64,000 bases of DNA, from contig NZ_CP095413.1 in the NCBI RefSeq assembly GCF_023016285.1, forward strand, positions 992,001 through 1,056,000, given 5' to 3'. Each line of letters opens with the position of its first letter. The first letter of the stretch is position 1. This stretch comes from Muricauda sp. SCSIO 64092. Its GTDB lineage: Bacteria > Bacteroidota > Bacteroidia > Flavobacteriales > Flavobacteriaceae. The notes beneath the pieces were generated by a model. It worked only from the letters and a program-made list of their open reading frames with translations, had not been told where the DNA came from and made no database searches. The position numbers and the translations under genes were made by a program. Below, in pieces: positions 1-64,000 of this stretch.

Positions 1-2695
1 CGCTGATTTGTTGGCGCAATTTTCGCCGGTGTAGTTTTTCATTGGGTGCTTCAATAAGGCCGTACTTAAAATAGAAGTGCAGGGCCATGGCCGCAAAATT
101 GTAGAACAGGTTCCATTGCTTTTCGTCCCATTCATCAAAGAACATCACCTGAAAATCGTCTGTAGGCTTATAGTTGCTGTTGTACCAATCGCTAAAGCCC
201 AGGACAAACTGCCGATCTTCAAAGCTACTTCCCTCTCCATTGATGGCGTGGTTGGTGGCGATGTAGAATTTAATGACATACTCAGGGGGTAGCGTGGTCT
301 TTCCCACTCCCTTTTTCTCGACCGTAAACTTGCCTGTGATGTAAGGGAATAAAAATTCAAAATCAAAATTGGTCCGGACATCGTCAAAGAATACTGTTGA
401 TGTACGCTGGTCCACTTCCTCAAAAAGGTATTTATCGTCCAGAAGATCTCGTTTTTTTCCAGGAATGGTGATCGTAGGGGCCATATGCTCCAGTGCAATG
501 CCAAAGAGCGACTTTCCCGAACGTCCATTACTTTGGCCCACTTCGCTCATGGTCCCGTCCATACCTATAATTGCCTTCATAGTGGCAGGGTTCCGATACC
601 GGTGCAGCATATAGCCAAAGGCAGTGATTTTGCTCATAAGATGCCGGGTGGTTTCGAACTTGTCCGAAAACGAAACATCCTCAAAGCTTTTGGTCTTGCC
701 AAAGTAAGTGCTGGTATTTAGGAGGAACCTTAGAAAATGACAATTTTGCCCGGCTTCGGAAAAATCCAAGAGGTATTCACCAATATGGTGCTGGAGGTCT
801 GCATGTTCCTTAACGTCTTCTGGGCCTACCTGGTGGACTTCGCTGATCAACAGCTCTGTTTTGATGGGCGTAAAGTCCTTGATATTGTCCTTCCAGACCT
901 GGCCATTTAGGTTTTTGATTTCCTGCAGCTCAATATCTTCATCGGTGACCTTAAAATAACAATCGTTGAAATAAAGGTATTGTGTATTCTTACTGGGTTG
1001 GTGCAAGGTAAGCGCCGTATTCTTTAAGTTGCCCATACTCTCTGGGCCCAAATACATCCGTCCACCCTTGTAAAGCATGTTCTCCACTTCCTCTTTGTTG
1101 AGTTGCTCGGCGAACTCCACCACAAAATCCTTGATTTGAAAGGGTTCTACCTCCCAGACCAGGTTGTCCTTCGTTTGAATCCAGATAAAGCTATTGCCTG
1201 GCTGGGGAAGGCGATAGAAGCCCCTATTCTGTAGGAAGGTGTAGCAACGTTTATAGTTAAAGGTCACATCAGTGCCCTTGTATTTTCCATCCTTGTCATA
1301 CCGCACATTTTCGGTCCAGAACATTTCGTCCGGAAGAACCGGTTGGGCGAGTACCACCTCTCCATTTTCATCAAAGCGCCACTCAACCTTTCCATAGCGG
1401 AATTTCGGCAGGGCTTTTAGTACTTCGGCATATTGTTCTATAAAAGCATCTTTGTTCTGCAGGTTCCAAAACTCTTTAATTTTATGCTCGCCCATCGTTG
1501 TGATACGATGGAACTCGAGGTATTTGGCATCCCCATCTGGACGGGTCAAGGCTTCTTCGCATAGAACTTTGAGCTCGTCCTCCTTGTTCCGGAGCGTATT
1601 TACCATAAGATCATCGATGCCTTTATCGTTTTCAATATTCTCTTTGACATATCCGAAATAAATGTTCAGGTGGATATCGTTATTGGTAAAAGCATAGAAG
1701 TGATCCCGGAAATTGATCACGGCACGATAAAAGCTTTTGGGCCTTTGATCCGCGGTATGGGTGCTATCAATCTTTGAGCTGAGCCGGTCCCAATCACTGT
1801 CCAGAACGAACACCACATTTTCCACCTGACAGCTCTTTATAATGGCCTCAAATTCCATGGGCAAGCGTTTGTTGTAGGCAATGTTGTGGATGCCCATAAT
1901 GCCCACCGATATCAGACCATGCTTGGTGGCCTTGTCGGCTTTCTTTTCGCCCTCCTGGACGTAGAGGGTTTTAATCTTTGAGTTCTTTTTGAACTTTTCC
2001 CGAACCCATTTGTTGATGTAGATCTTTGTTTCACTACCATAGGGTGAGCGGTACTTTACAGGGTCTTGATTCTTGTCCAGGTGGAGATTGGGATTCTGGT
2101 ATCGGACGCGATAGAAATTAAGTTTGGCTCCCACGGCATTGCCCTTCCTGTCCTTTTTATAGTAGGTCATGGGCTTGCCATAGAGATCGTAATAGTGGAT
2201 GACTACATCGTCCCCAGGTACAATTTGAAACTTCCCATCCACAGTGGCCGACTCGTACAGTTTTTTTTCCTTCCGGGTATCTTCGTCCACATAAACGGAG
2301 TCCGTCACATCACCAATGTCCAATCCTGAACCTCTTAGAAATTGTTGTAGGTAGGTGGTTTTGCTCTCACTGGAACGCCTTTTGCGTTCCTCTCCATTGG
2401 GTATATGGATGTTCTCAATTCGGGCCAGCTCATGGAGCGCTTGACCATAGGTAAGTCCCTGGAACTTCATCAAATAATTTACAGGCGTCCGTACCCCTAA
2501 ATCACAACTACTAAAACACTTAGCGATACCCTTTTTTTCGTTGTACTCCAGTTTGTCCTTTTTATTGCATTTGGGGCAGTCCATGACATGGTTTACCCCC
2601 TTCTTTTTATGGAAACCGTGGTAGTGCTGCAGTACGTTATGGAGGGTCGCCTTTTTAAGGATTTGTTTCTTGATGTCTTCCGGAATGTGCTTCAT
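1..2695 (-). CDS. Mobile-element DNA primase-helicase (C-terminus beyond left edge)
   Basis: Open for about 898 codons from an ATG at 2695 (in-frame stop three codons upstream) to the window edge, so the C-terminus is missing. Seen in my translation: an N-terminal CHC2-like zinc finger (CPKC followed about 19 residues later by CFSSC), a TOPRIM-like segment with YVQEGEKKADK, and in the last third a Walker A-like NGRSGKS followed by a Walker B-like VFFDD. Zinc finger + TOPRIM + P-loop ATPase is the layout of phage/plasmid primase-helicases, which prime and unwind DNA for element replication. It is the largest gene of a minus-strand run of small unknown genes, as expected for the replication module of a prophage or ICE. 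The role is inferred from motifs; whether it supports autonomous replication cannot be judged. Confidence 0.85.
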   Translation of the reverse strand, partial: MKHIPEDIKKQILKKATLHNVLQHYHGFHKKKGVNHVMDCPKCNKKDKLEYNEKKGIAKCFSSCDLGVRTPVNYLMKFQGLTYGQALHELARIENIHIPNGEERKRRSSESKTTYLQQFLRGSGLDIGDVTDSVYVDEDTRKEKKLYESATVDGKFQIVPGDDVVIHYYDLYGKPMTYYKKDRKGNAVGAKLNFYRVRYQNPNLHLDKNQDPVKYRSPYGSETKIYINKWVREKFKKNSKIKTLYVQEGEKKADKATKHGLISVGIMGIHNIAYNKRLPMEFEAIIKSCQVENVVFVLDSDWDRLSSKIDSTHTADQRPKSFYRAVINFRDHFYAFTNNDIHLNIYFGYVKENIENDKGIDDLMVNTLRNKEDELKVLCEEALTRPDGDAKYLEFHRITTMGEHKIKEFWNLQNKDAFIEQYAEVLKALPKFRYGKVEWRFDENGEVVLAQPVLPDEMFWTENVRYDKDGKYKGTDVTFNYKRCYTFLQNRGFYRLPQPGNSFIWIQTKDNLVWEVEPFQIKDFVVEFAEQLNKEEVENMLYKGGRMYLGPESMGNLKNTALTLHQPSKNTQYLYFNDCYFKVTDEDIELQEIKNLNGQVWKDNIKDFTPIKTELLISEVHQVGPEDVKEHADLQHHIGEYLLDFSEAGQNCHFLRFLLNTSTYFGKTKSFEDVSFSDKFETTRHLMSKITAFGYMLHRYRNPATMKAIIGMDGTMSEVGQSNGRSGKSLFGIALEHMAPTITIPGKKRDLLDDKYLFEEVDQRTSTVFFDDVRTNFDFEFLFPYITGKFTVEKKGVGKTTLPPEYVIKFYIATNHAINGEGSSFEDRQFVLGFSDWYNSNYKPTDDFQVMFFDEWDEKQWNLFYNFAAMALHFYFKYGLIEAPNEKLHRRKLRQQIS

Positions 2696-2718
2696 AGATG
2701 GTTAAAAGGAAAAAGGCG

Positions 2719-2979
2719 TTAGGGGTTAGCTATTGGGTGGTCAAACAGATGAAAAAGAACCATTTGAAGCGCATATGGAGTAAAGAACTTTTTTTTTATT
2801 TCCCGATCGTTCAATTCAAAGGTCTGCTCTACGAAAATGTTGTTTTCATCTATAGTCGTGCATATAGAGAAATAGGAATCGTCCTTTACAAACTGGTAAT
2901 CCACATAGAAAATTTCTTCGTCTTCGTAACGCCCGTAAAATTCAAACCCTATTTTTTCCAATTGTTCGAAGGTGAGCAT
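2719..2979 (-). CDS. Small acidic protein of unknown function
   Basis: 86 residues, starting at the ATG at 2979 and lying 23 bp upstream of the primase gene on the same strand. It is rich in aromatic and acidic residues (FYGRYEDEEIFYVDYQF), with no membrane segment, signal peptide or recognised motif. The next gene stops only a few bases before its start, so it is probably co-transcribed with the primase. A long opposite-strand reading frame covers both this gene and the next, but it has no family features and is treated as a shadow. Family not recognised. Confidence 0.6.
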   Translation of the reverse strand: MLTFEQLEKIGFEFYGRYEDEEIFYVDYQFVKDDSYFSICTTIDENNIFVEQTFELNDREIKKKFFTPYALQMVLFHLFDHPIANP

Positions 2980-2982
2980 AAT

Positions 2983-3174
2983 TCAAAATCTCTCGTTAGT
3001 GAATTTTTCCTGAAGCAACCATTTAGGCGCTTCCAGTTCTTCTTTTTCAGGATCGAAATTGCAGAGGGATTTGGGAAACCAAGCCTCGTCACCCTCGCAG
3101 TCCAATATCCAACCATATTGCTGTTCATTGACCAGTTTGGCCTGGATGATGATTCCGTTTATGATCTCAGGCAT
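2983..3174 (-). CDS. Small hypothetical protein
   Basis: 63 residues. It begins with MPEIINGIIIQAKLV and contains GWILDCEGDEAWFP, which reads like a short beta-rich domain. It lies 3 bp after the 197-residue gene and 3 bp before the 86-residue gene, so it is clearly part of the same minus-strand operon. Phage and ICE replication operons often hold short proteins of this kind. No function can be assigned. Confidence 0.6.
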   Translation of the reverse strand: MPEIINGIIIQAKLVNEQQYGWILDCEGDEAWFPKSLCNFDPEKEELEAPKWLLQEKFTNERF

Positions 3175-3177
3175 ATC

Positions 3178-3771
3178 TTAGTATTTTAAATCTGTCCAAT
3201 GAATGATATAGGGCTCCTTTCCCAATGCTGATTGCCATGCAATGGCCTCCTGGGTGAAGTATGCAAAGAAGTCCTCGACTTGTTCAAACCCATCATTATT
3301 TGCCAAGGCTACCATCGGATATGAGCCGCTCATATACCTATCAAATGGATTTCCGGTCCAGTAAGTAAAACCATCAATATTTACCCTAACTATTGGTGGG
3401 TTTGACTTTGAGTGCTCAATTTTTATTTTCTGCACACCTTTTACAAAAACCACAGGAGCGAACTGATACCTGTTCTTTGTTCGGTTGTTTATTACAAAGT
3501 GGATAACCCTTTTAGGTCTAGACCACAACTCCGCTTGCCTTTCGGTCAAGAAACGGATGGTGTGGATTTTTGGGGTTATTTCTTCTATATCAGGTATGTC
3601 GTCTATATTCGAATTAAACCCTATTGGAAGTTCACCACAAGCGTAATCATAATAATAGAAATCAACAACTCCTTTGAGAGATTCCAATATCTTATCCGGA
3701 AAGAGTGTTAGCTCCCCTGCCAGATGATCAGGCATATCTTTGGGCCAATGTGTACTAAATCCTAGTGTCAT
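3178..3771 (-). CDS. Hypothetical protein, phage/ICE type
   Basis: 197 residues, first gene of the 3771-to-2719 run that leads into the primase. The N-terminus (STHWPKDMPDHLAGELTLF) resembles a recurrent opening in phage-encoded proteins of unknown role. A central stretch (TERQAELWSRPKRVIHFVINNRTKNRYQF) has alternating hydrophobic strands, loosely ASCH- or RNA-binding-like, but this is too weak for a domain call. No signal peptide or membrane segment. The start at 3771 follows a spacer without other genes. Confidence 0.65.
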   Translation of the reverse strand: MTLGFSTHWPKDMPDHLAGELTLFPDKILESLKGVVDFYYYDYACGELPIGFNSNIDDIPDIEEITPKIHTIRFLTERQAELWSRPKRVIHFVINNRTKNRYQFAPVVFVKGVQKIKIEHSKSNPPIVRVNIDGFTYWTGNPFDRYMSGSYPMVALANNDGFEQVEDFFAYFTQEAIAWQSALGKEPYIIHWTDLKY

Positions 3772-4029
3772 TTCTCTTTTATTTCAGTTCTTAATCTGTT
3801 GCTAAATTCCCAGTTCATAGGCCCGTACCATCCAATCACCAATCTCTTTAGACCTTAAAAGCGAAATAAGCATTTAAACCCCGTGCTGGTTTTTCGAACT
3901 CCCAGCAATATAAATTTTCATAGATGTTTGAATTTTAAGTTAAAACCCGGGGCAACTCCCGGGAGTGATTTAACCATTAACAAACCACCGGATGGGCGTT
4001 GTTACTTCCACCGGCACCATGAAAAAACA

Positions 4030-4176
4030 CTAGGGTGCATTATCTTGGGGAAACCGCCGCCACAAAAAACACATCAATAGATAATTACACACCGCACCCA
4101 ACACATACCCTAGAATGAGAATGCTGCCAAAAACCAGTGGGTACCGATCTATGATATTTAGGATTTCGTTGAGCAT
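4030..4176 (-). CDS. Small single-span membrane protein
   Basis: A 48-residue frame that I translated: MLNEILNIIDRYPLVFGSIL, then a hydrophobic run (ILGYVLGAVCNYLLMCF) and a basic tail WRRFPQDNAP. Its ATG overlaps the stop codon of the upstream 84-residue gene by one base (TAATG), a typical translational coupling, which is the main reason to believe it is real. One membrane helix, N-out/C-in by the positive-inside rule. Size and position suggest a phage small membrane protein such as a holin-like or exclusion protein, but nothing proves this. Confidence 0.5.
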   Translation of the reverse strand: MLNEILNIIDRYPLVFGSILILGYVLGAVCNYLLMCFLWRRFPQDNAP

Positions 4177-4430
4177 TAGGCTACAGGGTCGTCTTTTTGT
4201 GGCCCTCCGGTTTTGTCTGCCTGAACTTCTATGGCATTAATACCTTCATCCAGATATTCCACAGCACCAATATCAAACCAACTAGCCTCCTGTTCTTTAC
4301 CGTCTTTATCTACTGGAGGTTTTAAAGCTACCCTATCACATCCCGTCAACCATTGAGACTTAGAGATTACAATTCCTGTAAAACCTGTGATTTTGTCCTT
4401 GGCGCGAACGCCCAAATTAATTTTGTTCAT
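4176..4430 (-). CDS. Phage-like conserved small protein
   Basis: 84 residues: NLGVRAKDKITGFTGIVISK, then WLTGCDRVALKPP, then a DGKEQEASWFDIGAVEYLD-like stretch. The pattern (DKITGFxGIV, a Cys-containing central strand, and a DGK...WFD ending) matches a family of short beta-rich phage and mobile-element proteins of unknown role that I recognise by pattern only. It overlaps the 48-residue membrane protein gene by one base and sits just downstream of the structured RNA candidate. Confidence 0.65.
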   Translation of the reverse strand: MNKINLGVRAKDKITGFTGIVISKSQWLTGCDRVALKPPVDKDGKEQEASWFDIGAVEYLDEGINAIEVQADKTGGPQKDDPVA

Positions 4431-4439
4431 AGTCCTATT

Positions 4440-4730
4440 TTAAAATTCGTCTGCAGCCGAGAATCGAACCCGGAGCCAAGCTTCGTTGCACCCTTTTCAC
4501 GCTTAGAAAAAGGACTCGGCTTCCCCTGCGGTCTGCGGACTTTTCCATTCCACTACGCAGGCTGCAAATTTTCAGACCAGGTGGGGTTCCTCTTCAATCC
4601 CCGGCCAAAGTCATGCTTGTTAGCGAAGCGCTATCAAGCTCGCGCTTTTGTGGGCCGACGCTTTAGCTGTCTTTATCGCGATTTTTCTTAGCTGCAGCAA
4701 CAGACGCCCATGCCCTCACATTGAATTAAG
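4440..4730 (-). ncRNA. Candidate structured RNA with tRNA-like 3' end
   Basis: A roughly 290-base gene-free stretch, visibly GC-richer than its neighbours. Read on the minus strand it ends in a T-arm-like hairpin (4457-4473, loop TTCGATT, 5-bp stem with one G-T) followed by CTGCAGA at 4450-4456, which pairs 6 of 7 with TCCGCAG (complement at 4533-4539). Other stems: CCTTTT/AAAAGG (4492-4513), GGTCTG/CAGACC (4530-4535 with 4573-4578), and a two-part hairpin at 4615-4639. The D-arm and a 7-base anticodon loop cannot be drawn, so this is not a normal tRNA. It could be a tRNA-mimicking or tmRNA-like element RNA, or a decayed tRNA; no convincing tmRNA tag frame is visible. Confidence 0.5.
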
Positions 4731-4732
4731 GG

Positions 4733-5098
4733 TTATGTCGTGTCAAAAAGTATTCTTTTATTACCCAGAGTAATCAGTGGTTTATCGCTGGGGCTTTTGG
4801 TCACCATAACCCATAGGGCAACCAACTGGCTTTCGGTCAAATAGCTACGCCTATAACCTATGCCCTGCAGCTGTAAGTTCACCTTGGTATAGTAATACAT
4901 GGTAATTTGGTTACAGCGCAGCCAATACACCAGGTCCTTATTGGGCAACATGGGAACCCGTGGCCTATTCTGTTTCAAAGCCTCGAGATAATCTACCAAT
5001 TGATGGGTGGTTTCAAGCGCCTCTTCCAGCTCAATCTTCTTTCCGTAAAAGGGACCAGAAGTAGCTTTTGATGTTGATTTTTTCCTTAAGTTGATCAT
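4733..5098 (-). CDS. Hypothetical mobile-element protein
   Basis: 121 residues. It starts with a basic segment (MINLRKKSTSKATSG), then a helical stretch (ELEEALETTHQLVDYLEALKQ) and a more beta-like C-terminus ending LGNKRILFDTT. Its ATG overlaps the stop (ATGA) of the 5095-5391 frame, so the two appear translationally coupled. No recognised domain. Its end abuts the structured RNA candidate. Confidence 0.55.
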   Translation of the reverse strand: MINLRKKSTSKATSGPFYGKKIELEEALETTHQLVDYLEALKQNRPRVPMLPNKDLVYWLRCNQITMYYYTKVNLQLQGIGYRRSYLTESQLVALWVMVTKSPSDKPLITLGNKRILFDTT

Positions 5099-5391
5099 GG
5101 TGCAACGTTTTGTCTCTTAGCAATAGTTGTTTTAGGTTCCGTACCAGATCGCCGAAGGAGGTATGCCGGTACCGGCTTTGATTTTCCAACCTTGCAATTA
5201 GATACTGAGTCTTGAGCGTTTCCAGAAAGGGTGGCTCTTTCCTTATCAAGGGTAGCTTTGCGTTGGCCGTAGGCTTCCATTTGTAATCGTTTTGCCCTTT
5301 TTTCAATGGAAGTGTCATCCAGGGTTTTTTTGATTTCCTGACAGAGGGCGTTGATATCTTTTTGGACATGGATTAAGGTTCGCTTCATCAC
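5095..5391 (-). CDS. Coiled-coil hypothetical protein, probable frameshift
   Basis: 98 residues as read. The N-terminal half is a plausible coiled coil (QKDINALCQEIKKTLDDTS...). From about residue 55 the frame turns into proline- and serine-rich text, while the neighbouring frame (5031-5369) reads naturally as FLETLKTQYLIARLENQSRY and onward. This suggests a +1 shift near 5225-5235 joining the two halves. Both ends of the 5095-5391 frame nevertheless overlap their neighbours in the usual coupled way, so which product is made is unclear. Options are a sequencing error, a real mutation or programmed slippage. Confidence 0.4.
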   Translation of the reverse strand: MMKRTLIHVQKDINALCQEIKKTLDDTSIEKRAKRLQMEAYGQRKATLDKERATLSGNAQDSVSNCKVGKSKPVPAYLLRRSGTEPKTTIAKRQNVAP

Positions 5392-5984
5392 TGAATGATT
5401 TTTGCCTCAATGGCCTTTACAATGAGTTCACTGGTATTGAAAACATTGAAAATGCTAAAGAGCTTTTTCTTATGGGTGTAGAGCGTGGAAAGGGCAATGC
5501 CCAAATTTTCAGCATGTTGCCGGTCGTCACCAGGGTTGGCCATTTCGGTAAGAACCTGTAATAATTTTCCCTTTATTGCAGTGCCTTGAAAAGTAATGTT
5601 TTTGCTTTTCCAGTGCTTGCAGTTACAAGTTGCCTTGCCGCACATAAAGTTATCGGAGTTGCCCAGGTTACCATCGGCATCTACATCCGCTTCATGGTCC
5701 AGCGTACCGAACACACAAAAGGCAAACTGCTCCAGCGCCTCGTTAATGGGTAAATGTTTAAGGTCTTTCATGGCCACCTTATCGTTCATCAACAACTGCA
5801 GTAATTGTTCTCGCGCCTTATTTTTCAATTCACAAAATGGCAGGGTCTTTCCATTGTGCATAAAGAATACGCGGTTTGTCCTTCGGTCACCGAAAAGCTC
5901 TATGCTCCGATCCGTGGGCAATAGCCCTGCCGGAATCTTATGGATTACTTGGTGGACTTTCGGTTTTTCTGTAGTTTTGATCAT
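5388..5984 (-). CDS. LuxR-type helix-turn-helix protein of the mobile element
   Basis: 198 residues. A central cysteine/histidine cluster (FMCGKATCNCKHWKSKN) could bind metal. The C-terminal 60 residues form a GerE/LuxR-like HTH: ADDRQHAENLGIALSTLYTHKKKLFSIF resembles the usual pattern in which a short HTH is followed by a helix that orders the DNA contact. This C-terminal output domain with an unusual Cys-rich middle is seen in small Bacteroidota phage/ICE regulators. It heads the minus-strand run 5984-4733 and is probably an activator of element genes, by inference from the HTH and position. Confidence 0.55.
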   Translation of the reverse strand: MIKTTEKPKVHQVIHKIPAGLLPTDRSIELFGDRRTNRVFFMHNGKTLPFCELKNKAREQLLQLLMNDKVAMKDLKHLPINEALEQFAFCVFGTLDHEADVDADGNLGNSDNFMCGKATCNCKHWKSKNITFQGTAIKGKLLQVLTEMANPGDDRQHAENLGIALSTLYTHKKKLFSIFNVFNTSELIVKAIEAKIIQ

Positions 5985-6033
5985 CTTTAAGAAATTTATT
6001 TTGGTTAATTCCCGGAGCTGATTTCTCCGGGTT

Positions 6034-6321
6034 TTATTTTAAAAGCGCTTGTAGTCTTTTTTTACCCTTAGTTACAATTGCATCCTCTCTATTCATTTTA
6101 GCCTTTTGCTTTTTTAGAGTTTCTTCTATGAGATCGGTTATAGCCTTTTCCACGACCTCATTTTCACGTTTGCCAGTCATGAACTGATAAACAGACCACA
6201 CAGAATAATAGGTCCCTTTACGGTTTAGTATGCCCTCCTGCTTTAGATAATCGGCTATGGTCTGAGCATACTGCACTCCAAGTATTTCTTTGTAAGTATC
6301 CGCGACTTCGGCTCGTATCAT
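6034..6321 (-). CDS. Hypothetical protein divergent from the repressor
   Basis: 95 residues, mostly helical and basic at the C-terminus (EETLKKQKAKMNRED...KKRLQALLK). The N-terminal part EVADTYKEILGVQYAQTIAD with YLKQEGILNRKGTYYS looks like a winged or HTH-like helical region. It is transcribed away from the CI-like repressor gene, where a lytic or early regulator (Cro/CII position) usually lies, so an element regulatory role is possible. Not recognised as a named family. Confidence 0.55.
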   Translation of the reverse strand: MIRAEVADTYKEILGVQYAQTIADYLKQEGILNRKGTYYSVWSVYQFMTGKRENEVVEKAITDLIEETLKKQKAKMNREDAIVTKGKKRLQALLK

Positions 6322-6356
6322 AGAATTCTATTATTTATCAAGTCCGCCAACAATGC

Positions 6357-6433
6357 TATATTTGTTTGACAGATTTTTAATAATTCATTGACGAAAATAT
6401 CTGATTTAAACGACATAAACAAGAATATTTCGT
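6357..6433. promoter_or_regulatory. Divergent operator/promoter region of the element
   Basis: Between the two divergent genes there is a TAnnTTTG box (TATATTTG, 6357-6364) oriented toward the repressor gene, and a near-perfect inverted repeat ACGAAAATAT (6391-6400) / ATATTTCGT (6425-6433). This is the expected site for autoregulation by the CI-like protein encoded at 6449. Operator identity is inferred from symmetry and position. Confidence 0.4.
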
Positions 6434-6448
6434 AAAAAAACGATTTTA

Positions 6449-6871
6449 ATGTCAGTTATTTCAAAGAGAATTCAGGAGTATTTAGACGCTAAAGGATTGT
6501 CTGCAAGACAAATGAGCTTAAGCATAGGAAAAGGACAAGGCTACTTGGCGGATGCCCTTAAAAAGGGCTCTTCCATTTCAGTTGATACGATTTCTGAAAT
6601 ATGCGACGCTTATCGAGATTTTAACCCGGCTTATTTGCTAACCGGAAAAGGAAACTTGCTGCTAAGCACGAACAAAGTGTCTGAAGAAGGAGCCGTTTAT
6701 CAACCTCAATCAAAACTGGACAAGGCCATTGACGATAGAATAGATCAAAGGATAGATTTGAAATTAGAGGAAAAATTGGAGTCCGACTTCACTAACGACA
6801 TCATCACTGAATTTATAAGAAACCAAATAGAGGAAGAACTTGCCAAAGTGCAAAAAGAAAACTCTAAGTAG
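6449..6871 (+). CDS. CI-like HTH repressor
   Basis: 140 residues. The first 70 form an XRE-type HTH (RIQEYLDAKGLSARQMSLSI, then YLADALKKGSSISVDTISEI) ending with NPAYLLTGKGNLLL, the usual closing motif of phage CI-like repressor HTH domains. The C-terminal half is a charged helix (DKAIDDRIDQRIDLKLEEKLESD), probably for oligomerisation, in place of a LexA-like peptidase, so control would not be by RecA-stimulated self-cleavage. It is divergent from 6034-6321 and probably maintains the integrated state. Its 3' end overlaps by 8 bp the end of the opposite-strand gene at 6864. Confidence 0.8.
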   Translation: MSVISKRIQEYLDAKGLSARQMSLSIGKGQGYLADALKKGSSISVDTISEICDAYRDFNPAYLLTGKGNLLLSTNKVSEEGAVYQPQSKLDKAIDDRIDQRIDLKLEEKLESDFTNDIITEFIRNQIEEELAKVQKENSK

Positions 6872-7064
6872 CATCATTATCTCTCATTAAACGCTGTAAC
6901 AGTTTCAATTCCATGGGTGAGAGATCGGGAGAAGCAATATCGGCCTTGATATCGGCCAACAAACGTTTAAGTTCTTTAACATACTGATCATCCCCAATAA
7001 TATGACGGTTCGCCTTAAGCGTTCTAAATTCCCTTATTATAGTGAGGTGTCTACGACTGGGCAT
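6864..7064 (-). CDS. Small hypothetical protein after membrane protein
   Basis: 66 residues from the ATG at 7064 (MPSRRHLTIIREFRTLKANR...), which overlaps the end of the membrane-protein gene by 14 bp. A longer start at 7100 (78 residues) would overlap more and is less likely. The rest is helical and charged (YVKELKRLLADIKADIASPD), with no known motif. Its coupling to the membrane protein suggests they act together. Confidence 0.5.
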   Translation of the reverse strand: MPSRRHLTIIREFRTLKANRHIIGDDQYVKELKRLLADIKADIASPDLSPMELKLLQRLMRDNDAT

Positions 7065-7509
7065 GTTGATCACTTTTAAGGGAGGAAATCTCGTTTTCAA
7101 TCTCTTCCATGATATCCAGCGATTTGCGGTAACGGGTCAACTTTTTGGAAGTAAAAAACAGTATTACCACCATGGGTAGGACCACTGGAATGGAGTACCA
7201 AAAGTCAAACTCATCTATATAATCCAGTTTGGTATTTACAATACCCATTATCTGAAAGGCAAACATACAAATAGGAACCAGGATAAATTGACGCCACCAA
7301 TGCCTGCATGTGTAATACCACACAATGAAGCATAGCATAATCAATAGTTTGGTCAAAAAATAATAGGCATAGTGGTCCATATAGACATATCCACCTGCCT
7401 CAAAGGTTATTCCCAAGATGGTAGCGGATTCCTCATGTGGGAAAATTCGATAGACATAGAACAGAAAGGGAACGGCCACTAGAAATATTGCAACGGCCAT
7501 TCCCATCAT
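7051..7509 (-). CDS. Four-span membrane protein paired with small lipoprotein
   Basis: 152 residues from MMGMAVAIFL. I chose 7509 because an AGGAG lies about nine bases upstream and the lipoprotein gene ends at 7523; a longer frame to 7665 would overlap the lipoprotein gene. Four hydrophobic segments are visible (AVAIFLVAVPFLFYVYRIF, the region from YYFLTKLLIMLCFIVWY, ILVPICMFAFQIMGIV and SIPVVLPMVVILFF), then a charged cytoplasmic helix (RKSLDIMEEIENEISSLKSD). Function unknown. The operon is lipoprotein, membrane protein, then the small 66-residue protein. Confidence 0.65.
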   Translation of the reverse strand: MMGMAVAIFLVAVPFLFYVYRIFPHEESATILGITFEAGGYVYMDHYAYYFLTKLLIMLCFIVWYYTCRHWWRQFILVPICMFAFQIMGIVNTKLDYIDEFDFWYSIPVVLPMVVILFFTSKKLTRYRKSLDIMEEIENEISSLKSDQHAQS

Positions 7510-7522
7510 CAGGCGTTTTCTC

Positions 7523-7681
7523 CTATCCGTTGACGGGCGGAGGAGTGCTCTTTTCCAGCCCATTTGTCGGAGGCGGAGTCTCTCTGTCAATTTGTTGGAC
7601 GTCTTCATAAACTTTGCTGTCATCTTTGCATGCAGTGGCCAATAAGCCGAGGACAAAAAGTCCAAAAATCAATTTTCTCAT
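7523..7681 (-). CDS. 52-residue lipoprotein
   Basis: A short gene that I translated: MRKLIFGLFVLGLLATACKD has a lipoprotein signal peptide with lipobox LATAC (Cys18), and the mature part is only 34 residues with two PPP-NG repeats (ETPPPTNG and STPPPVNG). The start codon lies inside one arm of a 10-bp perfect inverted repeat. The stop is 13 bp before the membrane-protein start. An exported proline-rich peptide tethered to the membrane beside a small multispan protein suggests a two-part envelope device, but no named system was recognised. Confidence 0.7.
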   Translation of the reverse strand: MRKLIFGLFVLGLLATACKDDSKVYEDVQQIDRETPPPTNGLEKSTPPPVNG

Positions 7682-7708
7682 GATGTAATTGTTAAATGTT
7701 ACATCATG
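7679..7708. promoter_or_regulatory. Perfect 10-bp inverted repeat over a start codon
   Basis: CATGATGTAA, a 10-base spacer, then TTACATCATG. The left arm contains the ATG of the 52-residue lipoprotein. It could be an operator for a dimeric regulator or an mRNA hairpin that hides the start codon. A second, smaller repeat (CTATTTG 7742-7748 with CAAATAG 7758-7764) lies between this gene and the HTH gene at 7863. Confidence 0.5.
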
Positions 7709-7862
7709 AAATTATTCATTGCCAAGCGGTGGCTGAATTATCTATTTGTTTAATTATCAAATAGTTATTGACATTTTACAGTGTCTTGTTCCTATTGAGG
7801 GATAGAGTGTTAAGAAATGAAAAAATAGTTAAAAATCGTTGCAGAAAAGCCTTAAAAATTCT

Positions 7863-8153
7863 ATGGTTTTTATTCATAAAAAGATGAAAAGGAATTTACG
7901 GGAAAGAGTGGGAAAACTAGTTCATGAGCTTCACGAATCGGGTAAAGGACCGAAGACCGTTAGGGCATTTTGCCTATTGCATGGTATTAACTATACGGCC
8001 CTACACAACTCATTTCGAATTGATAGCTTAAGCCTGGCAACGGTGGATGCATTCAAAAAAGCGGTGCCACAGCTCAATATGAACTGGTTTTTATATGGAG
8101 AAGGGGAGGTTTTTTTAGAGAACAATGAAGCAAAAATGACAACAACTCAATAA
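7863..8153 (+). CDS. CI-like HTH repressor, second copy
   Basis: 96 residues from the ATG at 7863; a TTG at 7839 or an ATG at 7884 are alternatives. The helices ERVGKLVHELHESGKGPKTV, RAFCLLHGINYTALHNSF and SLATVDAFKKAVPQLN are followed by MNWFLYGEGEVFL, the closing motif of phage CI-type HTH domains. No peptidase domain follows. It is divergent from the lipoprotein operon across a 180-bp spacer with two inverted repeats and probably controls that operon. It is the last gene before the tRNA-derived scars. Confidence 0.65.
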   Translation: MVFIHKKMKRNLRERVGKLVHELHESGKGPKTVRAFCLLHGINYTALHNSFRIDSLSLATVDAFKKAVPQLNMNWFLYGEGEVFLENNEAKMTTTQ

Positions 8154-8273
8154 CGGCGGGCTTTTTCATCGCATGGAGCGTGTCAAATTCTCGCCAAAAT
8201 TGATGTTTTTTAATATAAATTTATTTGCAATGAACTGATTTTCTGATATATAGAATCTATTAAAATTGGCTTT

Positions 8274-8298
8274 CGGGTTCAAGTCCCGCTCCGAGTAC
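8274..8298 (+). repeat. tRNA-Leu-like 3'-end fragment 1 (att scar)
   Basis: CGGGTTCAAGTCCCG followed by CTCCGAGTAC reads as the T-arm and acceptor 3' strand of a tRNA; TCCGAGT plus A fits a leucine tRNA with 5' ACTCGGA. The 50 bases before it do not fold as the rest of a tRNA, so only the 3' end is present. This is the product expected at the distal end of an element whose tyrosine integrase uses a tRNA 3' end as attB. Confidence 0.65.
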
Positions 8299-8305
8299 AA
8301 CGAGG

Positions 8306-8334
8306 AAAGCTCTTACCAAGTAAGGGCTTTTTTT
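8306..8334 (+). terminator. Rho-independent terminator after scar 1
   Basis: AAAGC-CTTAC / GTAAG-GCTTT hairpin with a short CAA loop and a run of seven T. It directly follows the tRNA fragment, as a tRNA gene's own terminator would, so the scar copy appears to carry the original downstream region. Confidence 0.75.
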
Positions 8335-8390
8335 ATGAAACGAAGTGAAATAAAAGCGGGGCTTGTGTTCACTGCCGAAGTATTGAGGTG

Positions 8391-8404
8391 CCCGCTCCGA
8401 GTAC
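8391..8404 (+). repeat. tRNA-Leu-like 3'-end fragment 2 (att scar)
   Basis: CCCGCTCCGAGTAC is repeated exactly from fragment 1, but without the T-loop. The preceding bases (GAAGTATTGAGGTG) no longer form a T-arm. A terminator again follows. Interpreted as a shorter scar of an earlier integration or recombination at the same tRNA end. Confidence 0.5.
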
Positions 8405-8413
8405 CAATAAATG

Positions 8414-8442
8414 AAAAACCAAGGGTAACCCTTGGTTTTTTT
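8414..8442 (+). terminator. Rho-independent terminator after scar 2
   Basis: AAAAACCAAGGG-TAA-CCCTTGGTTTTTTT, a strong hairpin with a T-tract. Its stem differs from that after scar 1, so the two units were probably separate tRNA-terminator ends rather than a local tandem duplication. Confidence 0.8.
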
Positions 8443-8559
8443 ATGGAATAAAATGAGCCAAACCGATTTCGGTGAAATTTTATTTCGGATAAAACAATTC
8501 GTTTAGAATTGGTTTTTCATTTTCAACAGGTTCGGATGGGGACTCGCCGGAAGGCAATT

Positions 8560-8574
8560 CCCGCTCTGGGTACG
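8560..8574 (+). repeat. tRNA-Leu-like 3'-end fragment 3 (diverged)
   Basis: CCCGCTCTGGGTACG resembles the two upstream scars and also the 3' end of a second leucine tRNA type (ending CCCTGGGTAC). A weaker hairpin, AAATCCC/GGGATTT with a long loop and T-run, follows at about 8576-8612. The third member of the scar series. Confidence 0.4.
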
Positions 8575-8638
8575 CAAATCCCTTTTAACTTATTGGTTAT
8601 GAGGGATTTTTAATTCTATCAGGTTAATGTTTGAAAGG

Positions 8639-9055
8639 TTATTCACCCTCCGCTAAATAAATTCTCTTAGATTTTCTGGCCAGAATACCTGCAATGCTTT
8701 CATCATCTTCATCAATACAACATATTAAACAATGAGCAAGGTTCTCTGGGAGTCCATTCGCCTCGACTGGATCATAGATCGATTCCAAACCCAGATTTAT
8801 AATATCAGAATTTTGGACTTCAGCAATTGCAAACTTATCCGCATCCATAACGGTATTTTCGGGAGTGGTTAGTCGAACCAAATCAACCGAAAGCATCCCA
8901 TTGTCCCTTTTTGGACGTGGAGTAAAAGCCCTGGAGATAAAATTTCCTGTTTTGGGGTCAACATATTTTTTATCTTTCCTATAAGCCCTTCTATAAAATG
9001 ATTCTTTAGGGTCAGTTATAATATCACCCTTGGTCATACTAAGCGGGTAATCCAT
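8639..9055 (-). CDS. Third gene of TIGR04255-type operon, unknown
   Basis: 138 residues, overlapping the upstream gene by 22 bp. It begins MDYPLSMTKGDIITDPKESF with several YRR/RKDKKY motifs, a central AVSVDLVRL-like strand region and a C-terminus (HCLICCIDEDDESIAGIL) that carries two cysteines; it ends in a short acidic tail. No domain was recognised. Tight overlap with both upstream genes implies a single functional unit. The operon sits between integration scars and insertion sequences, typical of cargo. Confidence 0.6.
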   Translation of the reverse strand: MDYPLSMTKGDIITDPKESFYRRAYRKDKKYVDPKTGNFISRAFTPRPKRDNGMLSVDLVRLTTPENTVMDADKFAIAEVQNSDIINLGLESIYDPVEANGLPENLAHCLICCIDEDDESIAGILARKSKRIYLAEGE

Positions 9056-9537
9056 TCCAATAAAGCAGACAATTCTTGGCCCAAGAAGTTACCTTGTTCC
9101 ACAAACTCAGTTCCATCAAACTTTACCAACTTTTCTCGATCTGGATATATTATTATTTCAATTTCTCGATTCCCTGATTTTAACATCAAGAGAATCTCTT
9201 GATTTGGTCCAGGGGTCGCCAAATAAACGTCGTGGCCAAATCTATTAATATGATTTACAATTTCAATCGCTCTTGAAATAACTTCTTCAGGTATGGGTAA
9301 AGCGCCTTCTTCATCCCAATTATTACCCAATAACTTCAAAGCCTTAATTTGACCTATGGCAGCTTCGTTTTCTTCAGAAACCATACCCATATCATGCATC
9401 ACTATAGAACTCTGGTGGATACTTGGATAATCAACGCTTACTACCAGAAAATCGTTAGTAAATGAACTTGCTCCAAAAAAACCTTCTTGATAGCTAGGAA
9501 TCTTGTAAAATTCGGTTTCCTTATTTAAAACTGGCAT
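9034..9537 (-). CDS. TIGR04255-partner protein with NNWDEEGA motif
   Basis: 167 residues from MPVLNKETEFYKIPSYQEGF at 9537, chosen because it overlaps the upstream stop (9521) by a short distance; the frame is open to 9618 but that would extend far into the previous gene. The central LKLLGNNWDEEGALPIPEEV segment matches a recurrent motif (L-x-NWDxxGA-x-P) in proteins that accompany TIGR04255 genes. The C-terminus looks like mixed alpha/beta with alternating strands (REIEIIIYPDREKLVKF). Function unknown. Confidence 0.65.
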   Translation of the reverse strand: MPVLNKETEFYKIPSYQEGFFGASSFTNDFLVVSVDYPSIHQSSIVMHDMGMVSEENEAAIGQIKALKLLGNNWDEEGALPIPEEVISRAIEIVNHINRFGHDVYLATPGPNQEILLMLKSGNREIEIIIYPDREKLVKFDGTEFVEQGNFLGQELSALLEWITRLV

Positions 9538-10297
9538 AAAAATCGTTTGTAATCGTGTCCTTGAATAAATCACTTGTAACAGAATGAGCTGAATCCAGCC
9601 AATTCGATATGTCTTCAAAAGTCTTCGCCTTAGAACTGTTAATTTGGGTTTGCCAAATCACAGCTTGCTTATTCCTTTTGCTTTTTCCGTCTATTATAGA
9701 AAAATGGACGGTACTGCCATCTGTCAATCTGTAAGTTTGATTAATATTCAAACCGAGCATTGTTGCATCCTTGATTGAATAGTTATTTATTAGATTCAAA
9801 TTGAAATTCTTATTAATGAATCTCAGCTTTTCTTCTGAATCTGCTCCATCTATCTCCACAGCATCTAAATATCTCAAGGATATTTTGTTGATGTCCAAAG
9901 GTGAAGAATAACTGTCAATCAACCGTTGGAGGTTTTCTAAAATCAGTGGATAAAACTTACTCCATTCATAATTGACATCGGTATCGTTAACGGTAAAAAT
10001 ACCAGGACCTATTTGAACTACTGGCCATTGATTAAGACTAGTCCAATACTGGTATTTTATACGGGGGAATATTTTAATATTTGGAGGGAACGAATTAGTT
10101 ACTACGTGCTTGAAGTCTTCAGTTATACTCTTGTTGAAAACACCTTGGGCCAAATCAAAACTATGCTCCACTTGATTTCCTCTTGAATCCACCTCTTGAT
10201 TCAATATTAGCTCGAATATGACCTCCTGCAGAGGGGAATTCGGCAATTTAGAAATATGTCCTTTTTTGGTCAATTGTTGTACTCCTCCTACAAACAT
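9521..10297 (-). CDS. TIGR04255 family protein
   Basis: 258 residues. The N-terminal signature LPNSPLQEVIFELILNQEVD and the later KIFPRIKYQYWTSLNQWPVVQIGPGI and LRYLDAV segments fit the sporadically distributed TIGR04255 family. The family is found in genomic islands with unknown biochemical role; it has no obvious catalytic triad or nuclease motif here. First gene of the 10297-to-8639 operon. A defence or toxin-antitoxin role is possible from context but is inference. Confidence 0.75.
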   Translation of the reverse strand: MFVGGVQQLTKKGHISKLPNSPLQEVIFELILNQEVDSRGNQVEHSFDLAQGVFNKSITEDFKHVVTNSFPPNIKIFPRIKYQYWTSLNQWPVVQIGPGIFTVNDTDVNYEWSKFYPLILENLQRLIDSYSSPLDINKISLRYLDAVEIDGADSEEKLRFINKNFNLNLINNYSIKDATMLGLNINQTYRLTDGSTVHFSIIDGKSKRNKQAVIWQTQINSSKAKTFEDISNWLDSAHSVTSDLFKDTITNDFYASFK

Positions 10298-10391
10298 AAC
10301 TAATAAGAACCAATTCTTATTATATAGTTTTCATAAAAATGACAATCGGTTTATTTTAAAAAACCTTACAAAACCTATACCTTTTTAATAG

Positions 10392-10622
10392 TTATTTCCA
10401 ACATTTTACTTTTTTCCTCAGCCGTCTATCCCTTTCAAAATAATAATAATCATACCCATAGCGCTCCAATCTGCCATACTTGTTGATAAGACCCCTTAAA
10501 ATCCTTTCAACTGCTTCAGGACGCTTCTTTTCCCTTTTGATATGGCCTTTATCACAAAAAGTGTACCTGCCCTTATCAACAACATAACTATCCCTGTGGT
10601 TCGCTTTCAGGGTATCTTCATG
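10392..10622 (-). pseudogene. Headless small gene remnant
   Basis: My minus-strand translation gives an open stretch ending at TAA 10392-10394 with natural-looking text (YVVDKGRYTFCDKGHIKR, then ERILRGLINKYGRLERYGYD). No start codon precedes it and an in-frame TAG lies just upstream at about 10633. It reads as the C-terminal part of a truncated gene, family unknown. Could alternatively use a non-standard start. Confidence 0.35.
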
Positions 10623-10686
10623 ATAAGTGACCTAAAGAATCCAAAGGTTCAACAAGCATCATGCAGATCAAATTCTTCAGGAAAAT

Positions 10687-10884
10687 CTAATCTGGTTCCC
10701 TCATGATACCAATGACCGCCCTTAGAGCGGAAACGACTGACTGGACATCCCTTCTCTCAAAAGTATCTTCTTCTAAATAAAAAAGCATCTCGACTCCCAA
10801 ATCAAGGATTTTGGCCAATTCCTCTGGTGAGCCATAGATGTCAGCAATTAAGCCTAATAAGCCTTCTTTGAATTCTTTGCCCAA
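10687..10884 (-). CDS. Small helical protein, unknown
   Basis: 65 residues (MGKEFKEGLLGLIADIYGSP, then EELAKILDLGVEMLFYLEED), predicted all-helical. It sits 48 bp from the divergent XRE gene and may share its promoter region, as an antitoxin or co-regulator might. No family recognised. Confidence 0.45.
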   Translation of the reverse strand: MGKEFKEGLLGLIADIYGSPEELAKILDLGVEMLFYLEEDTFERRDVQSVVSALRAVIGIMREPD

Positions 10885-10932
10885 CTTGTCATATATGACA
10901 TTAATAGCAGTAAAGATAAGTCTTTTCTTGAC

Positions 10933-11178
10933 TTGTCAAATATGGCAAGTATGGAAAAGTCGGAAATGTTGAAAGCTATCGGTGAAAACATCAAAAGAAT
11001 CCGACTTGAAAAAGGTCTGACCCAAGTTGACCTTGTAGGCAGAATAGAAGCACGTATCGACACGACAAATATTTCCCGAATCGAAAAGGGACGGACAAAT
11101 GCGACCATTCATACGTTGTTCAGAATCAGTCAAGCTTTGGAAGTACCCTTGACCGAAATTTGCAATTTGAGTAAATAA
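10933..11178 (+). CDS. XRE-family transcriptional regulator
   Basis: 81 residues, almost entirely one HTH_3 domain: ENIKRIRLEKGLTQVDLVGR, then IDTTNISRIEKGRTNATIHT, then LFRISQALEVPLTEICNL. ATGs at 10933, 10942 and 10948 are possible. Small free-standing HTH proteins of this type control restriction or toxin operons or act as copy-number repressors. It is divergent from 10687-10884. Its stop is followed at once by a cassette-type recombination-site-like repeat (11180 on). Confidence 0.75.
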   Translation: MSNMASMEKSEMLKAIGENIKRIRLEKGLTQVDLVGRIEARIDTTNISRIEKGRTNATIHTLFRISQALEVPLTEICNLSK

Positions 11179-11179
11179 A

Positions 11180-11335
11180 AAAACGTTTGCCAACAAGGGC
11201 AATAATTTACCCACCTGATTGGCGGGCAAGTAGCTGCAATTCGTTAACTTGAAACTTAGAAACTATCAATGGTTGGATTTGCCCCGCTTCAACAGGCTCA
11301 GTGCAGGCTTCTGAAAATCCTTGCGGATTTTCAGC
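11180..11335. repeat. Cassette-site-like repeat, left part, split by two IS elements
   Basis: GCCAACAAGGGCAATAATTT and the following GGCGGGCAAGTAGCTGC, AATTCGTTAACTT are shared almost word for word with the repeat at 42531-42727. Its right end (CTCATAGCCAAGACC at 12610-12624) lies beyond the IS110 element, and its final GTTAGGC (14241-14247) lies beyond the IS1182 element. One 200-base site has therefore received two nested insertions. Confidence 0.6.
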
Positions 11336-11376
11336 TTGGTGTGTACCTGCCTGTATTCTAAGGTTTATCCAAATTT

Positions 11377-12363
11377 TCAAGCTGCATATTTTGCTAAATT
11401 TACATATGGCTTGTCCCGCTTGACCACGGCAAAAGTTCGGCTTACTATTTTATTACGTATCACATTGATTGTTGACATTTTGGATTTACCGGCTTTCAAC
11501 CTCCGCTGGTAATACATTTTTATCTCTGGATCATGCTGTAATGCGGTAGCTGCTGCTTGTGATAGCAAGGTTTTTATTGTTCGGTTTCCCAAGGTACTTA
11601 TCCTGGTTTTGCCTTTTATACTCGTTCCTGATTGATGCTCAAAAGGCGCAATTCCGGCATAACAAGCAAATTGTCTCCAGGTTTTAAACGCTTTAAAGTT
11701 ATCGGTTGCGGTGATTAGTGTTACCGCCAGGATTAAACCGACTCCCTTGATAGAGGTGATATGCTTAAAGGTTCGAGTGATTTCTTGATTTTGTTGGATC
11801 TGAGTTCTTATAAGTTTTTCGATCTGAAGGATTTCCTTGGTCAAAAATTGTATGATCTGTTGCGCAGAAACAAGTATGGGATCATCCGGGGATACCTGCA
11901 GCACTTTTTTTTGCTCGGTGATTTGGTTGAGGTGGGCTGTTCTTTGCCGTACAAGTTTAGCACGGTAAGTTAATAAGTTCTTCAGCTTTAATAATGATGT
12001 GGCCGGAAGTTGATAGGGGGTCAACTCCTTTTCGAACAAAAAGGCATAACGCGCAATAGCTTGTGCATCGACCTTGTCATTCTTTCCACGTTTAATACCC
12101 AGAGACCGCTTGAGTTCCAACCCAGAGATCACAAAATAGGTAAACTGATTTTGTTGCATAAATTCACAAAGTTTTAAGCTATAGATACCCGTGTGCTCAA
12201 AACAAAATACAGGTTCAGTTTCTTTCAATTGTCTTTTCGCCCAGGCTAATAATTTAGAGAACCCAGTGAGGGTATTATCAAATACTTTGTGCGCTTTGCC
12301 ATGATAGAGGTATACATCGAGGGTACTTTTTGAAACGTCAATACCGATAAATTCTTTTTTCAT
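11377..12363 (-). CDS. IS110-family transposase
   Basis: 328 residues, a full-length IS110 DEDD recombinase. The RuvC-like N-terminus shows the first Asp in FIGIDVSKSTLD, the Glu in FCFEHTGIYS and the Asp pair region KRGKNDKVDAQAIA. The C-terminal transposase_20 region has YAGIAPFEHQSGTSIKGKTR with the catalytic Ser, followed by GNRTIKTLLSQAA. It uses a DEDD-Ser mechanism guided by an element-encoded bridge RNA. No disruption is visible, so the element may be active. Confidence 0.93.
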   Translation of the reverse strand: MKKEFIGIDVSKSTLDVYLYHGKAHKVFDNTLTGFSKLLAWAKRQLKETEPVFCFEHTGIYSLKLCEFMQQNQFTYFVISGLELKRSLGIKRGKNDKVDAQAIARYAFLFEKELTPYQLPATSLLKLKNLLTYRAKLVRQRTAHLNQITEQKKVLQVSPDDPILVSAQQIIQFLTKEILQIEKLIRTQIQQNQEITRTFKHITSIKGVGLILAVTLITATDNFKAFKTWRQFACYAGIAPFEHQSGTSIKGKTRISTLGNRTIKTLLSQAAATALQHDPEIKMYYQRRLKAGKSKMSTINVIRNKIVSRTFAVVKRDKPYVNLAKYAA

Positions 12364-12384
12364 TGTACATTTGAATTAGGTTAA

Positions 12385-12530
12385 TGATTGCCAGGGGACT
12401 AAGACTCTTAATAGACCTTGATATCTAAAATTCCAACTGGTTCCGGGCAGTCTAAAAGTTAAGGATGGGACTAATACAGGCAATGGATCTTATCTAGCCG
12501 GCAAGAAAGTTCACCCATCCTTTTCTTTTT
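12385..12530 (-). ncRNA. Putative IS110 bridge RNA
   Basis: In the non-coding end upstream of the transposase start, two large stem-loops can be drawn. One has arms AAGGATGGG (12461-12469) and CCCATCCTT (12514-12522) around a 44-base loop. The other has TGCCAGG (12389-12395) pairing with CCGGGCA (12443-12449), one mismatch. Two long internal-loop hairpins in the left-end non-coding region are the known layout of IS110 bridge RNAs (target- and donor-binding loops). Guide assignment was not attempted. Confidence 0.55.
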
Positions 12531-12624
12531 TAAGATACTTCGATTTAATAATACAAACCTAAGAGCCTGCAGGCAGGCTTGCAAGATTAACCGCTAAACC
12601 ACGCAACTCCTCATAGCCAAGACC

Positions 12625-14240
12625 GTCAGACTGTCTCAAAAGTATTAAGAATTAGAGAGAAACATTATAATGAATTATATACGAGGAGCCTCCCGAGAAC
12701 AACTTACATTATATACCACATGTCTGGACGATATGGTTGATCGGGATAATACCGTAAGGTTTATTGATGTTTTTGTTGATAATCTCGATTTGGAGCAGTT
12801 AGGTTTTACAACTATTTCTAATCAAGGTAGACCAGCATATAATCCTAAAGATTTACTTAAGCTTTATATCTATGGCTATATGAATCGTATGCGTTCTTCC
12901 AGGGTATTGGAAAGGAATGTGTTCGTAATATAGAACTCATGTGGTTACTTAAAAACCTTAAACCAGATCATAATACGATCTCTAGGTTTAGACAATCTAA
13001 TCCCAAAGCCATAAAGCGTGTCTTTAGAGAAAGTGTTTCTATAGCTCAGGATTTTAATCTTATTGGAGCTATATTCATTGCTGGTGACTCTACAAAACTT
13101 AGAGCTCGGAACAGTAAAAAGAACAATTACAATAAAAAGAAAATACAACGCCATTTAGAGTATATAGACAATAAGCTAGATGAGTATAATGAGGCATTAG
13201 CTACCGCCGATGGCGATGAAAAAAAAGCCATCGAAAAAGCGATAAACAAACATCGGGTACATCAAGATAAATACCAACAAATACAAATGGTATTGGAACA
13301 GGATAAGAGCTGTGAAAACCCACAAATATCAACTTCTGATCCAGATAGCAGGCACCAAATTGTTCGGGGAACGATTACCGAAATAACCTATACAGCCCAA
13401 AGGACTGTAGACGATAAACATAAACTTCTTATTGATTACAAACTCACCAATGAGAATGATAAAAAGGCTATGGGTATGATGCTTAGAAGAGCAAAAAGTA
13501 TTTTAAGAACCAATACATTTACAGCACTTTATGACAAAGGCTATCATACCGGTAGTGAGTTCTATACTGCAAATTGCCTGGGAATAAAAACCCTTGTGGC
13601 CATACCAGGTATTGGCAGAAGTAGCCAAGCACCAGACCCAACTTATAATGTTGGGCACTTTATTTATAACAAAAAAGAGGACACCTATACTTGTCCGAAA
13701 AACAGAGAACTAATCTCTAATGGTAATTGGTATAAGGCTAGAAACTATAAGTTTAAGCAATATAAAACCAAGCCTTGTAAAACTTGCCCAGTAATGACAA
13801 GTTGTACAACTTCAAAGGTCAATGGGAAGATTGTTCAACGTAGCCAGTATAAATCGTACATAGATAGCAACAAAAAGCATGTAGCCAATAACCAAGGACT
13901 TTACAAAAAGCGACAAGCCATTGTAGAGCATCCCTTTGGTACGATAAAGAGGCAATGGGGTTTTGATTATATAATTACAAAGAAAGGAATTGCTTCAGCC
14001 AGTGCTGATTTTGGATTAACAGCTTTAGCATACAACCTTAAAAGAATGTTCAATCTAGGCTGGAAACCAAAAATATCCGTCTTAAAAGCATTTTTTAAAC
14101 ACCTTATTTGCTTTTATAATGACCAGAGTGTTTGTTTTAACGGAATCTCAGTTTTAGGTAATCCATTTGGAAAACCCTCTAACAAATTAATATATTTTTA
14201 AAATAAACAACTAATCACGGTAGTTTTGAGACAGACTGAC
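12625..14240 (+). mobile_element. IS1182-family insertion sequence
   Basis: 1616 bp between inverted repeats GTCAGACTGTCTCAAAAGTA (left) and, reverse-complemented on the right, GTCAGTCTGTCTCAAAACTA, 18 of 20 matching. No target duplication: removing the element joins AAGACC to GTTAGGC, restoring the end of a cassette site. It carries a frameshifted transposase gene, so it is probably inactive unless frameshifting occurs. Confidence 0.85.
12670..14201 (+). pseudogene. IS1182-family transposase, frameshifted
   Basis: Two adjacent frames form one protein: residues 1-87 (12670-12933) with the typical IS1182 N-terminus (NLDLEQLGF...GRPAYNPKDLLKLYIYGYMN) and a second frame continuing CVRNIELMWLLKNLKPDHNT through the DDE domain to 14201. 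The junction GTATTGGAAAGGAATG would read VLEKEC if one A were restored to the A run, so a single-base deletion best explains it; -1 programmed slippage is an alternative. The C-terminal part has the usual KTCPVMTSCTTS Cys cluster and RQAIVEHPFGTIKRQWGFDY. Confidence 0.85.
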
Positions 14241-14263
14241 GTTAGGCACAATTAAAAAAAACT

Positions 14264-14890
14264 ATGAGAACATTATTAATATTGGCATTTATTTTAATTG
14301 GCTTTATTGGAAAAACACAAGTGGTGGTTGATTCAATAAACGGAAAAATTTATGTTGACAGAGTTCAGAAAATGGACTTGAACAAAAAGGAATTAAAAGA
14401 CAGGGCAAATCGTTGGGTTGCCAAAACTTATAACAACTCTAACTATGTTACTCGAATTAATAACGAGGACAACATTTTGACAAAAGGAGCATTTGAAATA
14501 GGTGCTGACTACACAGCTTATGGAGCAACTGTTTATTCTTCACGAAAAGTGGAATATACTCTTGATTTGAAATTCAAAGATGGACGATATAAAATCGAAA
14601 TATCTGATTTACTATTCGATGGAACTGACGCTTCAATGTCGTTGGCTGTTTATTTTATGAGTTTAGAACAATATCGTGAGTTCAGTCTGAAAGCAATGGA
14701 AAACTATGACGGAATTGGAAAAAAAGCGGCAATCAAACGAATAAAAAATGACAAAAAATTTAAAAAAGACTACGAATCTCAGCAGAATTATGGAAAAAAA
14801 ATAATTCCGCAGATAATAAAAAAACTTGAACAGATTGATTTGAGTTTATTAAACTTTCTAAAAAACAAAGACGATAAAGACGATTGGTAA
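14264..14890 (+). CDS. Secreted DUF4468 protein (cassette cargo)
   Basis: 208 residues with a Sec signal peptide (MRTLLILAFILIGFIGKTQ). The mature N-terminal half fits DUF4468, a TBP-like fold: VVVDSINGKIYVDRVQK, then LKDRANRWVAKTYNNSNY, then a DNILTKGAFEIGA-like strand and YTLDLKFKDGRYKIEISDL. The C-terminus is Lys-rich. Function unknown; exported to the periplasm. The gene starts 17 bp after the GTTAGGC cassette core and is followed by another cassette-type repeat, so it has single-gene cassette structure. AT-rich compared with the chromosome to the right. Confidence 0.75.
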   Translation: MRTLLILAFILIGFIGKTQVVVDSINGKIYVDRVQKMDLNKKELKDRANRWVAKTYNNSNYVTRINNEDNILTKGAFEIGADYTAYGATVYSSRKVEYTLDLKFKDGRYKIEISDLLFDGTDASMSLAVYFMSLEQYREFSLKAMENYDGIGKKAAIKRIKNDKKFKKDYESQQNYGKKIIPQIIKKLEQIDLSLLNFLKNKDDKDDW

Positions 14891-14892
14891 AA

Positions 14893-15000
14893 AACGGTGT
14901 TTAACAATAGCCATAATCCATTGCTTCGCTGGTCAATTAAGACAAAGAACCTTGCTTACATTTATACTGACCAAAAACTGTAAGCCTAATTCCGTTGCCA
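14893..15000. repeat. Cassette-site-like repeat after DUF4468 gene
   Basis: Begins GTTTAACAATAGCCATAATC, CATTGC and ends TAAGCCTAATTCCGTTGCCA. It has the same order of elements (YAACAA, nnCATAAT, ATTGC ... CCGTTG/AGC) as the sites of the 28.8-45.4 kb array. Confidence 0.5.
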
Positions 15001-15002
15001 CA

Positions 15003-15033
15003 AGGAAAGCGCTTACGAAGTAAGGCCTCTTTT
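15003..15033 (+). terminator. Terminator-like hairpin resembling the tRNA-scar terminator
   Basis: GGAAAGCGCTTACGAAGTAAGGCCTCTTTTA is a diverged copy of the terminator behind scar 1 (GGAAAGC, CTTAC, AAGTAAGG, CT and T-run in the same order). It marks the border between the accessory region and the lipid gene block. Confidence 0.5.
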
Positions 15034-15145
15034 ATTGGTGCTCCTTCTTGATAAATCCTTTTTTAAGAAAGCCCACTCCCAAACCCAAAGAATTATGGTT
15101 ATTTTTAGGAATAGCAAATTCCCTAACCCAGTTAAAAAAAGAAGA

Positions 15146-15736
15146 ATGGCAAAAAAGGCAGCACAAACGGCATCTTTTATGATGCGGTTTACACAAAAGA
15201 TTTATGATGAAAATGGGGAATCCGAAGTACAATGGCGTGGCAATGTTTCGCACGTTCAGGGTGGTGAAGACCTGAATTTCTCCGACTTTAAGGAAGCCGT
15301 GGCCTTTATACGGCAGCATCTGGCGGATTTGACCATGAATGCCACAAACGACCGAACATCGGAAGAGCAGGAAAACATTTTAACCAAAAGTTTTTCCCTT
15401 TTTAAGTCAGTGGCCACAACAGGGCCCAAAATACTAAAAGAGACCCTGAAAGATCCCCGAAAGCAAGTGGCCAATTTACAAGATCAATTGAGTGAATATG
15501 GGGAAGAATTGTGGGACAAAGTACCGATAGACCAATGGCGGAATGCTTCCAAGTCCGATTTTAAGACCATACATGAAACCTTGGTGGAATTGACCCATTC
15601 GGTTGCGGAACTGTCCAAAAAAGTGGATGCCTTGCAGGGGGCATCAGCAAAAAAAACAAGAACTTCCCCAAGGACGTCAAGGACCGCGAAAAAACCAGCG
15701 GCCAAAGCAAAAACCCCGCCCTCCAAAGCAAAATAA
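15146..15736 (+). CDS. Phasin-like / lipid-granule-associated protein
   Basis: 196 residues from the ATG at 15146 (MAKKAAQTASFMMRF), preferred over 15035 because the longer version begins in the terminator region. The middle is amphipathic helix (KSFSLFKSVATTGPKILKET, LQDQLSEYGEELWDKV and LVELTHSVAELSKKVDAL), and the C-terminus is a Lys/Ala/Pro/Ser/Thr tail like histone H1. Helical core plus Lys-rich tail resembles PhaF-type phasins that coat storage granules and contact DNA. First gene of the lipid block and 3 bp before the SARP-like regulator. Family membership was not proven. Confidence 0.5.
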   Translation: MAKKAAQTASFMMRFTQKIYDENGESEVQWRGNVSHVQGGEDLNFSDFKEAVAFIRQHLADLTMNATNDRTSEEQENILTKSFSLFKSVATTGPKILKETLKDPRKQVANLQDQLSEYGEELWDKVPIDQWRNASKSDFKTIHETLVELTHSVAELSKKVDALQGASAKKTRTSPRTSRTAKKPAAKAKTPPSKAK

Positions 15737-15739
15737 GCT

Positions 15740-16549
15740 GTGTCAAGCAAGGAACTGACAGCCCGGTTGGCGGACCTTAAAGCGTTTCAGCTCAAAGCAC
15801 CGATCAAATTTCAGACTTTGGGACGGTTCGCCCTATGGCGTGAAGACGATAAAGTCAATGCAAAGGATTGGGGAAGGGACAAAACCATCCAACTGATCCA
15901 ATACCTTATTTCCTATCGGAACAAACACGCCCTCCACAAAGAACAGATTATGGAGCATTTGTGGGAAGAAGGTGACGATCGCGATTTTAAAGTGGCGCTC
16001 CACGGCGTGAATAAAGTGTTGGAACCCCATCGGCCCGCAAGAACGGAAGCCATTTATGTAGAACGCCAGGGCGTGACCTATCAACTGAATCTGGATTTGG
16101 TTTGGATCGATGTTGATGCCATTGAAAAATACATCATCATCGGCAATAGCGCGCTGGGCAACCTTCCCGAAATTGCAAAAGAGGCGTACCAAAATGCCAT
16201 TGTACTCTATCAGGGGATGTATCTGCCCAATCGGATTTTTGAAGATTGGTCCTCCGAGGAACGCGAAAAAACACAGGTTCTGATTCTTGGCGCATTGGTG
16301 AACCTTGCCGAACTATTGATAACCACCAACCCCATGGAAAGTATTCGCCTTGCGCAACAGGCGATTGCCATTGACAAAACCTGGGAGGACGCCTACCGCA
16401 TTCAAATGTCGGCCTATATTGCCAAGGGCAATCGGCCGCAAGCCCTAAAAACCTATCAAAAATGTGCCGATATCCTTGATGAGGAATATGGGATACCCCC
16501 GCTCCCGGCCACAAGGGCATTGTTAAAGGAAATCGAAGCCATTGCTTGA
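15740..16549 (+). CDS. SARP-like transcriptional activator (winged HTH + BTAD)
   Basis: 269 residues from a GTG 4 bp after the previous stop. Residues ~20-115 form an OmpR-type winged HTH (IKFQTLGRFALW, WGRDKTIQLIQYLISYRNKH, EQIMEHLWEE, AIYVERQGVTYQLN). Residues ~120-269 form a bacterial transcriptional activator domain of TPR-like helices (NAIVLYQGMYLPNRIFEDW, ERE, LAELLITTNPMESIRLA, DAYRIQMSAYIAKGNRPQAL, EEYGIPPLPATRALLKEI). SARPs bind direct repeats spaced 11 bp and recruit RNA polymerase; two such repeat pairs precede the next two genes. SARPs are best known from actinobacteria, so this one is unusual in a flavobacterium. Confidence 0.8.
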   Translation: MSSKELTARLADLKAFQLKAPIKFQTLGRFALWREDDKVNAKDWGRDKTIQLIQYLISYRNKHALHKEQIMEHLWEEGDDRDFKVALHGVNKVLEPHRPARTEAIYVERQGVTYQLNLDLVWIDVDAIEKYIIIGNSALGNLPEIAKEAYQNAIVLYQGMYLPNRIFEDWSSEEREKTQVLILGALVNLAELLITTNPMESIRLAQQAIAIDKTWEDAYRIQMSAYIAKGNRPQALKTYQKCADILDEEYGIPPLPATRALLKEIEAIA

Positions 16550-16630
16550 TGAAATGCGGTTATATCAACCCACTGTAAATAAAAGGGTTACCTCACCTTT
16601 ATAGAAAAAAGCCCAACCCCTACCCTGGTT

Positions 16631-16665
16631 TGCAACTCATTTGTAACTACCTGGTTTTATGTTTG
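16631..16665 (+). promoter_or_regulatory. Promoter with 11-bp-phased heptamers upstream of 16701
   Basis: TGCAACT (16631-16637), 4 bases, TGTAACT (16642-16648), 9 bases, TATGTTTG (16658-16665; matches the TAnnTTTG Bacteroidota -7 box). The same words at identical spacing lie at 16976-17010. The geometry fits activation by a SARP-type regulator such as the product of 15740. Transcription would begin about 30 bases before the ATG at 16701. Confidence 0.7.
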
Positions 16666-16700
16666 TCCCATAAATTTAGAACGCAAAAAAATATACAGCT

Positions 16701-16952
16701 ATGGCAACTAACAAAACAAAGCAAACGCTAGTCGAAAAAACCGCGAACAATGTTCTGTGTTTGGCCACCAAAGCGAACGATTTTGCCTTGGGCACCACGG
16801 AAAAAGTGTTTGATACCTCTTTTAAAGTGGCAGAAAAGTCCTTGAACATCACTTCAACAGTGATCAAAAAAGGATTGGACATCACCGCAACACAACAAGA
16901 TCTTGTTTTTGATGTGTTGAATGGCATAAAGAAAAAAATCAGTAAGGACTAG
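16701..16952 (+). CDS. Small phasin-like protein, copy 1
   Basis: 83 residues, entirely helical and without signal peptide: LATKANDFALGTTEKVFDTS, then KVAEKSLNITSTVIKKGLDI, ending TATQQDLVFDVLNGIKKKI. The amphipathic pattern and size resemble short granule-coat proteins. It is paralogous to 17913-18203, sharing the NDxAL..TE, and QQDLVFD(V/I)LN segments. It has its own SARP-type promoter. Inferred to coat lipid inclusions; not a recognised Pfam phasin. Confidence 0.65.
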   Translation: MATNKTKQTLVEKTANNVLCLATKANDFALGTTEKVFDTSFKVAEKSLNITSTVIKKGLDITATQQDLVFDVLNGIKKKISKD

Positions 16953-16975
16953 GGCAATCTGCCCAAAAGCAAGAG

Positions 16976-17010
16976 TGCAACTCAGCTGTAACTTATGGCA
17001 TTTAGATTTG
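16976..17010 (+). promoter_or_regulatory. Promoter with 11-bp-phased heptamers upstream of 17052
   Basis: TGCAACT (16976-16982), CAGC, TGTAACT (16987-16993), 9 bases, TAGATTTG (17003-17010). Identical heptamers and spacing to 16631-16665. It supports the start at 17052 for the following gene, because a start at 16995 would place the promoter inside the coding region. Confidence 0.7.
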
Positions 17011-17051
17011 CACCATTAATAGATCAAAAAGAATACTTAAAAAAAAATATC

Positions 17052-17858
17052 ATGGCGACAACGACTGTAAAAAGAAAAAAAGAGCAAGCAAAAAGCCTCA
17101 ATAGTGCATTGATCAACGCCACTGTGGCCACTATCAATACCACTTTGGAGAATGGCGAAAAATGGCAAAAATTGACCAAGAAATTGGTGAAGAAATCCGA
17201 GCCAGTTCGAAGAAAGCAAATGGATATGTTTTTTGATACGGCCAGCACCGTTAAAAAACAGGTAAAATCCGGTAAAGAAAGAACATTGGACCTTGTGGGT
17301 TATGATGAAGGAACTGCGGAACGCGCTTATGAGTATGTTTCCAAAACACCTGTTGGAAAAATGGTCTTGAAGGTAACTGAAAACATTAAAGAGAAAGTTA
17401 CTGAAAACCCAACACTCAAAAAAGTTGAAAAAACGGCCAAAGACATTAAAAAAAAGGGTACCGCTAAATTCAACGATGTTAAGGAAGATGTTTTGGGGCA
17501 GGTTAAAAAAGTGATCCATAAAGGGGAGGAATTTGTTGATGAAGCGTTAAAACCCTCCAAAGGCAAGACGACCAAAGCCAAAAAAACGGTGAAAGCCAAG
17601 GCCCAAACCGAAACGGTCAAAAAAGAAGAAGCGGTAGCAAAAATGGAAGTTGAAGTTTCTGGGAAAGACGATTTAAAGTTGATCAAGGGAATTGGCCCCA
17701 AATTGGAGCGAATCTTTAACGAGAACGGTATCGAAACCTTTATGGAATTGGCAGAGGCCAGCGATGAAAAAATCCAGGGAATTCTTGAAAAGGCCGGTCC
17801 CATCTTTAAGAACCTTAATTTTTCCGATTGGAAAAAGGAAGCCAAAACCAGAGGCTAA
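17052..17858 (+). CDS. Phasin-like protein with C-terminal helix-hairpin-helix domain
   Basis: 268 residues from MATTTVKRKKEQAKSLNSAL. Residues 1-75 are helical with a phasin-like look (WQKLTKKLVKKSEPVRRKQM...TASTVKKQVKSGKERTLDLV). A long Lys-rich linker (EKTAKDIKKKGTAKFNDVKE, then KPSKGKTTKAKKTVKAKAQT) follows. The last 55 residues contain LKLIKGIGPKLERIFNENGI and ETFMELAEAS, a helix-hairpin-helix fold that usually contacts DNA without base specificity. This layout (granule-binding helix, basic tail, DNA-binding module) could tether lipid granules to the nucleoid, as PhaF/PhaM do for polyhydroxyalkanoate. Function is inferred. Confidence 0.6.
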   Translation: MATTTVKRKKEQAKSLNSALINATVATINTTLENGEKWQKLTKKLVKKSEPVRRKQMDMFFDTASTVKKQVKSGKERTLDLVGYDEGTAERAYEYVSKTPVGKMVLKVTENIKEKVTENPTLKKVEKTAKDIKKKGTAKFNDVKEDVLGQVKKVIHKGEEFVDEALKPSKGKTTKAKKTVKAKAQTETVKKEEAVAKMEVEVSGKDDLKLIKGIGPKLERIFNENGIETFMELAEASDEKIQGILEKAGPIFKNLNFSDWKKEAKTRG

Positions 17859-17912
17859 AGGGCAACAAAGGAAATTGGCCCAAAGCCCTATTGTTAATCT
17901 TTAAATCAAAGC

Positions 17913-18203
17913 ATGATGAAAAATAAAAGCACTAAGAAAAACGCTAAAGGACTAATCGGCAAAGCTATGGCCAAAACAAAGGCAATGGCGTTAAAGGGAA
18001 ATGATACAGCCCTTGCACGAACTGAAGAATTGGTTACCACCTCCTTGGAAATAACGGCCCAATGGCAAAATGTTGCGGATAAGGCCCTAAAAGGTGGCTT
18101 AAAATTGGCGGCTAACCAACAGGATTTGGTCTTTGACATTTTAAACGAGGTCAAGAACGATTTAAAAATTGGTAAAAAGAAATTCAACAAGCTGGTAGCA
18201 TAG
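17913..18203 (+). CDS. Small phasin-like protein, copy 2
   Basis: 96 residues with a basic N-terminus (MMKNKSTKKNAKGLIGKAMA) then helical sequence homologous to the 83-residue protein: KGNDTALARTEELVTTSLEI, LKGGLKLAANQQDLVFDILN and EVKNDLKIGKKKFNKLVA. About one third of the aligned positions match by eye, so these are paralogues. Followed by a strong terminator (18231-18270). It lies directly downstream of the helix-hairpin-helix protein, and no separate heptamer promoter is seen. Confidence 0.65.
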   Translation: MMKNKSTKKNAKGLIGKAMAKTKAMALKGNDTALARTEELVTTSLEITAQWQNVADKALKGGLKLAANQQDLVFDILNEVKNDLKIGKKKFNKLVA

Positions 18204-18230
18204 TAGCAGTAATTAATCGAATTTGTATGG

Positions 18231-18270
18231 AAAACCAGTTTGTCCCTTCCAGGGACCAGCTGGTTTTTTA
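18231..18270 (+). terminator. Rho-independent terminator after phasin-like genes
   Basis: AAAACCAG...GTCCC-TTCCA-GGGAC...CTGGTTTTTTA: a two-part hairpin (8 bp outer, 5 bp inner) with a T-run. It separates the phasin-like genes from the acyltransferase operon. Confidence 0.8.
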
Positions 18271-18376
18271 GTATGCATGCATAGTAAGGGGTAAATTCGT
18301 TATTTTAGCAAGAGGTACGACAACTTCTTTTTAAAGTGTGTTTTCGCTTAACGAAGTTGGGTTTTGAAGTTTTGAA

Positions 18377-19039
18377 TTGGCAAGTAAACAGAAAATAGCA
18401 GAAGAAGATCTGATCGATTTTTATATGGATGCCGTTGTGAAATACGAAGGCAAACCAGCTTCGATAGAAGATTTGGCAAGTGACTATGATTTTCACCCCG
18501 ATGGATTCTATGAATACTACGCGGGTTTTGAAGATTTGGACAGGTCCATATTCAAGATTCTAATCGATACGTCCATTGCCACGCTGGCCGAAAGTCCTGA
18601 TTTTGTGTCATTTGACAAAAAGGACAAATTATTGAGCCTTTTTTACACGCTTTTCGAAAATTTTACGTTGAATCGGGATTTTGTTTTACTTACCATAAAA
18701 AGTTACGGTCTCAGTTTTGATGCCCTGTCACTTTTTAAAGAATTGAAGGAAAGTTTTATCGCCTTTATCGATTCGTTGCAGTTGGAGACCTTCAGGATAA
18801 GTGAGAGTTTGGAATCCATTCAAAAAAGATCGATCAGGGAAGGCGTTTGGATACAGTTTTTGTTGACGGTCAAGTTTTGGATGTCCGATGATTCCCATCA
18901 ATGCCATAAAACGGATATTTTCATTGAAAAGTCCATCAATACGGGCATGGAATTATTGAACACCAAATCATTGCAAAATATCATTGACCTGGGTAAATTT
19001 TTATATGCTGAAAAAATAAAGTCGAAAGATCCCTCATGA
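18377..19039 (+). CDS. TetR-like transcriptional regulator
   Basis: 220 residues from a TTG at 18377. Residues ~10-55 match the TetR HTH register (IAEEDLIDFYMDAVVKYEGK, then ASIEDLASDYDFHPDGFYEY and YAGFEDLDRSIFKILIDTSI), although the HTH is divergent (YDFHPDGFYEYY in place of the usual GVSKGTLYxHF). The C-terminus is helical, as in acyl-CoA-sensing TetR proteins. Its stop overlaps the next gene start, so it is co-transcribed with the kinase and acyltransferase genes and probably regulates them. Confidence 0.6.
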   Translation: MASKQKIAEEDLIDFYMDAVVKYEGKPASIEDLASDYDFHPDGFYEYYAGFEDLDRSIFKILIDTSIATLAESPDFVSFDKKDKLLSLFYTLFENFTLNRDFVLLTIKSYGLSFDALSLFKELKESFIAFIDSLQLETFRISESLESIQKRSIREGVWIQFLLTVKFWMSDDSHQCHKTDIFIEKSINTGMELLNTKSLQNIIDLGKFLYAEKIKSKDPS

Positions 19040-20379
19040 AGACTTCAAAGAGAATTCCACTTTCAAAGCTACAGCGCACCTCAAAATTGATGCAAACAGG
19101 TGCCAAAGTTGGCGTGAATTATTTGAAGTACTATGGGGACAAAATGGTCAATTCGGAGGAAGAGGCAAAAGCACGATTGGATGAAAACAATGCCAATGAT
19201 ATTTACGACAGTTTAAAAACCCTGAAGGGCAGTGCCCTAAAGATGGCGCAAATGATGAGCATGGAAAAAAGCATCATGCCAAAAGCCTTCGTAGAAAAGT
19301 TTTCACTCGCCCAATTCTCCGTACCCCCACTTTCAGCACCTCTAGTGCTAAAAACATTCAAACGGTCCTTTGGAAAATTTCCCCATCAACTATTTGACCA
19401 ATTCAACAATAAGGCCATGAACGCCGCCAGTATCGGTCAAGTGCATCTGGCCGAAAAAAACGGACAGCAATTCGCGGTAAAAATCCAATATCCCGGAGTG
19501 GCGCAGAGCATTCGATCGGATCTGGCCATTGTAAAGCCGGTAGCCATGAAAATGTTCAACATCTCGGGTGAGCATTCGGAACAGTATTTTAAAGAGGTGG
19601 AAAACAAACTTGTGGAGGAAACCGATTATGAACTGGAACTCGCCCAAAGTCAGGAAATCAAACTATGGTGTGGTCATCTTCCAAATTTGAGGTTTCCGAC
19701 CTATTATCCGGAATATTCCTCTCCAGAAATTATTACCATGGATTGGATGCATGGCGCACACCTTTCCGAATTTGCCCAAACCAATACCGACCAAGAGGCA
19801 GCCAATTTAGTGGGACAGACGCTGTGGGACTTTTATATGTACCAAATGCACGTTTTGCATAAGGTCCATGCCGACCCACATCCCGGCAATTTTCTCGTTT
19901 CCAATGCACATGAGGTCATCGCACTGGATTTTGGTTGTATGAAGGCCATCCCGGAAGACTTTTATAATCCTTATTTTGAGCTGTTCAAATGGGAGGTCAT
20001 CAATGATCCGGATAGTTTTGAAAAAAACCTTTTTGCCCTTGAGGTATTGAAGGAAGAGGACAGCGAAACGGAACGTGCTTTTTTCACCAAACTATTCTTT
20101 GAGGTATTGGAATGGTTTACCAAACCTTTTCAAGTGGAAACCTTTGATTTCTCCGACCGGGAATTTTTTGATAAAATCTCGGCCTTCGGGGAACAGTATC
20201 TGAAAAAGTCCACCCTAATGAACATGAATGCCGATAGGGGATCAAAACATATCATTTACATGAACAGGACTTTTTTTGGACTGTACAGTTTGATGTTCGA
20301 CCTGAAGGCCAAAGACATAAAAACACACAATTACACCCAGTTTGTTCAAAACACTGACCAAGAACTGCTGGTAAAATAA
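19036..20379 (+). CDS. ABC1/AarF (UbiB) family atypical kinase
   Basis: 447 residues. It shows the family marks: KMAQMMSM in the position of KxGQ, then NAASIGQVHLAEKNGQQFAV with the Ala-rich loop and Lys, ELAQSQEIKLWCGHLPNL, and HKVHADPHPGNFLVSNAHEV followed by ALDFGCMK (catalytic HxDxxPxN and DFG). UbiB-like kinases work in isoprenoid-quinone lipid handling and membrane lipid homeostasis. Embedded in the neutral-lipid operon, starting 4 bp before the end of the regulator gene, so a lipid-related role is likely; the substrate is unknown. Confidence 0.85.
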   Translation: MKTSKRIPLSKLQRTSKLMQTGAKVGVNYLKYYGDKMVNSEEEAKARLDENNANDIYDSLKTLKGSALKMAQMMSMEKSIMPKAFVEKFSLAQFSVPPLSAPLVLKTFKRSFGKFPHQLFDQFNNKAMNAASIGQVHLAEKNGQQFAVKIQYPGVAQSIRSDLAIVKPVAMKMFNISGEHSEQYFKEVENKLVEETDYELELAQSQEIKLWCGHLPNLRFPTYYPEYSSPEIITMDWMHGAHLSEFAQTNTDQEAANLVGQTLWDFYMYQMHVLHKVHADPHPGNFLVSNAHEVIALDFGCMKAIPEDFYNPYFELFKWEVINDPDSFEKNLFALEVLKEEDSETERAFFTKLFFEVLEWFTKPFQVETFDFSDREFFDKISAFGEQYLKKSTLMNMNADRGSKHIIYMNRTFFGLYSLMFDLKAKDIKTHNYTQFVQNTDQELLVK

Positions 20380-20386
20380 AGAACAC

Positions 20387-22228
20387 ATGGCATCGAAAAT
20401 AGATCTGAAGGATATTGCCCAAGAAGTATTTGACGGGAATTTTAAACAAATTTCGGGTTATGAAGCGGCTTTTCTTTATGCGGAATCGCCCACAAGCCCA
20501 ATGCATATTGCCACTTTGGTCATCGTTGAAGGTTCCATGAATTTTAAGGATTTCAAAAGAATAGTCGCCTCCAAACTCCATTTGATCCCAAAATTCAGAC
20601 AACGCCTCCTGCACGTACCCATGGATTTGGATTACCCCTATTGGGTCGATGATCCCAATTTTGAGCTGGACCTACATCTTAACCGAATGAAACTGGCCGA
20701 TCCCTCCAACTGGGAATCCTTGCGAAGAACAACCTCCCGCATCTTTAGTGCACCCCTGGATTTAAGGCGGCCACTTTGGTCCATCCACTTTATAGAAGGG
20801 ATAGATGAAATCCCCCAAATTCCCAAAGGCTCTGTGGCCATAGTCAGCAAAGTGCACCATGTCATGATCGACGGTAGCTCCGGAGTGGGCCTAATGGGTA
20901 TTCTATTTGACAAAGACGACAAGGTCAGGACCATTGACAAATCGGAAATCAAAAAGTACGATCCCAACCCCTTACCGGATGATATCAGTTTACTACTGAA
21001 AAGTGGGTACGGCTTTTTAAAAAATCCGCTCAGAATTCCAAAAACCATAGCCGATACCGCAATAGCCTTTGTGAAAAACAAGGCTTCAAAAACCTTAAGC
21101 ATCCAAAAGGAATTTGCCACGGCACGTTATCCCGTACCGATTACCATATTTAATGGAAACGTTTCCCCCAGAAGAACATGGGGAACGGCAATCCTTTCAT
21201 TTGACCGTGTCAATAGCTTGCGAAAACTGGTCGGTGTCAGTATCAACGATCTTATTTTGGCCGTCTGCGCCGGGGCGATACGACGTTATCTTCAAGAGAA
21301 GGAAAAACTGCCCTTGCAACCTTTGGTCGCCAATGTCCCCATCTCCATACGTGGTGAAAATGACGATTCACAAAACAATCAAATAGCCAATATGCTGGTT
21401 CAATTGGGCACGCATATTGAAGATCCTTTGGAGCGTTTGGAATACATTCAGGAACAGACCATGCTGGGCAAGGCAAGACATAAGACCATGGGTGCCAAAA
21501 CCCTGGCAAAAATAGCGGATGCCGTACCTTTCGGATTGGCCAACCTTGCCGCCAGGATCTACGGCAAATACAATATCAAGGACTTGCATCGCCCCCCATT
21601 CAATGTAACCATTACCAATGTACCTGGACCAACAAAACTGCTCTACCTGAATGGGCACAAGGTGGTTTCCATTTTTGGTTTGACCCCAGTGGCAAATGGT
21701 TTTGGTCTGATCATTGCCGCCTTCAGTTACAATGGTAAAATCAGTATTACCACCACTTCGGACAAGCGGACGATGCCGGATTGTTATGTTTTCTCAAGGT
21801 ACATCCGCGAATCCGCCAATGAACTGGAAGAATTGATTTTAGGGAGCCAGAAGAAAAAGTCCCCGGCGGGGAAATCCGCAAAACAAAAAAGTGAAAGCAC
21901 CGCTTTTTTCAATGCCTTAAGGCGGTATTTGAAAAAGGAAACCGGACTTATCAAAAAATACCAGGGCGTCTACCACGTTCATGTAGATATGGGTGCCACC
22001 AGCGAATGTTGGGAAATTGACCTCACCAAAGAAGCGGCTACCGTTAAAAAAACAACGACACTGGACCCGAAAACCGTTTTGGAAATTGAGGATGCCAACC
22101 TATATGCGCTGTACAAGAAAAAACTGTTGTTTGATGAACTAAAAATTCAACAACGCTTAAAATTATCCGGTACCGTGGCCAACAAACGTAAGTTGACGAA
22201 TCTTATTAAAGCCTTTTTAACCCGATAA
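20387..22228 (+). CDS. Wax ester synthase/diacylglycerol acyltransferase with SCP2-like tail
   Basis: 613 residues. The WS/DGAT catalytic motif HHVMIDG is at residues 157-163, with the family's N-terminal SPTSPMHIATLVIV, RQRLLHVPMDLDYPYWVDDP, WSIHFIEG and SINDLILAVCAGAIRRYL (ND motif). Residues ~470-500 are a linker, and the last ~110 (FNALRRYLKKETGLIKKYQG...SGTVANKRKLTNLIKAFL) read like an SCP2 sterol-carrier domain, a lipid-binding add-on not normally part of WS/DGAT. It would transfer acyl-CoA to diacylglycerol or fatty alcohol. It starts 8 bp after the kinase gene. Confidence 0.9.
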   Translation: MASKIDLKDIAQEVFDGNFKQISGYEAAFLYAESPTSPMHIATLVIVEGSMNFKDFKRIVASKLHLIPKFRQRLLHVPMDLDYPYWVDDPNFELDLHLNRMKLADPSNWESLRRTTSRIFSAPLDLRRPLWSIHFIEGIDEIPQIPKGSVAIVSKVHHVMIDGSSGVGLMGILFDKDDKVRTIDKSEIKKYDPNPLPDDISLLLKSGYGFLKNPLRIPKTIADTAIAFVKNKASKTLSIQKEFATARYPVPITIFNGNVSPRRTWGTAILSFDRVNSLRKLVGVSINDLILAVCAGAIRRYLQEKEKLPLQPLVANVPISIRGENDDSQNNQIANMLVQLGTHIEDPLERLEYIQEQTMLGKARHKTMGAKTLAKIADAVPFGLANLAARIYGKYNIKDLHRPPFNVTITNVPGPTKLLYLNGHKVVSIFGLTPVANGFGLIIAAFSYNGKISITTTSDKRTMPDCYVFSRYIRESANELEELILGSQKKKSPAGKSAKQKSESTAFFNALRRYLKKETGLIKKYQGVYHVHVDMGATSECWEIDLTKEAATVKKTTTLDPKTVLEIEDANLYALYKKKLLFDELKIQQRLKLSGTVANKRKLTNLIKAFLTR

Positions 22229-22229
22229 A

Positions 22230-23162
22230 ATGTATTACAAGACCAATACATTTACCGCCAAGGACGGTGAAATTATCTGCTACTATAAGTGGGAAACCCT
22301 TAATGCCAACAAGAATCGCGGCATTGTGCAGATTGCCCATGGTATTGGGGAGCATGCAGGGCGTTATGACAGCATAGCCCACCGTTTGCAGCAAGAAGGG
22401 TTCACCGTTTATGCCAACGATCATCGGGCACATGGGAAAACGGCGGAAATAAAGCGGCTTTTTGGTTTTTATGATGGCAAAAATTACTTTGAGGATGTGG
22501 TGGAAGACATGCATTCCCTAACCGGGTTGATGCGCAACGAACACCCTGAAGCTAAATTTATTTTGTTCGGCCATAGCATGGGGTCCCTTTTGAGTCGAAA
22601 ATACGTGCTCCGTTATGGCGATGAAATTGATGCCTTGATTTTATCGGGCACGGCAAATTTTATCAAGGGATTGGGACATTTTGGGTTGGCAAGCACAAAA
22701 GTGGTAAGCGCTATCCGGGGGCGGGAACGCGGCAATGAAACCCTGAGAAGCTTCTTCTTTGATGAATTCAATAAAAAATTCAAGCCCAATCGAACAAAAT
22801 TGGATTGGATAAGTAGCGACGAAGCCGCCGTGGATGCCTTTGAGGCCGATCCCTATCGCATTGAGAACTTTTCCGTTGGGGTTTTTGCCGATATTCTAAT
22901 CAATTCCAGGGAATTGAATAAAAAAAGTGCTTTTGTAAATACCCCGGACAAATTACCCATTTTAATCTTTTCGGGAGATGAAGATCCCGTGGGTGAAATG
23001 GGAAAAGGGGTAAGCAAAGTGGCCAAGAACTATGAAAAGAATGGCAACGAAACCCTTACGTTCAACCTCTACAAAGGAGGCAGGCACGAAATGCTCAACG
23101 AAAAGAACAGTCAAGAAGTGGAGGAAGATATGATAACATGGCTTAACACCTACATCCCCTAG
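22230..23162 (+). CDS. Monoacylglycerol lipase-type alpha/beta hydrolase
   Basis: 310 residues, Hydrolase_4 fold: IAHGIGEHAGRYDSIAHRL, GFTVYANDHRAHGKT, nucleophile Ser116 in FGHSMGSLLS, Asp in FSGDEDPVG and His in GGRHEMLNE. No signal peptide, so cytoplasmic. Position just 2 bp after the acyltransferase suggests it hydrolyses stored glycerides or releases acyl chains. Substrate not proven; a wax ester or PHB-type substrate is also possible. Confidence 0.9.
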   Translation: MYYKTNTFTAKDGEIICYYKWETLNANKNRGIVQIAHGIGEHAGRYDSIAHRLQQEGFTVYANDHRAHGKTAEIKRLFGFYDGKNYFEDVVEDMHSLTGLMRNEHPEAKFILFGHSMGSLLSRKYVLRYGDEIDALILSGTANFIKGLGHFGLASTKVVSAIRGRERGNETLRSFFFDEFNKKFKPNRTKLDWISSDEAAVDAFEADPYRIENFSVGVFADILINSRELNKKSAFVNTPDKLPILIFSGDEDPVGEMGKGVSKVAKNYEKNGNETLTFNLYKGGRHEMLNEKNSQEVEEDMITWLNTYIP

Positions 23163-23166
23163 AACC

Positions 23167-24324
23167 ATGGAAGATAAATTGCATTTATATGAGACTTTTA
23201 TCAAATTCACGGCCTATTTAGGGGTACGCGGCGGGCTTCCCATTACGAAAGTCAAGAAAATCCTAACGGGAAGTTTTAAAATTCACGCGTATTCGGATGA
23301 ACTGATGCCCATTGTCAAAGAAGTGACCTCGGACGATAAGGACCTGGATTTTCTGTTTGATGAATGTATTCGAATGTGTGATGAATTGGGCCCAAGTCGT
23401 GAATACTTTACACTGATTACCTTACTGGAGAACATCACCAATGAAATAACCCGAAAAGGCAATCCGGAAGCCGATGAACTATCCAAAAAGGTCTTGAGCA
23501 GATTCAGGGAAGAAATAACACTGATCAATCAGAAGATCCCCAAACCTCCCCTATTCAATATGCTTTTGGAAAGTAGGTCCCTGGTTGAATGGGCGTCCAT
23601 TTATGCCATTTACCCTTTTATTCCCAAACGCATTAAAGGAGAGGGCAAGCCCGTACTATTGATTCCCCCCTATTTGGGTGATGATTATTCAACGTCCTTT
23701 GTCCGTCGGTATCTGACCTCCTTAGGTTTTAAGACCTATAAATGGGACCAGGGCTTCAATTTGGTCAAATCGCACTACATCCCACGCCTTGAGGAAAAGC
23801 TGGATGATATCTATCGGATTCACGGTGAAAAAGTAAGTATCGTAGGTTGGAGCGGAGGGGGCCTTTTTGCCAAGATCATTGCCAATCGCCATCCCAAGCA
23901 GGTACAACAGATTGTAACCATTGGTTCACCCGTATGGGGGGTTATGGACATGAAAACCCCGGTCAATGGCATTTTGGAGTTTTTTAGGGGAAAATCCCTA
24001 AAGGAAAGGAACAAAAGGTTTATCGAAGAACTTGAACCCATACCCAATGTGCCGATTACGTGTATTTACACAAAAACAGATGGCCTATTGCCCTGGAAAC
24101 ATTGCATGGAAGCCGAAAGCTATCGGGATGACATAAAGAATATTGAAGTGTACGGCAGCCATTCGGGCCTGGGTGCCAACGTCAGTGTTCTGTTGATAAC
24201 GGCCAATGCACTGAGTGCCAATATTCAAGGGAAAACGATCAAAGAGACCACCTTGGAAGTAGAACGCATCCTTTATCCTTTTTACTGGAACAAGAAAAAA
24301 AGAAGTTTGTTTTTTTTAAATTAG
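23167..24324 (+). CDS. PhaC-like alpha/beta hydrolase
   Basis: 385 residues. The N-terminal 150 are helical with no homology that I can name; the C-terminal part is an alpha/beta hydrolase: LLIPPYLGDDYSTSFVRRYL, nucleophile Ser229 in IVGWSGGGLFAKIIA, Asp in TKTDGLLPW and His in GSHSGLGANV. The catalytic Cys of PHA synthase is replaced by Ser, so it is more likely an esterase or lipase than a polymerase. Next in the lipid operon, 5 bp after the lipase gene; probable role in remodelling storage lipids or phospholipids. Confidence 0.7.
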   Translation: MEDKLHLYETFIKFTAYLGVRGGLPITKVKKILTGSFKIHAYSDELMPIVKEVTSDDKDLDFLFDECIRMCDELGPSREYFTLITLLENITNEITRKGNPEADELSKKVLSRFREEITLINQKIPKPPLFNMLLESRSLVEWASIYAIYPFIPKRIKGEGKPVLLIPPYLGDDYSTSFVRRYLTSLGFKTYKWDQGFNLVKSHYIPRLEEKLDDIYRIHGEKVSIVGWSGGGLFAKIIANRHPKQVQQIVTIGSPVWGVMDMKTPVNGILEFFRGKSLKERNKRFIEELEPIPNVPITCIYTKTDGLLPWKHCMEAESYRDDIKNIEVYGSHSGLGANVSVLLITANALSANIQGKTIKETTLEVERILYPFYWNKKKRSLFFLN

Positions 24325-24345
24325 AAGTTCAACCCCTAAGTTGAA

Positions 24346-27300
24346 ATGCAGGACATCATTAATAGCGAAAAATTTCAGGAGTCTTTAAAGCAAGCAGCTA
24401 AAGACCACAAGCTAGCTATTGAAGATGTTCAAAAAGAAGCAGAAAAATACATTAAGGAACTCTATGCCCAGCAACACCCTGCGGCAAGACTGGTTTCCGT
24501 ACGGGGTTTTAACTATATTCTTTCCAGGGCCTACAGTGAAAAAATAGATGTTGACCCCAAGGGCATCAAAAAGCTGATGAAATTGATGCGGAAGCATTCC
24601 GTCGCTTTTATCATGACCCACAAGACCTATCTGGATACCTTGGTCCTCATCTCCACCTTGGCACGTTATGGGATGCCCGTACCCTATTCCTTTGGGGGGA
24701 TAAACCTGGCCTTCCCCGGATTGAAGCAATTGGGGAAAAGTGCCGGTATAGTTTTTATCCGTAGAAGTTTTAAGGACAACCCGATCTATAAAATTGCGCT
24801 TAGGCACTACATTTCCACTATTATAGACAAGGGGGACCACCTTACCTGGAATATTGAAGGCACCCGTTCCCGGACGGGTAAAATCCTGCATCCCCAAATG
24901 GGTATCCTAAAGTACATCATGGATGCTGAAAAGCAGAGTTCCAGGGATGTTAAGTATGTCCCCGTTTCCATAGCATACGACCTTATTCCGGACGTCAAGG
25001 AAATGACGGAGCAAGCAAAAGGGGCCAAAAAAAAGTCGGAAAACCTTTCCGAAGGCATCAAATACGTTCGAAGCCTGGGAAGCAATTATGGTAGGGCCGC
25101 CATCCGTTTTGGTAATCCGGTCGAAATCGATGAAACCCATAATGTCGCGGTTCCCCAATTTGAGGATGATACCTATAAGCGTAAGGACACTTTGCCCTTT
25201 TTCGCCTTCGATCTTATCAATCAAATGTCCAGGATTACCCCGGTTTCCACGGTTTCCCTGATTTGCAATGTGCTCCTTAATGACTTTGCACTGACCAAAA
25301 AGGAAATCGAATTCAAGGTGAAAAAGCTGATGGAATACATTGGCAAAAAGCAAGAGGATTCGCTTATGGATAGGGGCAATCCCATTGCCGTGAGTGTACA
25401 AAAAGCTTTAAATCTGCTTCAAGCGGGCCATATCATTCGCAAAAGCAGGGCTGGGCAAAAAGCGCAGTTCAGTGTGATTTCCACGGAGTACCTGTCGGCC
25501 ACCTATTATGCCAATATGGTTGCGGGCCATCTGTACCACTCCGCATTTGTGGAGATGGCCCTGGTAAAAGTGAAAGACGATACGTCCCCAGATAGAATAG
25601 TTCATTTTTGGGAGGAAATCATGAACCTTCGCAATCTTTTCAAATTTGAATTTTTCTATACCAACAAGGCGAAATTCAGTGATGAAATTGAAGCAGAGCT
25701 CAATCGGTTCGATAAAAATTGGCGGGAAATACTGAATGACCCCAAAAGGGATGTTTCCGAAATCCTGAAAAAACAAGATCTATTCATCTCCAGGGCGTTG
25801 CTCCTTTCCTATATTGAAGCGAACAAGGTGGTATGCCATACGTTGAGCCATTGGGACGAGAACGACATATTCACGGAAGAAGAGTTCCTGGAGCTTTGCA
25901 TTTTTAAGGGAAAAGAGCTCCATTGGCATAGTCGAATCACGCGATTGGGAAGTATTTCAAAACCCTTTTTAAGCAATGCCTATCGCTTTGCCGAAAATGC
26001 CGGACTTGGCATAACCGACCAAAAGACAAACCACAAGGGACTCGAAGCTTGGATGCACCAACTTGAGGACTTGACGGCACGATTGACATACCTGAAGGAA
26101 ATCGAGGTGGAACCCAGCACCAAAAGCCTGGGATTGTTAGCACGCCAAAATAGTTTGGTGCCCGAGGCGACAATACCCAAATCGAGAAAAAAAATAGAAG
26201 AAGCAGAAGAAGGACCGCACATAGCCGCCTATTTTGATCTGGATCGGACCATAATCAATGACTTTTCCGCAAAGCGATTTATGCGTACCCGGTTATTTAG
26301 TGGGGAAACAACGGCCAAGGAATACATTACCCAATTTATGACGGCCCTGGTCTTTTCATTCGGCAATCGCGATTTTGAAGTGCTGACCAAAATTGCCGCC
26401 TTGGGGGTCAAAGGGATTCCTGAAAAGGTTTTTGCCGATCTGGGCCAGGAGGTATTTGAGGAATACCTGTTACCGACCATCTACCCGGAATCCCGTGAAT
26501 TGATCAAAAAACATTTCGAAAAAGGACATCGGGTGGTCATTATCTCGGCCGCTACCCCCTACCAAACCAATCCCGTTGCCAGGGAATTGGGGATTTCCGA
26601 TGTGTATTGCACCCAGATGGAATTGCAAAACGGAAAATTTACGGGGCGCATTGCAGAGATGCGTTGGGGTGAAGGCAAAGCAAGGGCCGCACGAATCTTT
26701 GCCAGGGAGAATACTATTGACCTCTCCAAAAGCTATTTTTATTCGGATAGTTTTGATGATTATCCCTTATTCAAAATTGTGGGCAAACCCGTGGCCACAA
26801 ACCCGGATAATGCGCTTTCCCAGGTAGCCTTTGAGAACGACTGGCCCATTCTTCGATTTAAGGAGCCCAGTGAAAAACCGGTGGTCAATGGCTTACGTAC
26901 GGGCCTGGCGGCTGCGAGCATTTATCCGTCTGCGGTAAGGGGCGCGGTAAAGGGATTGGTCACCCTATCAAGACAGGAGGCGGCCAATACCACCTTTTCA
27001 AGTATTGGTGACTTTGGTACACGCCTGGCCGGATTGCAAATATCCGTGAGGGGCAAACGTAACCTGACCGATTTTCGCCCTGCAGTATTTTGTTTTAACC
27101 ACCAGAGCGCAGCCGATTTCTTCATTATCATGAAACTCTTACGCAGGGATTTTACCGGGGTTGCCAAAAAAGAACTGGAAAGAACACCTATTGGCCCTAT
27201 ATTCAAAGCGTTGGGGGCCATCTATATTGACCGAAGCAACAAAACAAAGGCCATAGAGGCCATGAAACCGGCGGTGGAGGCATTGAAAAATGGCGTTTCG

Positions 27301-27579
27301 GTGGCTATTGCCCCCGAGGGAACACGGAGTGGTACCGCAGAATTGGGACCTTTTAAAAAAGGGGCCTTTCATCTGGCCATGCAAGCTGGGGTTCCCATTG
27401 TTCCCATTGTCATCAAAAATGCGTACCAAGCGGTGAAAAAAGGTTCCATGATGTTGCGTCCCACACATATTGAGGTAGTGGTATTGGATCCCGTGGAAAC
27501 GGCACTTTGGAAACGGAAAAACTTGAATCAATACATTGAAGAGGTACGTGAACTGTTCGTTGCGGAGCTGAATCACTAA
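24346..27579 (+). CDS. GPAT-HAD phosphatase-LPAAT trifunctional fusion
   Basis: 1077 residues with three enzyme modules. Residues ~60-420: PlsB-like acyltransferase with HKTYLD (HX4D, His92/Asp97), FSFGGINLAFPG, IRRSF and EGTRSRTGK (Glu171). Residues ~625-860: HAD phosphatase of the SerB/PAP type with FDLDRTI (Asp631/Asp633) and a downstream YSDSFDDYP. Residues ~890-1077: PlsC-like acyltransferase with NHQSAAD (His919/Asp924) and APEGTRSG (Glu991). The modules correspond to consecutive steps: glycerol-3-phosphate to lysophosphatidate, phosphatidate, diacylglycerol. In Mycobacterium these are separate proteins, PlsB2 and the HAD-containing PlsC, next to a Tgs-type acyltransferase. Each activity still needs testing. 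Confidence 0.88.
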   Translation: MQDIINSEKFQESLKQAAKDHKLAIEDVQKEAEKYIKELYAQQHPAARLVSVRGFNYILSRAYSEKIDVDPKGIKKLMKLMRKHSVAFIMTHKTYLDTLVLISTLARYGMPVPYSFGGINLAFPGLKQLGKSAGIVFIRRSFKDNPIYKIALRHYISTIIDKGDHLTWNIEGTRSRTGKILHPQMGILKYIMDAEKQSSRDVKYVPVSIAYDLIPDVKEMTEQAKGAKKKSENLSEGIKYVRSLGSNYGRAAIRFGNPVEIDETHNVAVPQFEDDTYKRKDTLPFFAFDLINQMSRITPVSTVSLICNVLLNDFALTKKEIEFKVKKLMEYIGKKQEDSLMDRGNPIAVSVQKALNLLQAGHIIRKSRAGQKAQFSVISTEYLSATYYANMVAGHLYHSAFVEMALVKVKDDTSPDRIVHFWEEIMNLRNLFKFEFFYTNKAKFSDEIEAELNRFDKNWREILNDPKRDVSEILKKQDLFISRALLLSYIEANKVVCHTLSHWDENDIFTEEEFLELCIFKGKELHWHSRITRLGSISKPFLSNAYRFAENAGLGITDQKTNHKGLEAWMHQLEDLTARLTYLKEIEVEPSTKSLGLLARQNSLVPEATIPKSRKKIEEAEEGPHIAAYFDLDRTIINDFSAKRFMRTRLFSGETTAKEYITQFMTALVFSFGNRDFEVLTKIAALGVKGIPEKVFADLGQEVFEEYLLPTIYPESRELIKKHFEKGHRVVIISAATPYQTNPVARELGISDVYCTQMELQNGKFTGRIAEMRWGEGKARAARIFARENTIDLSKSYFYSDSFDDYPLFKIVGKPVATNPDNALSQVAFENDWPILRFKEPSEKPVVNGLRTGLAAASIYPSAVRGAVKGLVTLSRQEAANTTFSSIGDFGTRLAGLQISVRGKRNLTDFRPAVFCFNHQSAADFFIIMKLLRRDFTGVAKKELERTPIGPIFKALGAIYIDRSNKTKAIEAMKPAVEALKNGVSVAIAPEGTRSGTAELGPFKKGAFHLAMQAGVPIVPIVIKNAYQAVKKGSMMLRPTHIEVVVLDPVETALWKRKNLNQYIEEVRELFVAELNH

Positions 27580-27624
27580 TTGGGTTTCCAAAATTACCGA
27601 CCCAAACCAAAAAAAATCGAACAT

Positions 27625-28626
27625 ATGCCATTGAACATAGGAATATTGGGAGGAGGTTCGTGGGGAACCACCGTTGCCTCACTAACCGCAAGAAATGCAA
27701 ATCCCACCGTTTGGGCCCGAAATGAGGAAACGGTGCATGAAATCAATGCCCATCGGACCAATTCAAAATACCTGCCGGGAGCACTTTTGAACAAAAACCT
27801 AAAAGCCTCGGTTTCCATAGAAGAAACCGTAAAAAATGCGGATTTACTGGTTATGGGAATTCCCTCGCAAAACTTTAGGGAAGTCCTGGAAACCGCAAAA
27901 CCCTTTGTTCGCCCGTGGATTCCCATTGTGAGTTTGGCCAAGGGCCTTGAAATGGGCACAAAAAAAAGGATGACGGAAGTGGTGGCTGAAATACTGCCCG
28001 GACATCCCGTAGGAGTATTGACCGGTCCCAACTTGGCAAAGGAAATCCATAACGGTCAGGCAGCGGCAGCGGTAATTGCCATGGTGGATGAAATCATCGC
28101 CAAAAAATTGCAAGGGGTATTCAACTCGGGGCTCTTTCGTGTGTATACCAATAACGATGTGATCGGCTGTGAATTGGGGGGTGCCCTAAAAAACATTATG
28201 GCCATCGCTACGGGAATGGGCGACGGGGCTAATGCTGGCGATAACACCCGGGCGGCACTGATTACCAGGGGACTCTCCGAATTAACCCGTTTGGGCACCG
28301 CCATGGGCGGAAGAAGAAGAACCTTTGCCGGGTTGGCGGGCATGGGAGACCTTGTGGCCACCTGTAGCAGTGCCAAAAGTAGAAATCGCCATGTTGGTTT
28401 TCAATTGGGAAAAGGGAAAAAGCTCAAGGAGATTATCGAAGAAATGTCCGAGGTTGCCGAAGGGGTCAAAACGGCCAAAGTGGTCATGGAACTTGCCAGG
28501 GAATACAAAGTGGACATGCCCATCTCCGAAGAGGTCTACAAAGTATTGTATGAGGGGAATACCGTAGCGGATGCCTTTCGTGGCTTATTAAAATTGGAGA
28601 GTGGTTCTGAGGCGGAACCCGGGTAA
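27625..28626 (+). CDS. gpsA: NAD(P)-dependent glycerol-3-phosphate dehydrogenase
   Basis: 333 residues from the ATG at 27625 (MPLNIGILGGGSWGTTVASL). The N-terminal Rossmann motif GGGSWGT, the VVSLAKGLE, VLTGPNLAKEI and CELGGALKNIMAIATGMGDG segments, with the catalytic Lys in the latter, are those of GpsA. It reduces dihydroxyacetone phosphate to glycerol-3-phosphate, the first substrate for the fusion acyltransferase 46 bp upstream. Last gene of the lipid block. Whether it is the sole gpsA of the genome cannot be known here. Confidence 0.93.
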   Translation: MPLNIGILGGGSWGTTVASLTARNANPTVWARNEETVHEINAHRTNSKYLPGALLNKNLKASVSIEETVKNADLLVMGIPSQNFREVLETAKPFVRPWIPIVSLAKGLEMGTKKRMTEVVAEILPGHPVGVLTGPNLAKEIHNGQAAAAVIAMVDEIIAKKLQGVFNSGLFRVYTNNDVIGCELGGALKNIMAIATGMGDGANAGDNTRAALITRGLSELTRLGTAMGGRRRTFAGLAGMGDLVATCSSAKSRNRHVGFQLGKGKKLKEIIEEMSEVAEGVKTAKVVMELAREYKVDMPISEEVYKVLYEGNTVADAFRGLLKLESGSEAEPG

Positions 28627-28642
28627 CCCCCATCCAAAGCAT

Positions 28643-28768
28643 ATGATTAAAGGCAATGCCATCAGGTACATACCACTTTTATGGGGATATGGCTTTATCA
28701 GAACAATGGAAGTTTATACTCATGTGCTTACTTACGTATTTAAGAAAATAACGGATTTGCTATCTTAG
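28643..28768 (+). pseudogene. Tyrosine recombinase C-terminal remnant
   Basis: 41 residues ending at TAG 28766: MIKGNAIRYIPLLWGYGFIR and RTMEVYTHVLTYVFKKITDL. It aligns with the end of Bacteroidota and integron-type integrases (GT-x-LRYIQELLGH-x-x-x-TTEIYTHV). The nucleophile Tyr is kept in VYTHV, but the GH catalytic pair is WGYG here and everything upstream (Arg, His-x-x-Arg) is gone. The remnant lies immediately before the first cassette of the array. Confidence 0.6.
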
Positions 28769-28819
28769 GCGTATAATGGATATATGATCAATGATGATAT
28801 ATAATTGTTGTAACCCATT
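28769..28819. repeat. Candidate entry site of cassette array
   Basis: GGCGTATAATGGATATATGA and AATTGTTGTAACCCATTATG between the integrase remnant and the first cassette gene. The right side ends GTTGTAACCCATT, close to GTTGTAGCCCATT at 40890 and TTGTAGCCAATT at 37208. By position it is where an attI-like or first attC-like site would be. Confidence 0.4.
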
Positions 28820-29725
28820 ATGACCAAACAAAAACACATATTTATTCTATTAATCCTTTTTCTAACTTTTAAAGGATATTGCCAATCTAAAATAGGAATC
28901 ATAAAAGACAAAGATGGATTCACAAACATTAGGTCTGACAAAAGCAATAAAAGTGAAGTAATTGGAAAAATTTTTGATAAAGAACATTTTACATTCTTTG
29001 AAAATGACGATTCAAATTGGTGGATAATAGAGACCGAAAATGGACAGATTGGTTATTTACATAAAAGTCGAGTGTCATTTGTCAAAAATGGATACGTGCA
29101 AAATGGTAAATTGACAAATAAAAATGTAAGCTTATCCGCAAAAGATGAGCATTTTAAAGAAGTAATCATCAAATTTATTCAGTTAAAACCTACTGAAGAG
29201 TTTTATGATTTTAGCTGTAGAGGTTTAATTCGAACGATTAAAGCAAACAAATTGATTGACGAAATAAACTATGGTAACATTGACCCTGTTGGAAGTGATT
29301 TTGGCTTAACCTTTTCCAAAAACCAGAACAGAGAAAGCCTATTTATCGCCTCGAAATTTGGCGATTATTATGGGGAAATACTAATCATTGATGAAAATGG
29401 AAAAATCCAAAATTTTCAAGGAGGTCAATATTTTGTGACCGAAAATGGAAAATATTTGGTATCCGATTGGTCTTCTGACTTAAGCGGTCTGACAATTTAT
29501 GACTTAGAGAAAAAGCAACTTAGATTTAATAATGAACTGGATTTCTATCTCGGACACTGGTATTTCGAAAATGGCGTTTATTTTTCACCTATATGGAATG
29601 GAGAAAAAGAAATTGACGAGACATATGAAATTGACTTTAATCGCTTTAGTTTAAAAAAGAGCACCATGAAAATAGAAACAGGAAACAAAATCGAAATGAC
29701 AAATCAAAATTGTGAATGTAAATAA
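28820..29725 (+). CDS. Secreted SH3-domain protein (cassette cargo)
   Basis: 301 residues. Signal peptide MTKQKHIFILLILFLTFKGY ending at CQS; then a bacterial SH3 domain (GIIKDKDGFTNIRSDKSNKS, NWWIIETENGQIGYLHKSRV) that usually binds peptidoglycan or protein ligands. The remaining ~190 residues include beta-propeller-like segments (GKYLVSDWSSDLSGLTIYDL) with no named family. Exported. Single gene between two cassette sites. Confidence 0.7.
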   Translation: MTKQKHIFILLILFLTFKGYCQSKIGIIKDKDGFTNIRSDKSNKSEVIGKIFDKEHFTFFENDDSNWWIIETENGQIGYLHKSRVSFVKNGYVQNGKLTNKNVSLSAKDEHFKEVIIKFIQLKPTEEFYDFSCRGLIRTIKANKLIDEINYGNIDPVGSDFGLTFSKNQNRESLFIASKFGDYYGEILIIDENGKIQNFQGGQYFVTENGKYLVSDWSSDLSGLTIYDLEKKQLRFNNELDFYLGHWYFENGVYFSPIWNGEKEIDETYEIDFNRFSLKKSTMKIETGNKIEMTNQNCECK

Positions 29726-29727
29726 CG

Positions 29728-29868
29728 GGTTACAACAATGCTATAAGTAATTGCTTGGGTATGGTAAGTGCAAATCGGAATATTCTCCGAATATTCCTTA
29801 CCCTGTGCCTTTTTGCTAACATTTGTAGTTTGAGCAACTACCCATAGCCTAACCGTTAGCTACAATAG
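29728..29868. repeat. Cassette site b
   Basis: GTTACAACAATGCTATAAGT...ATTGC at the left, and CATAGCCTAACCGTTAGC at the right: YAACAA/GTTAGC outer and GCTATAA/CATAGC inner arms. A further ~150 bp without a convincing gene (29869-30031) follows, containing GC-rich segments. Confidence 0.6.
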
Positions 29869-30031
29869 CCCTAAGAAAGGTTGGGAAGTAAAAGCCCCAC
29901 ACCCAAGAGATTTTTATTTGATTTTACCAACGCACGGACAAGCACATTGCGCCTGCTCTTCGGGACAGCCACAAAGAGCTTGCCTCCCCCACCTTACTCC
30001 GCTGAAGCTAAGCGAAGGCGAGCCCGCAGAT

Positions 30032-30232
30032 TTAAGAATTTGAATTTCGTTTTCGCGTTGGATAGATCTTCCGCTTAAAATCTGTGATCTCATCTTTTAA
30101 TTTTTGGTTGGCACTATTCAATAATTCATTTTGATGCTTCATGATGCTCAATAGGTCATGCATGGCATTCAAGTTTTCCAGTTGAACGGAAACGATTTGT
30201 TCTAAATCGGCTTTGGTATATCTTCTGCTCAT
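30032..30232 (-). CDS. Small coiled-coil protein
   Basis: 66 residues (DLEQIVSVQLENLNAMHDLL, then SIMKHQNELLNSANQKLKDE, with a basic tail). Predicted coiled coil, no other feature. It is one of few minus-strand genes in the array and is divergent from the HTH gene at 30404. Typical of short ORFs that accompany Bacteroidota restriction islands; role unknown. Confidence 0.5.
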   Translation of the reverse strand: MSRRYTKADLEQIVSVQLENLNAMHDLLSIMKHQNELLNSANQKLKDEITDFKRKIYPTRKRNSNS

Positions 30233-30403
30233 AATAATTGCTTTATGACAAAAATTAATTTTTACAAAAATACAATAAATTATTGTTTTACAAAATATTA
30301 ATTCGATTAAAAGGAAAGAAATTTACATGAAACTATAATTTTATCGAAAAACCTACAGTTTTAGCCTTTGTATATTTACACCAAACAGCAATTTAATTGC
30401 ACT

Positions 30404-30613
30404 ATGGATAAAATAAATTACAATCGAATAAAGGCTGTATTGGCTGAAAAAAACGTTTCATCTAAAGATTTAGCCAAACATCTAGATAAAACAGAATCCA
30501 CTGTTTCAAGATGGTGTACTAATGATGTTCAGCCTGCGGTAGAAATATTTCATCAAATTGCCAAGTTTCTTGATGTAGATATTAGAGAGCTTTTTGTCTC
30601 AACGAAAAATTAG
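30404..30613 (+). CDS. XRE-family regulator upstream of R-M gene
   Basis: 69 residues from MDKINYNRIKAVLAEKNVSS (ATG 30404; an upstream start at 30368 is less likely). One HTH_3 domain: LAKHLDKTESTVSRWCTNDV, QPAVEIFHQIAKFLDVDIRE. It lies 15 bp before the restriction-modification gene, the position of a controller (C) protein that delays nuclease expression. Probably autoregulated from the AT-rich 170-bp divergent spacer. Confidence 0.75.
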   Translation: MDKINYNRIKAVLAEKNVSSKDLAKHLDKTESTVSRWCTNDVQPAVEIFHQIAKFLDVDIRELFVSTKN

Positions 30614-30628
30614 AATAGACAGAGCTCT

Positions 30629-33600
30629 ATGAAAATAAAGAAAACGGAAATAAAAGAACTTATCCAAACTATAGGTTTCAAACTGCAAGACGGTGAGAAA
30701 GATGTTTACTATAAAAGTTATCCCAAGCATAAGGACTATATCCTCAAAATAGATTTTGAAAATGAAAAAATTGAATATGGTTCAAAGATCAAATTAGGTG
30801 ACTTAACTACAAGTAATTTTGAACAGAGTGAGAATTTTGTTGTGTTAGAATGCGTTGACAGAGTTTTAGAAAAAGGGTATGCGCCAGATAAACTTTCATT
30901 GGAACATAAATGGCCAATGGGAAGAAAAGAAAAAGGCAAATTGGACATTCTAGTTTTTGACAAAGATGACAAAGCCTATTTAATGATTGAGTGTAAAACT
31001 TGGGGAGATGAATACGAGAAAGAGAAAAAGAAGATGCAGCGTGATGGTGGGCAACTTTTTTCATATTTCCAACAAGATACCGCTGCACAATACCTCTGTC
31101 TTTATGCTTCTCGTGTTTCAGACGGAAAAATTGATTATTCCAATGAAATTGTAAAAGTTGATGAGCAATGGAACGAACTGAATAATCAAAAGGAGGTTTT
31201 TGATCATTGGAACAAAAACTTTAAAGACAATGGGATTTTCGAAGACTGGGCAAATGCCTATGACGTTGAAATTAAAGCCATAACCCGAAAAAGACTAAAA
31301 GAGCTTACAGAGGAAGATAGTGGAAGAATCTTTAATCAATTTGCAGAAATTTTAAGACATAATGTCGTTTCAGATAAACCTAATGCTTTCAACAAAATCT
31401 TCAATTTATTTCTATGTAAAATAGTTGATGAAGATAGAAAGGATACTGAGGAATTAGACTTTCAATGGAAAGATGATGACACGGATGAATCCCTTCAGAA
31501 TAGATTGAATGATCTGTACAAAAAAGGGATGAAAGACTATTTAACAAAAGAAGTAACAGATTATAATCAGAGCCAAGTTTCAGATAAACTAATTCGACTG
31601 GATCAAGCAGATAGAGAACAAATTTTAAAAATGTTCTCCGATTTACGATTACGAAAAAATCCGGAATTTGCTTTTAAAGAAGTTTTTGACGAAAAATCTT
31701 TCCGAGAAAATGCTGTTGTAGTTCGCGAAGTAGTGGAATTACTTCAACCCTACCAAATTAGGTATGGACATAAACAGCAATTTTTGGGAGATTTCTTCGA
31801 ACTACTTTTAAGTACAGGAATTAAACAGGAAGCAGGACAGTTTTTTACTCCCGTTCCTATAGCTAAATTTATTATTTCCTCATTACCTATCCGAGAGCTT
31901 ATCAATAGGAATATTGACAACGATAAAACGCAAATACTTCCCTACGTTATAGATTATGCCGCAGGAAGTGGTCATTTCCTTACTGAAGCCATGGATGAAG
32001 TTCAAAGCATAATTCAGGAGATTGACGAAACTACACAGCGTCCTTCTGTGAAACGTAACTTGAGTAGTTGGAAAATTAATCCTTTTGATTGGGCATATGA
32101 TTATGTCTATGGGATTGAAGCAGATTATCGATTGGTAAAAACTGCCAAAGTAAGTTGCTTTCTAAATGGTGACGGCTTGGCAAATGTAATACACGCGGAT
32201 GGCTTAGATCATTTTCAAAAGAGCAATGATTATAAGGGCAAATTAAAAGAAGTAAATAAGAATGACTCAAAAGATAATGGAGTATTTGACATATTAGTAG
32301 CTAATCCACCTTATTCTGTTTCTGCTTTTAAAAACACACTGAAAAATGGTGAAGAATCTTTTGATCTATTCAACAGATTGACAGATGACAGTTCAGAGAT
32401 TGAGTGTTTATTTATTGAACGCACAAAACAACTTTTAAAGCCAGGTGGTTGGGCCGGGATAATTTTGCCAAAATCCATTCTTGACAATTCAGGGATTTAT
32501 ATAGATGCAAGAGAAATTATTTTAAAATTCTTCGCCATTAAAGCTATTGCCGAATTTGGTTCAAATACCTTTATGGCAACTGGCACTAACACAGTTACAC
32601 TCTTTTTAGAACGCAGAGTTACCAACGATTGGAAAAAGATAAAAACTGCTATTAAAAACTTTTTCGACAAACCCAAAGAAGCCACTGTTAATGGTATTGA
32701 AAAAGCATTTGTTAAATATGTGAATGAAGTTTATGAAGATATTTCATTACAAGATTACATCAGTTTAGTAAACAAAAAGCCAAATGAAACTATAAGTGAA
32801 CAAGAGCTTTTTATGAGTTACACAACCTGGTTCAACGATTTAACTGAGGTTAAGAACCTGAAACAAAAGCATAAAAACACTCTGAATAAGCTAAATATTA
32901 AACTGAATAAAGAAAAAGACAAATCCAAAAAGACTGATATTCAAAGAGAAATAGAAGTTCTCAAAACAGAGCAACCAAAGGAAATCACCCGCTTATTTTA
33001 TCAAAAAATATTTGCCAAAGAGCAAGACAAAATGCTCTATTTCTTTTTAACCCTCCCGCAACAAACTGTCCTAATCAAGGTAGGAGAAAAAAAGGCGGAA
33101 AAACAATTTATTGGCTATGAATTTAGTAGCAGACGTGGACATGAGGGTATAAAAATGTATCGAGATGGGAATGGAAAACTTACAACCAAACTTTATGATG
33201 AGAACAACCATCTAAACCACGAAAAGGCTAACAGCTATGTATATCATGCTTTTTTAGGTGAACAAAAAGAGATTTCTGAATCCCTCCAAAATAACGTAAC
33301 CAAATTTGATTTAATTGACTTGATTGACTTCAAGAAATTGAGTTTTGAAAAATCGATTTCTATGAGAGGTAAAAAAAAAGTTAAAATAAAAAGTAAATTC
33401 CCTTTAAGTCCTCTCAGTGAACTTACCAATGGTTTTACAGGAGTAATATTTGATAAAACCGATGAAAGTCAATCCGCAACAAATTTAAAAATATTAACAG
33501 CTTCAAATATTGATTTAAAAAGTGGTTCGGTGACATTTGAAAAATCAAAACAACTAAAAAACTCAGTTCAACTAAATAAATCCGAACAACTAAAAAAGGG

Positions 33601-34555
33601 AGATATTTTCATTTGCACATCCAGTGGTAGTCTTAATCATCTAGGCAAATTTGCCTTTATTGAAGATGATATTTCCTATTGGCCAGGTGGTTTTTGTGCT
33701 GTTCTTCGAGGTCGTGATTTCACCACTCAAAAGTTTATTGCCTTAGTTCTTAGGAATTTCAAGGAATACAGGCATTTCGTGGAAAGCTTCTCTGGCCAAA
33801 ATATTAACAATCTCAAACTTTCTGATTTATGGAATTTTAGAATTCCGAATCCACCAGAAAAGGTCAAAGAAAAAATAATAACCGAAATAAGTGCTGTAGA
33901 ACAAAAAGAAAAAGCAGGTAGAGAAAAACTAATTAAACTTAATTCGTCTCTAAAAGGCATTTTTTCTGAATTAAATTACCCAATTGAAAAACTTGGTGAA
34001 ATTTCGGATTTTAAAAACGGGTTAAATTACAGTGAAAAAAGCACAGGTGAATCCGTAACAATTGTGGGGGTGAAGGATTTTCTTGAAGATTTTTCGCCCA
34101 ATTTAGATAAGTTGGTAGACGTTCGGATAGATGGTTCTTTATCCGAAAGTTATAAGCTTCAATCAGGAGATGTTTTAGTGGTAAGATCAAATGGTTCTGC
34201 TAACCTTGTTGGTAGATTCATATATATTGATAAGCTTGACAAAGTGACTTCATACTCGGGTTTCACTATTAGAATTCGTGCCAATTCAGATAAAATTAAT
34301 TCAAAGTATTTGTGTTACTGTTTAAGAACTGAAAGTGTAAGAAACAAAATCACAAAAGACCCTAAAGGGGCAAATATTAAAAGTGTGAACCAGACAATGC
34401 TTTCAGCTATTGATATTCCCTTACCTCCAATTGAAGTTCAGCAAAAGATAATTGAGAAAGCAGAAAAACTAGAAAAAGAAATTGCTCTAATTGAGGCAGA
34501 ACTATCAACAATGGATGAGCGAAAAGAACAAATATTGAAAAAACATTTAGAATGA
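30629..34555 (+). CDS. Single-polypeptide restriction-modification enzyme (R-M-S)
   Basis: 1308 residues. Residues ~1-130 hold a PD-(D/E)XK nuclease with GKLDILVFD (Asp106) and MIECKTW (Glu121/Lys123) preceded by a type I R-like N-terminus. Residues ~370-780: N6-adenine methyltransferase with GQFFTP, DYAAGSGHF (445-450) and NPPY (559-562). Residues ~920-1308: two target recognition domains separated by coiled coils, like HsdS (VKEKIITEISAVEQKEKAGR and VQQKIIEKAEKLEKEIALIE). A fused R-M-S enzyme of type IIG/ISP-like design, with no translocase (SF2 helicase) visible, so it would cut near its site. Intact. Confidence 0.88.
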   Translation: MKIKKTEIKELIQTIGFKLQDGEKDVYYKSYPKHKDYILKIDFENEKIEYGSKIKLGDLTTSNFEQSENFVVLECVDRVLEKGYAPDKLSLEHKWPMGRKEKGKLDILVFDKDDKAYLMIECKTWGDEYEKEKKKMQRDGGQLFSYFQQDTAAQYLCLYASRVSDGKIDYSNEIVKVDEQWNELNNQKEVFDHWNKNFKDNGIFEDWANAYDVEIKAITRKRLKELTEEDSGRIFNQFAEILRHNVVSDKPNAFNKIFNLFLCKIVDEDRKDTEELDFQWKDDDTDESLQNRLNDLYKKGMKDYLTKEVTDYNQSQVSDKLIRLDQADREQILKMFSDLRLRKNPEFAFKEVFDEKSFRENAVVVREVVELLQPYQIRYGHKQQFLGDFFELLLSTGIKQEAGQFFTPVPIAKFIISSLPIRELINRNIDNDKTQILPYVIDYAAGSGHFLTEAMDEVQSIIQEIDETTQRPSVKRNLSSWKINPFDWAYDYVYGIEADYRLVKTAKVSCFLNGDGLANVIHADGLDHFQKSNDYKGKLKEVNKNDSKDNGVFDILVANPPYSVSAFKNTLKNGEESFDLFNRLTDDSSEIECLFIERTKQLLKPGGWAGIILPKSILDNSGIYIDAREIILKFFAIKAIAEFGSNTFMATGTNTVTLFLERRVTNDWKKIKTAIKNFFDKPKEATVNGIEKAFVKYVNEVYEDISLQDYISLVNKKPNETISEQELFMSYTTWFNDLTEVKNLKQKHKNTLNKLNIKLNKEKDKSKKTDIQREIEVLKTEQPKEITRLFYQKIFAKEQDKMLYFFLTLPQQTVLIKVGEKKAEKQFIGYEFSSRRGHEGIKMYRDGNGKLTTKLYDENNHLNHEKANSYVYHAFLGEQKEISESLQNNVTKFDLIDLIDFKKLSFEKSISMRGKKKVKIKSKFPLSPLSELTNGFTGVIFDKTDESQSATNLKILTASNIDLKSGSVTFEKSKQLKNSVQLNKSEQLKKGDIFICTSSGSLNHLGKFAFIEDDISYWPGGFCAVLRGRDFTTQKFIALVLRNFKEYRHFVESFSGQNINNLKLSDLWNFRIPNPPEKVKEKIITEISAVEQKEKAGREKLIKLNSSLKGIFSELNYPIEKLGEISDFKNGLNYSEKSTGESVTIVGVKDFLEDFSPNLDKLVDVRIDGSLSESYKLQSGDVLVVRSNGSANLVGRFIYIDKLDKVTSYSGFTIRIRANSDKINSKYLCYCLRTESVRNKITKDPKGANIKSVNQTMLSAIDIPLPPIEVQQKIIEKAEKLEKEIALIEAELSTMDERKEQILKKHLE

Positions 34556-34733
34556 TTTGCCAATGCTTCATTGCACATTGCCATCCTCGTTCCTGTGGTG
34601 GCAAAGAGCAAAGCCAATGCACGAATTAAAAGAATTGAAAATCAAATAAAAATCTCTTCTCCCCGCGCTCGGGGTAAGGGAGCTAAAAGAAACGAAATAA
34701 TAAAATTAAACGACAGTGCTAATCGGGCTACAG

Positions 34734-34803
34734 TAGCTAACAAAGTGTATAGGTCATAGCCTCCCTTTGGTCAGCAACGCCCCATACACAGACCGTTAGC
34801 TAA
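34734..34803. repeat. Cassette site c (compact attC-like)
   Basis: AGCTAAC-AAA-GTGTAT ... ATACAC-AGACC-GTTAGCT: outer 7-base and inner 6-base arms with unequal spacers (3 vs 5), the pattern of integron attC sites (R'', L'', L', R'). It is the clearest single site in the window. The 180 bp between the R-M gene and the site hold no gene. Confidence 0.75.
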
Positions 34804-34809
34804 CATTTG

Positions 34810-35229
34810 ATGAAGTTCAAATTATCGAATCTCATTTACGTTCTACTTATCCCATTATTTTTTGCTTGTCAAAAAAAACAAAATCTTTATGGACATTATT
34901 CCTCATGCTACGGCAGAGAATATGCGGAATTTTACTTTAAAGAAGATTGTATGAGAATTGCAAAAGATGACGAATGGGTAAAATTATCGGAATGGAAAAA
35001 AATTGAAATCAAAAATGACACGCTTCATTTTGAAACTTTTGGAGAATGGAAAGATTCTTCGAAAGTATTAATAAAGTATACCGAAAGGAACAAAATCAGA
35101 CTGCTGAATTTAGACAACAGCGAGGGCATTTTATTGGAACCTATCGAAGATTATATAGACTTTGAAAATCCAGAAGAATTCTGGAATGGATTCAATAATC
35201 GACAAAAAATCAAGAACTGTAAAAAATAA
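34810..35229 (+). CDS. Small lipoprotein (cassette cargo)
   Basis: 139 residues from the ATG at 34810. Lipoprotein signal with lipobox LFFAC, then CQKKQNLYGHYSSCYGREYA. The mature domain is a small beta structure of the lipocalin-like or GH-like type (WVKLSEWKKIEIKNDTLHFE) with three cysteines. Function not recognised. Single gene between cassette sites. Confidence 0.65.
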   Translation: MKFKLSNLIYVLLIPLFFACQKKQNLYGHYSSCYGREYAEFYFKEDCMRIAKDDEWVKLSEWKKIEIKNDTLHFETFGEWKDSSKVLIKYTERNKIRLLNLDNSEGILLEPIEDYIDFENPEEFWNGFNNRQKIKNCKK

Positions 35230-35232
35230 AAA

Positions 35233-35367
35233 CGCTAGCCAACAAGGGTCATAATTCACAACTACCCGGCTTCCTTATTTAAAAAATCCTACTTTAGAAT
35301 CCAAGCAAAAGAATCGACTGGATTGCTACCCTGTCGGTCCAAAATCATAGCCGAGACCGTTATAAGC
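35233..35367. repeat. Cassette site d
   Basis: GCTAGCCAACAAGGGTCATA, ATTC ... AAATCATAGCCGAGACCGTT with ATAAGC. Left and right words match the array consensus. Confidence 0.65.
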
Positions 35368-35408
35368 AATACAAAGTCTTCTGAATAAAAATTTAAATGA
35401 TATCTAAG

Positions 35409-36356
35409 ATGAAAAAAAATAACTTGCTATCGCTCTTGATAATAATCATCGTTTTTAGTGCTAAAGGACAAAAAGTGTATAATGAAAATGTAACTATCCA
35501 ACCAAGTAGCTATGGTCCGAAACTTATTCTAAACGATCCTAATACTGAAAATAAGATTCCTATTGAGTTTCGGTCTAATAATATAATTAAATGGGAATTA
35601 GGAACTAGAAGGGCTAGTGAACAATATGACTTAGCATTATGGAGATATTTTAACAACTCTTATTCTCCAGTTATGTGGTTTAATCAAGATAATGGAAATG
35701 TAGGAATTGGCACTACTACACCAAATTCTAAACTAGAAATTGAATCTGAAGGAGTTCACTATAATACTGGAGCATCTTTAAGGATCAAAGATGTAACGAA
35801 TAGAGGAACCATATTTTTAGAATCTGTTAAAGACCAACCTACTGATTTTGTTTTTAAAAATAATAATAGACTTTCTTGGGTAATGTCAACGAGAGGGTCT
35901 TCTGATGATTACGCACTTAGGTTTTTCCCTTCTCAAAATGGGACTTCATGGTCTGCTCCTTCTTTATCCTTATCGACAAATGGAAATATTGGAATTGGAA
36001 CAATAAATACAGGATCTTGGAAATTAGCAGTTAACGGAAAGATAAGAGCAAAAGAAATAAAAGTCGAAACAGGATGGCCTGATTTTGTTTTCTATGATGA
36101 TTACCAACTACCAACTTTGGATGAGGTGGAAAATCATATTCAAGAAAATGGGCACCTAAAAGATATTCCAACTGCAAGGGAAGTAGAAGAAAATGGAATT
36201 TTCTTAGGAGAAATGGATTCCAAATTGCTTCAAAAGATTGAGGAATTAACTCTTTATACAATCCAACAGGAAAAAAAAATAAAAGAATTAGAGTCTCTAA
36301 ATAAAAAGTTACTTGAATTAGAATCAAGACTTGAAAAACTGGAAGCTAAAAAGTAA
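35409..36356 (+). CDS. Secreted tail-fibre-like protein with C-terminal coiled coil
   Basis: 315 residues from MKKNNLLSLLIIIIVFSAKG. Signal peptide, then two repeats with the NGNVGIGTTTPNSKLEIE and NGNIGIGTINTGSWKLAVNG motif typical of Bacteroidota phage-tail-like surface proteins (peptidase S74-associated head motif). The C-terminus is a long coiled coil (SKLLQKIEELTLYTIQQEKK, then IKELESLNKKLLELESRLEK), consistent with trimerisation. No S74 autochaperone domain is visible. Exposed surface protein of unknown ligand. Confidence 0.65.
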   Translation: MKKNNLLSLLIIIIVFSAKGQKVYNENVTIQPSSYGPKLILNDPNTENKIPIEFRSNNIIKWELGTRRASEQYDLALWRYFNNSYSPVMWFNQDNGNVGIGTTTPNSKLEIESEGVHYNTGASLRIKDVTNRGTIFLESVKDQPTDFVFKNNNRLSWVMSTRGSSDDYALRFFPSQNGTSWSAPSLSLSTNGNIGIGTINTGSWKLAVNGKIRAKEIKVETGWPDFVFYDDYQLPTLDEVENHIQENGHLKDIPTAREVEENGIFLGEMDSKLLQKIEELTLYTIQQEKKIKELESLNKKLLELESRLEKLEAKK

Positions 36357-36363
36357 AAAAACT

Positions 36364-36431
36364 TACAACACTATAACAAAACATAATTGCCCTTTGGGAC
36401 AACAACGCTTGTTATATTTATTGTTGCCCAC
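36364..36431. repeat. Cassette site e
   Basis: TTACAACACTATAACAAAAC...ATTGCC and GCTTGTTATATTTATTGTTG: inner arms TATAACAA/TTGTTATA are an exact 8-bp match. Outer arms ACAAC/GTTGC. Confidence 0.55.
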
Positions 36432-36447
36432 AATTTAATCTTAAAAA

Positions 36448-37104
36448 ATGAAGAAAATCGGGTTACTTACAGTGCTATTAATTTCAATTTCCATATCAGC
36501 TCAATTTGAAGCATCTTTTGGAGTTAAGGCCGGAACAAATTATTCTCAATTTACACCTGACATGGAAGTAGCTGGTACTACGACTCTGGAATATCAAGGC
36601 AAAATAGGATATTATGTTGGTGGATTTATGAATATCAGCCTTTCCGATAAGCTCAGTATCCAACCTGAATTGCTATTTGCCAACCAAGGGACAAAAACCT
36701 TCGTTGAGAATTTTCCTGCAAGAGAGAGTCCAGCCGAACCTGAAAGGCTAGTAGATGTAAAAACCAATGTAAATGAATACTCAATTTTATTGCCAGTTGT
36801 TTTCCGATATGGATTTACGGAAACATTCTTCATAGAAGCAGGACCCCAAGTAAGTTATGCCTTCGATCGGACTGACATTATCAGGTTAAATGAACTAGAC
36901 CCGTCGACCGAGGGAGAAGAAGTGACGGATTCACCCTTTGTAACCGATTTTGATGAACTTGATATAGCTGTCAACTTAGGTGTCGGAATTGATTTGACTG
37001 AAAAGTTGGAATTGAACTTGAGATATGCACTGGGAATTATCGAAAGAGATGACAATTACAAAACTGCTGTCATAAATTTTGGACTCGGGTTTAAAGTATT
37101 GTAA
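36448..37104 (+). CDS. PorT-like outer-membrane beta-barrel protein
   Basis: 218 residues. Signal peptide MKKIGLLTVLLISISISAQF, then alternating strands typical of OMP_b-brl_2: FGVKAGTNYSQFTPDMEVAG, YVGGFMNISLSDKLSIQPEL, NEYSILLPVVFRYGF, FIEAGPQVSYAFDR, DIAVNLGVGIDLTEKLELNL and a terminal aromatic-hydrophobic strand. Forms a small outer-membrane barrel, not necessarily a pore. One gene between two cassette sites. Confidence 0.8.
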   Translation: MKKIGLLTVLLISISISAQFEASFGVKAGTNYSQFTPDMEVAGTTTLEYQGKIGYYVGGFMNISLSDKLSIQPELLFANQGTKTFVENFPARESPAEPERLVDVKTNVNEYSILLPVVFRYGFTETFFIEAGPQVSYAFDRTDIIRLNELDPSTEGEEVTDSPFVTDFDELDIAVNLGVGIDLTEKLELNLRYALGIIERDDNYKTAVINFGLGFKVL

Positions 37105-37108
37105 AACT

Positions 37109-37208
37109 TTGGGTAACAGGGGCTATAATCCATCCCGTCATTCTTCCTAACTTTAAACCTGATAACCATGAACATGGCCGGATTTCATACGCAAAACCAT
37201 TGTAGCCA
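37109..37208. repeat. Cassette site f
   Basis: GGGTAACAGGGGCTATAATC, CATCCC at left, and GATTTCATACGCAAAACCAT, TGTAGCC at right. Similar to the array consensus, with a GTTAGC degenerated to TTGTAGC. Confidence 0.5.
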
Positions 37209-37223
37209 ATTAAAAAACCCTAT

Positions 37224-37703
37224 ATGAATTATAATGAATACTTGGTAAATCGACTTAGGGAGGTTCTTTTAAGCGGTAAATGGGTTGTTGGAACCAACTT
37301 TAAGGAACAGCTGGAAGACTTAACATGGACGGAAGCGACAAAAAAGGTGGAAAACTTTAATTCGATTTCGAGTATCACGTTCCACATCAACTATTACCTG
37401 TCGGGAGTTATGGACGTTTTTAAAGGCGGGGATCTTACCATTAGGGACAAGTACAGCTTTGATGCACCGAAAATCAACAGTGAAAGGGAATGGAACCTGA
37501 GAAAGGAAAAATTGGTAAAGGATTCGGAAGACTTCATCCAATTGGTCTGGAATATGGAACCTCAGAGATTAATGGATGTTTTTGTAAAAGAAGAATATGG
37601 TTCCTATTACAGAAGTATTGATGTAATTATTGAACATACGTACTACCATCTTGGACAAATCATCCTCATTAAAAAGAAAATAAGAGCAAAAAGTGAGGAT
37701 TGA
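37224..37703 (+). CDS. DinB-like superfamily protein
   Basis: 159 residues, four-helix bundle of the DinB/YfiT type: MNYNEYLVNRLREVLLSGKW, ISSITFHINYYLSGVMDVFK and DVIIEHTYYHLGQIILIKKK. His in ITFHINY and the HxxxH-like pair EHTYYHLGQ would be the metal site. The family includes thiol transferases and damage-induced proteins; substrate unknown. Cytoplasmic. Confidence 0.75.
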   Translation: MNYNEYLVNRLREVLLSGKWVVGTNFKEQLEDLTWTEATKKVENFNSISSITFHINYYLSGVMDVFKGGDLTIRDKYSFDAPKINSEREWNLRKEKLVKDSEDFIQLVWNMEPQRLMDVFVKEEYGSYYRSIDVIIEHTYYHLGQIILIKKKIRAKSED

Positions 37704-37709
37704 CCATGC

Positions 37710-37883
37710 TTAATTTTAGCTTTGTTTTTAAAAGTATACGCGCTAGGCATAAAATCGGCCAAAAACCCTGATTTTGAGGAAATCCAATCGATGTGTAATG
37801 AGGACTATGGCGCCCACGAGTTAGCTTTGGAGGTACGTATAACCGCAAGACCAATTTTAAAAAAACGTGTTACAACATTTTAG
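37710..37883 (+). pseudogene. Truncated cassette gene remnant
   Basis: Open frame without a start codon (an in-frame TGA at about 37704): VYALGIKSAKNPDFEEIQSM, CNEDYGAHELALEVRITARP, ending at TAG 37883. Natural composition suggests the 3' end of a lost gene. A half cassette site (GTTACAACATTTTAGCTGGA, CCGTTACCC) overlaps its stop at 37867-37900. Family unknown. Confidence 0.35.
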
Positions 37884-37923
37884 CTGGACCGTTACCCAGA
37901 AAACACCGCTTTGAATTACATAT

Positions 37924-38838
37924 GTGAAGTCCAAAATCAAAACATATAACTCTGAAGATTTTCGGAATGAATACTTGAACGCCAGTCCGGAATTGGAACA
38001 ACTTTTTAAGAAAAGTCTTGAAGACTTTTTCTGTTTCAGAATCGAAGACATCAGTGAAAGGGTACGTAAGCCCATATCACCTTCAAGGGAAGAAAGCCAC
38101 ACGATAATCTTTGTCACGGAAGGCACCTATACAACCAAAATCGGTTTTAAGGAATATACGGTTAAACCCAACCAAATCGTAATCTATCAGGCAGGTGCGG
38201 TTTTTTCGACGGAACAAATCAATACTAAAGTGAACGGCTTTACCTGCCATTTTCATCCGGACATTCTTATTGGCCAATTTGGAAACCACACCTTACTAAC
38301 GGATTTTGAGTTTTTACATGTGGGTAACCACCCTATTATCAATGTAACCCAAGACGCGAAACCTGCTATTCAAAACGTATTGGAAAGGCTGTGTGTCGAG
38401 TTCAAATCCGATGACCGACCAAACCCGACCATCGTTCACTCTTACCTTTATACACTACTTGCCGAATTAAAGCTTCTATTTGGTCAGAACAGCTCGGTCA
38501 ATCGCAGTGCTTCGTTTCAAATTACTTCCCAATTCAGAAAATTGGCACACCAAAACGTGAAAAAGAATCTAAAAGTGGCCGACTTTGCGGAAATGATGAA
38601 TATCAGTCCCAATCATTTAAACAAATCGGTTAAAAGCATCACCTCCAAGTCCGCATCCGAAATCAATGATGAAGTAAAACTAATCGAAATCAAATTTTTA
38701 CTGTACCAATCAGGTTTGTCAATTAGTGAAATTTCATATGAAATGGGATATTTGGACGCTTCCTACTTCACTCGGTTTTTTAAAAAACGAACCAAGGTTT
38801 CCCCAACAGCATTTCGAAGAATGATTGAAAAGTCCTAA
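37924..38838 (+). CDS. AraC-family transcriptional regulator
   Basis: 304 residues from a GTG at 37924. The N-terminal ~150 form a cupin-like sensor (EGTYTTKIGFKEYTVKPNQI, GFTCHFHPDILIGQFG). The C-terminal ~100 are an AraC double HTH (LKVADFAEMMNISPNHLNKS, then LSISEISYEMGYLDASYFTR, FFKKRTKVSPTAFRRM). It probably controls the membrane genes 38908-39899 that follow on the same strand. Its ligand is unknown. Confidence 0.88.
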   Translation: MKSKIKTYNSEDFRNEYLNASPELEQLFKKSLEDFFCFRIEDISERVRKPISPSREESHTIIFVTEGTYTTKIGFKEYTVKPNQIVIYQAGAVFSTEQINTKVNGFTCHFHPDILIGQFGNHTLLTDFEFLHVGNHPIINVTQDAKPAIQNVLERLCVEFKSDDRPNPTIVHSYLYTLLAELKLLFGQNSSVNRSASFQITSQFRKLAHQNVKKNLKVADFAEMMNISPNHLNKSVKSITSKSASEINDEVKLIEIKFLLYQSGLSISEISYEMGYLDASYFTRFFKKRTKVSPTAFRRMIEKS

Positions 38839-38907
38839 CCTTGGAATAATACTTCATAGTCCTTTTTTGATACGATAAAGACCTTTGCATTTGAAAATTT
38901 GACGCCG

Positions 38908-39372
38908 ATGTATTCAACCGTATTGACCCTACATTCCCTATTCAGATGGCTGGTACTACTCTCATTAGGCTTCGCGATATACCGAGCGTACAAAGGGTAT
39001 ACTTCCAAGTCGCCCTTTTCCTATTTGGACAACAAGGTTCGACATTGGACAGCAACAATCGCCCATATTCAGCTTATTTTGGGGATTCTCGTTTATATCA
39101 AAAGCCCAATTATCCAATACTACTTCTCCGATTTTAAGAATTTAGTTGCTGATTGGAATTTGACTTTTTACGGTCTTTTTCATTTTATCCTTATGATCGG
39201 TGCCATAGTACTCATCACCATAGGTTCGGCAAAAGCCAAACGGAAAAAAACAGCACGGGAAAAGTTCAAGACCATTCTTGTAACCTATTCCATTGCGCTT
39301 ATTTTGATTTTTATTGCCATTCCCTGGCCATTTTCGCCATTGGCAAATCGACCGTACATAAGGGCATTTTAA
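38908..39372 (+). CDS. Four-span membrane protein
   Basis: 154 residues from the ATG at 38908. Hydrophobic segments LHSLFRWLVLLSLGFAIYR, IAHIQLILGILVYIK, FYGLFHFILMIGAIVLITIG and ILVTYSIALILIFIAIPW. Two His-containing helices (TLHSLFRW, ATIAHIQL) recall haem-binding cytochrome b561-like or TMEM-type proteins, but this is only a suggestion. It directly precedes the DUF3817 gene with no gap. Confidence 0.65.
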   Translation: MYSTVLTLHSLFRWLVLLSLGFAIYRAYKGYTSKSPFSYLDNKVRHWTATIAHIQLILGILVYIKSPIIQYYFSDFKNLVADWNLTFYGLFHFILMIGAIVLITIGSAKAKRKKTAREKFKTILVTYSIALILIFIAIPWPFSPLANRPYIRAF

Positions 39373-39693
39373 ATGAACAAATTCCTTGTTTCCAATATCG
39401 GCAGGCTTCGTTTATTGGCAATCTTGGAAGGATTGTCATTACTCGGGTTGGTCTTTGTATCCGTTCCGCTCAAGTATATATTCGGTATTACCCAACTTTC
39501 CTCAGTTTTAGGTCCTATTCACGGCATACTTTTCCTGTTGTTCGTTTTCAACACCATTAGTGTGGGGACGGAATATGGGTGGAAATTCAAAGAAACAACC
39601 TGGAAAGTATTGTTGGCCTGTATCATTCCATTTGGAACATTTTACATCGACCTTAAAATCCTGAAACCGATTCACAAAAAGATGGGTCAATGA
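39373..39693 (+). CDS. DUF3817 membrane protein
   Basis: 106 residues, start one base after the previous stop. Three membrane segments (LLAILEGLSLLGLVFVSVPL, SSVLGPIHGILFLLFVFNTI, KVLLACIIPFGTFYIDLKIL) with the DUF3817 pattern LEGLS...VLGPIHGxLF...PFGTFYID. Function unknown; often sits in operons under AraC or stress control. Stop overlaps the next start (ATGA). Confidence 0.85.
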   Translation: MNKFLVSNIGRLRLLAILEGLSLLGLVFVSVPLKYIFGITQLSSVLGPIHGILFLLFVFNTISVGTEYGWKFKETTWKVLLACIIPFGTFYIDLKILKPIHKKMGQ

Positions 39694-39899
39694 ATATTTA
39701 CGTTTTTAAGACCTCCATTGAACCTCGGGATATAAAAAGCGTCAATGAACTACTACGCACTTTAATTCCGAATTGCAAATGGAACTACGATTTGGAAGAT
39801 TGCGATAACATTTTGAGGGTTGAGAGTAGAAAGAACATTGCCAAACTCATATCCTTTCATTTGGGAATGGACGGGTTTTACTGCGAAGAGTTGGAATAA
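39690..39899 (+). CDS. Small ferredoxin-fold-like protein with DUF3817
   Basis: 69 residues overlapping DUF3817 by 4 bp. Pattern IYVFKTSIEPRDIKSVNELL, then CKWNYDLEDCDNILRVESRK matches a short family that regularly follows DUF3817 in Flavobacteriia and looks like a beta-alpha-beta (HMA-like) domain. No CxxC metal motif. Cytoplasmic. Confidence 0.7.
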   Translation: MNIYVFKTSIEPRDIKSVNELLRTLIPNCKWNYDLEDCDNILRVESRKNIAKLISFHLGMDGFYCEELE

Positions 39900-39905
39900 A
39901 GCCTG

Positions 39906-40042
39906 CGGGCAACAAGGTATAACCGCGCACGGCATACTGACCAAAAACGTCAGCACATTCGGAATTTCCAATGTCCGTTCTAAGCCGAAAAATGGTAACT
40001 TCAAACCCCTAACAGACGGTTATTCGAGACCGTTACCCAACA
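39906..40042. repeat. Cassette site h
   Basis: GGGCAACAAGGTATAACCGC, ...ACTGACCAAAAACGTCAGC, ...TTATTCGAGACCGTTACCC. Near-identical through its middle ~110 bp to site i (40752-40890), differing at only a few bases by eye. ACTGACC/CGTCAG can pair. Confidence 0.7.
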
Positions 40043-40054
40043 TTTGACAGAACA

Positions 40055-40366
40055 TTGAACATTGAACTTCGAAATATCAATTGGACTAAAAAAAGTGGAA
40101 TTCTAATTATCGGAATTTGCTTGAGTGCTATGTTATTAAAATATTTGGTTCAGCCTTATCGCGGAACTTGGATTTATCAATACGGAAATATGATTTCTTT
40201 GCTTGTCTTCTATGGTGGGGTTTTTTGGTCTTTGATGAACACAATCCTTTTGATTTCAAAGCATAAATCTGACTTAAAGAACAATCTGATTTGGATTTTT
40301 TTAAGTGCAATTCCATTTTTATATATCGCAATAATGATGGCAATAGCAATGAATAGGATAATTTAA
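40055..40366 (+). CDS. Three-span membrane protein
   Basis: 103 residues from a TTG start at 40055 (MNIELRNINWTKKSGILIIG). Hydrophobic helices ILIIGICLSAMLLKYLV, MISLLVFYGGVFWSLMNTIL and LIWIFLSAIPFLYIAIMMAI. No motif. Four bp before the next membrane gene, so co-expressed with it. AT-rich cargo. Confidence 0.6.
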   Translation: MNIELRNINWTKKSGILIIGICLSAMLLKYLVQPYRGTWIYQYGNMISLLVFYGGVFWSLMNTILLISKHKSDLKNNLIWIFLSAIPFLYIAIMMAIAMNRII

Positions 40367-40369
40367 TAA

Positions 40370-40771
40370 ATGAAAAATCTGACTTTCAAACATACTTCAA
40401 TGCTTCTTTATGCCATAGCATTGGTTTTACCAATATTTTTCGGAGCTGGGGTGATTGGGATTTTTGGATTAGTTTTTGGCTTAATTGGAATGTTTGAATT
40501 TGATATTTACATCTTTCTTCCTTGGCTTGCGAACATCTTATATTTTTTAAACTTAATTTTTGAGAAAAAAATCAATAAACTTAAAATACCGATATCGATT
40601 TTAACAATAATTTTTGGACTATTTACATTTGGAATTTCAAGAATACCTCTGGACGAAGGAGGAGCTTATGCCAATGTGAAACCTGGAATCGGATTTGGAA
40701 TTTGGATATTGAGCTTTTTAATCTTATTAGTCGGACAATTAAAAAATAAAACGTTGGGCAACAAGGTATAA
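40370..40771 (+). CDS. Four-span membrane protein whose C-terminus runs into the cassette site
   Basis: 133 residues. Helices ALVLPIFFGAGVIGIFGLVF, FLPWLANILYFLNLIFEK, ILTIIFGLFTFGISRIPL and IWILSFLILLVGQL. The last codons and stop (…NKTLGNKV) are encoded by the beginning of site i (AACGTTGGGCAACAAGGTAT). No domain name. Gene and recombination site have become overlapped, as if the stop was supplied by the site. Confidence 0.6.
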   Translation: MKNLTFKHTSMLLYAIALVLPIFFGAGVIGIFGLVFGLIGMFEFDIYIFLPWLANILYFLNLIFEKKINKLKIPISILTIIFGLFTFGISRIPLDEGGAYANVKPGIGFGIWILSFLILLVGQLKNKTLGNKV

Positions 40772-40890
40772 CCGCACACCGCGTACTGACCAAAAACGTC
40801 AGCACATTCGGAATTTCCAATGTCCGTTCTAAACCGAAAAATGGTAACTTCAAACCCCTAACGGACGGTTATTCATGATCGTTGTAGCCC
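40752..40890. repeat. Cassette site i
   Basis: ACGTTGGGCAACAAGGTATA, ACCGCACACCGCGTACTGAC, ... TTATTCATGATCGTTGTAGC. Almost identical to site h apart from both ends. Confidence 0.7.
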
Positions 40891-40909
40891 ATTAGGGGAA
40901 AACCGTAAA

Positions 40910-41728
40910 ATGAACGAAGCACTAATCAATCGTAAAGGAGCAAGAAAAGCTCAGGACATTCCTTCAGAAGTCTTGGAATTACTAAATAATGGAAAAGTCG
41001 AAACAGTAAACCTGACCGAGTGGTTGGCTGTTGACCATGTAAAACTCATAAAAGCCGTATTTCCAGGACTAGGGATTGAACAGGACAAAATTGCCCTGAT
41101 TTCCAAAAAAATTGAATCCCAAAACAAACCCTCTGCAATGAATACAACCAAACTGGTAGGTTCAACAATTTTTCAATGGTATGCAAAAACCACAACTCTA
41201 GACGACATAGTGGACAAGCTAAGTGCCCATTTGTCCGACTCGGTTCGTTGCTATGCACCTTACCTCATAGGATTGAATGAAGATTTAACCATTCGCGAAA
41301 AATTAACCAAATCGCAAAAATTGGTTGCCGATGGTCATTTTGGAGTTCGGGAAGTCGTATGGATGGCTTTACGACCTGCAATTGACAGAAACCTGGAAGA
41401 ATCCGTCAAAATATTGAGTGATTGGACCACTAACAAAGATGAAAATATAAGACGGTTTACAACGGAATCAACCCGACCAAGAGGAGTTTGGTGCAAACAC
41501 ATTGAACAACTAAAGGACAATCCTGAAATTGCCTTGCCCATTTTGGAAAAATTGAAGTCCGATACCTCCTAGTATGTTCAGGATAGTGTTGGAAATTGGT
41601 TAAATGATGCAAGCAAATCCAAACCAAATTTTGTGATTCAATTATGTGAAAAATGGCAGAAAGAATCACCAACAAAAGAAACGGAAAAAATAATTAAAAG
41701 GGCAAGACGGACGATTGATAAAAAATAA
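40910..41728 (+). pseudogene. AlkD-like DNA alkylation repair gene with premature stop
   Basis: The frame runs 220 residues to a TAG at 41570, then stays open to TAA at 41728 in the same frame: [40 protein letters not shown]. That second part is the conserved final HEAT repeat of AlkD-type alkylpurine glycosylases. The first part has matching repeats (AHLSDSVRCYAPYLIGLNED, HFGVREVVWMALRPAIDRNL, RFTTESTRPRGVW). So a full 272-residue gene with one nonsense codon between DTS and YVQ, probably a pseudogene; readthrough is possible but unsupported. Confidence 0.8.
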
Positions 41729-41732
41729 CTGA

Positions 41733-41909
41733 CTGCAACAGCTATATAATCAATTGCGGTCGGAATTTCCATACTTCGACAAGCTCAGCACAGGCTCGGA
41801 AAATCCACCCTGATTCGCTAAATTAGGGCCACAGCGGAAAAGTCCGCCACGTTAAACGTGGCAGGTTGGACGTTTTCCGCAACGAAGCCCTACACGGGAC
41901 CGTTAGCAG
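41733..41909. repeat. Cassette site j
   Basis: CTGCAACAGCTATATAATCA, ATTGCGGTCGGAATTTCC ... CTACACGGGACCGTTAGC. Shares TTCGACAAGCTCAGCACAGG with sites l and m. Contains a small internal hairpin GCCACGTTAAACGTGGC. Confidence 0.7.
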
Positions 41910-41918
41910 TAAACTATC

Positions 41919-42524
41919 ATGCCCAACAAAAAATACATCCTAATGCTTACCATTCCCATACTAATGTGTGCATTTTCATTGGGAATTTATGGTCAATCCA
42001 CAGAAACGAGGCTTATCCTATTGGACAGTTCCGAATTTGACGGTTATGGAAAAATTATAAAAGGTAATAAAATACTGTTCCGAATGGATTTGGAGGATGA
42101 ACCCGATAAATGGGACGGAACCCAAGTGAAACGAATTGAATTTGACCACGGCTTCAAAATTGTTGCCTTCGAATATGTGAAAATTGGAAACTACAAACCT
42201 ACACTTTATAGAGTCATTGAGCCAGGCTTTATGACCCTTTATGCTTACGATGAATCTTATTGGACTCCAAATCATCCCGTAGGAAACGGCTTAATGAGCG
42301 GAAGTTACAGAGCCACTACAACTAGTTATTACATCAAAAGAGATGATAAGGAATTTTTATGTTCCGTACCTCGTAATAAAAATGCGTGGAAAAAACGGCT
42401 GATCAATTGTTTTGAGGACTGTCCGGAAATAATGGAAACAATTAATAGCAAAAATGTTACGGATTATGAAATTGAAGATTTAGTTTGGAATTTTAATGAG
42501 TATTGTGGAGGTGTTAAAAATTGA
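41919..42524 (+). CDS. Secreted protein of unknown function
   Basis: 201 residues with signal peptide MPNKKYILMLTIPILMCAFS...YGQ. The mature part starts with a beta-rich domain (LDSSEFDGYGKIIKGNKILF, KRIEFDHGFKIVAFEYVKIG) and ends with a helical, two-Cys segment (LINCFEDCPEIMETINSKNV). Resembles many Bacteroidota exported proteins of unknown role. Cassette cargo. Confidence 0.6.
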   Translation: MPNKKYILMLTIPILMCAFSLGIYGQSTETRLILLDSSEFDGYGKIIKGNKILFRMDLEDEPDKWDGTQVKRIEFDHGFKIVAFEYVKIGNYKPTLYRVIEPGFMTLYAYDESYWTPNHPVGNGLMSGSYRATTTSYYIKRDDKEFLCSVPRNKNAWKKRLINCFEDCPEIMETINSKNVTDYEIEDLVWNFNEYCGGVKN

Positions 42525-42530
42525 AAAGTC

Positions 42531-42727
42531 TACTGCCAACAATGGTATAATTTACCCGCCCAATTGGTGGGCAAGTAGCTGCAATTCGTTAACTTCAAAA
42601 TCAGAAACATTCTTCGGCTGTATTTGCTACGGTCGGAAATGCTACGCATTTCTTTTGGTGCCTTCCTCTCGCAATCTATGATTGCTCGTCGGAGGCAAGA
42701 ACAAATCATAACCGAAACGTTGTACAC
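42531..42727. repeat. Cassette site k
   Basis: TACTGCCAACAATGGTATAA, TTTACCCGCC and GGGCAAGTAGCTGCAATTCG then TTAACTT, shared with the split site at 11180. Right end CAAATCATAACCGAAACGTT, GTACAC. GTTAGC has decayed to GTTGTAC. Confidence 0.65.
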
Positions 42728-42739
42728 TATTAAAGCGCT

Positions 42740-43420
42740 GTGGAAATAGTCCTATATCTTTTTGTTGTAATTTTTATTCTTTTGCTTATCGGTCTTGCCT
42801 ATACACTGGTGAAAGATTTCAAGGAAATTGTCCTTGGTTTGGTTAATATGTGCGAACCACAACTCTTTCGGCCAATTACTTGGATTTTAAGCCCGATCTG
42901 GTTTATTGGTTACGGATTGGAAAAAACCTTTGGTTGGAAGATTATAGAAAAGTACAACGATAGCGATGGACTTGAAAAATATCCTTCGACTGGAAATTTA
43001 AAATTGGATTTTTCCAATGGGGACAAAATTGTTGTTTCCGAGACATCCAAACGGAAAGCGGAATCTTTAATTAGGGACTTTTTGGAATTCTGCGATGGCA
43101 ATTTAAAGTTTGAAAATTTTAAACTGGAAATTGGCCCGAATGTAAAAGTTTATTGTCCACATCATATCACATTTTACGATTTCAGCATACTGACCCAACA
43201 CTTTTGCAATGAAGTCAAAAAAAGCTGGGGAGTTTTTAAATCCGGACGGTTGAATTACTACTCATATTCTGATGAAAAGACTGTGCACAACATTGTTGGC
43301 CAAACTACCGATGGACAAAAATTTTCTATCTATACTTTGGACGATTTATACAATGGCCAATATTTAAAATTGAATCAGGAACTGAAAGTGAAAAAATTTG
43401 ACTGGAAAATAATAAGTTAA
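42740..43420 (+). CDS. Membrane-anchored protein, unknown
   Basis: 226 residues from a GTG at 42740. One N-terminal membrane segment (MEIVLYLFVVIFILLLIGLA) and perhaps a second hydrophobic patch (FRPITWILSPIWFIGYGLEK). The remaining region has a soluble mixed domain with KLDFSNGDKIVVSETSKRKA and a C-terminal YSYSDEKTVHNIVGQTTDGQ. No family recognised. Cassette cargo. Confidence 0.55.
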   Translation: MEIVLYLFVVIFILLLIGLAYTLVKDFKEIVLGLVNMCEPQLFRPITWILSPIWFIGYGLEKTFGWKIIEKYNDSDGLEKYPSTGNLKLDFSNGDKIVVSETSKRKAESLIRDFLEFCDGNLKFENFKLEIGPNVKVYCPHHITFYDFSILTQHFCNEVKKSWGVFKSGRLNYYSYSDEKTVHNIVGQTTDGQKFSIYTLDDLYNGQYLKLNQELKVKKFDWKIIS

Positions 43421-43423
43421 GAT

Positions 43424-43606
43424 CTTACAACACGTTGTACAATTAATTGCGGTCGCAATTTCCATGCTTCGACAAGCCCAGCACAGGCTTAGAATTTCCC
43501 GCAATCAATTATCTTTAGAGTCAGATGGACATTTTCCGTTTTTACGCCTTCCTCTCCCGAGTGCTCGGGGTCGTCGGAGGCAAGAACGAAATCATAGCCG
43601 ATACCG
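43424..43606. repeat. Cassette site l
   Basis: CTTACAACACGTTGTACAAT, TAATTGCGGTCG ... AAATCATAGCCGATACCGAT. Right end lost the GTTAGC core. Contains CTTCGACAAGCCCAGCACAG in common with sites j and m. Confidence 0.6.
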
Positions 43607-43667
43607 ATGATGATATTGAATACGCCTACGGCATAATTTTGGAATAATTTTTGGAGTCTTCATTACC

Positions 43668-44156
43668 ATGAGAAATTTTTCATTTTTACCCATCGTTTTA
43701 CTTCTCTTCGGAAACTTGACATTGGGACAGGACAATTCAATTTCTGAATTTGATTTATATGGTTGCTGGATAATGGAACGTTTTACCCAAGAAAATGAAC
43801 CAAACAAAAGGGTGTATATTTCTTGTGGCATTTCCGACAAGCAAAACACTGTGAAGAATTCGGGTATTGTTTTCCGTGCTTATAATAAATGTGTATTTCC
43901 AGTACTAATCCAAGACGCGATTTGTCCTATTCTTTACAAGAGTGTAGAGGGCACCTGGACCTATGACAAAGAATCTGGAATTGTAGAAGTTTTTTACCCA
44001 AAAGACTTCAAGAAAGGGTTTTGGGATGCGGTTAATAAAGAACAGTCGGAATTGGAAATACGTAATCCAAGAATGAAAATGAAGTTCAAAATAGTTGGAC
44101 TTGAAAATGGGAAATTGGAAATAGAAAAAGTCACACCCGACATGGTGTACAATTAA
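43668..44156 (+). CDS. Secreted lipocalin-like protein overlapping cassette site
   Basis: 162 residues with a signal peptide (MRNFSFLPIVLLLFGNLTLG). Mature beta-rich domain: YGCWIMERFTQENEPNKRVY, GIVFRAYNKCVFPVLIQDAI and GTWTYDKESGIVEVFYPKDF, similar to lipocalin-like DUF families. The final residues DMVYN are encoded by the first bases of site m. Function unknown. Confidence 0.6.
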   Translation: MRNFSFLPIVLLLFGNLTLGQDNSISEFDLYGCWIMERFTQENEPNKRVYISCGISDKQNTVKNSGIVFRAYNKCVFPVLIQDAICPILYKSVEGTWTYDKESGIVEVFYPKDFKKGFWDAVNKEQSELEIRNPRMKMKFKIVGLENGKLEIEKVTPDMVYN

Positions 44157-44322
44157 TTGCGGTCGGATTTTCCATGCTTCGATAAGCTCGGCACAGGCTT
44201 AGAATTTTCTGCAATCAATTATCTTTACTACAGACGGATATTTTCCTTCTTTATGCCTCCTCTTATAACCTTTGGTTGTTCGTCGGAGGCAAGAACAAAT
44301 CATAGCCGAGGCCGTTAGCAAA
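44141..44322. repeat. Cassette site m
   Basis: GGTGTACAATTAATTGCGGT, CGGATTTTCCATGCTTCG ... AATCATAGCCGAGGCCGTTA, GC. It overlaps the end of the preceding coding region by 16 bp. Confidence 0.65.
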
Positions 44323-44336
44323 TAGTATTTACAATA

Positions 44337-45284
44337 ATGAATAAAATTTTATCGACTTTCTTAATCATTGTAACATTTTTCAGTTGTAAAAACAATACCG
44401 TTTCATATTTCGACCAAGAACCTCCTTCTGCAACTCCGATATTATTTGCACCATCAATTGTTAACACGGACAACATTGAACTTAATGTAGTTTTTAATTA
44501 TGATTATACAGAAATGTTCTTTTCAAGAATTGTGGACAATAGCTTTGTTATTCATCATTCTGAATTAATTAATGGCAAGTGGTCCAACATTAAACCCATT
44601 AAAATGTATGACGATAATGTGTTGGTTTCAGTTGCTTGTGACCCCACGATTACCAAAGACGGAAAGACAATGTATTTTCTTGGAGTAGACCCTAAGCTTT
44701 ATAAAAATGATGTTACCCGAGAAGAGCTTTACACGATACCTCCAGACATTTATAAAAGTAAAAAAGTGAATGGTAAATGGGAATTAGCCTCTAAAGTGGA
44801 TTTTTTGGTTTCCACGGAGTACTTGGAAACCTATCCTGTTGTTACAGCAGATGGGAGTTTATATTTTCGCTCAAATAGACCAAGTGATAAAGGAGGAATG
44901 AATACCTATCGTGCACAGTATTTAGGAAATGAAAAATTTGAAACACCTGTTATCATAAACACTAAGACGGAGAAAAAGGAACTAATAACTTATGTTTCGC
45001 CAGATGAACGGTATGCGATAACTAATGGACAAGGTAAATTTCAAATAACGTTTAATGATAATGGTGAATGGACAAAACCAAAAGAAATACCCTTAAAATA
45101 TGAAAGTAACTGGCGCTATTATTGTCCGTATATGTCTTCTGACGGAAAATATTTTATCTACTCCAGAAGATATAATAACCCTGAAAAAAAAGGATGGGCA
45201 GGTGTTGAAAAAGGAGAGGTTTATTGGGTAAACGCTGATGTACTCTTCAAGGAAAAAATAGAATACAACATTCGTCAACAATGA
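44337..45284 (+). CDS. WD40-like (PD40) beta-propeller lipoprotein
   Basis: 315 residues. Lipobox TFFSC (Cys17) then SYFDQEPPSATPILFAPSIV. PD40/TolB-like repeats: LNVVFNYDYTEMFFSRIVDN, DPTITKDGKTMYFLGVDPKL, TYPVVTADGSLYFRSNRPSD and CPYMSSDGKYFIYSRRYNNP. Anchored to the outer or inner membrane, facing the periplasm or surface. Cassette cargo; ligand unknown. Confidence 0.75.
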   Translation: MNKILSTFLIIVTFFSCKNNTVSYFDQEPPSATPILFAPSIVNTDNIELNVVFNYDYTEMFFSRIVDNSFVIHHSELINGKWSNIKPIKMYDDNVLVSVACDPTITKDGKTMYFLGVDPKLYKNDVTREELYTIPPDIYKSKKVNGKWELASKVDFLVSTEYLETYPVVTADGSLYFRSNRPSDKGGMNTYRAQYLGNEKFETPVIINTKTEKKELITYVSPDERYAITNGQGKFQITFNDNGEWTKPKEIPLKYESNWRYYCPYMSSDGKYFIYSRRYNNPEKKGWAGVEKGEVYWVNADVLFKEKIEYNIRQQ

Positions 45285-45387
45285 GTATAAGCAATAGTGG
45301 TTTAAGCGATAAAGCGAAAGTATAAACATGAAACAAAGGTCAGTGAGTAGAAATCCGCTACTACCCATACACAAGACCGCTAGCATC
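45277..45387. repeat. Cassette site n (last of the array)
   Basis: TCAACAATGAGTATAAGCAA, TAG ... CATACACAAGACCGCTAGCA. Ends the array; after it the genes are chromosomal-looking. Confidence 0.55.
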
Positions 45388-45401
45388 AAAAAAATAAGAA
45401 A

Positions 45402-46640
45402 ATGAATAAGTTTTTGTTGATAATTCTGTCTTCCTTTGGTTTAGCTACAATGGCGCAATCGCATACGGAGCTGATCGTAAAAAATAAGATTGATCATATG
45501 ACCGCATTGGCCAGGGAACCTATGGTCTGTGAACATCCCAATGGTACGCTATTTGTCTCGGGGTATAGAAATGGAAGTGGTAGCCCCCAGTTATGGAAAA
45601 GCACTACTGAAGGGAAGACCTGGCAAGAAGTAAATGTGGGAACCACAGATCAAGGGGCCATCGGAAATTCCGATGTGGATCTGTTTATTGATCGGAAAGG
45701 GAATATCTACCTACTAAGCATGACCTATACCCAACTACCTGAGAATTTGGACGGTTTTGATTACTCAAGTATGAAAGGGGAACGCATTGCGGTAGGCGTA
45801 AGTAAGGATGATGGGCAATCATGGAATTGGAAAACCATCTCCGAAAATGACTATGATGACAGGCCATGGATTACGGCCACCACGGATGGTACACTTCACA
45901 TTATATGGAACGATGGAAAAGGAATCCATCATGTCGTAAGCACTAATGAAGGGGAGACCTGGCTAAACCGACCTGATATATCCACAAAAGGAGGTTCCAG
46001 TTTCCTTGCAAACGGCCCTAATGGACAATTGGCCGTTCGGGTTACGCCTTTGTCCGCATCAGGTCAGCAAATGGATCAAGGTATCGACTTGATCCGTCTA
46101 AGCTTGGATAATGGTAACTCATGGAAAGAGGTTACCATACCCGGAAAAAGAACTTGGACAAAGGATTTTAGCGGAGTTCCAAGGTGGGTAGAGCCTGCAG
46201 TGTGGGATCAGGAAGACAAGCTTTATTTGCTTTGGAGTGAGGGCAATACCCTGAAATTGGGAAGAACCCATACCAATGGTAATTCTTGGGAGGAGCATAG
46301 CATCGTACAAAGTAAGGATACCCTCTATTTCCCTTATATGGAAATGAGCGAACAAGGAATTCTTTGCACCTGGGTTTCTGGTTTTAACGAAAACACTAGA
46401 CATCATGCGGCAATTCTTACTATGGAAGAAGGAAACATTCAAATCAATGCCTTGGAACCCCAAAAGTTGGATATCTGGTCCCGGTTTCAAACAGATGATT
46501 ATCAACGGGCCACGGGAGGCGAGTATTTTCCAATCATTCCACTCAAAAATGGAAATTTCGGAATGGTGACCACCATACAAAATTCCAAAGCGGGTAGGGA
46601 AGGCTTTACTTGGTGGGAACTACAACTCAATACATTCTAA
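45402..46640 (+). CDS. Secreted sialidase-like (BNR/Asp-box) protein
   Basis: 412 residues with signal peptide (MNKFLLIILSSFGLATMAQS). Five Asp-box-like motifs: STTEGKTWQEV, SKDDGQSWNWK, STNEGETWLNR, SLDNGNSWKEV and HTNGNSWEEHS, giving a six-bladed propeller. Several catalytic residues of true sialidases (Arg triad, Tyr/Glu) cannot be located with certainty, so it could instead be a related sugar- or surface-binding propeller. Periplasmic or secreted. Confidence 0.75.
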   Translation: MNKFLLIILSSFGLATMAQSHTELIVKNKIDHMTALAREPMVCEHPNGTLFVSGYRNGSGSPQLWKSTTEGKTWQEVNVGTTDQGAIGNSDVDLFIDRKGNIYLLSMTYTQLPENLDGFDYSSMKGERIAVGVSKDDGQSWNWKTISENDYDDRPWITATTDGTLHIIWNDGKGIHHVVSTNEGETWLNRPDISTKGGSSFLANGPNGQLAVRVTPLSASGQQMDQGIDLIRLSLDNGNSWKEVTIPGKRTWTKDFSGVPRWVEPAVWDQEDKLYLLWSEGNTLKLGRTHTNGNSWEEHSIVQSKDTLYFPYMEMSEQGILCTWVSGFNENTRHHAAILTMEEGNIQINALEPQKLDIWSRFQTDDYQRATGGEYFPIIPLKNGNFGMVTTIQNSKAGREGFTWWELQLNTF

Positions 46641-46771
46641 TGCTAACCCTATATATGAAATCATCGCTCCCATTTGGTCGTTACACTTCATATACCAAAC
46701 GTGGTATGGCATTCAAAATACAATGGAAACGAATCTATTTTTAGGACAACTCTAATCGCAACACTATGATC

Positions 46772-48700
46772 ATGAAAAAAAACTTAATCGTACTACTTTT
46801 TAGCACCGGCATGATAACTTTTGGAATCAGCCAATCCAAAGTAATGACACCGGAGCAGCTCATTGAATTAAATAGGGTTTCTGCTGTGGGCCTAACCAAT
46901 GATGGGTCACAGGTAGTTTACAAAACATCCTCTTTTGATCTAAAGACGAATACACGCTCGAGCAGGACATTTTCAGTTTCCGTACACGGTGGAGACCCGC
47001 AGTCATTGGATGATGGTGGAAAGCTGGTGAGGGACAAAAATCTATCCCCGGATGGAAAATGGAAATTGATGGCCAAAGAAGTGAAACTTCAGAACGTAAG
47101 TGGCCTAGATCATTATGATGATGTCCCTAATTCAAATGTTTACATCTATAATCAACTCAACTACAGACACTGGGACACCTGGGAAGATGGATCCTACAGC
47201 CATGTCATGCTACAATCTGCAACCGATACCCTGGACAGTGGAATTGATTTGATGGAGGGAGAACCTTTTGACTGTCCGCAGAAACCATTTGGAGGTGATG
47301 AAGATTATATATGGAGTCCCGATTCCAAAAGCGTTTTGTACGTCACTAAAAAATTGGCGGGCACCGAATATGCCGTCAGCACCAATTCAGATATCTATGA
47401 ATATAACCTGGAAACAAAACAAACAAAAAACCTAACAGCGAACAATAGAGGGTACGATACACATCCTGCATTTTCTTCCAAAGGCACCCTCGCTTGGTTG
47501 CAAATGGAAAGGGATGGCTATGAATCCGATAAAAATGATATCATCGTTAGACTACCTAATGGAGACGTGAATCTCACCAAAGATTGGGATGGCATGGTCA
47601 ATGGCTTTATTTGGAGTGGAGATGGATCAAAGATTTATTATAACGCTCCAGTTGGTGGCACGGTCCAAGCCTTTCAAATCGATGTTCCGGTTGGTAGCGG
47701 AACCAAGTCAAAACCCAAACAAATTTCTGAGGGTCAATTTGATGTAAATGGGATCATAGGGCAAAGCGGGGAACATTTAATTGTGTACAGAAGGGATATG
47801 AACCATGCCACTGAGATTTATAATCTGAATATCGAAACCGGTGCAATGCAACAATTGTCCAAAGCAAACAATGAAGTCTATGAAGACATCAAAATGTCCA
47901 AGATAGAAAAGAGAATGGTCAAAACAACAGATGGAAAGGATATGGTTACCTGGGTGATTTATCCCCCGGATTTTGACCCCACTAAAAAATACCCTACCCT
48001 ACTCTATTGTCAAGGTGGGCCCCAAGGTGCTTTGTCCCAATTTTATTCGTTCCGATGGAACTTTCAATTGATGGCTGCAAATGGCTACATTATCGTTGCC
48101 CCCAATAGAAGGGGCATGCCCGGTCATGGAGTTGAATGGAATGAACAAATCTCAAAGGATTATGGTGGGCAAAATATGGACGATTACCTTTCTGCCATTG
48201 ATGCCATTGCCAAAGAACCCTATGTGGATACCGATAGATTGGGTTGCGTTGGCGCAAGTTATGGGGGATACTCCGTTTTTTATTTGGCTTCAAGACATGA
48301 AGGTAGGTTTCAATCATTTATATCACACGATGGTATTTTCAATTGGAGGTCGATGTATGGAACCACTGAGGAATTATTTTTTGTGAATTGGGATCTTGGT
48401 GGAGCATATTGGGACAAAGAAAATGCTGCTGCCCAAAAAACCTATGCCGAATTCAATCCGATAAATTTTGTTGATAAATGGGATACCCCTATTCTTATTA
48501 TTCAAGGAGGAAAGGATTTTAGGGTACCCATTGGCCAGGGATTGGAAGCTTTTCAGGCTGCACAATTGCAAGGTATACAATCGAGACTTCTGTTTTTCCC
48601 GGAAGAAAACCACTGGGTGCTTTCGGCTCAAAACAGCTTGGTCTGGCAGAGGGAATTCTTTAAATGGTTACAGGAGACCGTAAAGGATGTCAAGAAATAA
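46772..48700 (+). CDS. Secreted S9-family peptidase (DPP IV/acylaminoacyl peptidase type)
   Basis: 642 residues from MKKNLIVLLFSTGMITFGIS (ATG 46772). A beta-propeller (DGSQVVYKTSSF, LSPDGKWKLMAK, WSPDSKSVLYVTK, ...) is followed by an alpha/beta hydrolase: Ser496 in GASYGGYS, Asp582 in GGKDFRVPIG and His614 in EENHWVLS, with the substrate-facing WVIYPPDFDPTKKYPTLLYC strand. Cleaves N-terminal dipeptides or acylated residues from peptides in the periplasm. Probably its own transcription unit. Confidence 0.9.
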   Translation: MKKNLIVLLFSTGMITFGISQSKVMTPEQLIELNRVSAVGLTNDGSQVVYKTSSFDLKTNTRSSRTFSVSVHGGDPQSLDDGGKLVRDKNLSPDGKWKLMAKEVKLQNVSGLDHYDDVPNSNVYIYNQLNYRHWDTWEDGSYSHVMLQSATDTLDSGIDLMEGEPFDCPQKPFGGDEDYIWSPDSKSVLYVTKKLAGTEYAVSTNSDIYEYNLETKQTKNLTANNRGYDTHPAFSSKGTLAWLQMERDGYESDKNDIIVRLPNGDVNLTKDWDGMVNGFIWSGDGSKIYYNAPVGGTVQAFQIDVPVGSGTKSKPKQISEGQFDVNGIIGQSGEHLIVYRRDMNHATEIYNLNIETGAMQQLSKANNEVYEDIKMSKIEKRMVKTTDGKDMVTWVIYPPDFDPTKKYPTLLYCQGGPQGALSQFYSFRWNFQLMAANGYIIVAPNRRGMPGHGVEWNEQISKDYGGQNMDDYLSAIDAIAKEPYVDTDRLGCVGASYGGYSVFYLASRHEGRFQSFISHDGIFNWRSMYGTTEELFFVNWDLGGAYWDKENAAAQKTYAEFNPINFVDKWDTPILIIQGGKDFRVPIGQGLEAFQAAQLQGIQSRLLFFPEENHWVLSAQNSLVWQREFFKWLQETVKDVKK

Positions 48701-48865
48701 ATAGGGGCAATTGGATCAGCGTGCTATGGGTTGAAAGAATTCAAAAAATGAAAACTGAGGTACTAAAACCATGGCCAACATTTTATATGGAGGAATGGTC
48801 CTTATGCCAATACTCCGTATATAATTGTTCGTTGTGCTTAATGCCCTTAAAACTTTCCTTGTTGA

Positions 48866-49408
48866 ATGAATAAGTTTGAATACATCAGCAATGCAAGAGT
48901 CAATAATAGAATTACTCAAAAGGAGCTATCGGATAAAACGGGTATTTCATTAAGAACCATTCAACGCATTGAAAATGGGAAGGTCGCCCCTAGGGCATAT
49001 ACAATAAGAAAAATAGAAGAAGCTTTAGGAATCAACAACAATTCCCCGGAACATAAAATGCCAAATTCGGATAATAGCTATCGTTTCTTGAAATGGGTTT
49101 TTATCTCATCTCTCTGCTTACCCCTATTTTATTCAATCGCTGCATTTATCTATTGGAATTATCAAAAAGATCTACATAAGGTTCATGACAGTTCAGTAAG
49201 GGACATCATATACCTTAACTTAATCACGGGTTGTTTGGCCATTCCAATACTTGTAGTGGTAACAGCTATGATTTTAAGAAGCCTTGATATTCCAACAGCC
49301 ATAAAGTTCTTACCAATATATGTTCCAATTTATTGTTTCTACTCCCTCATTAATCTCTGGTACACGTTAAAAGTCTTAAATCGCAAATCCATAGACAGTT
49401 TAATATAG
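48866..49408 (+). CDS. XRE HTH regulator with C-terminal membrane domain
   Basis: 180 residues. Residues 1-60 are an HTH (FEYISNARVNNRITQKELSD, KTGISLRTIQRIENGKVAPR). Then three or four hydrophobic segments (WVFISSLCLPLFYSIAAFIY, IIYLNLITGCLAIPILVVVT, FLPIYVPIYCFYSLINLWYT). Membrane-bound HTH proteins of this sort are common in Bacteroidota and may respond to envelope state. Function inferred from architecture only. Confidence 0.75.
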   Translation: MNKFEYISNARVNNRITQKELSDKTGISLRTIQRIENGKVAPRAYTIRKIEEALGINNNSPEHKMPNSDNSYRFLKWVFISSLCLPLFYSIAAFIYWNYQKDLHKVHDSSVRDIIYLNLITGCLAIPILVVVTAMILRSLDIPTAIKFLPIYVPIYCFYSLINLWYTLKVLNRKSIDSLI

Positions 49409-49528
49409 TATACACATTCCCTGCACCGTAAAGATGTGTCGTTTAAATGACGCCTAAATGGCGTGTGTAATTTTTCAATCTTTTCATTGAAGATCCTTCC
49501 TTTGTCAAAAAGTAAAAAATCATGAAAC

Positions 49529-50362
49529 ATGAAAAAAATACTTCTTATCTCTCTTTTGTTTCTGTTTTCTATTGTGTTGTCTGTTGTAATTACGGTGTAT
49601 GTAATTGACACTTCTGATACTCCAGACACCTATGACTCATATAAAATAGCATCAAAAATACTATCTGAGGAACGGGAAATAATAGTCAAAACCCCAAGAG
49701 GTTACAATGAGGATGGAACAACACGTTATCCTGTGGTTTACATATTTGGGGGTAACTCTTTAACCTACTCCGTTGCAAACGATCTTGACTTATTAATCCG
49801 TACTGCAAATTCCAAACCAATCATAGTAGTTGGCGTGCCCAACATTAGTCAAAAAACCAGGCAAAGGGACTTAACACCCCCATTTTTAAAACAAGATTTG
49901 GACGAAGTTGATTCACCTCTTGGCAAAGCAGATCAATATTTGGATTTTGTCCAGACAGAAGTAATTCCCCTTATTGGGAAAAACTATCATACATCCTCAG
50001 AAAGAATAGCTGTTGGACACTCACGGGAAGGGTTAATGGTGATGTATTCCTTAATGGAGAAGCCAGAACTTTTCAATGGTCATCTTGCCTTAAGTCCCGC
50101 GCTATGGAGAGAGAACAATCTATTTGCAAAAGTATTCTCGGATTTCATTCAAGATAAGGACACAATTCCTTCCAGACTTTTCTTGACCATGGGTAATCTA
50201 GAAGTTGAAAAAATGAAAAATGCTTATGACATTACCATCAATATTATCGACAAGAACCCTTCTAAAGTGATTTTTAAAGGCATATATTTCCCACAAGCAA
50301 ACCATTCAAGTAATCCTTTTCTAACTGCGCCTATCGGTTTAGATTGGATACTGAAAAACTAA
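49529..50362 (+). CDS. Secreted or anchored esterase of the IroE/Fes type
   Basis: 277 residues with an N-terminal anchor (LLISLLFLFSIVLSVVITVY). Alpha/beta fold of the esterase D-like type: EEREIIVKTPRGYNEDGTTR, YPVVYIFGGNSLTYSVANDL, nucleophile in IAVGHSREGLMVMYSL, and His in IYFPQANHSSNPFLTAP. The Asp is less clear. The family includes siderophore esterases and acetylxylan-type enzymes; substrate unknown. Confidence 0.75.
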   Translation: MKKILLISLLFLFSIVLSVVITVYVIDTSDTPDTYDSYKIASKILSEEREIIVKTPRGYNEDGTTRYPVVYIFGGNSLTYSVANDLDLLIRTANSKPIIVVGVPNISQKTRQRDLTPPFLKQDLDEVDSPLGKADQYLDFVQTEVIPLIGKNYHTSSERIAVGHSREGLMVMYSLMEKPELFNGHLALSPALWRENNLFAKVFSDFIQDKDTIPSRLFLTMGNLEVEKMKNAYDITINIIDKNPSKVIFKGIYFPQANHSSNPFLTAPIGLDWILKN

Positions 50363-50366
50363 GCAC

Positions 50367-50480
50367 AACATTGTGCATAAATCATTGGTCAACAAATAAT
50401 TAAACTGTAAGCCGGTATATTACAAAACTCTTTATCTGCCCAACAGTGAAATGCTTTGAAATGCCCAACGCCTCATACAC
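50367..50480. repeat. Degenerate cassette-site-like repeat
   Basis: AGCACAACATTGTGCATAAA...TCATTGG and CATACACGAGCTCGCTAGGG match the array ends loosely. A small hairpin (TGTCCT-ATGAA-AGGACA) lies near 50553. The 50363-50618 gap otherwise holds no gene. Confidence 0.4.
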
Positions 50481-50618
50481 GAGCTCGCTAGGGCACGTTC
50501 AGCCCTCGGCTGACTTTTGATGGATGAAAACTAAAAGGGCTGTTGGTAACAAGGTGTCCTATGAAAGGACATATCATTGTTGAACAAATAGCATCTTATC
50601 TTATTTCCATTTCGTCAA

Positions 50619-51689
50619 TTACTCGTCCAACCCATATTTCTTTAATACTTCATCCCAGGATACCGATTGAATTTGCCTGATCAACTGTTTGTTGACCTCA
50701 TTAAAGTAAGGTTGATTCTTCGCCATGATAAAACTGCGGTACTGCTTTTGAAACGTAAACGGTAGGGACCGTATGTTATCCTGCATATCGTTGGTCTGTA
50801 TCAAATATTCGGTGGTGGTCCTATCGGAAACCAGTACCTCAATTTTCCTCCGGGACAAGGCCCTTAGGGCCTGTAATGGGGTTCTGTATACCTCCGCGGG
50901 TTGCAACCCGTGTTTTTGTAAAAAAAGTTCCGCATCCGAAGCGCCTACAACGCCTATATCCCGAATATTTTGAAGGTCTTCCAAACCATTGATGTCCGCT
51001 TCCAGCGTGTTTACGGTTAATGTTGAGGCAATGGTCGCCGTAAATCCGGAAATGATGATAATGGCCGTAAACATCCACACAATGGCAATTGTTTTTCCCA
51101 AATGTGTTTTGGGCGCCTTATCGCCATACCCCACCGTGGTCATGGTTACCGCAGCCCACCAAAGGCCATCAAAAAGTCCCTTTACACCTGGTCTAAACTG
51201 GTATTTATTTGCCTTGCGTTCCACAAACCATAGAATGGTACCAAAGGTGAGCAAAATGACCAGCAGGAGCAGTACGATATTCAAAAAATCACGGGAAAAA
51301 AAGTTGTTGATGAAAATTTGAAACTGACTTTGACTGTTTACGGTCGTCGAAACGCCCAAACTGGAAACGTAGAAGGGGTGACTCACCTGAAACCGCTCAA
51401 CCCTGCTGGGACTGTTGCTCAGGGGATTAATGGCAATGTCCAACTCTTCATAGTCCAACGAACGGACAATGCTTACGGCATCACTATGTTCCACGTATTC
51501 GTAGGGAACATCCATTTCGGATACAATACGTTCCCAAAGATCGATGGACACTCCCGTATACCCCTCAGAACCCTTCACCACAAAAGGAGGATCGATATAG
51601 ACTCCGATTCGTAGTGCATCCTGCGGTGTTTGGGCGAGACCCAAACCTCCCAATAGAAAGGATACCAAAAGAACTATGTTACGATACAT
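50619..51689 (-). CDS. GluR0-like ligand-gated potassium channel
   Basis: 356 residues from [20 protein letters not shown] (51689). Signal peptide; periplasmic substrate-binding domain split into S1 ([20 protein letters not shown]) and S2 ([20 protein letters not shown]). Between them a two-helix pore with [15 protein letters not shown] (the K+ filter TVGYG) flanked by [20 protein letters not shown] and [20 protein letters not shown]. This is the layout of prokaryotic ionotropic glutamate-receptor-like channels. The start overlaps the stop of the sensor gene by 11 bp, so translation is coupled. Confidence 0.85.
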
Positions 51690-54594
51690 CTTTGTTATGG
51701 TATTGTAGTTCATCCACCACATTTAGGGCTAAAAACCGAACCAGAATCCCCAGCAAAGCCATGGTCTGCTGTGAAAACACATTTTTTTCCTTGGAATAGA
51801 CACAAAAAACCAGGGTGTTGCCCTTTTTTTGTTCAAAAGGCACATACAGTCTTGAAAAATACCCATGGTTATCGTGTTGGCTTATATAATGGCGCACTTC
51901 TTTGTCACAATCATTGATTACAAGGGGTTTATCGGTAACCAATACATAACTGGGCAAATTGTTCTTTTCATCGAATACTTCTTCCCTTGTCAACATATCC
52001 GGATTTCCCCTTTGGTACCCTTTGTACCCAATCACTTCCCCTTTTTTATACCCTATTTCGAACAAATCCATTCGCGTGGGCAGCTCCACCAGTTTGCTCA
52101 GAATGGGCAATATAACGTTCCAATGCGGATCTTTGGGAATTTGCCTGATCAATCTGTGCAACAAATAGCTGTTCACCCCAGCGCTTTTCAACTCATTTTT
52201 TTTCTGTTGCAGGGCACTACTCTTAACGACCAGTTCAGCCTCCATTTCTTCAAGCTCTTTTTGTTTTTGCGACAAGGAAGCTTGCAATCCCCCCACTTTT
52301 TTGAGTACCCAGCGCCTTGCAAAGAACCAAAAGAAATAAAATCCCAAAGCAACCTGCAAGCCTATCCCCCACCAAGTACGATACCATTTTGGAATTACCT
52401 CAACGGGTATGGACAAAGGTGTACTCCATTGAAACCCCCCGGATTTTTGACCCCGTACCCATAAGGTGTAGCTCCCCCCATTGAGTCCTTCCAACGCTAA
52501 TTCCGTGGTATTGGTTGCGCTCCATCCAATATCCTCAACGTCTTCTTTTGACAAACTGTTTTCAAAAATTTTATATTGATACCTAACATCATCACTTGGG
52601 AAAGTGAGTGTCGCCATGGAAAGCGTGGTTTTCTGTGTTTCTTTTAGTTGAATTGATTCATTTTCTTTAATCTCGACATTATCCACCACCCCCTTTTTTA
52701 AAATCGGTGTTTTGGTTTGATAGGGCCTTGGATGAACCTGCGAGGAATACACAACCCCCTCGGGAGTGCCTACCCAGAGTTGTGAATTATCAAAAAGCAC
52801 CATACAGCGGTATGAGGAAATCTTGGACGGCGTTCCACTGACCTCATCAAAAACCACATAATTGCCCTGCCCATCCAAATGAATAAGTCCATTGGTATCC
52901 GTAGCCAACCAAAGTGCACCATTGGGCATGGCGGTAATAGATCTCACCTCGTTATGGGTGAACCCTCCAAGATCGACCTTTCGTATGGTTTCCGTGTCAT
53001 ACTTTAACAGTCCATCGGTAGTAGCGAGCCATACAATACCCAAACGGTCCACGGCCATATCGTGTACTTCAAAATTACCGCTCACCTTAAATGGAAAGGG
53101 AAGACTCTTGTTTTGAAATCGATCCGATGATGGGTCGTATTTATACAGATAAGAGGCTACGCCAATGCCCGCCGCGTACAATTCGTTTTTCCCACCTTCC
53201 CGCATCACCAAGATTCGATTGTCAAAACCCTTATCCCTGCCATATTCACTAAAATTACCTTTGGAATCGATACGTGCGGCTCCAACCACCGGCCTATCGG
53301 AGGGGGCCTGACAGACCCATAGATTGTCATTATGGTCCGCATAAATAAAGAACACCCCGCTCCCACGTTGACCTAAATCATAGGTCCTTTTCAATTCGTT
53401 ACCCTGATATTGAAATATCATCCCCTCAGCTGAACCATACCAAACCTTATCCTCTATGGAACCAATTCCCACAATATCGTTAAGGTCATCAACTTTCTCG
53501 AATCCCTTTGCCATACCCTTACCATAAATCCTGGAGACCGTACCCTGGGAAATTAAAACCGGTCCTTCCGGGGTCGAATTCATCGCCCTAATATTATCAT
53601 GGCCCAGACCGGACACGCTTTGAAAAAAACTGGACCATAACAAGGTAAGGCCCTTATCGGTACATACCCAAATGATATCATCAAGTCCAGCCTCACTTTC
53701 GGTAAACTGCAAATGGTTTATCGTTCCAAAAGAGAGATTCTCCACACGGTGCGGGTCATTGGCACCAAAGACCTTCGATAATTGCGCTGTACCTTCTTGG
53801 ACTTGAAGCGTGTATAGGGTAGATTCCGAATTTAAGAATAGCGTCCCGTGCCCATTCATGGTGATGTTCCGAAATTTCCTGTCCGAAAAAAACAGTTGCT
53901 TATTGGTAATCGTATGGTTGCGGGTAACCTCAAATTTTTCCAACCGATCGCCTACCAACCAAATGGCATTCCCTGCTATGAGGAAGTCATAGCCGGATTC
54001 ATAATTTTTGGCGGCTTGAAATTTTTGTGTCGTTTCGTCAAAATAGAACAATCCATGTTCGGGCACCAACACCCATAGGGTATGGAACGGGTCTTCACCA
54101 AAGACCACTTTGGGCACTTTTTCCCCGGATACGAGGTCAAATCTGTCCATAGTGTCCATAGCATCGGAAAACAGTAGTATGGAACCATCCATTTGTCCCG
54201 TCCACAATCTTTTTCGGCTATCCTTAAATAGGGTTGTGGGGTAGTGTAAATTGGCATTTATATCAAACGAGCGTATTTGTGGCCGTCCATTGGTATTGAT
54301 AATACTATGGATTCCAGTATCGTTGGTAAAGAATAGGGTATTTTCATCCCACGAAACAAAATTCCTGATCGTTTTGCTTCTCAAAGTGGTGTTATAGTCG
54401 TCAAAAGTATGGCCATCAAATCGATATAAACCTTGATCGGTGGCCAACCACATAAATCCCCTACCATCCTGAACAACATGGTTTACACTTTGAAACGGCA
54501 CCTCCTCCCCATGGTAATGGGCATATTTAAACTTTTGCGCATAAACGGAATGTATGGCCAAGGAGAAAATAAGAATGAAGATTTTGAACCTCAT
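51679..54594 (-). CDS. Reg_prop propeller - Y_Y_Y - TM - GAF-like sensor without kinase
   Basis: 971 residues with a signal peptide ([20 protein letters not shown]). Two-component-type propeller repeats ([74 protein letters not shown]) form the sensory beta-propellers, then a Y_Y_Y domain ([20 protein letters not shown]), one membrane span ([20 protein letters not shown]), a coiled coil and a C-terminal domain of ~170 residues that looks GAF-like ([20 protein letters not shown]). There is no histidine kinase or HTH output. Coupled to the downstream channel gene, so it may sense a ligand and gate or signal with it. Confidence 0.8.
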
Positions 54595-54891
54595 GAGCCA
54601 AGAGAAAGACTCCTAAAGTTAAAAAAAGCCAAGGACTTTGATATCTGGGGGATTCTTCAGCGTAGGGTTTGATTAAAAAATACGCCAACAAAAGCTAAAA
54701 CCTACCTGCTTCATTGGTGGACAGGTATACCCCTGTCAGCCTTTCGATTATTAGGGGTATTTTGTTTGAATCCTCTTTTGGAATCTCAGATTTCCCGACC
54801 AAATGCACAGCTGGGTTGATTTTTATCGAATGTTGAACCTTCCGGACAATATACATTCCCCACATGCGTTGCCAGCATAAACCCTAGTCCC

Positions 54892-55647
54892 ATGCGAATC
54901 ATATACCTACCCCTTACCATTGTTTTGCTACTATTGTCCTGTAGTAGCGAGGATAACACTCTGGAAGATCCATTGACCGAAGACAATTCTGGACAAGAAT
55001 CCAATACTGGGAGCAATTGCCCAGCTTCCATTGGATTTGTTTTTGAGGAAAGTAATGGTATCGTTTCCATAGAATTTGAGAACAATGAGTTTCCCCAAGG
55101 CTGGGTATTGAAAAATGATGTTTCCGATGTTTCTGGGGACGGATATATGCAATGGGAGGGTAATCCAAGCATGGGTGACCCCGGTAACGGCATGGTTACT
55201 TTTCCAATACGGATTTCCAATACCGGAGTCTACAGGTTTAATTGGAAGTCTTCCTACAGAAGGGGGGACAATGGAACAGAGCACAACGATTCCTGGTTAA
55301 GGTTCCCGGATGCCGATGACTTTTTTGGAATGAAAAACGATGGTAGTGTTGTCTATCCGAATGGTTCCGGTAAGCAGCCAAATCCCAATGGTGCTTCAAA
55401 GGATGGATGGTTTAAGATTTACCGAAGTGGGGATGACAATGCATTTAAATGGCAGGCCAGAACTTCCGATCACGATGCACATGATATCTACGTCAGCTTT
55501 GAAACTGCGGGAATCTACGTATTGGAGGTTTCTGCCCGATCCGACTTCCATGCCATAGATAGAATATTGCTGCACCGGGAAACCATTGCGGAGAATGACG
55601 CCGTATCACTTGCAACCAATTTTAGTAACAAAGAATCGTGTAATTGA
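54892..55647 (+). CDS. Secreted lipoprotein with beta-sandwich domain
   Basis: 251 residues. Lipobox LLLLSC (Cys17), then a low-complexity acidic linker. The main domain (FPIRISNTGVYRFNWKSSYR, SWLRFPDADDFFGMKNDGSV, VSFETAGIYVLEVSARSDFH, RILLHRETI) looks like a carbohydrate-binding or F5/8-type beta-sandwich. Four cysteines. It may help glycan uptake; there is no catalytic motif. Confidence 0.6.
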   Translation: MRIIYLPLTIVLLLLSCSSEDNTLEDPLTEDNSGQESNTGSNCPASIGFVFEESNGIVSIEFENNEFPQGWVLKNDVSDVSGDGYMQWEGNPSMGDPGNGMVTFPIRISNTGVYRFNWKSSYRRGDNGTEHNDSWLRFPDADDFFGMKNDGSVVYPNGSGKQPNPNGASKDGWFKIYRSGDDNAFKWQARTSDHDAHDIYVSFETAGIYVLEVSARSDFHAIDRILLHRETIAENDAVSLATNFSNKESCN

Positions 55648-55770
55648 TGCATCATTGCATGCAGAAAGGGTTGCAATGGATTGGATATCCAACCCACTGG
55701 CTCCCCATATATTGAAAACATCCGGAAGCCTAGAAGTCCCCTGTGGAAAATTACCAAATTCATGGCACCA

Positions 55771-56355
55771 CTACCCTTTATACGGTTTGTCTTTCGCGAC
55801 ATTAAAATCCACGCATCCTTCGTACTTGCCTGGAATGGGATGGTAATCGAATACTTCGGTCATTACTGTTTTTGAGGTGAAATAACCCGTGATAACCAAT
55901 TCCTTTAAGAGGGAGAAATAATGGATTTCCGGCTCAAGTTTCCCTTGCTGTTGTTCGTTAAAGGCGACCGCTTCATCCTGCAAGGCTTTTAGTATGTCAT
56001 ACCGACCTTCTTCGTCCAAATCCTCAAAGGGTCTTCCGAAATCGGCAATACTATTGGCATCAATGGAAGTTAGGCCATAAAGGAAGGTATCCCGATCTTC
56101 GGGGGACAAACAGGCATTGACCACTTCAACCACATACTTGCCTATTTCCATTTCCTTGGCTCCTGGTTGCCCCTCGGTCTTTGGTAAAATGGTTTCCCCC
56201 AGTTCATCCAACAGTGCGATGTCCTTAGCGGACAGACTGCTCCAGATTCTTGGTTCCACCCTACAGGATTGTAACAAAACGGTAGGTGCCATCAAAGTGC
56301 AGCCACCTAACAACGTCAACTGCTGTAAAAAACCTTTTCTATCCATGGTGGTCAT
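55771..56355 (-). CDS. Gluconate 2-dehydrogenase subunit 3-like protein
   Basis: 194 residues. Tat- or Sec-like leader (MTTMDRKGFLQQLTLLGGCT) with several Cys, then the DUF1338/subunit-3 pattern (LLDELGETILPKTEGQPGAK, KYVVEVVNACLSPEDRDTFL, ...). In such operons the small periplasmic subunit pairs with the GMC flavoprotein encoded upstream. The ATG overlaps the end of the GMC gene by 4 bp. Electrons would go to a cytochrome. Confidence 0.8.
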   Translation of the reverse strand: MTTMDRKGFLQQLTLLGGCTLMAPTVLLQSCRVEPRIWSSLSAKDIALLDELGETILPKTEGQPGAKEMEIGKYVVEVVNACLSPEDRDTFLYGLTSIDANSIADFGRPFEDLDEEGRYDILKALQDEAVAFNEQQQGKLEPEIHYFSLLKELVITGYFTSKTVMTEVFDYHPIPGKYEGCVDFNVAKDKPYKG

Positions 56356-58076
56356 AGGTTTTGTTTTTTCAGTTCCTTTACAGCGTGGTCCGCGGCCCTT
56401 GCCGTAATGGCCATATAGGTCAATGATGGGTTTTGACAGGCACTGGACGTCATGCAGGAACCATCCGTTACAAATACATTCTCACAGCCCCATACCTGAT
56501 TGTAAGGGTTCAAAACGGATGTTTTTGGGTTTTTACCCATCCTTGCCGTACCCATTTCATGGATATTCAATCCAAAGTTACGGTTCATAGGAATCTCTTC
56601 GATATCCTTCAAGTTTGCTTTTTGTAACATCTCAATGGCCGAGTCCACCATATCCTTTTGCATATTCAATTCATTGGTTTTGTACTCCGCATCTATCTCC
56701 AGCAAGGGCATATCCCAGTCGTCTTTTTCGGTTTTGCTCAAGCTTACCTTATTTTCATGATAGGGAAGACATTCGCCCATCCCGGTCATCTCTATCTTCC
56801 ATGGTCCCAGGTTTGTCAAGTCCTTTTTCAGTTCGGTTCCGATCATGGCCTCGCCCTGTTCCGATCCCGGACGTCTTGAACCCCCAACGGAATAGGCATA
56901 ACCCCTGGAGAAATTGGATTGCCTGTCCTGGCCAAAGTTCCTAAACCGGGGCAGGTAGGTTCCCGTTGGGCGTTTACCAAAGGGGGATTTATCCTCAAAA
57001 CCTTCCAAAGTGGCTTCTACCCGCGCATTATAGTTGTGATCCATTAAATTGTGGCCCAATTCCCCACTGTCATTGCCCAGACCATTGGGAAAACAAGATG
57101 ATTTGGAATTCATCAATACCAAGGTGGAATTTAAAGTAGCTGCATTCAAGAAAACTATTTTGGAAAAGAATTCGGTGGTTTCCTTGGTGTTGGTATCGAC
57201 AATACGCACCCCTTTTGCTTTTTGGGTATTTTCATCATAAATAATGGAATGTACCACGGAAAAGGGGCGAATGGTTAGGTTTCCCGTTTTTTCAGCGGCA
57301 GGAAGTGTAGCCGAATTACTGCTAAAATATCCTCCAAAAGGACAGCCCCTGTAACACAGATCCCGATGCTGACACGGGCCCCTTCCCAAATGGGGGCGGG
57401 TGAGGTTCGCCGTTCGGGAAATGACCAGATGACGGTCCGTATAATGGGTCTTTAACTGATCCTTAAAATAATCCTCTGCACAGTTCATTTCCATGGGGGG
57501 CAAAAACTCCCCATCCGGAATTTGGGGCAATCCATCCCTATTACCGCTAATTCCTGCAAATCTTTCCACATAACTGTACCAAGGCGCAATATCCCGGTAC
57601 CGAATTGGCCAATCAATGGCGATCCCTTCCCTGGCATTGGCCTCAAAATCCAAATCGCTCCATCGTTGCGTCCAACGTGCCCAAAGCAAGGACTTTCCTC
57701 CTACCTGATATCCCCTGATCCAGTCAAACGGCTTTTTCTGAATGTAGGGATGCTCCTTATCCTTTACAAAAAAATGTTCGGTCGCTTGTTCATAGGCATA
57801 ACACCGACTTAAAATGGGATTTTCCCTGATCTGTTCATAGGTCAATCGATTCCGATAAGGCAATTCCCAAAGGTGTTTTGTAGCCGTAGGATAATCCTTT
57901 CGGTGCTCTACCATCCTACCGCGTTCCAAAACCAATGTTTTTAATCCTTTTTCGCACAATTCCTTGGCTGCCCAACCTCCACTTATTCCCGAACCAATGA
58001 CTATGGCATCATAGGTATGTTGTTCTTTTCCCTTTGCATTAACTTTTAGCGAACTGTATTTCATAGTTTTTGTCAA
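56352..58076 (-). CDS. GMC-family oxidoreductase (sugar/polyol dehydrogenase type)
   Basis: 574 residues. N-terminal FAD-binding motif IVIGSGISGGWAAKEL, GMC signatures (GGKSLLWARWTQRWSDLDFE; LNAATLNSTLVLMNS; DGSCMTSSACQNPSLTYMAI with the C-terminal catalytic region). Likely oxidises a sugar or polyol in the periplasm together with the small subunit 55771-56355. It is part of a block with a sugar isomerase-like protein and an MFS sugar porter. Substrate unknown. Confidence 0.9.
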   Translation of the reverse strand: MTKTMKYSSLKVNAKGKEQHTYDAIVIGSGISGGWAAKELCEKGLKTLVLERGRMVEHRKDYPTATKHLWELPYRNRLTYEQIRENPILSRCYAYEQATEHFFVKDKEHPYIQKKPFDWIRGYQVGGKSLLWARWTQRWSDLDFEANAREGIAIDWPIRYRDIAPWYSYVERFAGISGNRDGLPQIPDGEFLPPMEMNCAEDYFKDQLKTHYTDRHLVISRTANLTRPHLGRGPCQHRDLCYRGCPFGGYFSSNSATLPAAEKTGNLTIRPFSVVHSIIYDENTQKAKGVRIVDTNTKETTEFFSKIVFLNAATLNSTLVLMNSKSSCFPNGLGNDSGELGHNLMDHNYNARVEATLEGFEDKSPFGKRPTGTYLPRFRNFGQDRQSNFSRGYAYSVGGSRRPGSEQGEAMIGTELKKDLTNLGPWKIEMTGMGECLPYHENKVSLSKTEKDDWDMPLLEIDAEYKTNELNMQKDMVDSAIEMLQKANLKDIEEIPMNRNFGLNIHEMGTARMGKNPKTSVLNPYNQVWGCENVFVTDGSCMTSSACQNPSLTYMAITARAADHAVKELKKQNL

Positions 58077-58093
58077 TTCCTATAAGATGGGCC

Positions 58094-59020
58094 CTAGCTC
58101 CAATTAAAAGCCCGTTGTACATATTCCCGACTCTTTTTCCAATCTTCCTTTAAGGGAAATTCGGGCTCAAAATCGTTTGGAAAAGCCAATTCTATTCCCG
58201 CCATTCCATGGAACCCTTTTGCCTTCAAAGCCTTTCCTATGGCATTGAAATCAGTGGTTCCCTGCCCAACATATTCCGTCCATTCGCCATTATCGTACTG
58301 GTCCCTAATGTGCAGGTACACGAATTTATCGCCATAGGTTAGGATGAATTCAACTGGATCTACGCCGGCCCTGATCAACCAATTGATATCCGAACCCAGT
58401 TTGGCTTCCGGAATTCTCTCCAGTGTTCCCTTAAGATCATGTAAATCGTGTTCTACCTCATAGGTATGGTTATGGAGATTGGGCTGAATACCATACGCCT
58501 CGCAAAGCCCAATGATTTTCTTTAACAGTTCGGCTTGGTCGTCCAGTTCCAATTCCGTTTTCTTACGACCCATACCGCCAACCGAAATACCAAAAGTCTC
58601 CCCGCCCAGCTTGGCCAATCTAGGTACGACCAATTGGATATCCTTCCAAATTTTTGGATGTTGTTGCCTATCGCACATTTGAAATCCAACACCATACGAC
58701 GAGCCGGATACATTGATACGGTGCCTTTTTGAATATTCGGAAATCCGGGTGACTGCGTCATCTGGACGCAACACCACTTCCATCAGCTCCACTCCATAAA
58801 GACCTGCGTAGGACATATCCGAAAAGACCTGCTCCAATATGGGACTGCAGTCCCAATTGGGAGGATAATTGCTGGCATAAATCCAAAGATGGCCACAGAG
58901 CTTCACTTTGGTCGTATTGATTTTATCAAAGCCTAAAACAGTTTTGGGGAGCAATAAACTCCCGAGGGATAGGAAAGCGGTATTTTTAATAAAGTTTCGG
59001 CGATTGCTATCGTCACGCAT
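58094..59020 (-). CDS. Sugar phosphate isomerase/epimerase-like TIM-barrel protein (secreted)
   Basis: 308 residues with a twin-arginine-like leader (MRDDSNRRNFIKNTAFLSLG). AP_endonuc_2-type barrel: LCGHLWIYASNYPPNW, GLYGVELMEVVLRPDDAVTR, NVSGSSYGVGF, GIQPNLHNHTYEVEHDLHDL and HIRDQYDNGEWTEYVGQGTT. Conserved acid/His ligands fit a divalent-metal site. Such Tat-exported isomerases often act on keto-sugars made by GMC dehydrogenases. It is 18 bp from the GMC gene. Confidence 0.8.
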   Translation of the reverse strand: MRDDSNRRNFIKNTAFLSLGSLLLPKTVLGFDKINTTKVKLCGHLWIYASNYPPNWDCSPILEQVFSDMSYAGLYGVELMEVVLRPDDAVTRISEYSKRHRINVSGSSYGVGFQMCDRQQHPKIWKDIQLVVPRLAKLGGETFGISVGGMGRKKTELELDDQAELLKKIIGLCEAYGIQPNLHNHTYEVEHDLHDLKGTLERIPEAKLGSDINWLIRAGVDPVEFILTYGDKFVYLHIRDQYDNGEWTEYVGQGTTDFNAIGKALKAKGFHGMAGIELAFPNDFEPEFPLKEDWKKSREYVQRAFNWS

Positions 59021-59312
59021 TGGGTAGAAATGTTAACTTCCAAAAACGATTGGTTTTGTAAGATAGAAAATAATTCCGACCACAAAGCCAATACTAAAGA
59101 TCATCTAGGGATAACGCCACTTTTGCCACTTTAAAGTCCAACCTTCACACCCAATATAGGGATAAAATAAAAATACGATTGGATTCTCCTGCGATTAGGT
59201 AATAGTAAAATAAACGATTATATTCACTACCGCAAATTAAAATTGAGCTATGGCTCAATGGCAAAAAAAGCCCTATGCGGGCAACAGAACAACCAACTAA
59301 TTTCTAAACAAA

Positions 59313-60779
59313 ATGAGCGATCAACAACATGAATCCATTCCAACGGAGAGTTATAATTTACCCAAGGTCATCTTTCTGGCATTTGTGGCCGCGATAGGCG
59401 GATTTTTATTTGGGTTTGACAGTGGAGTAATAAACGGTACGGTAGATGCCTTACAATCGGCATTCAACTCGGATGCAACAGGTACGGGATTTAATGTTGC
59501 CTCGGTACTTTTGGGATGTGTTGTGGGGGCATTTTTTGCTGGCACACTGGCTGACCGGTTCGGGAGAAAACCCATGATGTTGACCGCAGGTGTCCTTTTT
59601 ATCATTAGCGCATGGGGTTCAGGTATCTCCCAAGGTTCATTGGAATTTGTGATTTATAGATTGATTGGTGGGTTGGCCGTAGGTGCGGCCAGTATATTGG
59701 CACCACTTTACATCAGTGAAATTGCACCTTCGAAAATAAGGGGCCGACTGGCCACATTACAGCAACTCATGATTGTAATCGGGCTCTTTATGGCATTTAT
59801 GAGCAATTATTTACTTGCGGGGTCTTCCGGTAGTGCGGATGCCGAGCTCTGGTGGGGATTTCAAACCTGGTCATGGATGTTTTGGGCAGAAATATTGCCG
59901 GCAGCCATATTTGTTCTTGTGCTGATTTTCATCCCTGAATCACCCAGGTATTTGGTCGCTTCCAATCAATCCGAAAAAGCGACCAAAGTGCTTGCTTCCA
60001 TCAGCAATGCCACTCAAGCGGCCGCCAAGGTGGCAGATATAAAATCTACGGTACGGGAAGACAGCCGTCCCAAACTTAACGACATCATCAGTAAGTATAC
60101 CGGCAAAATCCACCCATTGGTTTGGATTGGCATTGGCATTGCGGTACTACAACAGCTTACAGGTATAAATGTTATTTTTTATTATGGGGCCACACTTTGG
60201 CAAGCCGCAGGATTTGCAGAATCCGATGCTTTACTGACCAATGTCATTAGTGGAAGCGTCAATATATTCTTCACGTTTGTGGCCATAGTCCTGATTGATA
60301 AGGTAGGTAGAAAACCTTTGTTATTGGTAGGTTCCATTGGACAGGCCGTAATGTTGGGTGTCCTTGCCTATCTTTTTGGTACGGCAACCGTGGATAGCGC
60401 CAATAATCTTATTTTAGAGGGAAATAATGGAACCTATGCCTTATTGGCCGCCAATGCTTACATTGCCTTTTTTGCGGCCTCCTGGGGTCCGGTAATGTGG
60501 GTGATGCTGGGAGAAATGTTCCCAAATCAATACAGGGGTGCTGCTTTGGCAGTTTGCGGTATCGCCCAATGGGGATCCAACTTTGCCATAACAATGACCT
60601 TCCCCATCATGTTGAACTATTTAGGACTCGGTTTCTCTTATGGCGTTTATGCACTATTTGGTTTTGTAGCCTACTTCTTCGTCAAATCGCTGGTTAAGGA
60701 AACCAAGGGGCGAAGCTTGGAGGATATGTCCCGCGAGCAGGAAGAAGAGGAAAAAAGGCAGGCCGTAACAGGGGGGTGA
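59313..60779 (+). CDS. MFS sugar porter
   Basis: 488 residues, SP family (GalP/XylE-like): GFLFGFDSGVINGTVDALQS, DRFGRKPMML, RLIGGLAVGAASILAPLYIS, IPESPRYLVA, the central GINVIFYYGATLWQAAGFAE and the C-terminal KETKGRSLEDM. Twelve membrane segments expected. Imports a hexose or pentose by proton symport. Divergent from the isomerase/GMC operon, which may process the same sugar. Confidence 0.9.
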   Translation: MSDQQHESIPTESYNLPKVIFLAFVAAIGGFLFGFDSGVINGTVDALQSAFNSDATGTGFNVASVLLGCVVGAFFAGTLADRFGRKPMMLTAGVLFIISAWGSGISQGSLEFVIYRLIGGLAVGAASILAPLYISEIAPSKIRGRLATLQQLMIVIGLFMAFMSNYLLAGSSGSADAELWWGFQTWSWMFWAEILPAAIFVLVLIFIPESPRYLVASNQSEKATKVLASISNATQAAAKVADIKSTVREDSRPKLNDIISKYTGKIHPLVWIGIGIAVLQQLTGINVIFYYGATLWQAAGFAESDALLTNVISGSVNIFFTFVAIVLIDKVGRKPLLLVGSIGQAVMLGVLAYLFGTATVDSANNLILEGNNGTYALLAANAYIAFFAASWGPVMWVMLGEMFPNQYRGAALAVCGIAQWGSNFAITMTFPIMLNYLGLGFSYGVYALFGFVAYFFVKSLVKETKGRSLEDMSREQEEEEKRQAVTGG

Positions 60780-60846
60780 CGAAGAAATCAATCTCCCGGA
60801 AAGACGGAATATACAAAAGTTGTCAGCTAGGAATTGGAACAATGGA

Positions 60847-61857
60847 TTATCTGAGCTGTTCCAATTCCACGACTTCTTCCATGAATTGAAAGGTCTCCCT
60901 TTTAACGGATTCAAGGTCCTTTGAGGTAATGTACGATGTCATCACATGGTCTCCTACATTGGGAAAGGCAACTTTTTCCTTTTTACCTTCAGGAGTCCCT
61001 AAAGAATCGAACATTTTTAGCATTGCCCCTACGGAAACCACACTGTCCTGATGGATTTCATCCTTGTAATAGTATCCGAGAAATAACGGTTGTGTTATTT
61101 GTTGAAACGTTTCGGGAGTCATGGTTTTATCCATCAATATTTGCAGATGGGTCAACGCCTCCAAACGGTATTTGGTGGTCCAATACTGATTTTTCAAAGC
61201 GATATCAGTATCAAATTGATGGTAAGCACTTCCCTTGACCAGCTTTGCCAACTGCAGTCCCCAAGGTTTTGCCAATAGTTTTGCATTGGGGTCAAAAATT
61301 TCAATATTGGGCGAATACAAAAGCAAGGCCGAAATATCTGGATCGCCCCCAGCGAGATGTAAAGCCAACGTACCCCCTGTAGAGGTAGCCATCAAAATCA
61401 CTTTTTCCCCCAATTGCTTCCCGATGGCAATAGCTTCTTTTGCGGATTCCAAAACGGCGTCGGCAGTTAAATTCAACATGGGCTCTTCCTCATGCACACC
61501 ATGTCCTGCAAGTCTCGGCAAATAAAGATTACAACCAAATCGCTTGGCCGTTTCCCTATGGATGGGGTCGCCCTCTTCCTGACTTGCAGACCAGCCGTGT
61601 AGGTACACGATGCTATAGGGCGTCTTGGTGGGAATACTATCGGACCAAATGATCCTAGCCTCGTTGTCAGGTCTTATATTTTTTAGGGACGCTTCCCTTT
61701 TTTGGATGATCTGCTCAAGTTGCAATAGATTCGAAGGCACTTCTGGTAACGATTTATCCAAATTTGGTGAATCTACTTTTGGTCCCAAAAAATATAGAAT
61801 GGCCAGAACACCAACGGTGCCTGCCAAAACCTTCAATACAGTAACCAATGATTTCAT
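60847..61857 (-). CDS. Alpha/beta hydrolase (carboxylesterase-like), membrane-anchored
   Basis: 336 residues. An N-terminal membrane anchor (LVTVLKVLAGTVGVLAILYF), then SIVYLHGWSASQEEGD, CNLYLPRLAGHGVHEEEPML and nucleophile in LMATSTGGTLALHLAG (unusual T before S), with His in NVGDHVMTSYI. Asp is in the FDSLGTPEGKKEKV region but not certain. Intracellular-facing or periplasmic esterase or lipase; substrate not known. Confidence 0.7.
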   Translation of the reverse strand: MKSLVTVLKVLAGTVGVLAILYFLGPKVDSPNLDKSLPEVPSNLLQLEQIIQKREASLKNIRPDNEARIIWSDSIPTKTPYSIVYLHGWSASQEEGDPIHRETAKRFGCNLYLPRLAGHGVHEEEPMLNLTADAVLESAKEAIAIGKQLGEKVILMATSTGGTLALHLAGGDPDISALLLYSPNIEIFDPNAKLLAKPWGLQLAKLVKGSAYHQFDTDIALKNQYWTTKYRLEALTHLQILMDKTMTPETFQQITQPLFLGYYYKDEIHQDSVVSVGAMLKMFDSLGTPEGKKEKVAFPNVGDHVMTSYITSKDLESVKRETFQFMEEVVELEQLR

Positions 61858-61969
61858 ACATACTGTTTATTGGCAATCCAAATACTAACTCCTATAGGCT
61901 TTCCCCTTCCAATCTTAAGGGCAGGCCCTTTCATGACCGCCGAATTTTACGTAAAATTATACTTTCCTT

Positions 61970-61977
61970 TATTTTTG
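61970..61977 (+). promoter_or_regulatory. TAnnTTTG box for the Nramp-like gene
   Basis: TATTTTTG matches the Bacteroidota -7 element, about 31 bp before the TTG at 62008. It argues against the longer starts at 61870 and 61933, which would place the promoter inside the gene. Confidence 0.5.
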
Positions 61978-62007
61978 TCTAATAAATTTAAACAAAAATT
62001 AAACAAA

Positions 62008-63264
62008 TTGTCTAAAATTTATAGTTTCCTCAAAAGCCTTGGACCCGGACTTTTATTTGCCAGTATGGCCATTGGCACATCCCATTTGGTGCTGTCCACC
62101 AAAGCTGGCGCGCAGTACGGTTGGATCATGATCGTTCCGATCCTGCTTGCCAATCTTTTGAAGTACCCTTTTTTTGAATTTGGTATTCGCTACACCAATG
62201 TCACTAAAAAAAGCCTTATTGAAGGTTATCAAAACCTTGGGAAACGCTACTTGTGGTTATATGCCTTTATTACCCTCATTTCCACTTTTACCATCCTAGC
62301 GGCATTGTACATTGTTACGGCGGGGCTTTTTGCCAATCTTTTTAAAATTTCCGGCATTCCTGTCCATATTATTGCTTTGGGATTATTTGCCCTAATTAGT
62401 TTGGTACTGATCATTGGACGTTATCGGCTATTGGAGAACTCACTAAAGCTGGTGGTCAGTATACTGTTTGTCTCCCTTTTGATCACCACTGTTCTGGTAT
62501 TTTATAAAGGTCAGGTTGCCCCTGTTCCGGATTTTACGCCCCCTCCTATTTTTGATGAAGTCGGAGTCCTGTTTTTGATTGGACTTATTGGTTGGATGCC
62601 AACAGCGGTGGAGGCTTCTGGATGGGTTAGCCTTTGGGGTATGGAAAAATTAAAATCAATGGATCGACCACCCACCACCAAACAGGCTTTACAGGAATTC
62701 AACCTTGGTTATTTTTTGACTACCGCTTTAGCCGTATTCTTTATGGTGATTGGGTGGAAAACCTTATACGGAACCCAAACCGAGTTAAGTGGAAATGCCG
62801 TGGTTTTTGCCGATCAGGTAGTCACCCTATTTACGGCACATATAGGAAACTGGTCGTACTTTCTCATTGCCGTAGCGGCATTTGCCACCATGTTCAGTAC
62901 TTGCATGACCGCCCATGATGCCATAACACGTGTAAGTCTTGATGTTTTGGATAAACTTTTTGATACCCATAGGTTTGGCCAAAACAAAAAGGCGTTTACC
63001 CTGGGAGTTTTGACTATGGCCGTAATCAATTGGGTGGTCATTACACTTTTAGGTGCCAATATGGGGAATCTTGTAGCCTTGGCCACATTCGTTTCATTTG
63101 TCTTTGCCCCCATTTTGGGTTGGATGAACCATAAAACCATCATCTCCAAAGACGTTCCCCATACGTCCCAACCAGGAAAAACCTTACGAATATTAAGCTA
63201 TTTGGGCATATTCTTTCTCAGTGCATTTGCACTTTATTATTGCTGGATAAGCTTCTTTTCCTAA
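62008..63264 (+). CDS. Divergent Nramp-family metal transporter
   Basis: 418 residues from a TTG at 62008 (SKIYSFLKSLGPGLLFASMA). Eleven membrane segments are expected. TM1 aligns with Nramp (GPGLLFASMAIGTSHLVLST) but the metal-site DPGN is replaced by GTSH, and TM6 has IGWMPTAVEASGW where Nramp has MPH. So the canonical Mn/Fe-binding residues are missing, and the substrate may be Mg, a different divalent ion or an organic compound. The N-terminal extension up to 61870 is probably non-coding. Confidence 0.75.
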   Translation: MSKIYSFLKSLGPGLLFASMAIGTSHLVLSTKAGAQYGWIMIVPILLANLLKYPFFEFGIRYTNVTKKSLIEGYQNLGKRYLWLYAFITLISTFTILAALYIVTAGLFANLFKISGIPVHIIALGLFALISLVLIIGRYRLLENSLKLVVSILFVSLLITTVLVFYKGQVAPVPDFTPPPIFDEVGVLFLIGLIGWMPTAVEASGWVSLWGMEKLKSMDRPPTTKQALQEFNLGYFLTTALAVFFMVIGWKTLYGTQTELSGNAVVFADQVVTLFTAHIGNWSYFLIAVAAFATMFSTCMTAHDAITRVSLDVLDKLFDTHRFGQNKKAFTLGVLTMAVINWVVITLLGANMGNLVALATFVSFVFAPILGWMNHKTIISKDVPHTSQPGKTLRILSYLGIFFLSAFALYYCWISFFS

Positions 63265-63274
63265 AGTTGACTTA

Positions 63275-63450
63275 GGGCCCGTTTAGGAATTTCAGGCCAT
63301 TTTTAGTGCGGAAAGAGGCACGACATAGCGAAAGCTATGGGCGAGTTGGGGCGATGGAAAGGCATAGCCATGGTTATGGCCCAAAATTTCAACGATGTGC
63401 CGTGCAAAAAAGGACATAAGAAAACAATTGACAAATTCCCAAACAGGCTC
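63275..63450. mobile_element. MITE-like element with 20-bp inverted ends
   Basis: 176 bp bounded by GGGCCCGTTTAGGAATTTCA and, reverse-complemented, GAGCCTGTTTGGGAATTTGT (16 of 20 matching). It is flanked by a possible TTA duplication (63272-63274 and 63451-63453). Both the ends and the 3-bp target fit IS5-family (IS1031-group) non-autonomous derivatives. No ORF inside. Confidence 0.55.
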
Positions 63451-63656
63451 TTAATTCTTCAAATTTAAAATTGCCCATAGTTAAAAAAAGAATGGTGAGT
63501 ACCAAATAACTTCTAAACTCGCCAACATATTTAGTACTGCCCAAAGTTTGAAATGAGAATATCCCCCATAGATGATTCCCTAATAGGATTATGGAATTGA
63601 ATAGGCTATAATTTATTTTTGATTTTCTATCAGTTTTACTATAAAAACAATCTTTT
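63451..63656 (-). pseudogene. Decayed membrane-protein gene
   Basis: My minus-strand translation reads continuously from just after a TGA near 63657: KTDRKSKINYSLFNSIILLG, NHLWGIFSFQTLGSTKYVGE, FRSYLVLTILFLTMGNFKFE, and then runs into the MITE-like element. Natural hydrophobic text, but with no start codon and a C-terminus replaced by the element. Family unknown. Confidence 0.35.
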
Positions 63657-63902
63657 CATGGGCGATCGAATTCAGCCTTGACAGATTTCTTAATCAGATA
63701 TTTTCTTTTATTTATCGCATCTTATTTGTTACCTAATACAATCAGAATAAACAAAGCTAAACCAGGGATGATGTCATTATTTATGTGACTGGGATAACTT
63801 AAAAATGGTGAATCCAATAATAAAAACATGAACCCTTTTTAAAATAATCGTCAAAGAAAATACCACGTAGGTTGGCAAAAGTTCAAATACTATTGCTAGT
63901 TA

Positions 63903-64000
63903 TTAGTCAAAAAAATTTACAAGCAACAGTAATGAAGAAACAACCAATATTAAAAGAAATGACCTATATACTTCTTTGTTCTCCCAAAATGGAAATAATA
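63903..64000 (-). CDS. C-terminus of a minus-strand membrane protein (cut by right edge)
   Basis: Frame ending at TAA 63903-63905: LFPFWENKEVYRSFLLILVV and SSLLLLVNFFD, one hydrophobic helix, open to the window end. The start lies outside. It could be an intact gene or part of the decay seen at 63451-63656; the 63657-63902 interval holds no convincing gene. Confidence 0.35.
   Translation of the reverse strand, partial: LFPFWENKEVYRSFLLILVVSSLLLLVNFFD

Follow-up and report, generated by a model that had tools for sequence, protein, structure and literature searches.

We identified twelve plus-strand open reading frames that form one compact block at positions 15146-28626 of the window, the 64,000-nucleotide stretch of the Muricauda sp. 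SCSIO 64092 genome analyzed here. All genes named in an earlier note on this DNA, which described a continuous block for the synthesis of neutral lipids and their granules, were found within it as plus-strand frames. The block encodes, in order, coat-like protein 1, a BTAD-domain regulator, three further coat-like proteins, a TetR-fold protein, an ABC1/UbiB-type protein, a wax ester synthase/diacylglycerol acyltransferase (WS/DGAT), two alpha/beta hydrolases, a three-domain fusion enzyme and the glycerol-3-phosphate dehydrogenase GpsA. The intergenic gaps range from -4 to 21 bp from the TetR-fold gene through the fusion gene, and 45 bp separate the latter from gpsA, whose start was taken at the ATG at 27625 as more likely than the TTG at 27580. 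No match to a strict Bacteroidetes-type promoter pattern was detected before 15146, and an acyl-CoA synthetase gene is absent from the block.

By comparing 52 related loci, we found all 12 genes in identical order in 24 of them, thus the block is conserved far beyond chance. Another 12 loci contain the core with the coat-like genes placed behind it and have no TetR/ABC1 genes nearby. In the Saprospiraceae loci, no coat-like genes are visible around the core, thus not every locus needs the coat-like proteins. Over the loci, the pairwise distances calculated for seven of the block proteins correlate at 0.83-0.96. In one sample of 199 Flavobacteriaceae genomes, six have the WS/DGAT, and these six alone also have the full-length fusion, coat-like protein 1 and the small phasin-like family (6/6 with WS/DGAT, 0/193 of the others; Fisher 1e-11, ignoring linkage and relatedness). 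Within the genus of the window, 7 of 11 genomes carry the WS/DGAT. Dokdonia sinensis, Croceivirga thetidis and a Winogradskyella are examples of cultured carriers. The block edges are cassette-like between near relatives, which we count among the new points; no terminal repeats were found at these edges, the longest word common to the 300-bp ends being 10 bp.

The fusion enzyme (24346..27579, plus strand; family scans and alignment) is a chain of 1077 aa comprising a glycerol-3-phosphate acyltransferase (GPAT, residues ~1-590), a HAD-IB phosphatase (627-823) and a lysophosphatidate acyltransferase (LPAAT, ~879-1070). The curated cut-offs are exceeded by GPAT_C (181.7 bits, cut-off 25), by TIGR01490 for the HAD-IB domain (151.4, cut-off 98.3) and by TIGR00530 for 1-acylglycerol-3-phosphate acyltransferase (126.1, cut-off 102.95). 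The best GPAT model is the PlsB2-type PRK03355 with 458.7 bits, which is below its equivalog cut-off of 721. In an alignment of the window protein with 42 homologues of at least 1000 aa, the catalytic residues examined are invariant in all 43 sequences. The same holds for the HAD-IB phosphatase motifs DxDxT, Ser, Lys and Asp-x3-Asp (43/43). Only the first linker is loose, with 28% mean identity to the window sequence versus 71-78% for the domains. The three-enzyme fusion with its catalytic motifs invariant throughout the alignment seems to be new here. Judged by sequence, the HAD domain is most likely the candidate for the phosphatidate phosphatase step, a role that passages of PMC4850399 propose, and leave open, for the HAD domain of rhodococcal PlsC. 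The earlier note had not discussed the phosphatase step.

The GpsA protein (27625..28626, plus strand; family scans) is one of two in the genome. It matches PRK12439 with 491.3 bits (cut-off 436), and the second, different GpsA scores 179.9 bits with the same model. No PlsY match was found in the genome, and none in the Bacteroides control either.

The WS/DGAT (20387..22228, plus strand; family scans, alignment and tree) has 613 aa and matches TIGR02946 with 386.6 bits, above the curated cut-off of 309.95. Its C-terminal SCP2 domain (30.8 bits, cut-off 21.3) is absent from the earlier note. The HHxxxDG active-site motif is present in the window protein and in all 50 homologues of at least 590 aa, and conservation is 0.80 in the catalytic core, 0.58 in SCP2 and 0.53 in the linker. 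The protein is predicted to be an acyltransferase acting on diacylglycerol or fatty alcohol. Its identity to the 40 listed plasmid homologues is 19.9-32.4%, the proteobacterial ones being as close as the actinobacterial ones. In the tree, the 25 block rows group together with 99 SH-aLRT, and the other Bacteroidota WS/DGATs (16 rows, L094-L109) form a separate group with 99 SH-aLRT. This tree has 53 rows and covers 23 of the block loci out of 52; L053, L093 and L119 entered as split pieces, L092 has no row, and the weak partial matches L110-L112, second copies and G334 were omitted. Its outgroups are plasmid-borne genes only, thus sampling is poor. We did not adopt a recent transfer from Actinobacteria, given the low identity and the long branches meeting in a poorly sampled tree. 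The comparison with actinobacterial genes that had been suggested gives a range of identities and a placement among long branches that is unsure, and does not show a recent actinobacterial source.

The first alpha/beta hydrolase (ABH1; 22230..23162, plus strand) was described as monoglyceride-lipase-like by Hydrolase_4 (167.2 bits, cut-off 27) and by matches to solved structures, which include the monoglyceride lipase 6eic (E 1.6e-20) and, closer, other alpha/beta hydrolases (5o7g, E 1e-39). Its nucleophile motif is GHSMG in 37 of 43 homologues and GHSLG or GKSLG in the other six, all from Saprospiraceae. By its sequence, ABH1 is related to the monoglyceride lipases and carries a GxSxG nucleophile. 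The second hydrolase (ABH2; 23167..24324, plus strand) was recognized by sub-threshold family matches and by its nucleophile motif, GWSGG, which is found in all 46 homologues of at least 370 aa.

Coat-like protein 1 (15146..15736, plus strand; 196 aa) was described from its family alignment and weak model matches. It consists of a conserved N-terminal domain, which has no match among plasmids, followed by a long helical part that weakly resembles apolipoproteins and coiled coils, below cut-off; among solved structures, its best match is to a coiled coil of designed origin (E 0.00025). The basic tail is found in part of the family only: the last 40 residues contain 13 K/R in L007, which is 98% identical to the window protein, and as few as 6 in other members, with pI down to 6.2. 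The remaining coat-like proteins belong to one sequence cluster and include a small phasin-like protein of 83 aa (16701..16952), for which neither Pfam nor NCBIfam gave a match at E up to 0.1, a phasin-like protein of 268 aa with a C-terminal helix-hairpin-helix (HHH) domain (17052..17858, frame readable from 16995; model matches) and a small protein of 96 aa (17913..18203) from the same family as the 83-aa one, all on the plus strand. In the window, HHH_5 scores 24.7 bits with the 268-aa protein, below its cut-off of 27; within the family, 9 of the 13 members in the alignment match it with E values up to 0.1, the best being 2.4e-07. Four coat-like proteins are thus present where three or four phasin-like ones had been claimed, and they resemble phasins without reaching any curated cut-off. 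The PhaH model NF045508 (cut-off 250) yields 28.1 bits, the Pfam phasin models find nothing in the window proteins at E up to 0.1, and among aligned members Phasin is found in 5/13 (best E 0.0071) and Phasin_2 in 1/16 (E 0.038). The co-occurrence of these proteins with the WS/DGAT seems to be new here.

The block was also said to contain two regulators. The BTAD-domain protein (15740..16549, plus strand; GTG start, 3 bp after coat-like protein 1) matches PF03704 with 56.9 bits (cut-off 22.1), which agrees with this claim, whereas the TetR-fold protein (18377..19039, plus strand; Pfam and alignment) is a doubtful regulator. Its gene starts with TTG and overlaps the next one by 4 bp. The earlier note counted it as a regulator; that it represses the operon like a usual TetR protein is possible but rather doubtful. 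The gene sits within the block, TetR_C_23 scores 113.2 bits, well above the cut-off of 29.1, and a profile alignment to the TetR regulator 3on4 begins at the N-terminus (residues 9-135), though it is weak (E 0.21). However, TetR_N is not recognized at E up to 0.1, and the 32-residue helix-turn-helix (HTH) region is acidic, with a net charge of -8 in the window and of -4 to -10 in all 27 homologues. The same region has +3, -2, 0 and 0 in only four ordinary TetR controls (one from 1.3 Mb of loci, one from stretches of G164, a genus member without WS/DGAT, and two from solved structures). The HTH part is also less conserved than the C-terminal part (0.61 vs 0.75 over 28 sequences). The missing TetR_N match and the acidic HTH region suggest that the protein may not bind DNA. 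By sequence, it may rather work together with the ABC1 kinase in handling lipid. The acidic HTH region is a further point that is new here.

This kinase, an ABC1/UbiB-type atypical kinase or ATPase (19036..20379, plus strand), was recognized by PF03109 (181.8 bits, cut-off 22.9) and by conserved blocks in the alignment; its score with the UbiB model TIGR01982, 140.7 bits, is below the cut-off of 487.55. No TetR-ABC1 pair was matched in 40 stretches of G164 covering 0.77 of ~3.6 Mb. The only matches in these stretches were to HHH, PlsC-like and ordinary GpsA proteins. The pair is similar to COQ8/COQ9 in that an ABC1 ATPase gene adjoins the gene of a TetR-fold protein without a recognizable HTH domain; COQ9 is a TetR-fold lipid binder. 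The likeness does not extend to the COQ9 model TIGR02396 (13.7 bits, cut-off 74.55), and no COQ9 chain is among the solved-structure matches of the TetR-fold profile. For COQ8, roles in lipid extraction and as an ATPase are described in passages of PMC11495197 and PMC7615680.

The block had been likened to the mycobacterial genes Rv2482c-Rv2485c, which we take to be the counterpart of the rhodococcal atf9-plsB-plsC operon. Its resemblance to the actinobacterial plsB-plsC-tgs arrangement, with the first two genes fused here, was borne out on the plasmids of Mycobacterium paragordonae and Nocardia farcinica, where plsB and plsC are separate neighboring genes (the Rv genes themselves were outside this comparison). 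In rhodococci the pathway is present as separate genes, and in the Rhodococcus jostii RHA1 operon the genes for GPAT, HAD-LPAAT and WS/DGAT adjoin as they do in the block, according to passages of PMC4850399. In contrast to that operon, the GPAT and HAD-LPAAT are on a single chain here, the WS/DGAT has SCP2, and the block adds GpsA, two hydrolases, the ABC1, TetR-fold and BTAD proteins and four coat-like proteins.

WS/DGATs of Bacteroidota that carry SCP2 and have an 'AGPAT/hydrolase' as a neighbor were reported in 2023 in PMC10351704, passages of which describe the same protein type (613 ± 15 aa, SCP2 in two of four) in the same genera. These passages make no mention of the GPAT part of the fusion, of coat-like proteins, of an ABC1/TetR pair or of the order of the 12 genes, and do not extend to the gene contexts of figure S9. 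The key enzyme is thus already known in Bacteroidota, and the complete kit seems to be a distinct version.

The lipid-droplet protein MLDS of R. jostii is similar in having a lysine-rich DNA-binding C-terminus and an operon with its own regulator, MLDSR (passages of PMC5504291). The likeness is one of description rather than of compared sequences, and the regulator in the block is of the BTAD type. The polyhydroxyalkanoate (PHA) phasins PhaF and PhaH are helical and have K/A-rich tails or HHH, like the coat-like proteins, PhaF being a helical phasin with a K/A-rich tail; but no cut-off is reached here, the PhaH model included. At a Caballeronia plasmid locus, a phasin family gene is directly upstream of the WS/DGAT, and no GPAT, HAD-LPAAT or GpsA is among the 18 annotated features of its incomplete gene table.

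Neutral-lipid synthesis and storage, as proposed earlier, is the best reading of the gene set. Given the gene content, the intact motifs, the conserved order and the co-occurrence, the block is quite probably a dedicated triacylglycerol (TAG) storage operon; from these observations we infer a single transcript, all catalytic activities, the TAG product, and the coating, tethering and regulation. GpsA would convert dihydroxyacetone phosphate to glycerol-3-phosphate, which the GPAT and then the LPAAT of the fusion would acylate twice, and the middle HAD domain would most likely dephosphorylate the product to diacylglycerol. The WS/DGAT would attach the third acyl chain, perhaps aided by its own SCP2 lipid-transfer domain. 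The four coat-like proteins would cover the oil droplet and may anchor it to the nucleoid through basic tails and the HHH domain, and the two hydrolases would free fatty acids again. The BTAD protein is probably the regulator of the gene set, and the ABC1 and TetR-fold proteins probably handle lipid on the surface of the membrane or of the droplet. Rather tentatively, it can be speculated that the block forms an exchangeable cassette for lipid droplets that is complete in itself. It would then hold an entire glycerolipid pathway, three enzymes of which share a chain, would bring along both the coat and the tether to the nucleoid, and would use the ABC1 and acidic TetR-fold proteins as a COQ8/COQ9-like pair lifting membrane lipid to the WS/DGAT-SCP2.

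Wax esters, alone or mixed with TAG, are an unlikely product of the block; the fatty alcohol for them would come from a reductase encoded elsewhere. In favor of them, WS/DGATs are often bifunctional, wax synthase action of a rhodococcal Atf is described in passages of PMC4850399, and the genome has 8 NAD_binding_4 matches, the best of which also hits the thioester reductase model TIGR01746 (79.7 bits, cut-off 213.35). However, this search matches in all 14 controls, the two of these eight proteins that were scanned fit best to sugar epimerase or dehydratase models, all below cut-off, and the block contains the complete glycerolipid branch but lacks a reductase. It is quite improbable that the WS/DGAT-SCP2 esterifies another acceptor, such as a hopanoid, a carotenoid alcohol or a glycolipid, and that the block remodels membranes: SCP2 is a sterol/lipid carrier type and is less conserved than the core, as if fitted to varied lipids, but the GpsA-GPAT-LPAAT-HAD set would have no role in such a reaction, and storage better fits the coat-like proteins and lipases. 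We rejected as very improbable the reading of the coat-like proteins as part of PHA granules, which the weak phasin matches might suggest, since the genome has no PhaC_N match (the Caulobacter control does) and the coat-like families are confined to the 6 of 199 family genomes with WS/DGAT.

The TAG storage operon, if the reading is true, would mean that some Flavobacteriaceae store oil, which bears on the algal-bloom carbon kept by bacteria. The carriers are 6 of the 199 sampled genomes of the family, many of them from named marine genera, and no paper on neutral-lipid droplets in this group was among the matches listed in a literature search. The block would represent a compact TAG pathway with a natural GPAT-phosphatase-LPAAT fusion and, if the lipid-handling role is true, an example of a TetR-fold protein that may have turned into a lipid carrier next to an ABC1 ATPase.

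The block consists of 12 consecutive plus-strand genes within 15146-28626 of the 992001-1056000 window, which belongs to a single 5.69-Mb contig. All enzymes named in the earlier note are encoded there: family scans placed the WS/DGAT, HAD-IB phosphatase, AGPAT and GpsA above curated cut-offs, and ABC1, BTAD, TetR_C_23, Hydrolase_4, SCP2 and GPAT_C above Pfam cut-offs. The SCP2 domain, which that note did not list, lies at the C-terminus of the WS/DGAT. Intergenic gaps from the TetR-fold gene through the fusion gene range from -4 to 21 bp; those that separate the coat-like genes and TetR-fold gene from one another are 54-173 bp long. The genome possesses one WS/DGAT, two GpsA proteins of different types, and eight matches to PF01553, two of them in the fusion. 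No match to PhaC_N was detected in this genome, and none to PlsY (PF02660), at a rated completeness of 99.99%; a Bacteroides control was also without a PlsY match.

The 1077-aa fusion carries the GPAT (residues about 1-590), HAD-IB (627-823) and LPAAT (about 879-1070) domains on one chain. When the protein is aligned with 42 homologues at least 1000 aa long, the catalytic elements examined are invariant in all 43 sequences, namely HxxxxD and EGTRSR in GPAT, DxDxT, Ser, Lys and Asp-x3-Asp in HAD, and NHxxxxD and EGTRS in LPAAT. The proposed likeness to an actinobacterial gene set with its first two genes fused is borne out by plasmids. In Mycobacterium paragordonae the two halves are separate adjoining genes (35.7% and 28.9% identity), located near a WS/DGAT and an alpha/beta hydrolase on the other strand, and in Nocardia farcinica their counterparts adjoin in different frames. 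PMC4850399 reports a rhodococcal operon, atf9-plsB-plsC, and puts forward the HAD portion of PlsC as the phosphatase; according to PMC10351704, it is not yet settled what AGPAT-HAD proteins do.

The block is a conserved unit. By scanning genome contigs with six peptide patterns of the window's own WS/DGAT, a search biased towards close kin, we found 52 loci, of which 11 have Saprospiraceae in their titles and 41 have Flavobacteriaceae or a genus of that family. The conserved block that the earlier note proposed to look for in flavobacterial genomes was recovered, with the full set of 12 genes arranged as in the window, in 24 of the 52 loci; four further loci of this type (L008, L015, L053, L056) are interrupted by a contig or locus end. 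Another 12 loci carry the core WS/DGAT-ABH1-ABH2-fusion-GpsA (ABH1 and ABH2 being the two alpha/beta hydrolases), followed by coat-like protein 1, then by BTAD in 11 of them and by more coat-like genes in most; no match to TetR or ABC1 was found in these 12 stretches. Coat-like protein 1 is not in view in the remaining 12 loci, the 11 from Saprospiraceae and one short Polaribacter contig. Several of the Saprospiraceae loci are short, and 3 of the 11 show the whole five-gene core. Downstream of gpsA, Saprospiraceae loci L042 (17181-17897), L043 (17502-18221) and L052 (17775-18491) encode a further hydrolase that resembles ABH2 but is shorter. At locus L044, where 9 kb is available on either side, only WS/DGAT and ABH2 are present. 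No other family around the block is comparably conserved among the 52 loci: the two next-ranking sequence clusters each occur in 11 loci, and one of these clusters is probably a reading frame on the antisense strand. The inter-locus distances of seven block proteins correlate at 0.83-0.96 (595-1081 pairs).

Among 199 family genomes from 198 genera, PF03007 was found in six. In the same six genomes the fusion query aligns over 856 or more of its 1077 residues (one alignment stops at a contig edge), and it gave only partial domain matches in the remaining genomes, among the matches listed. Coat-like protein 1 and the small phasin-like family match in these six genomes and nowhere else in the sample (Fisher's test for 6/6 versus 0/193, 1e-11, although gene linkage and the relatedness of the genomes mean that these are not independent events). 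Since 193 of the 199 genomes yielded no full-length fusion, it is not the general housekeeping GPAT of this group. Counting the present genome, a WS/DGAT is encoded in 7 of 11 genomes of the genus and 21 of 395 of the phylum.

The phasin-like character ascribed to the coat-like proteins holds as a resemblance and not as membership of a known droplet or granule family. The N-terminal domain of coat-like protein 1 has many invariant residues and is of no recognised kind. For 8 of 14 members, the helical part shows a weak match to ApoA-II at E up to 0.1 (best 0.0037); against solved structures, a designed coiled coil ranks first (E 0.00025), and apolipoprotein A-I (0.013) comes next together with further coiled coils. 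Helical proteins commonly give such weak apolipoprotein and coiled-coil matches. The aligned window-type members have a basic tail, which is lacking in the six of the other type. The 268-aa protein, which falls into one sequence cluster with the two small phasin-like proteins, contains K/A-rich repeats; most of its aligned members also show a helix-hairpin-helix. The tail, repeats and helix-hairpin-helix recall, by resemblance and not by membership, DNA-binding droplet or granule proteins such as MLDS (PMC5504291). A precedent for the pairing is the Caballeronia plasmid L126, where a phasin family gene lies directly upstream of a WS/DGAT. This plasmid also has a gene for an acyl-CoA reductase, at a distance of about 7 kb.

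The only domain recognised in the TetR-fold protein is the C-terminal TetR_C_23. Across 28 sequences, conservation is lower in its HTH region (0.61) than in the C-terminal domain (0.75). The HTH region is also acidic: its net charge is -8 in the window and lies between -4 and -10 in all 27 homologues, compared with +3, -2, 0 and 0 in a small control of four ordinary TetRs. Together with the 4-bp overlap between its gene and the ABC1 gene, these features suggest that the protein may be a lipid-binding partner of the ABC1 ATPase, by analogy with COQ9, a lipid binder of TetR fold, and COQ8. Roles of COQ8 in lipid extraction and as an ATPase are described in PMC11495197 and PMC7615680. Against this reading, the match to the COQ9 model is far below the cut-off, and the profile search of solved structures returned weak matches, among them two TetR regulators but not COQ9.

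The view that neutral-lipid storage is undescribed in Flavobacteriia stands in part. No neutral-lipid droplets in a flavobacterium appear among the open-access titles and abstracts listed, which is weak evidence of absence as subscription journals fall mostly outside this scope. The WS/DGAT type, its genera and the AGPAT/hydrolase neighbour are already known, being named in PMC10351704, the one paper on WS/DGAT in Flavobacteriia among those listed. For Aquimarina (Flavobacteriaceae), triacylglycerol-class ions were annotated by mass spectrometry, with no claim of storage in the available text (PMC9323603).

In a quick, unrooted WS/DGAT tree of 53 rows in which long branches meet, the block-type proteins form one group (99 SH-aLRT), the other Bacteroidota WS/DGATs stand apart (99), and proteobacterial and actinobacterial plasmid proteins branch between the two. 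This separation suggests that there are two distant WS/DGAT types in the phylum. One of the other Bacteroidota proteins (G530, locus L095) is a 595-aa open frame with a longer N-terminus than the other L094-L109 rows.

DNA comparison with two near relatives delimited a homologous block of about 13.6 kb (window 15058-28639; L007 3705-17251; L018 2231-15796), with 94.7-95.7% identity from 15058-15077 to 28634-28639. The homology edges are sharp: no match was found to the adjoining flanks of L007 and L018, and L018 matches the window again at window positions 44293-45589, about 15.7 kb further on. L007 and L018 have 13.8 kb in common, ending at the gpsA stop. Downstream, a 1308-aa protein (30629-34555) that combines N6 DNA methylase and HSDR_N-like domains with type I specificity domains is predicted to be a single-chain restriction-modification enzyme, and a small HTH-like gene was seen by eye in front of it (30368-30613). 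No terminal repeats were found at the block edges. GC content is 44.2% in the block and 36.8% and 32.8% in the flanking 5 kb, and the family scan located an IS110-type and a DDE transposase just upstream (11377-14201), the latter apparently split into two frames (12670-12933 and 12939-14201). Given its sharp edges, GC contrast and upstream transposases, the block shows cassette-like behaviour within a variable part of the genome.
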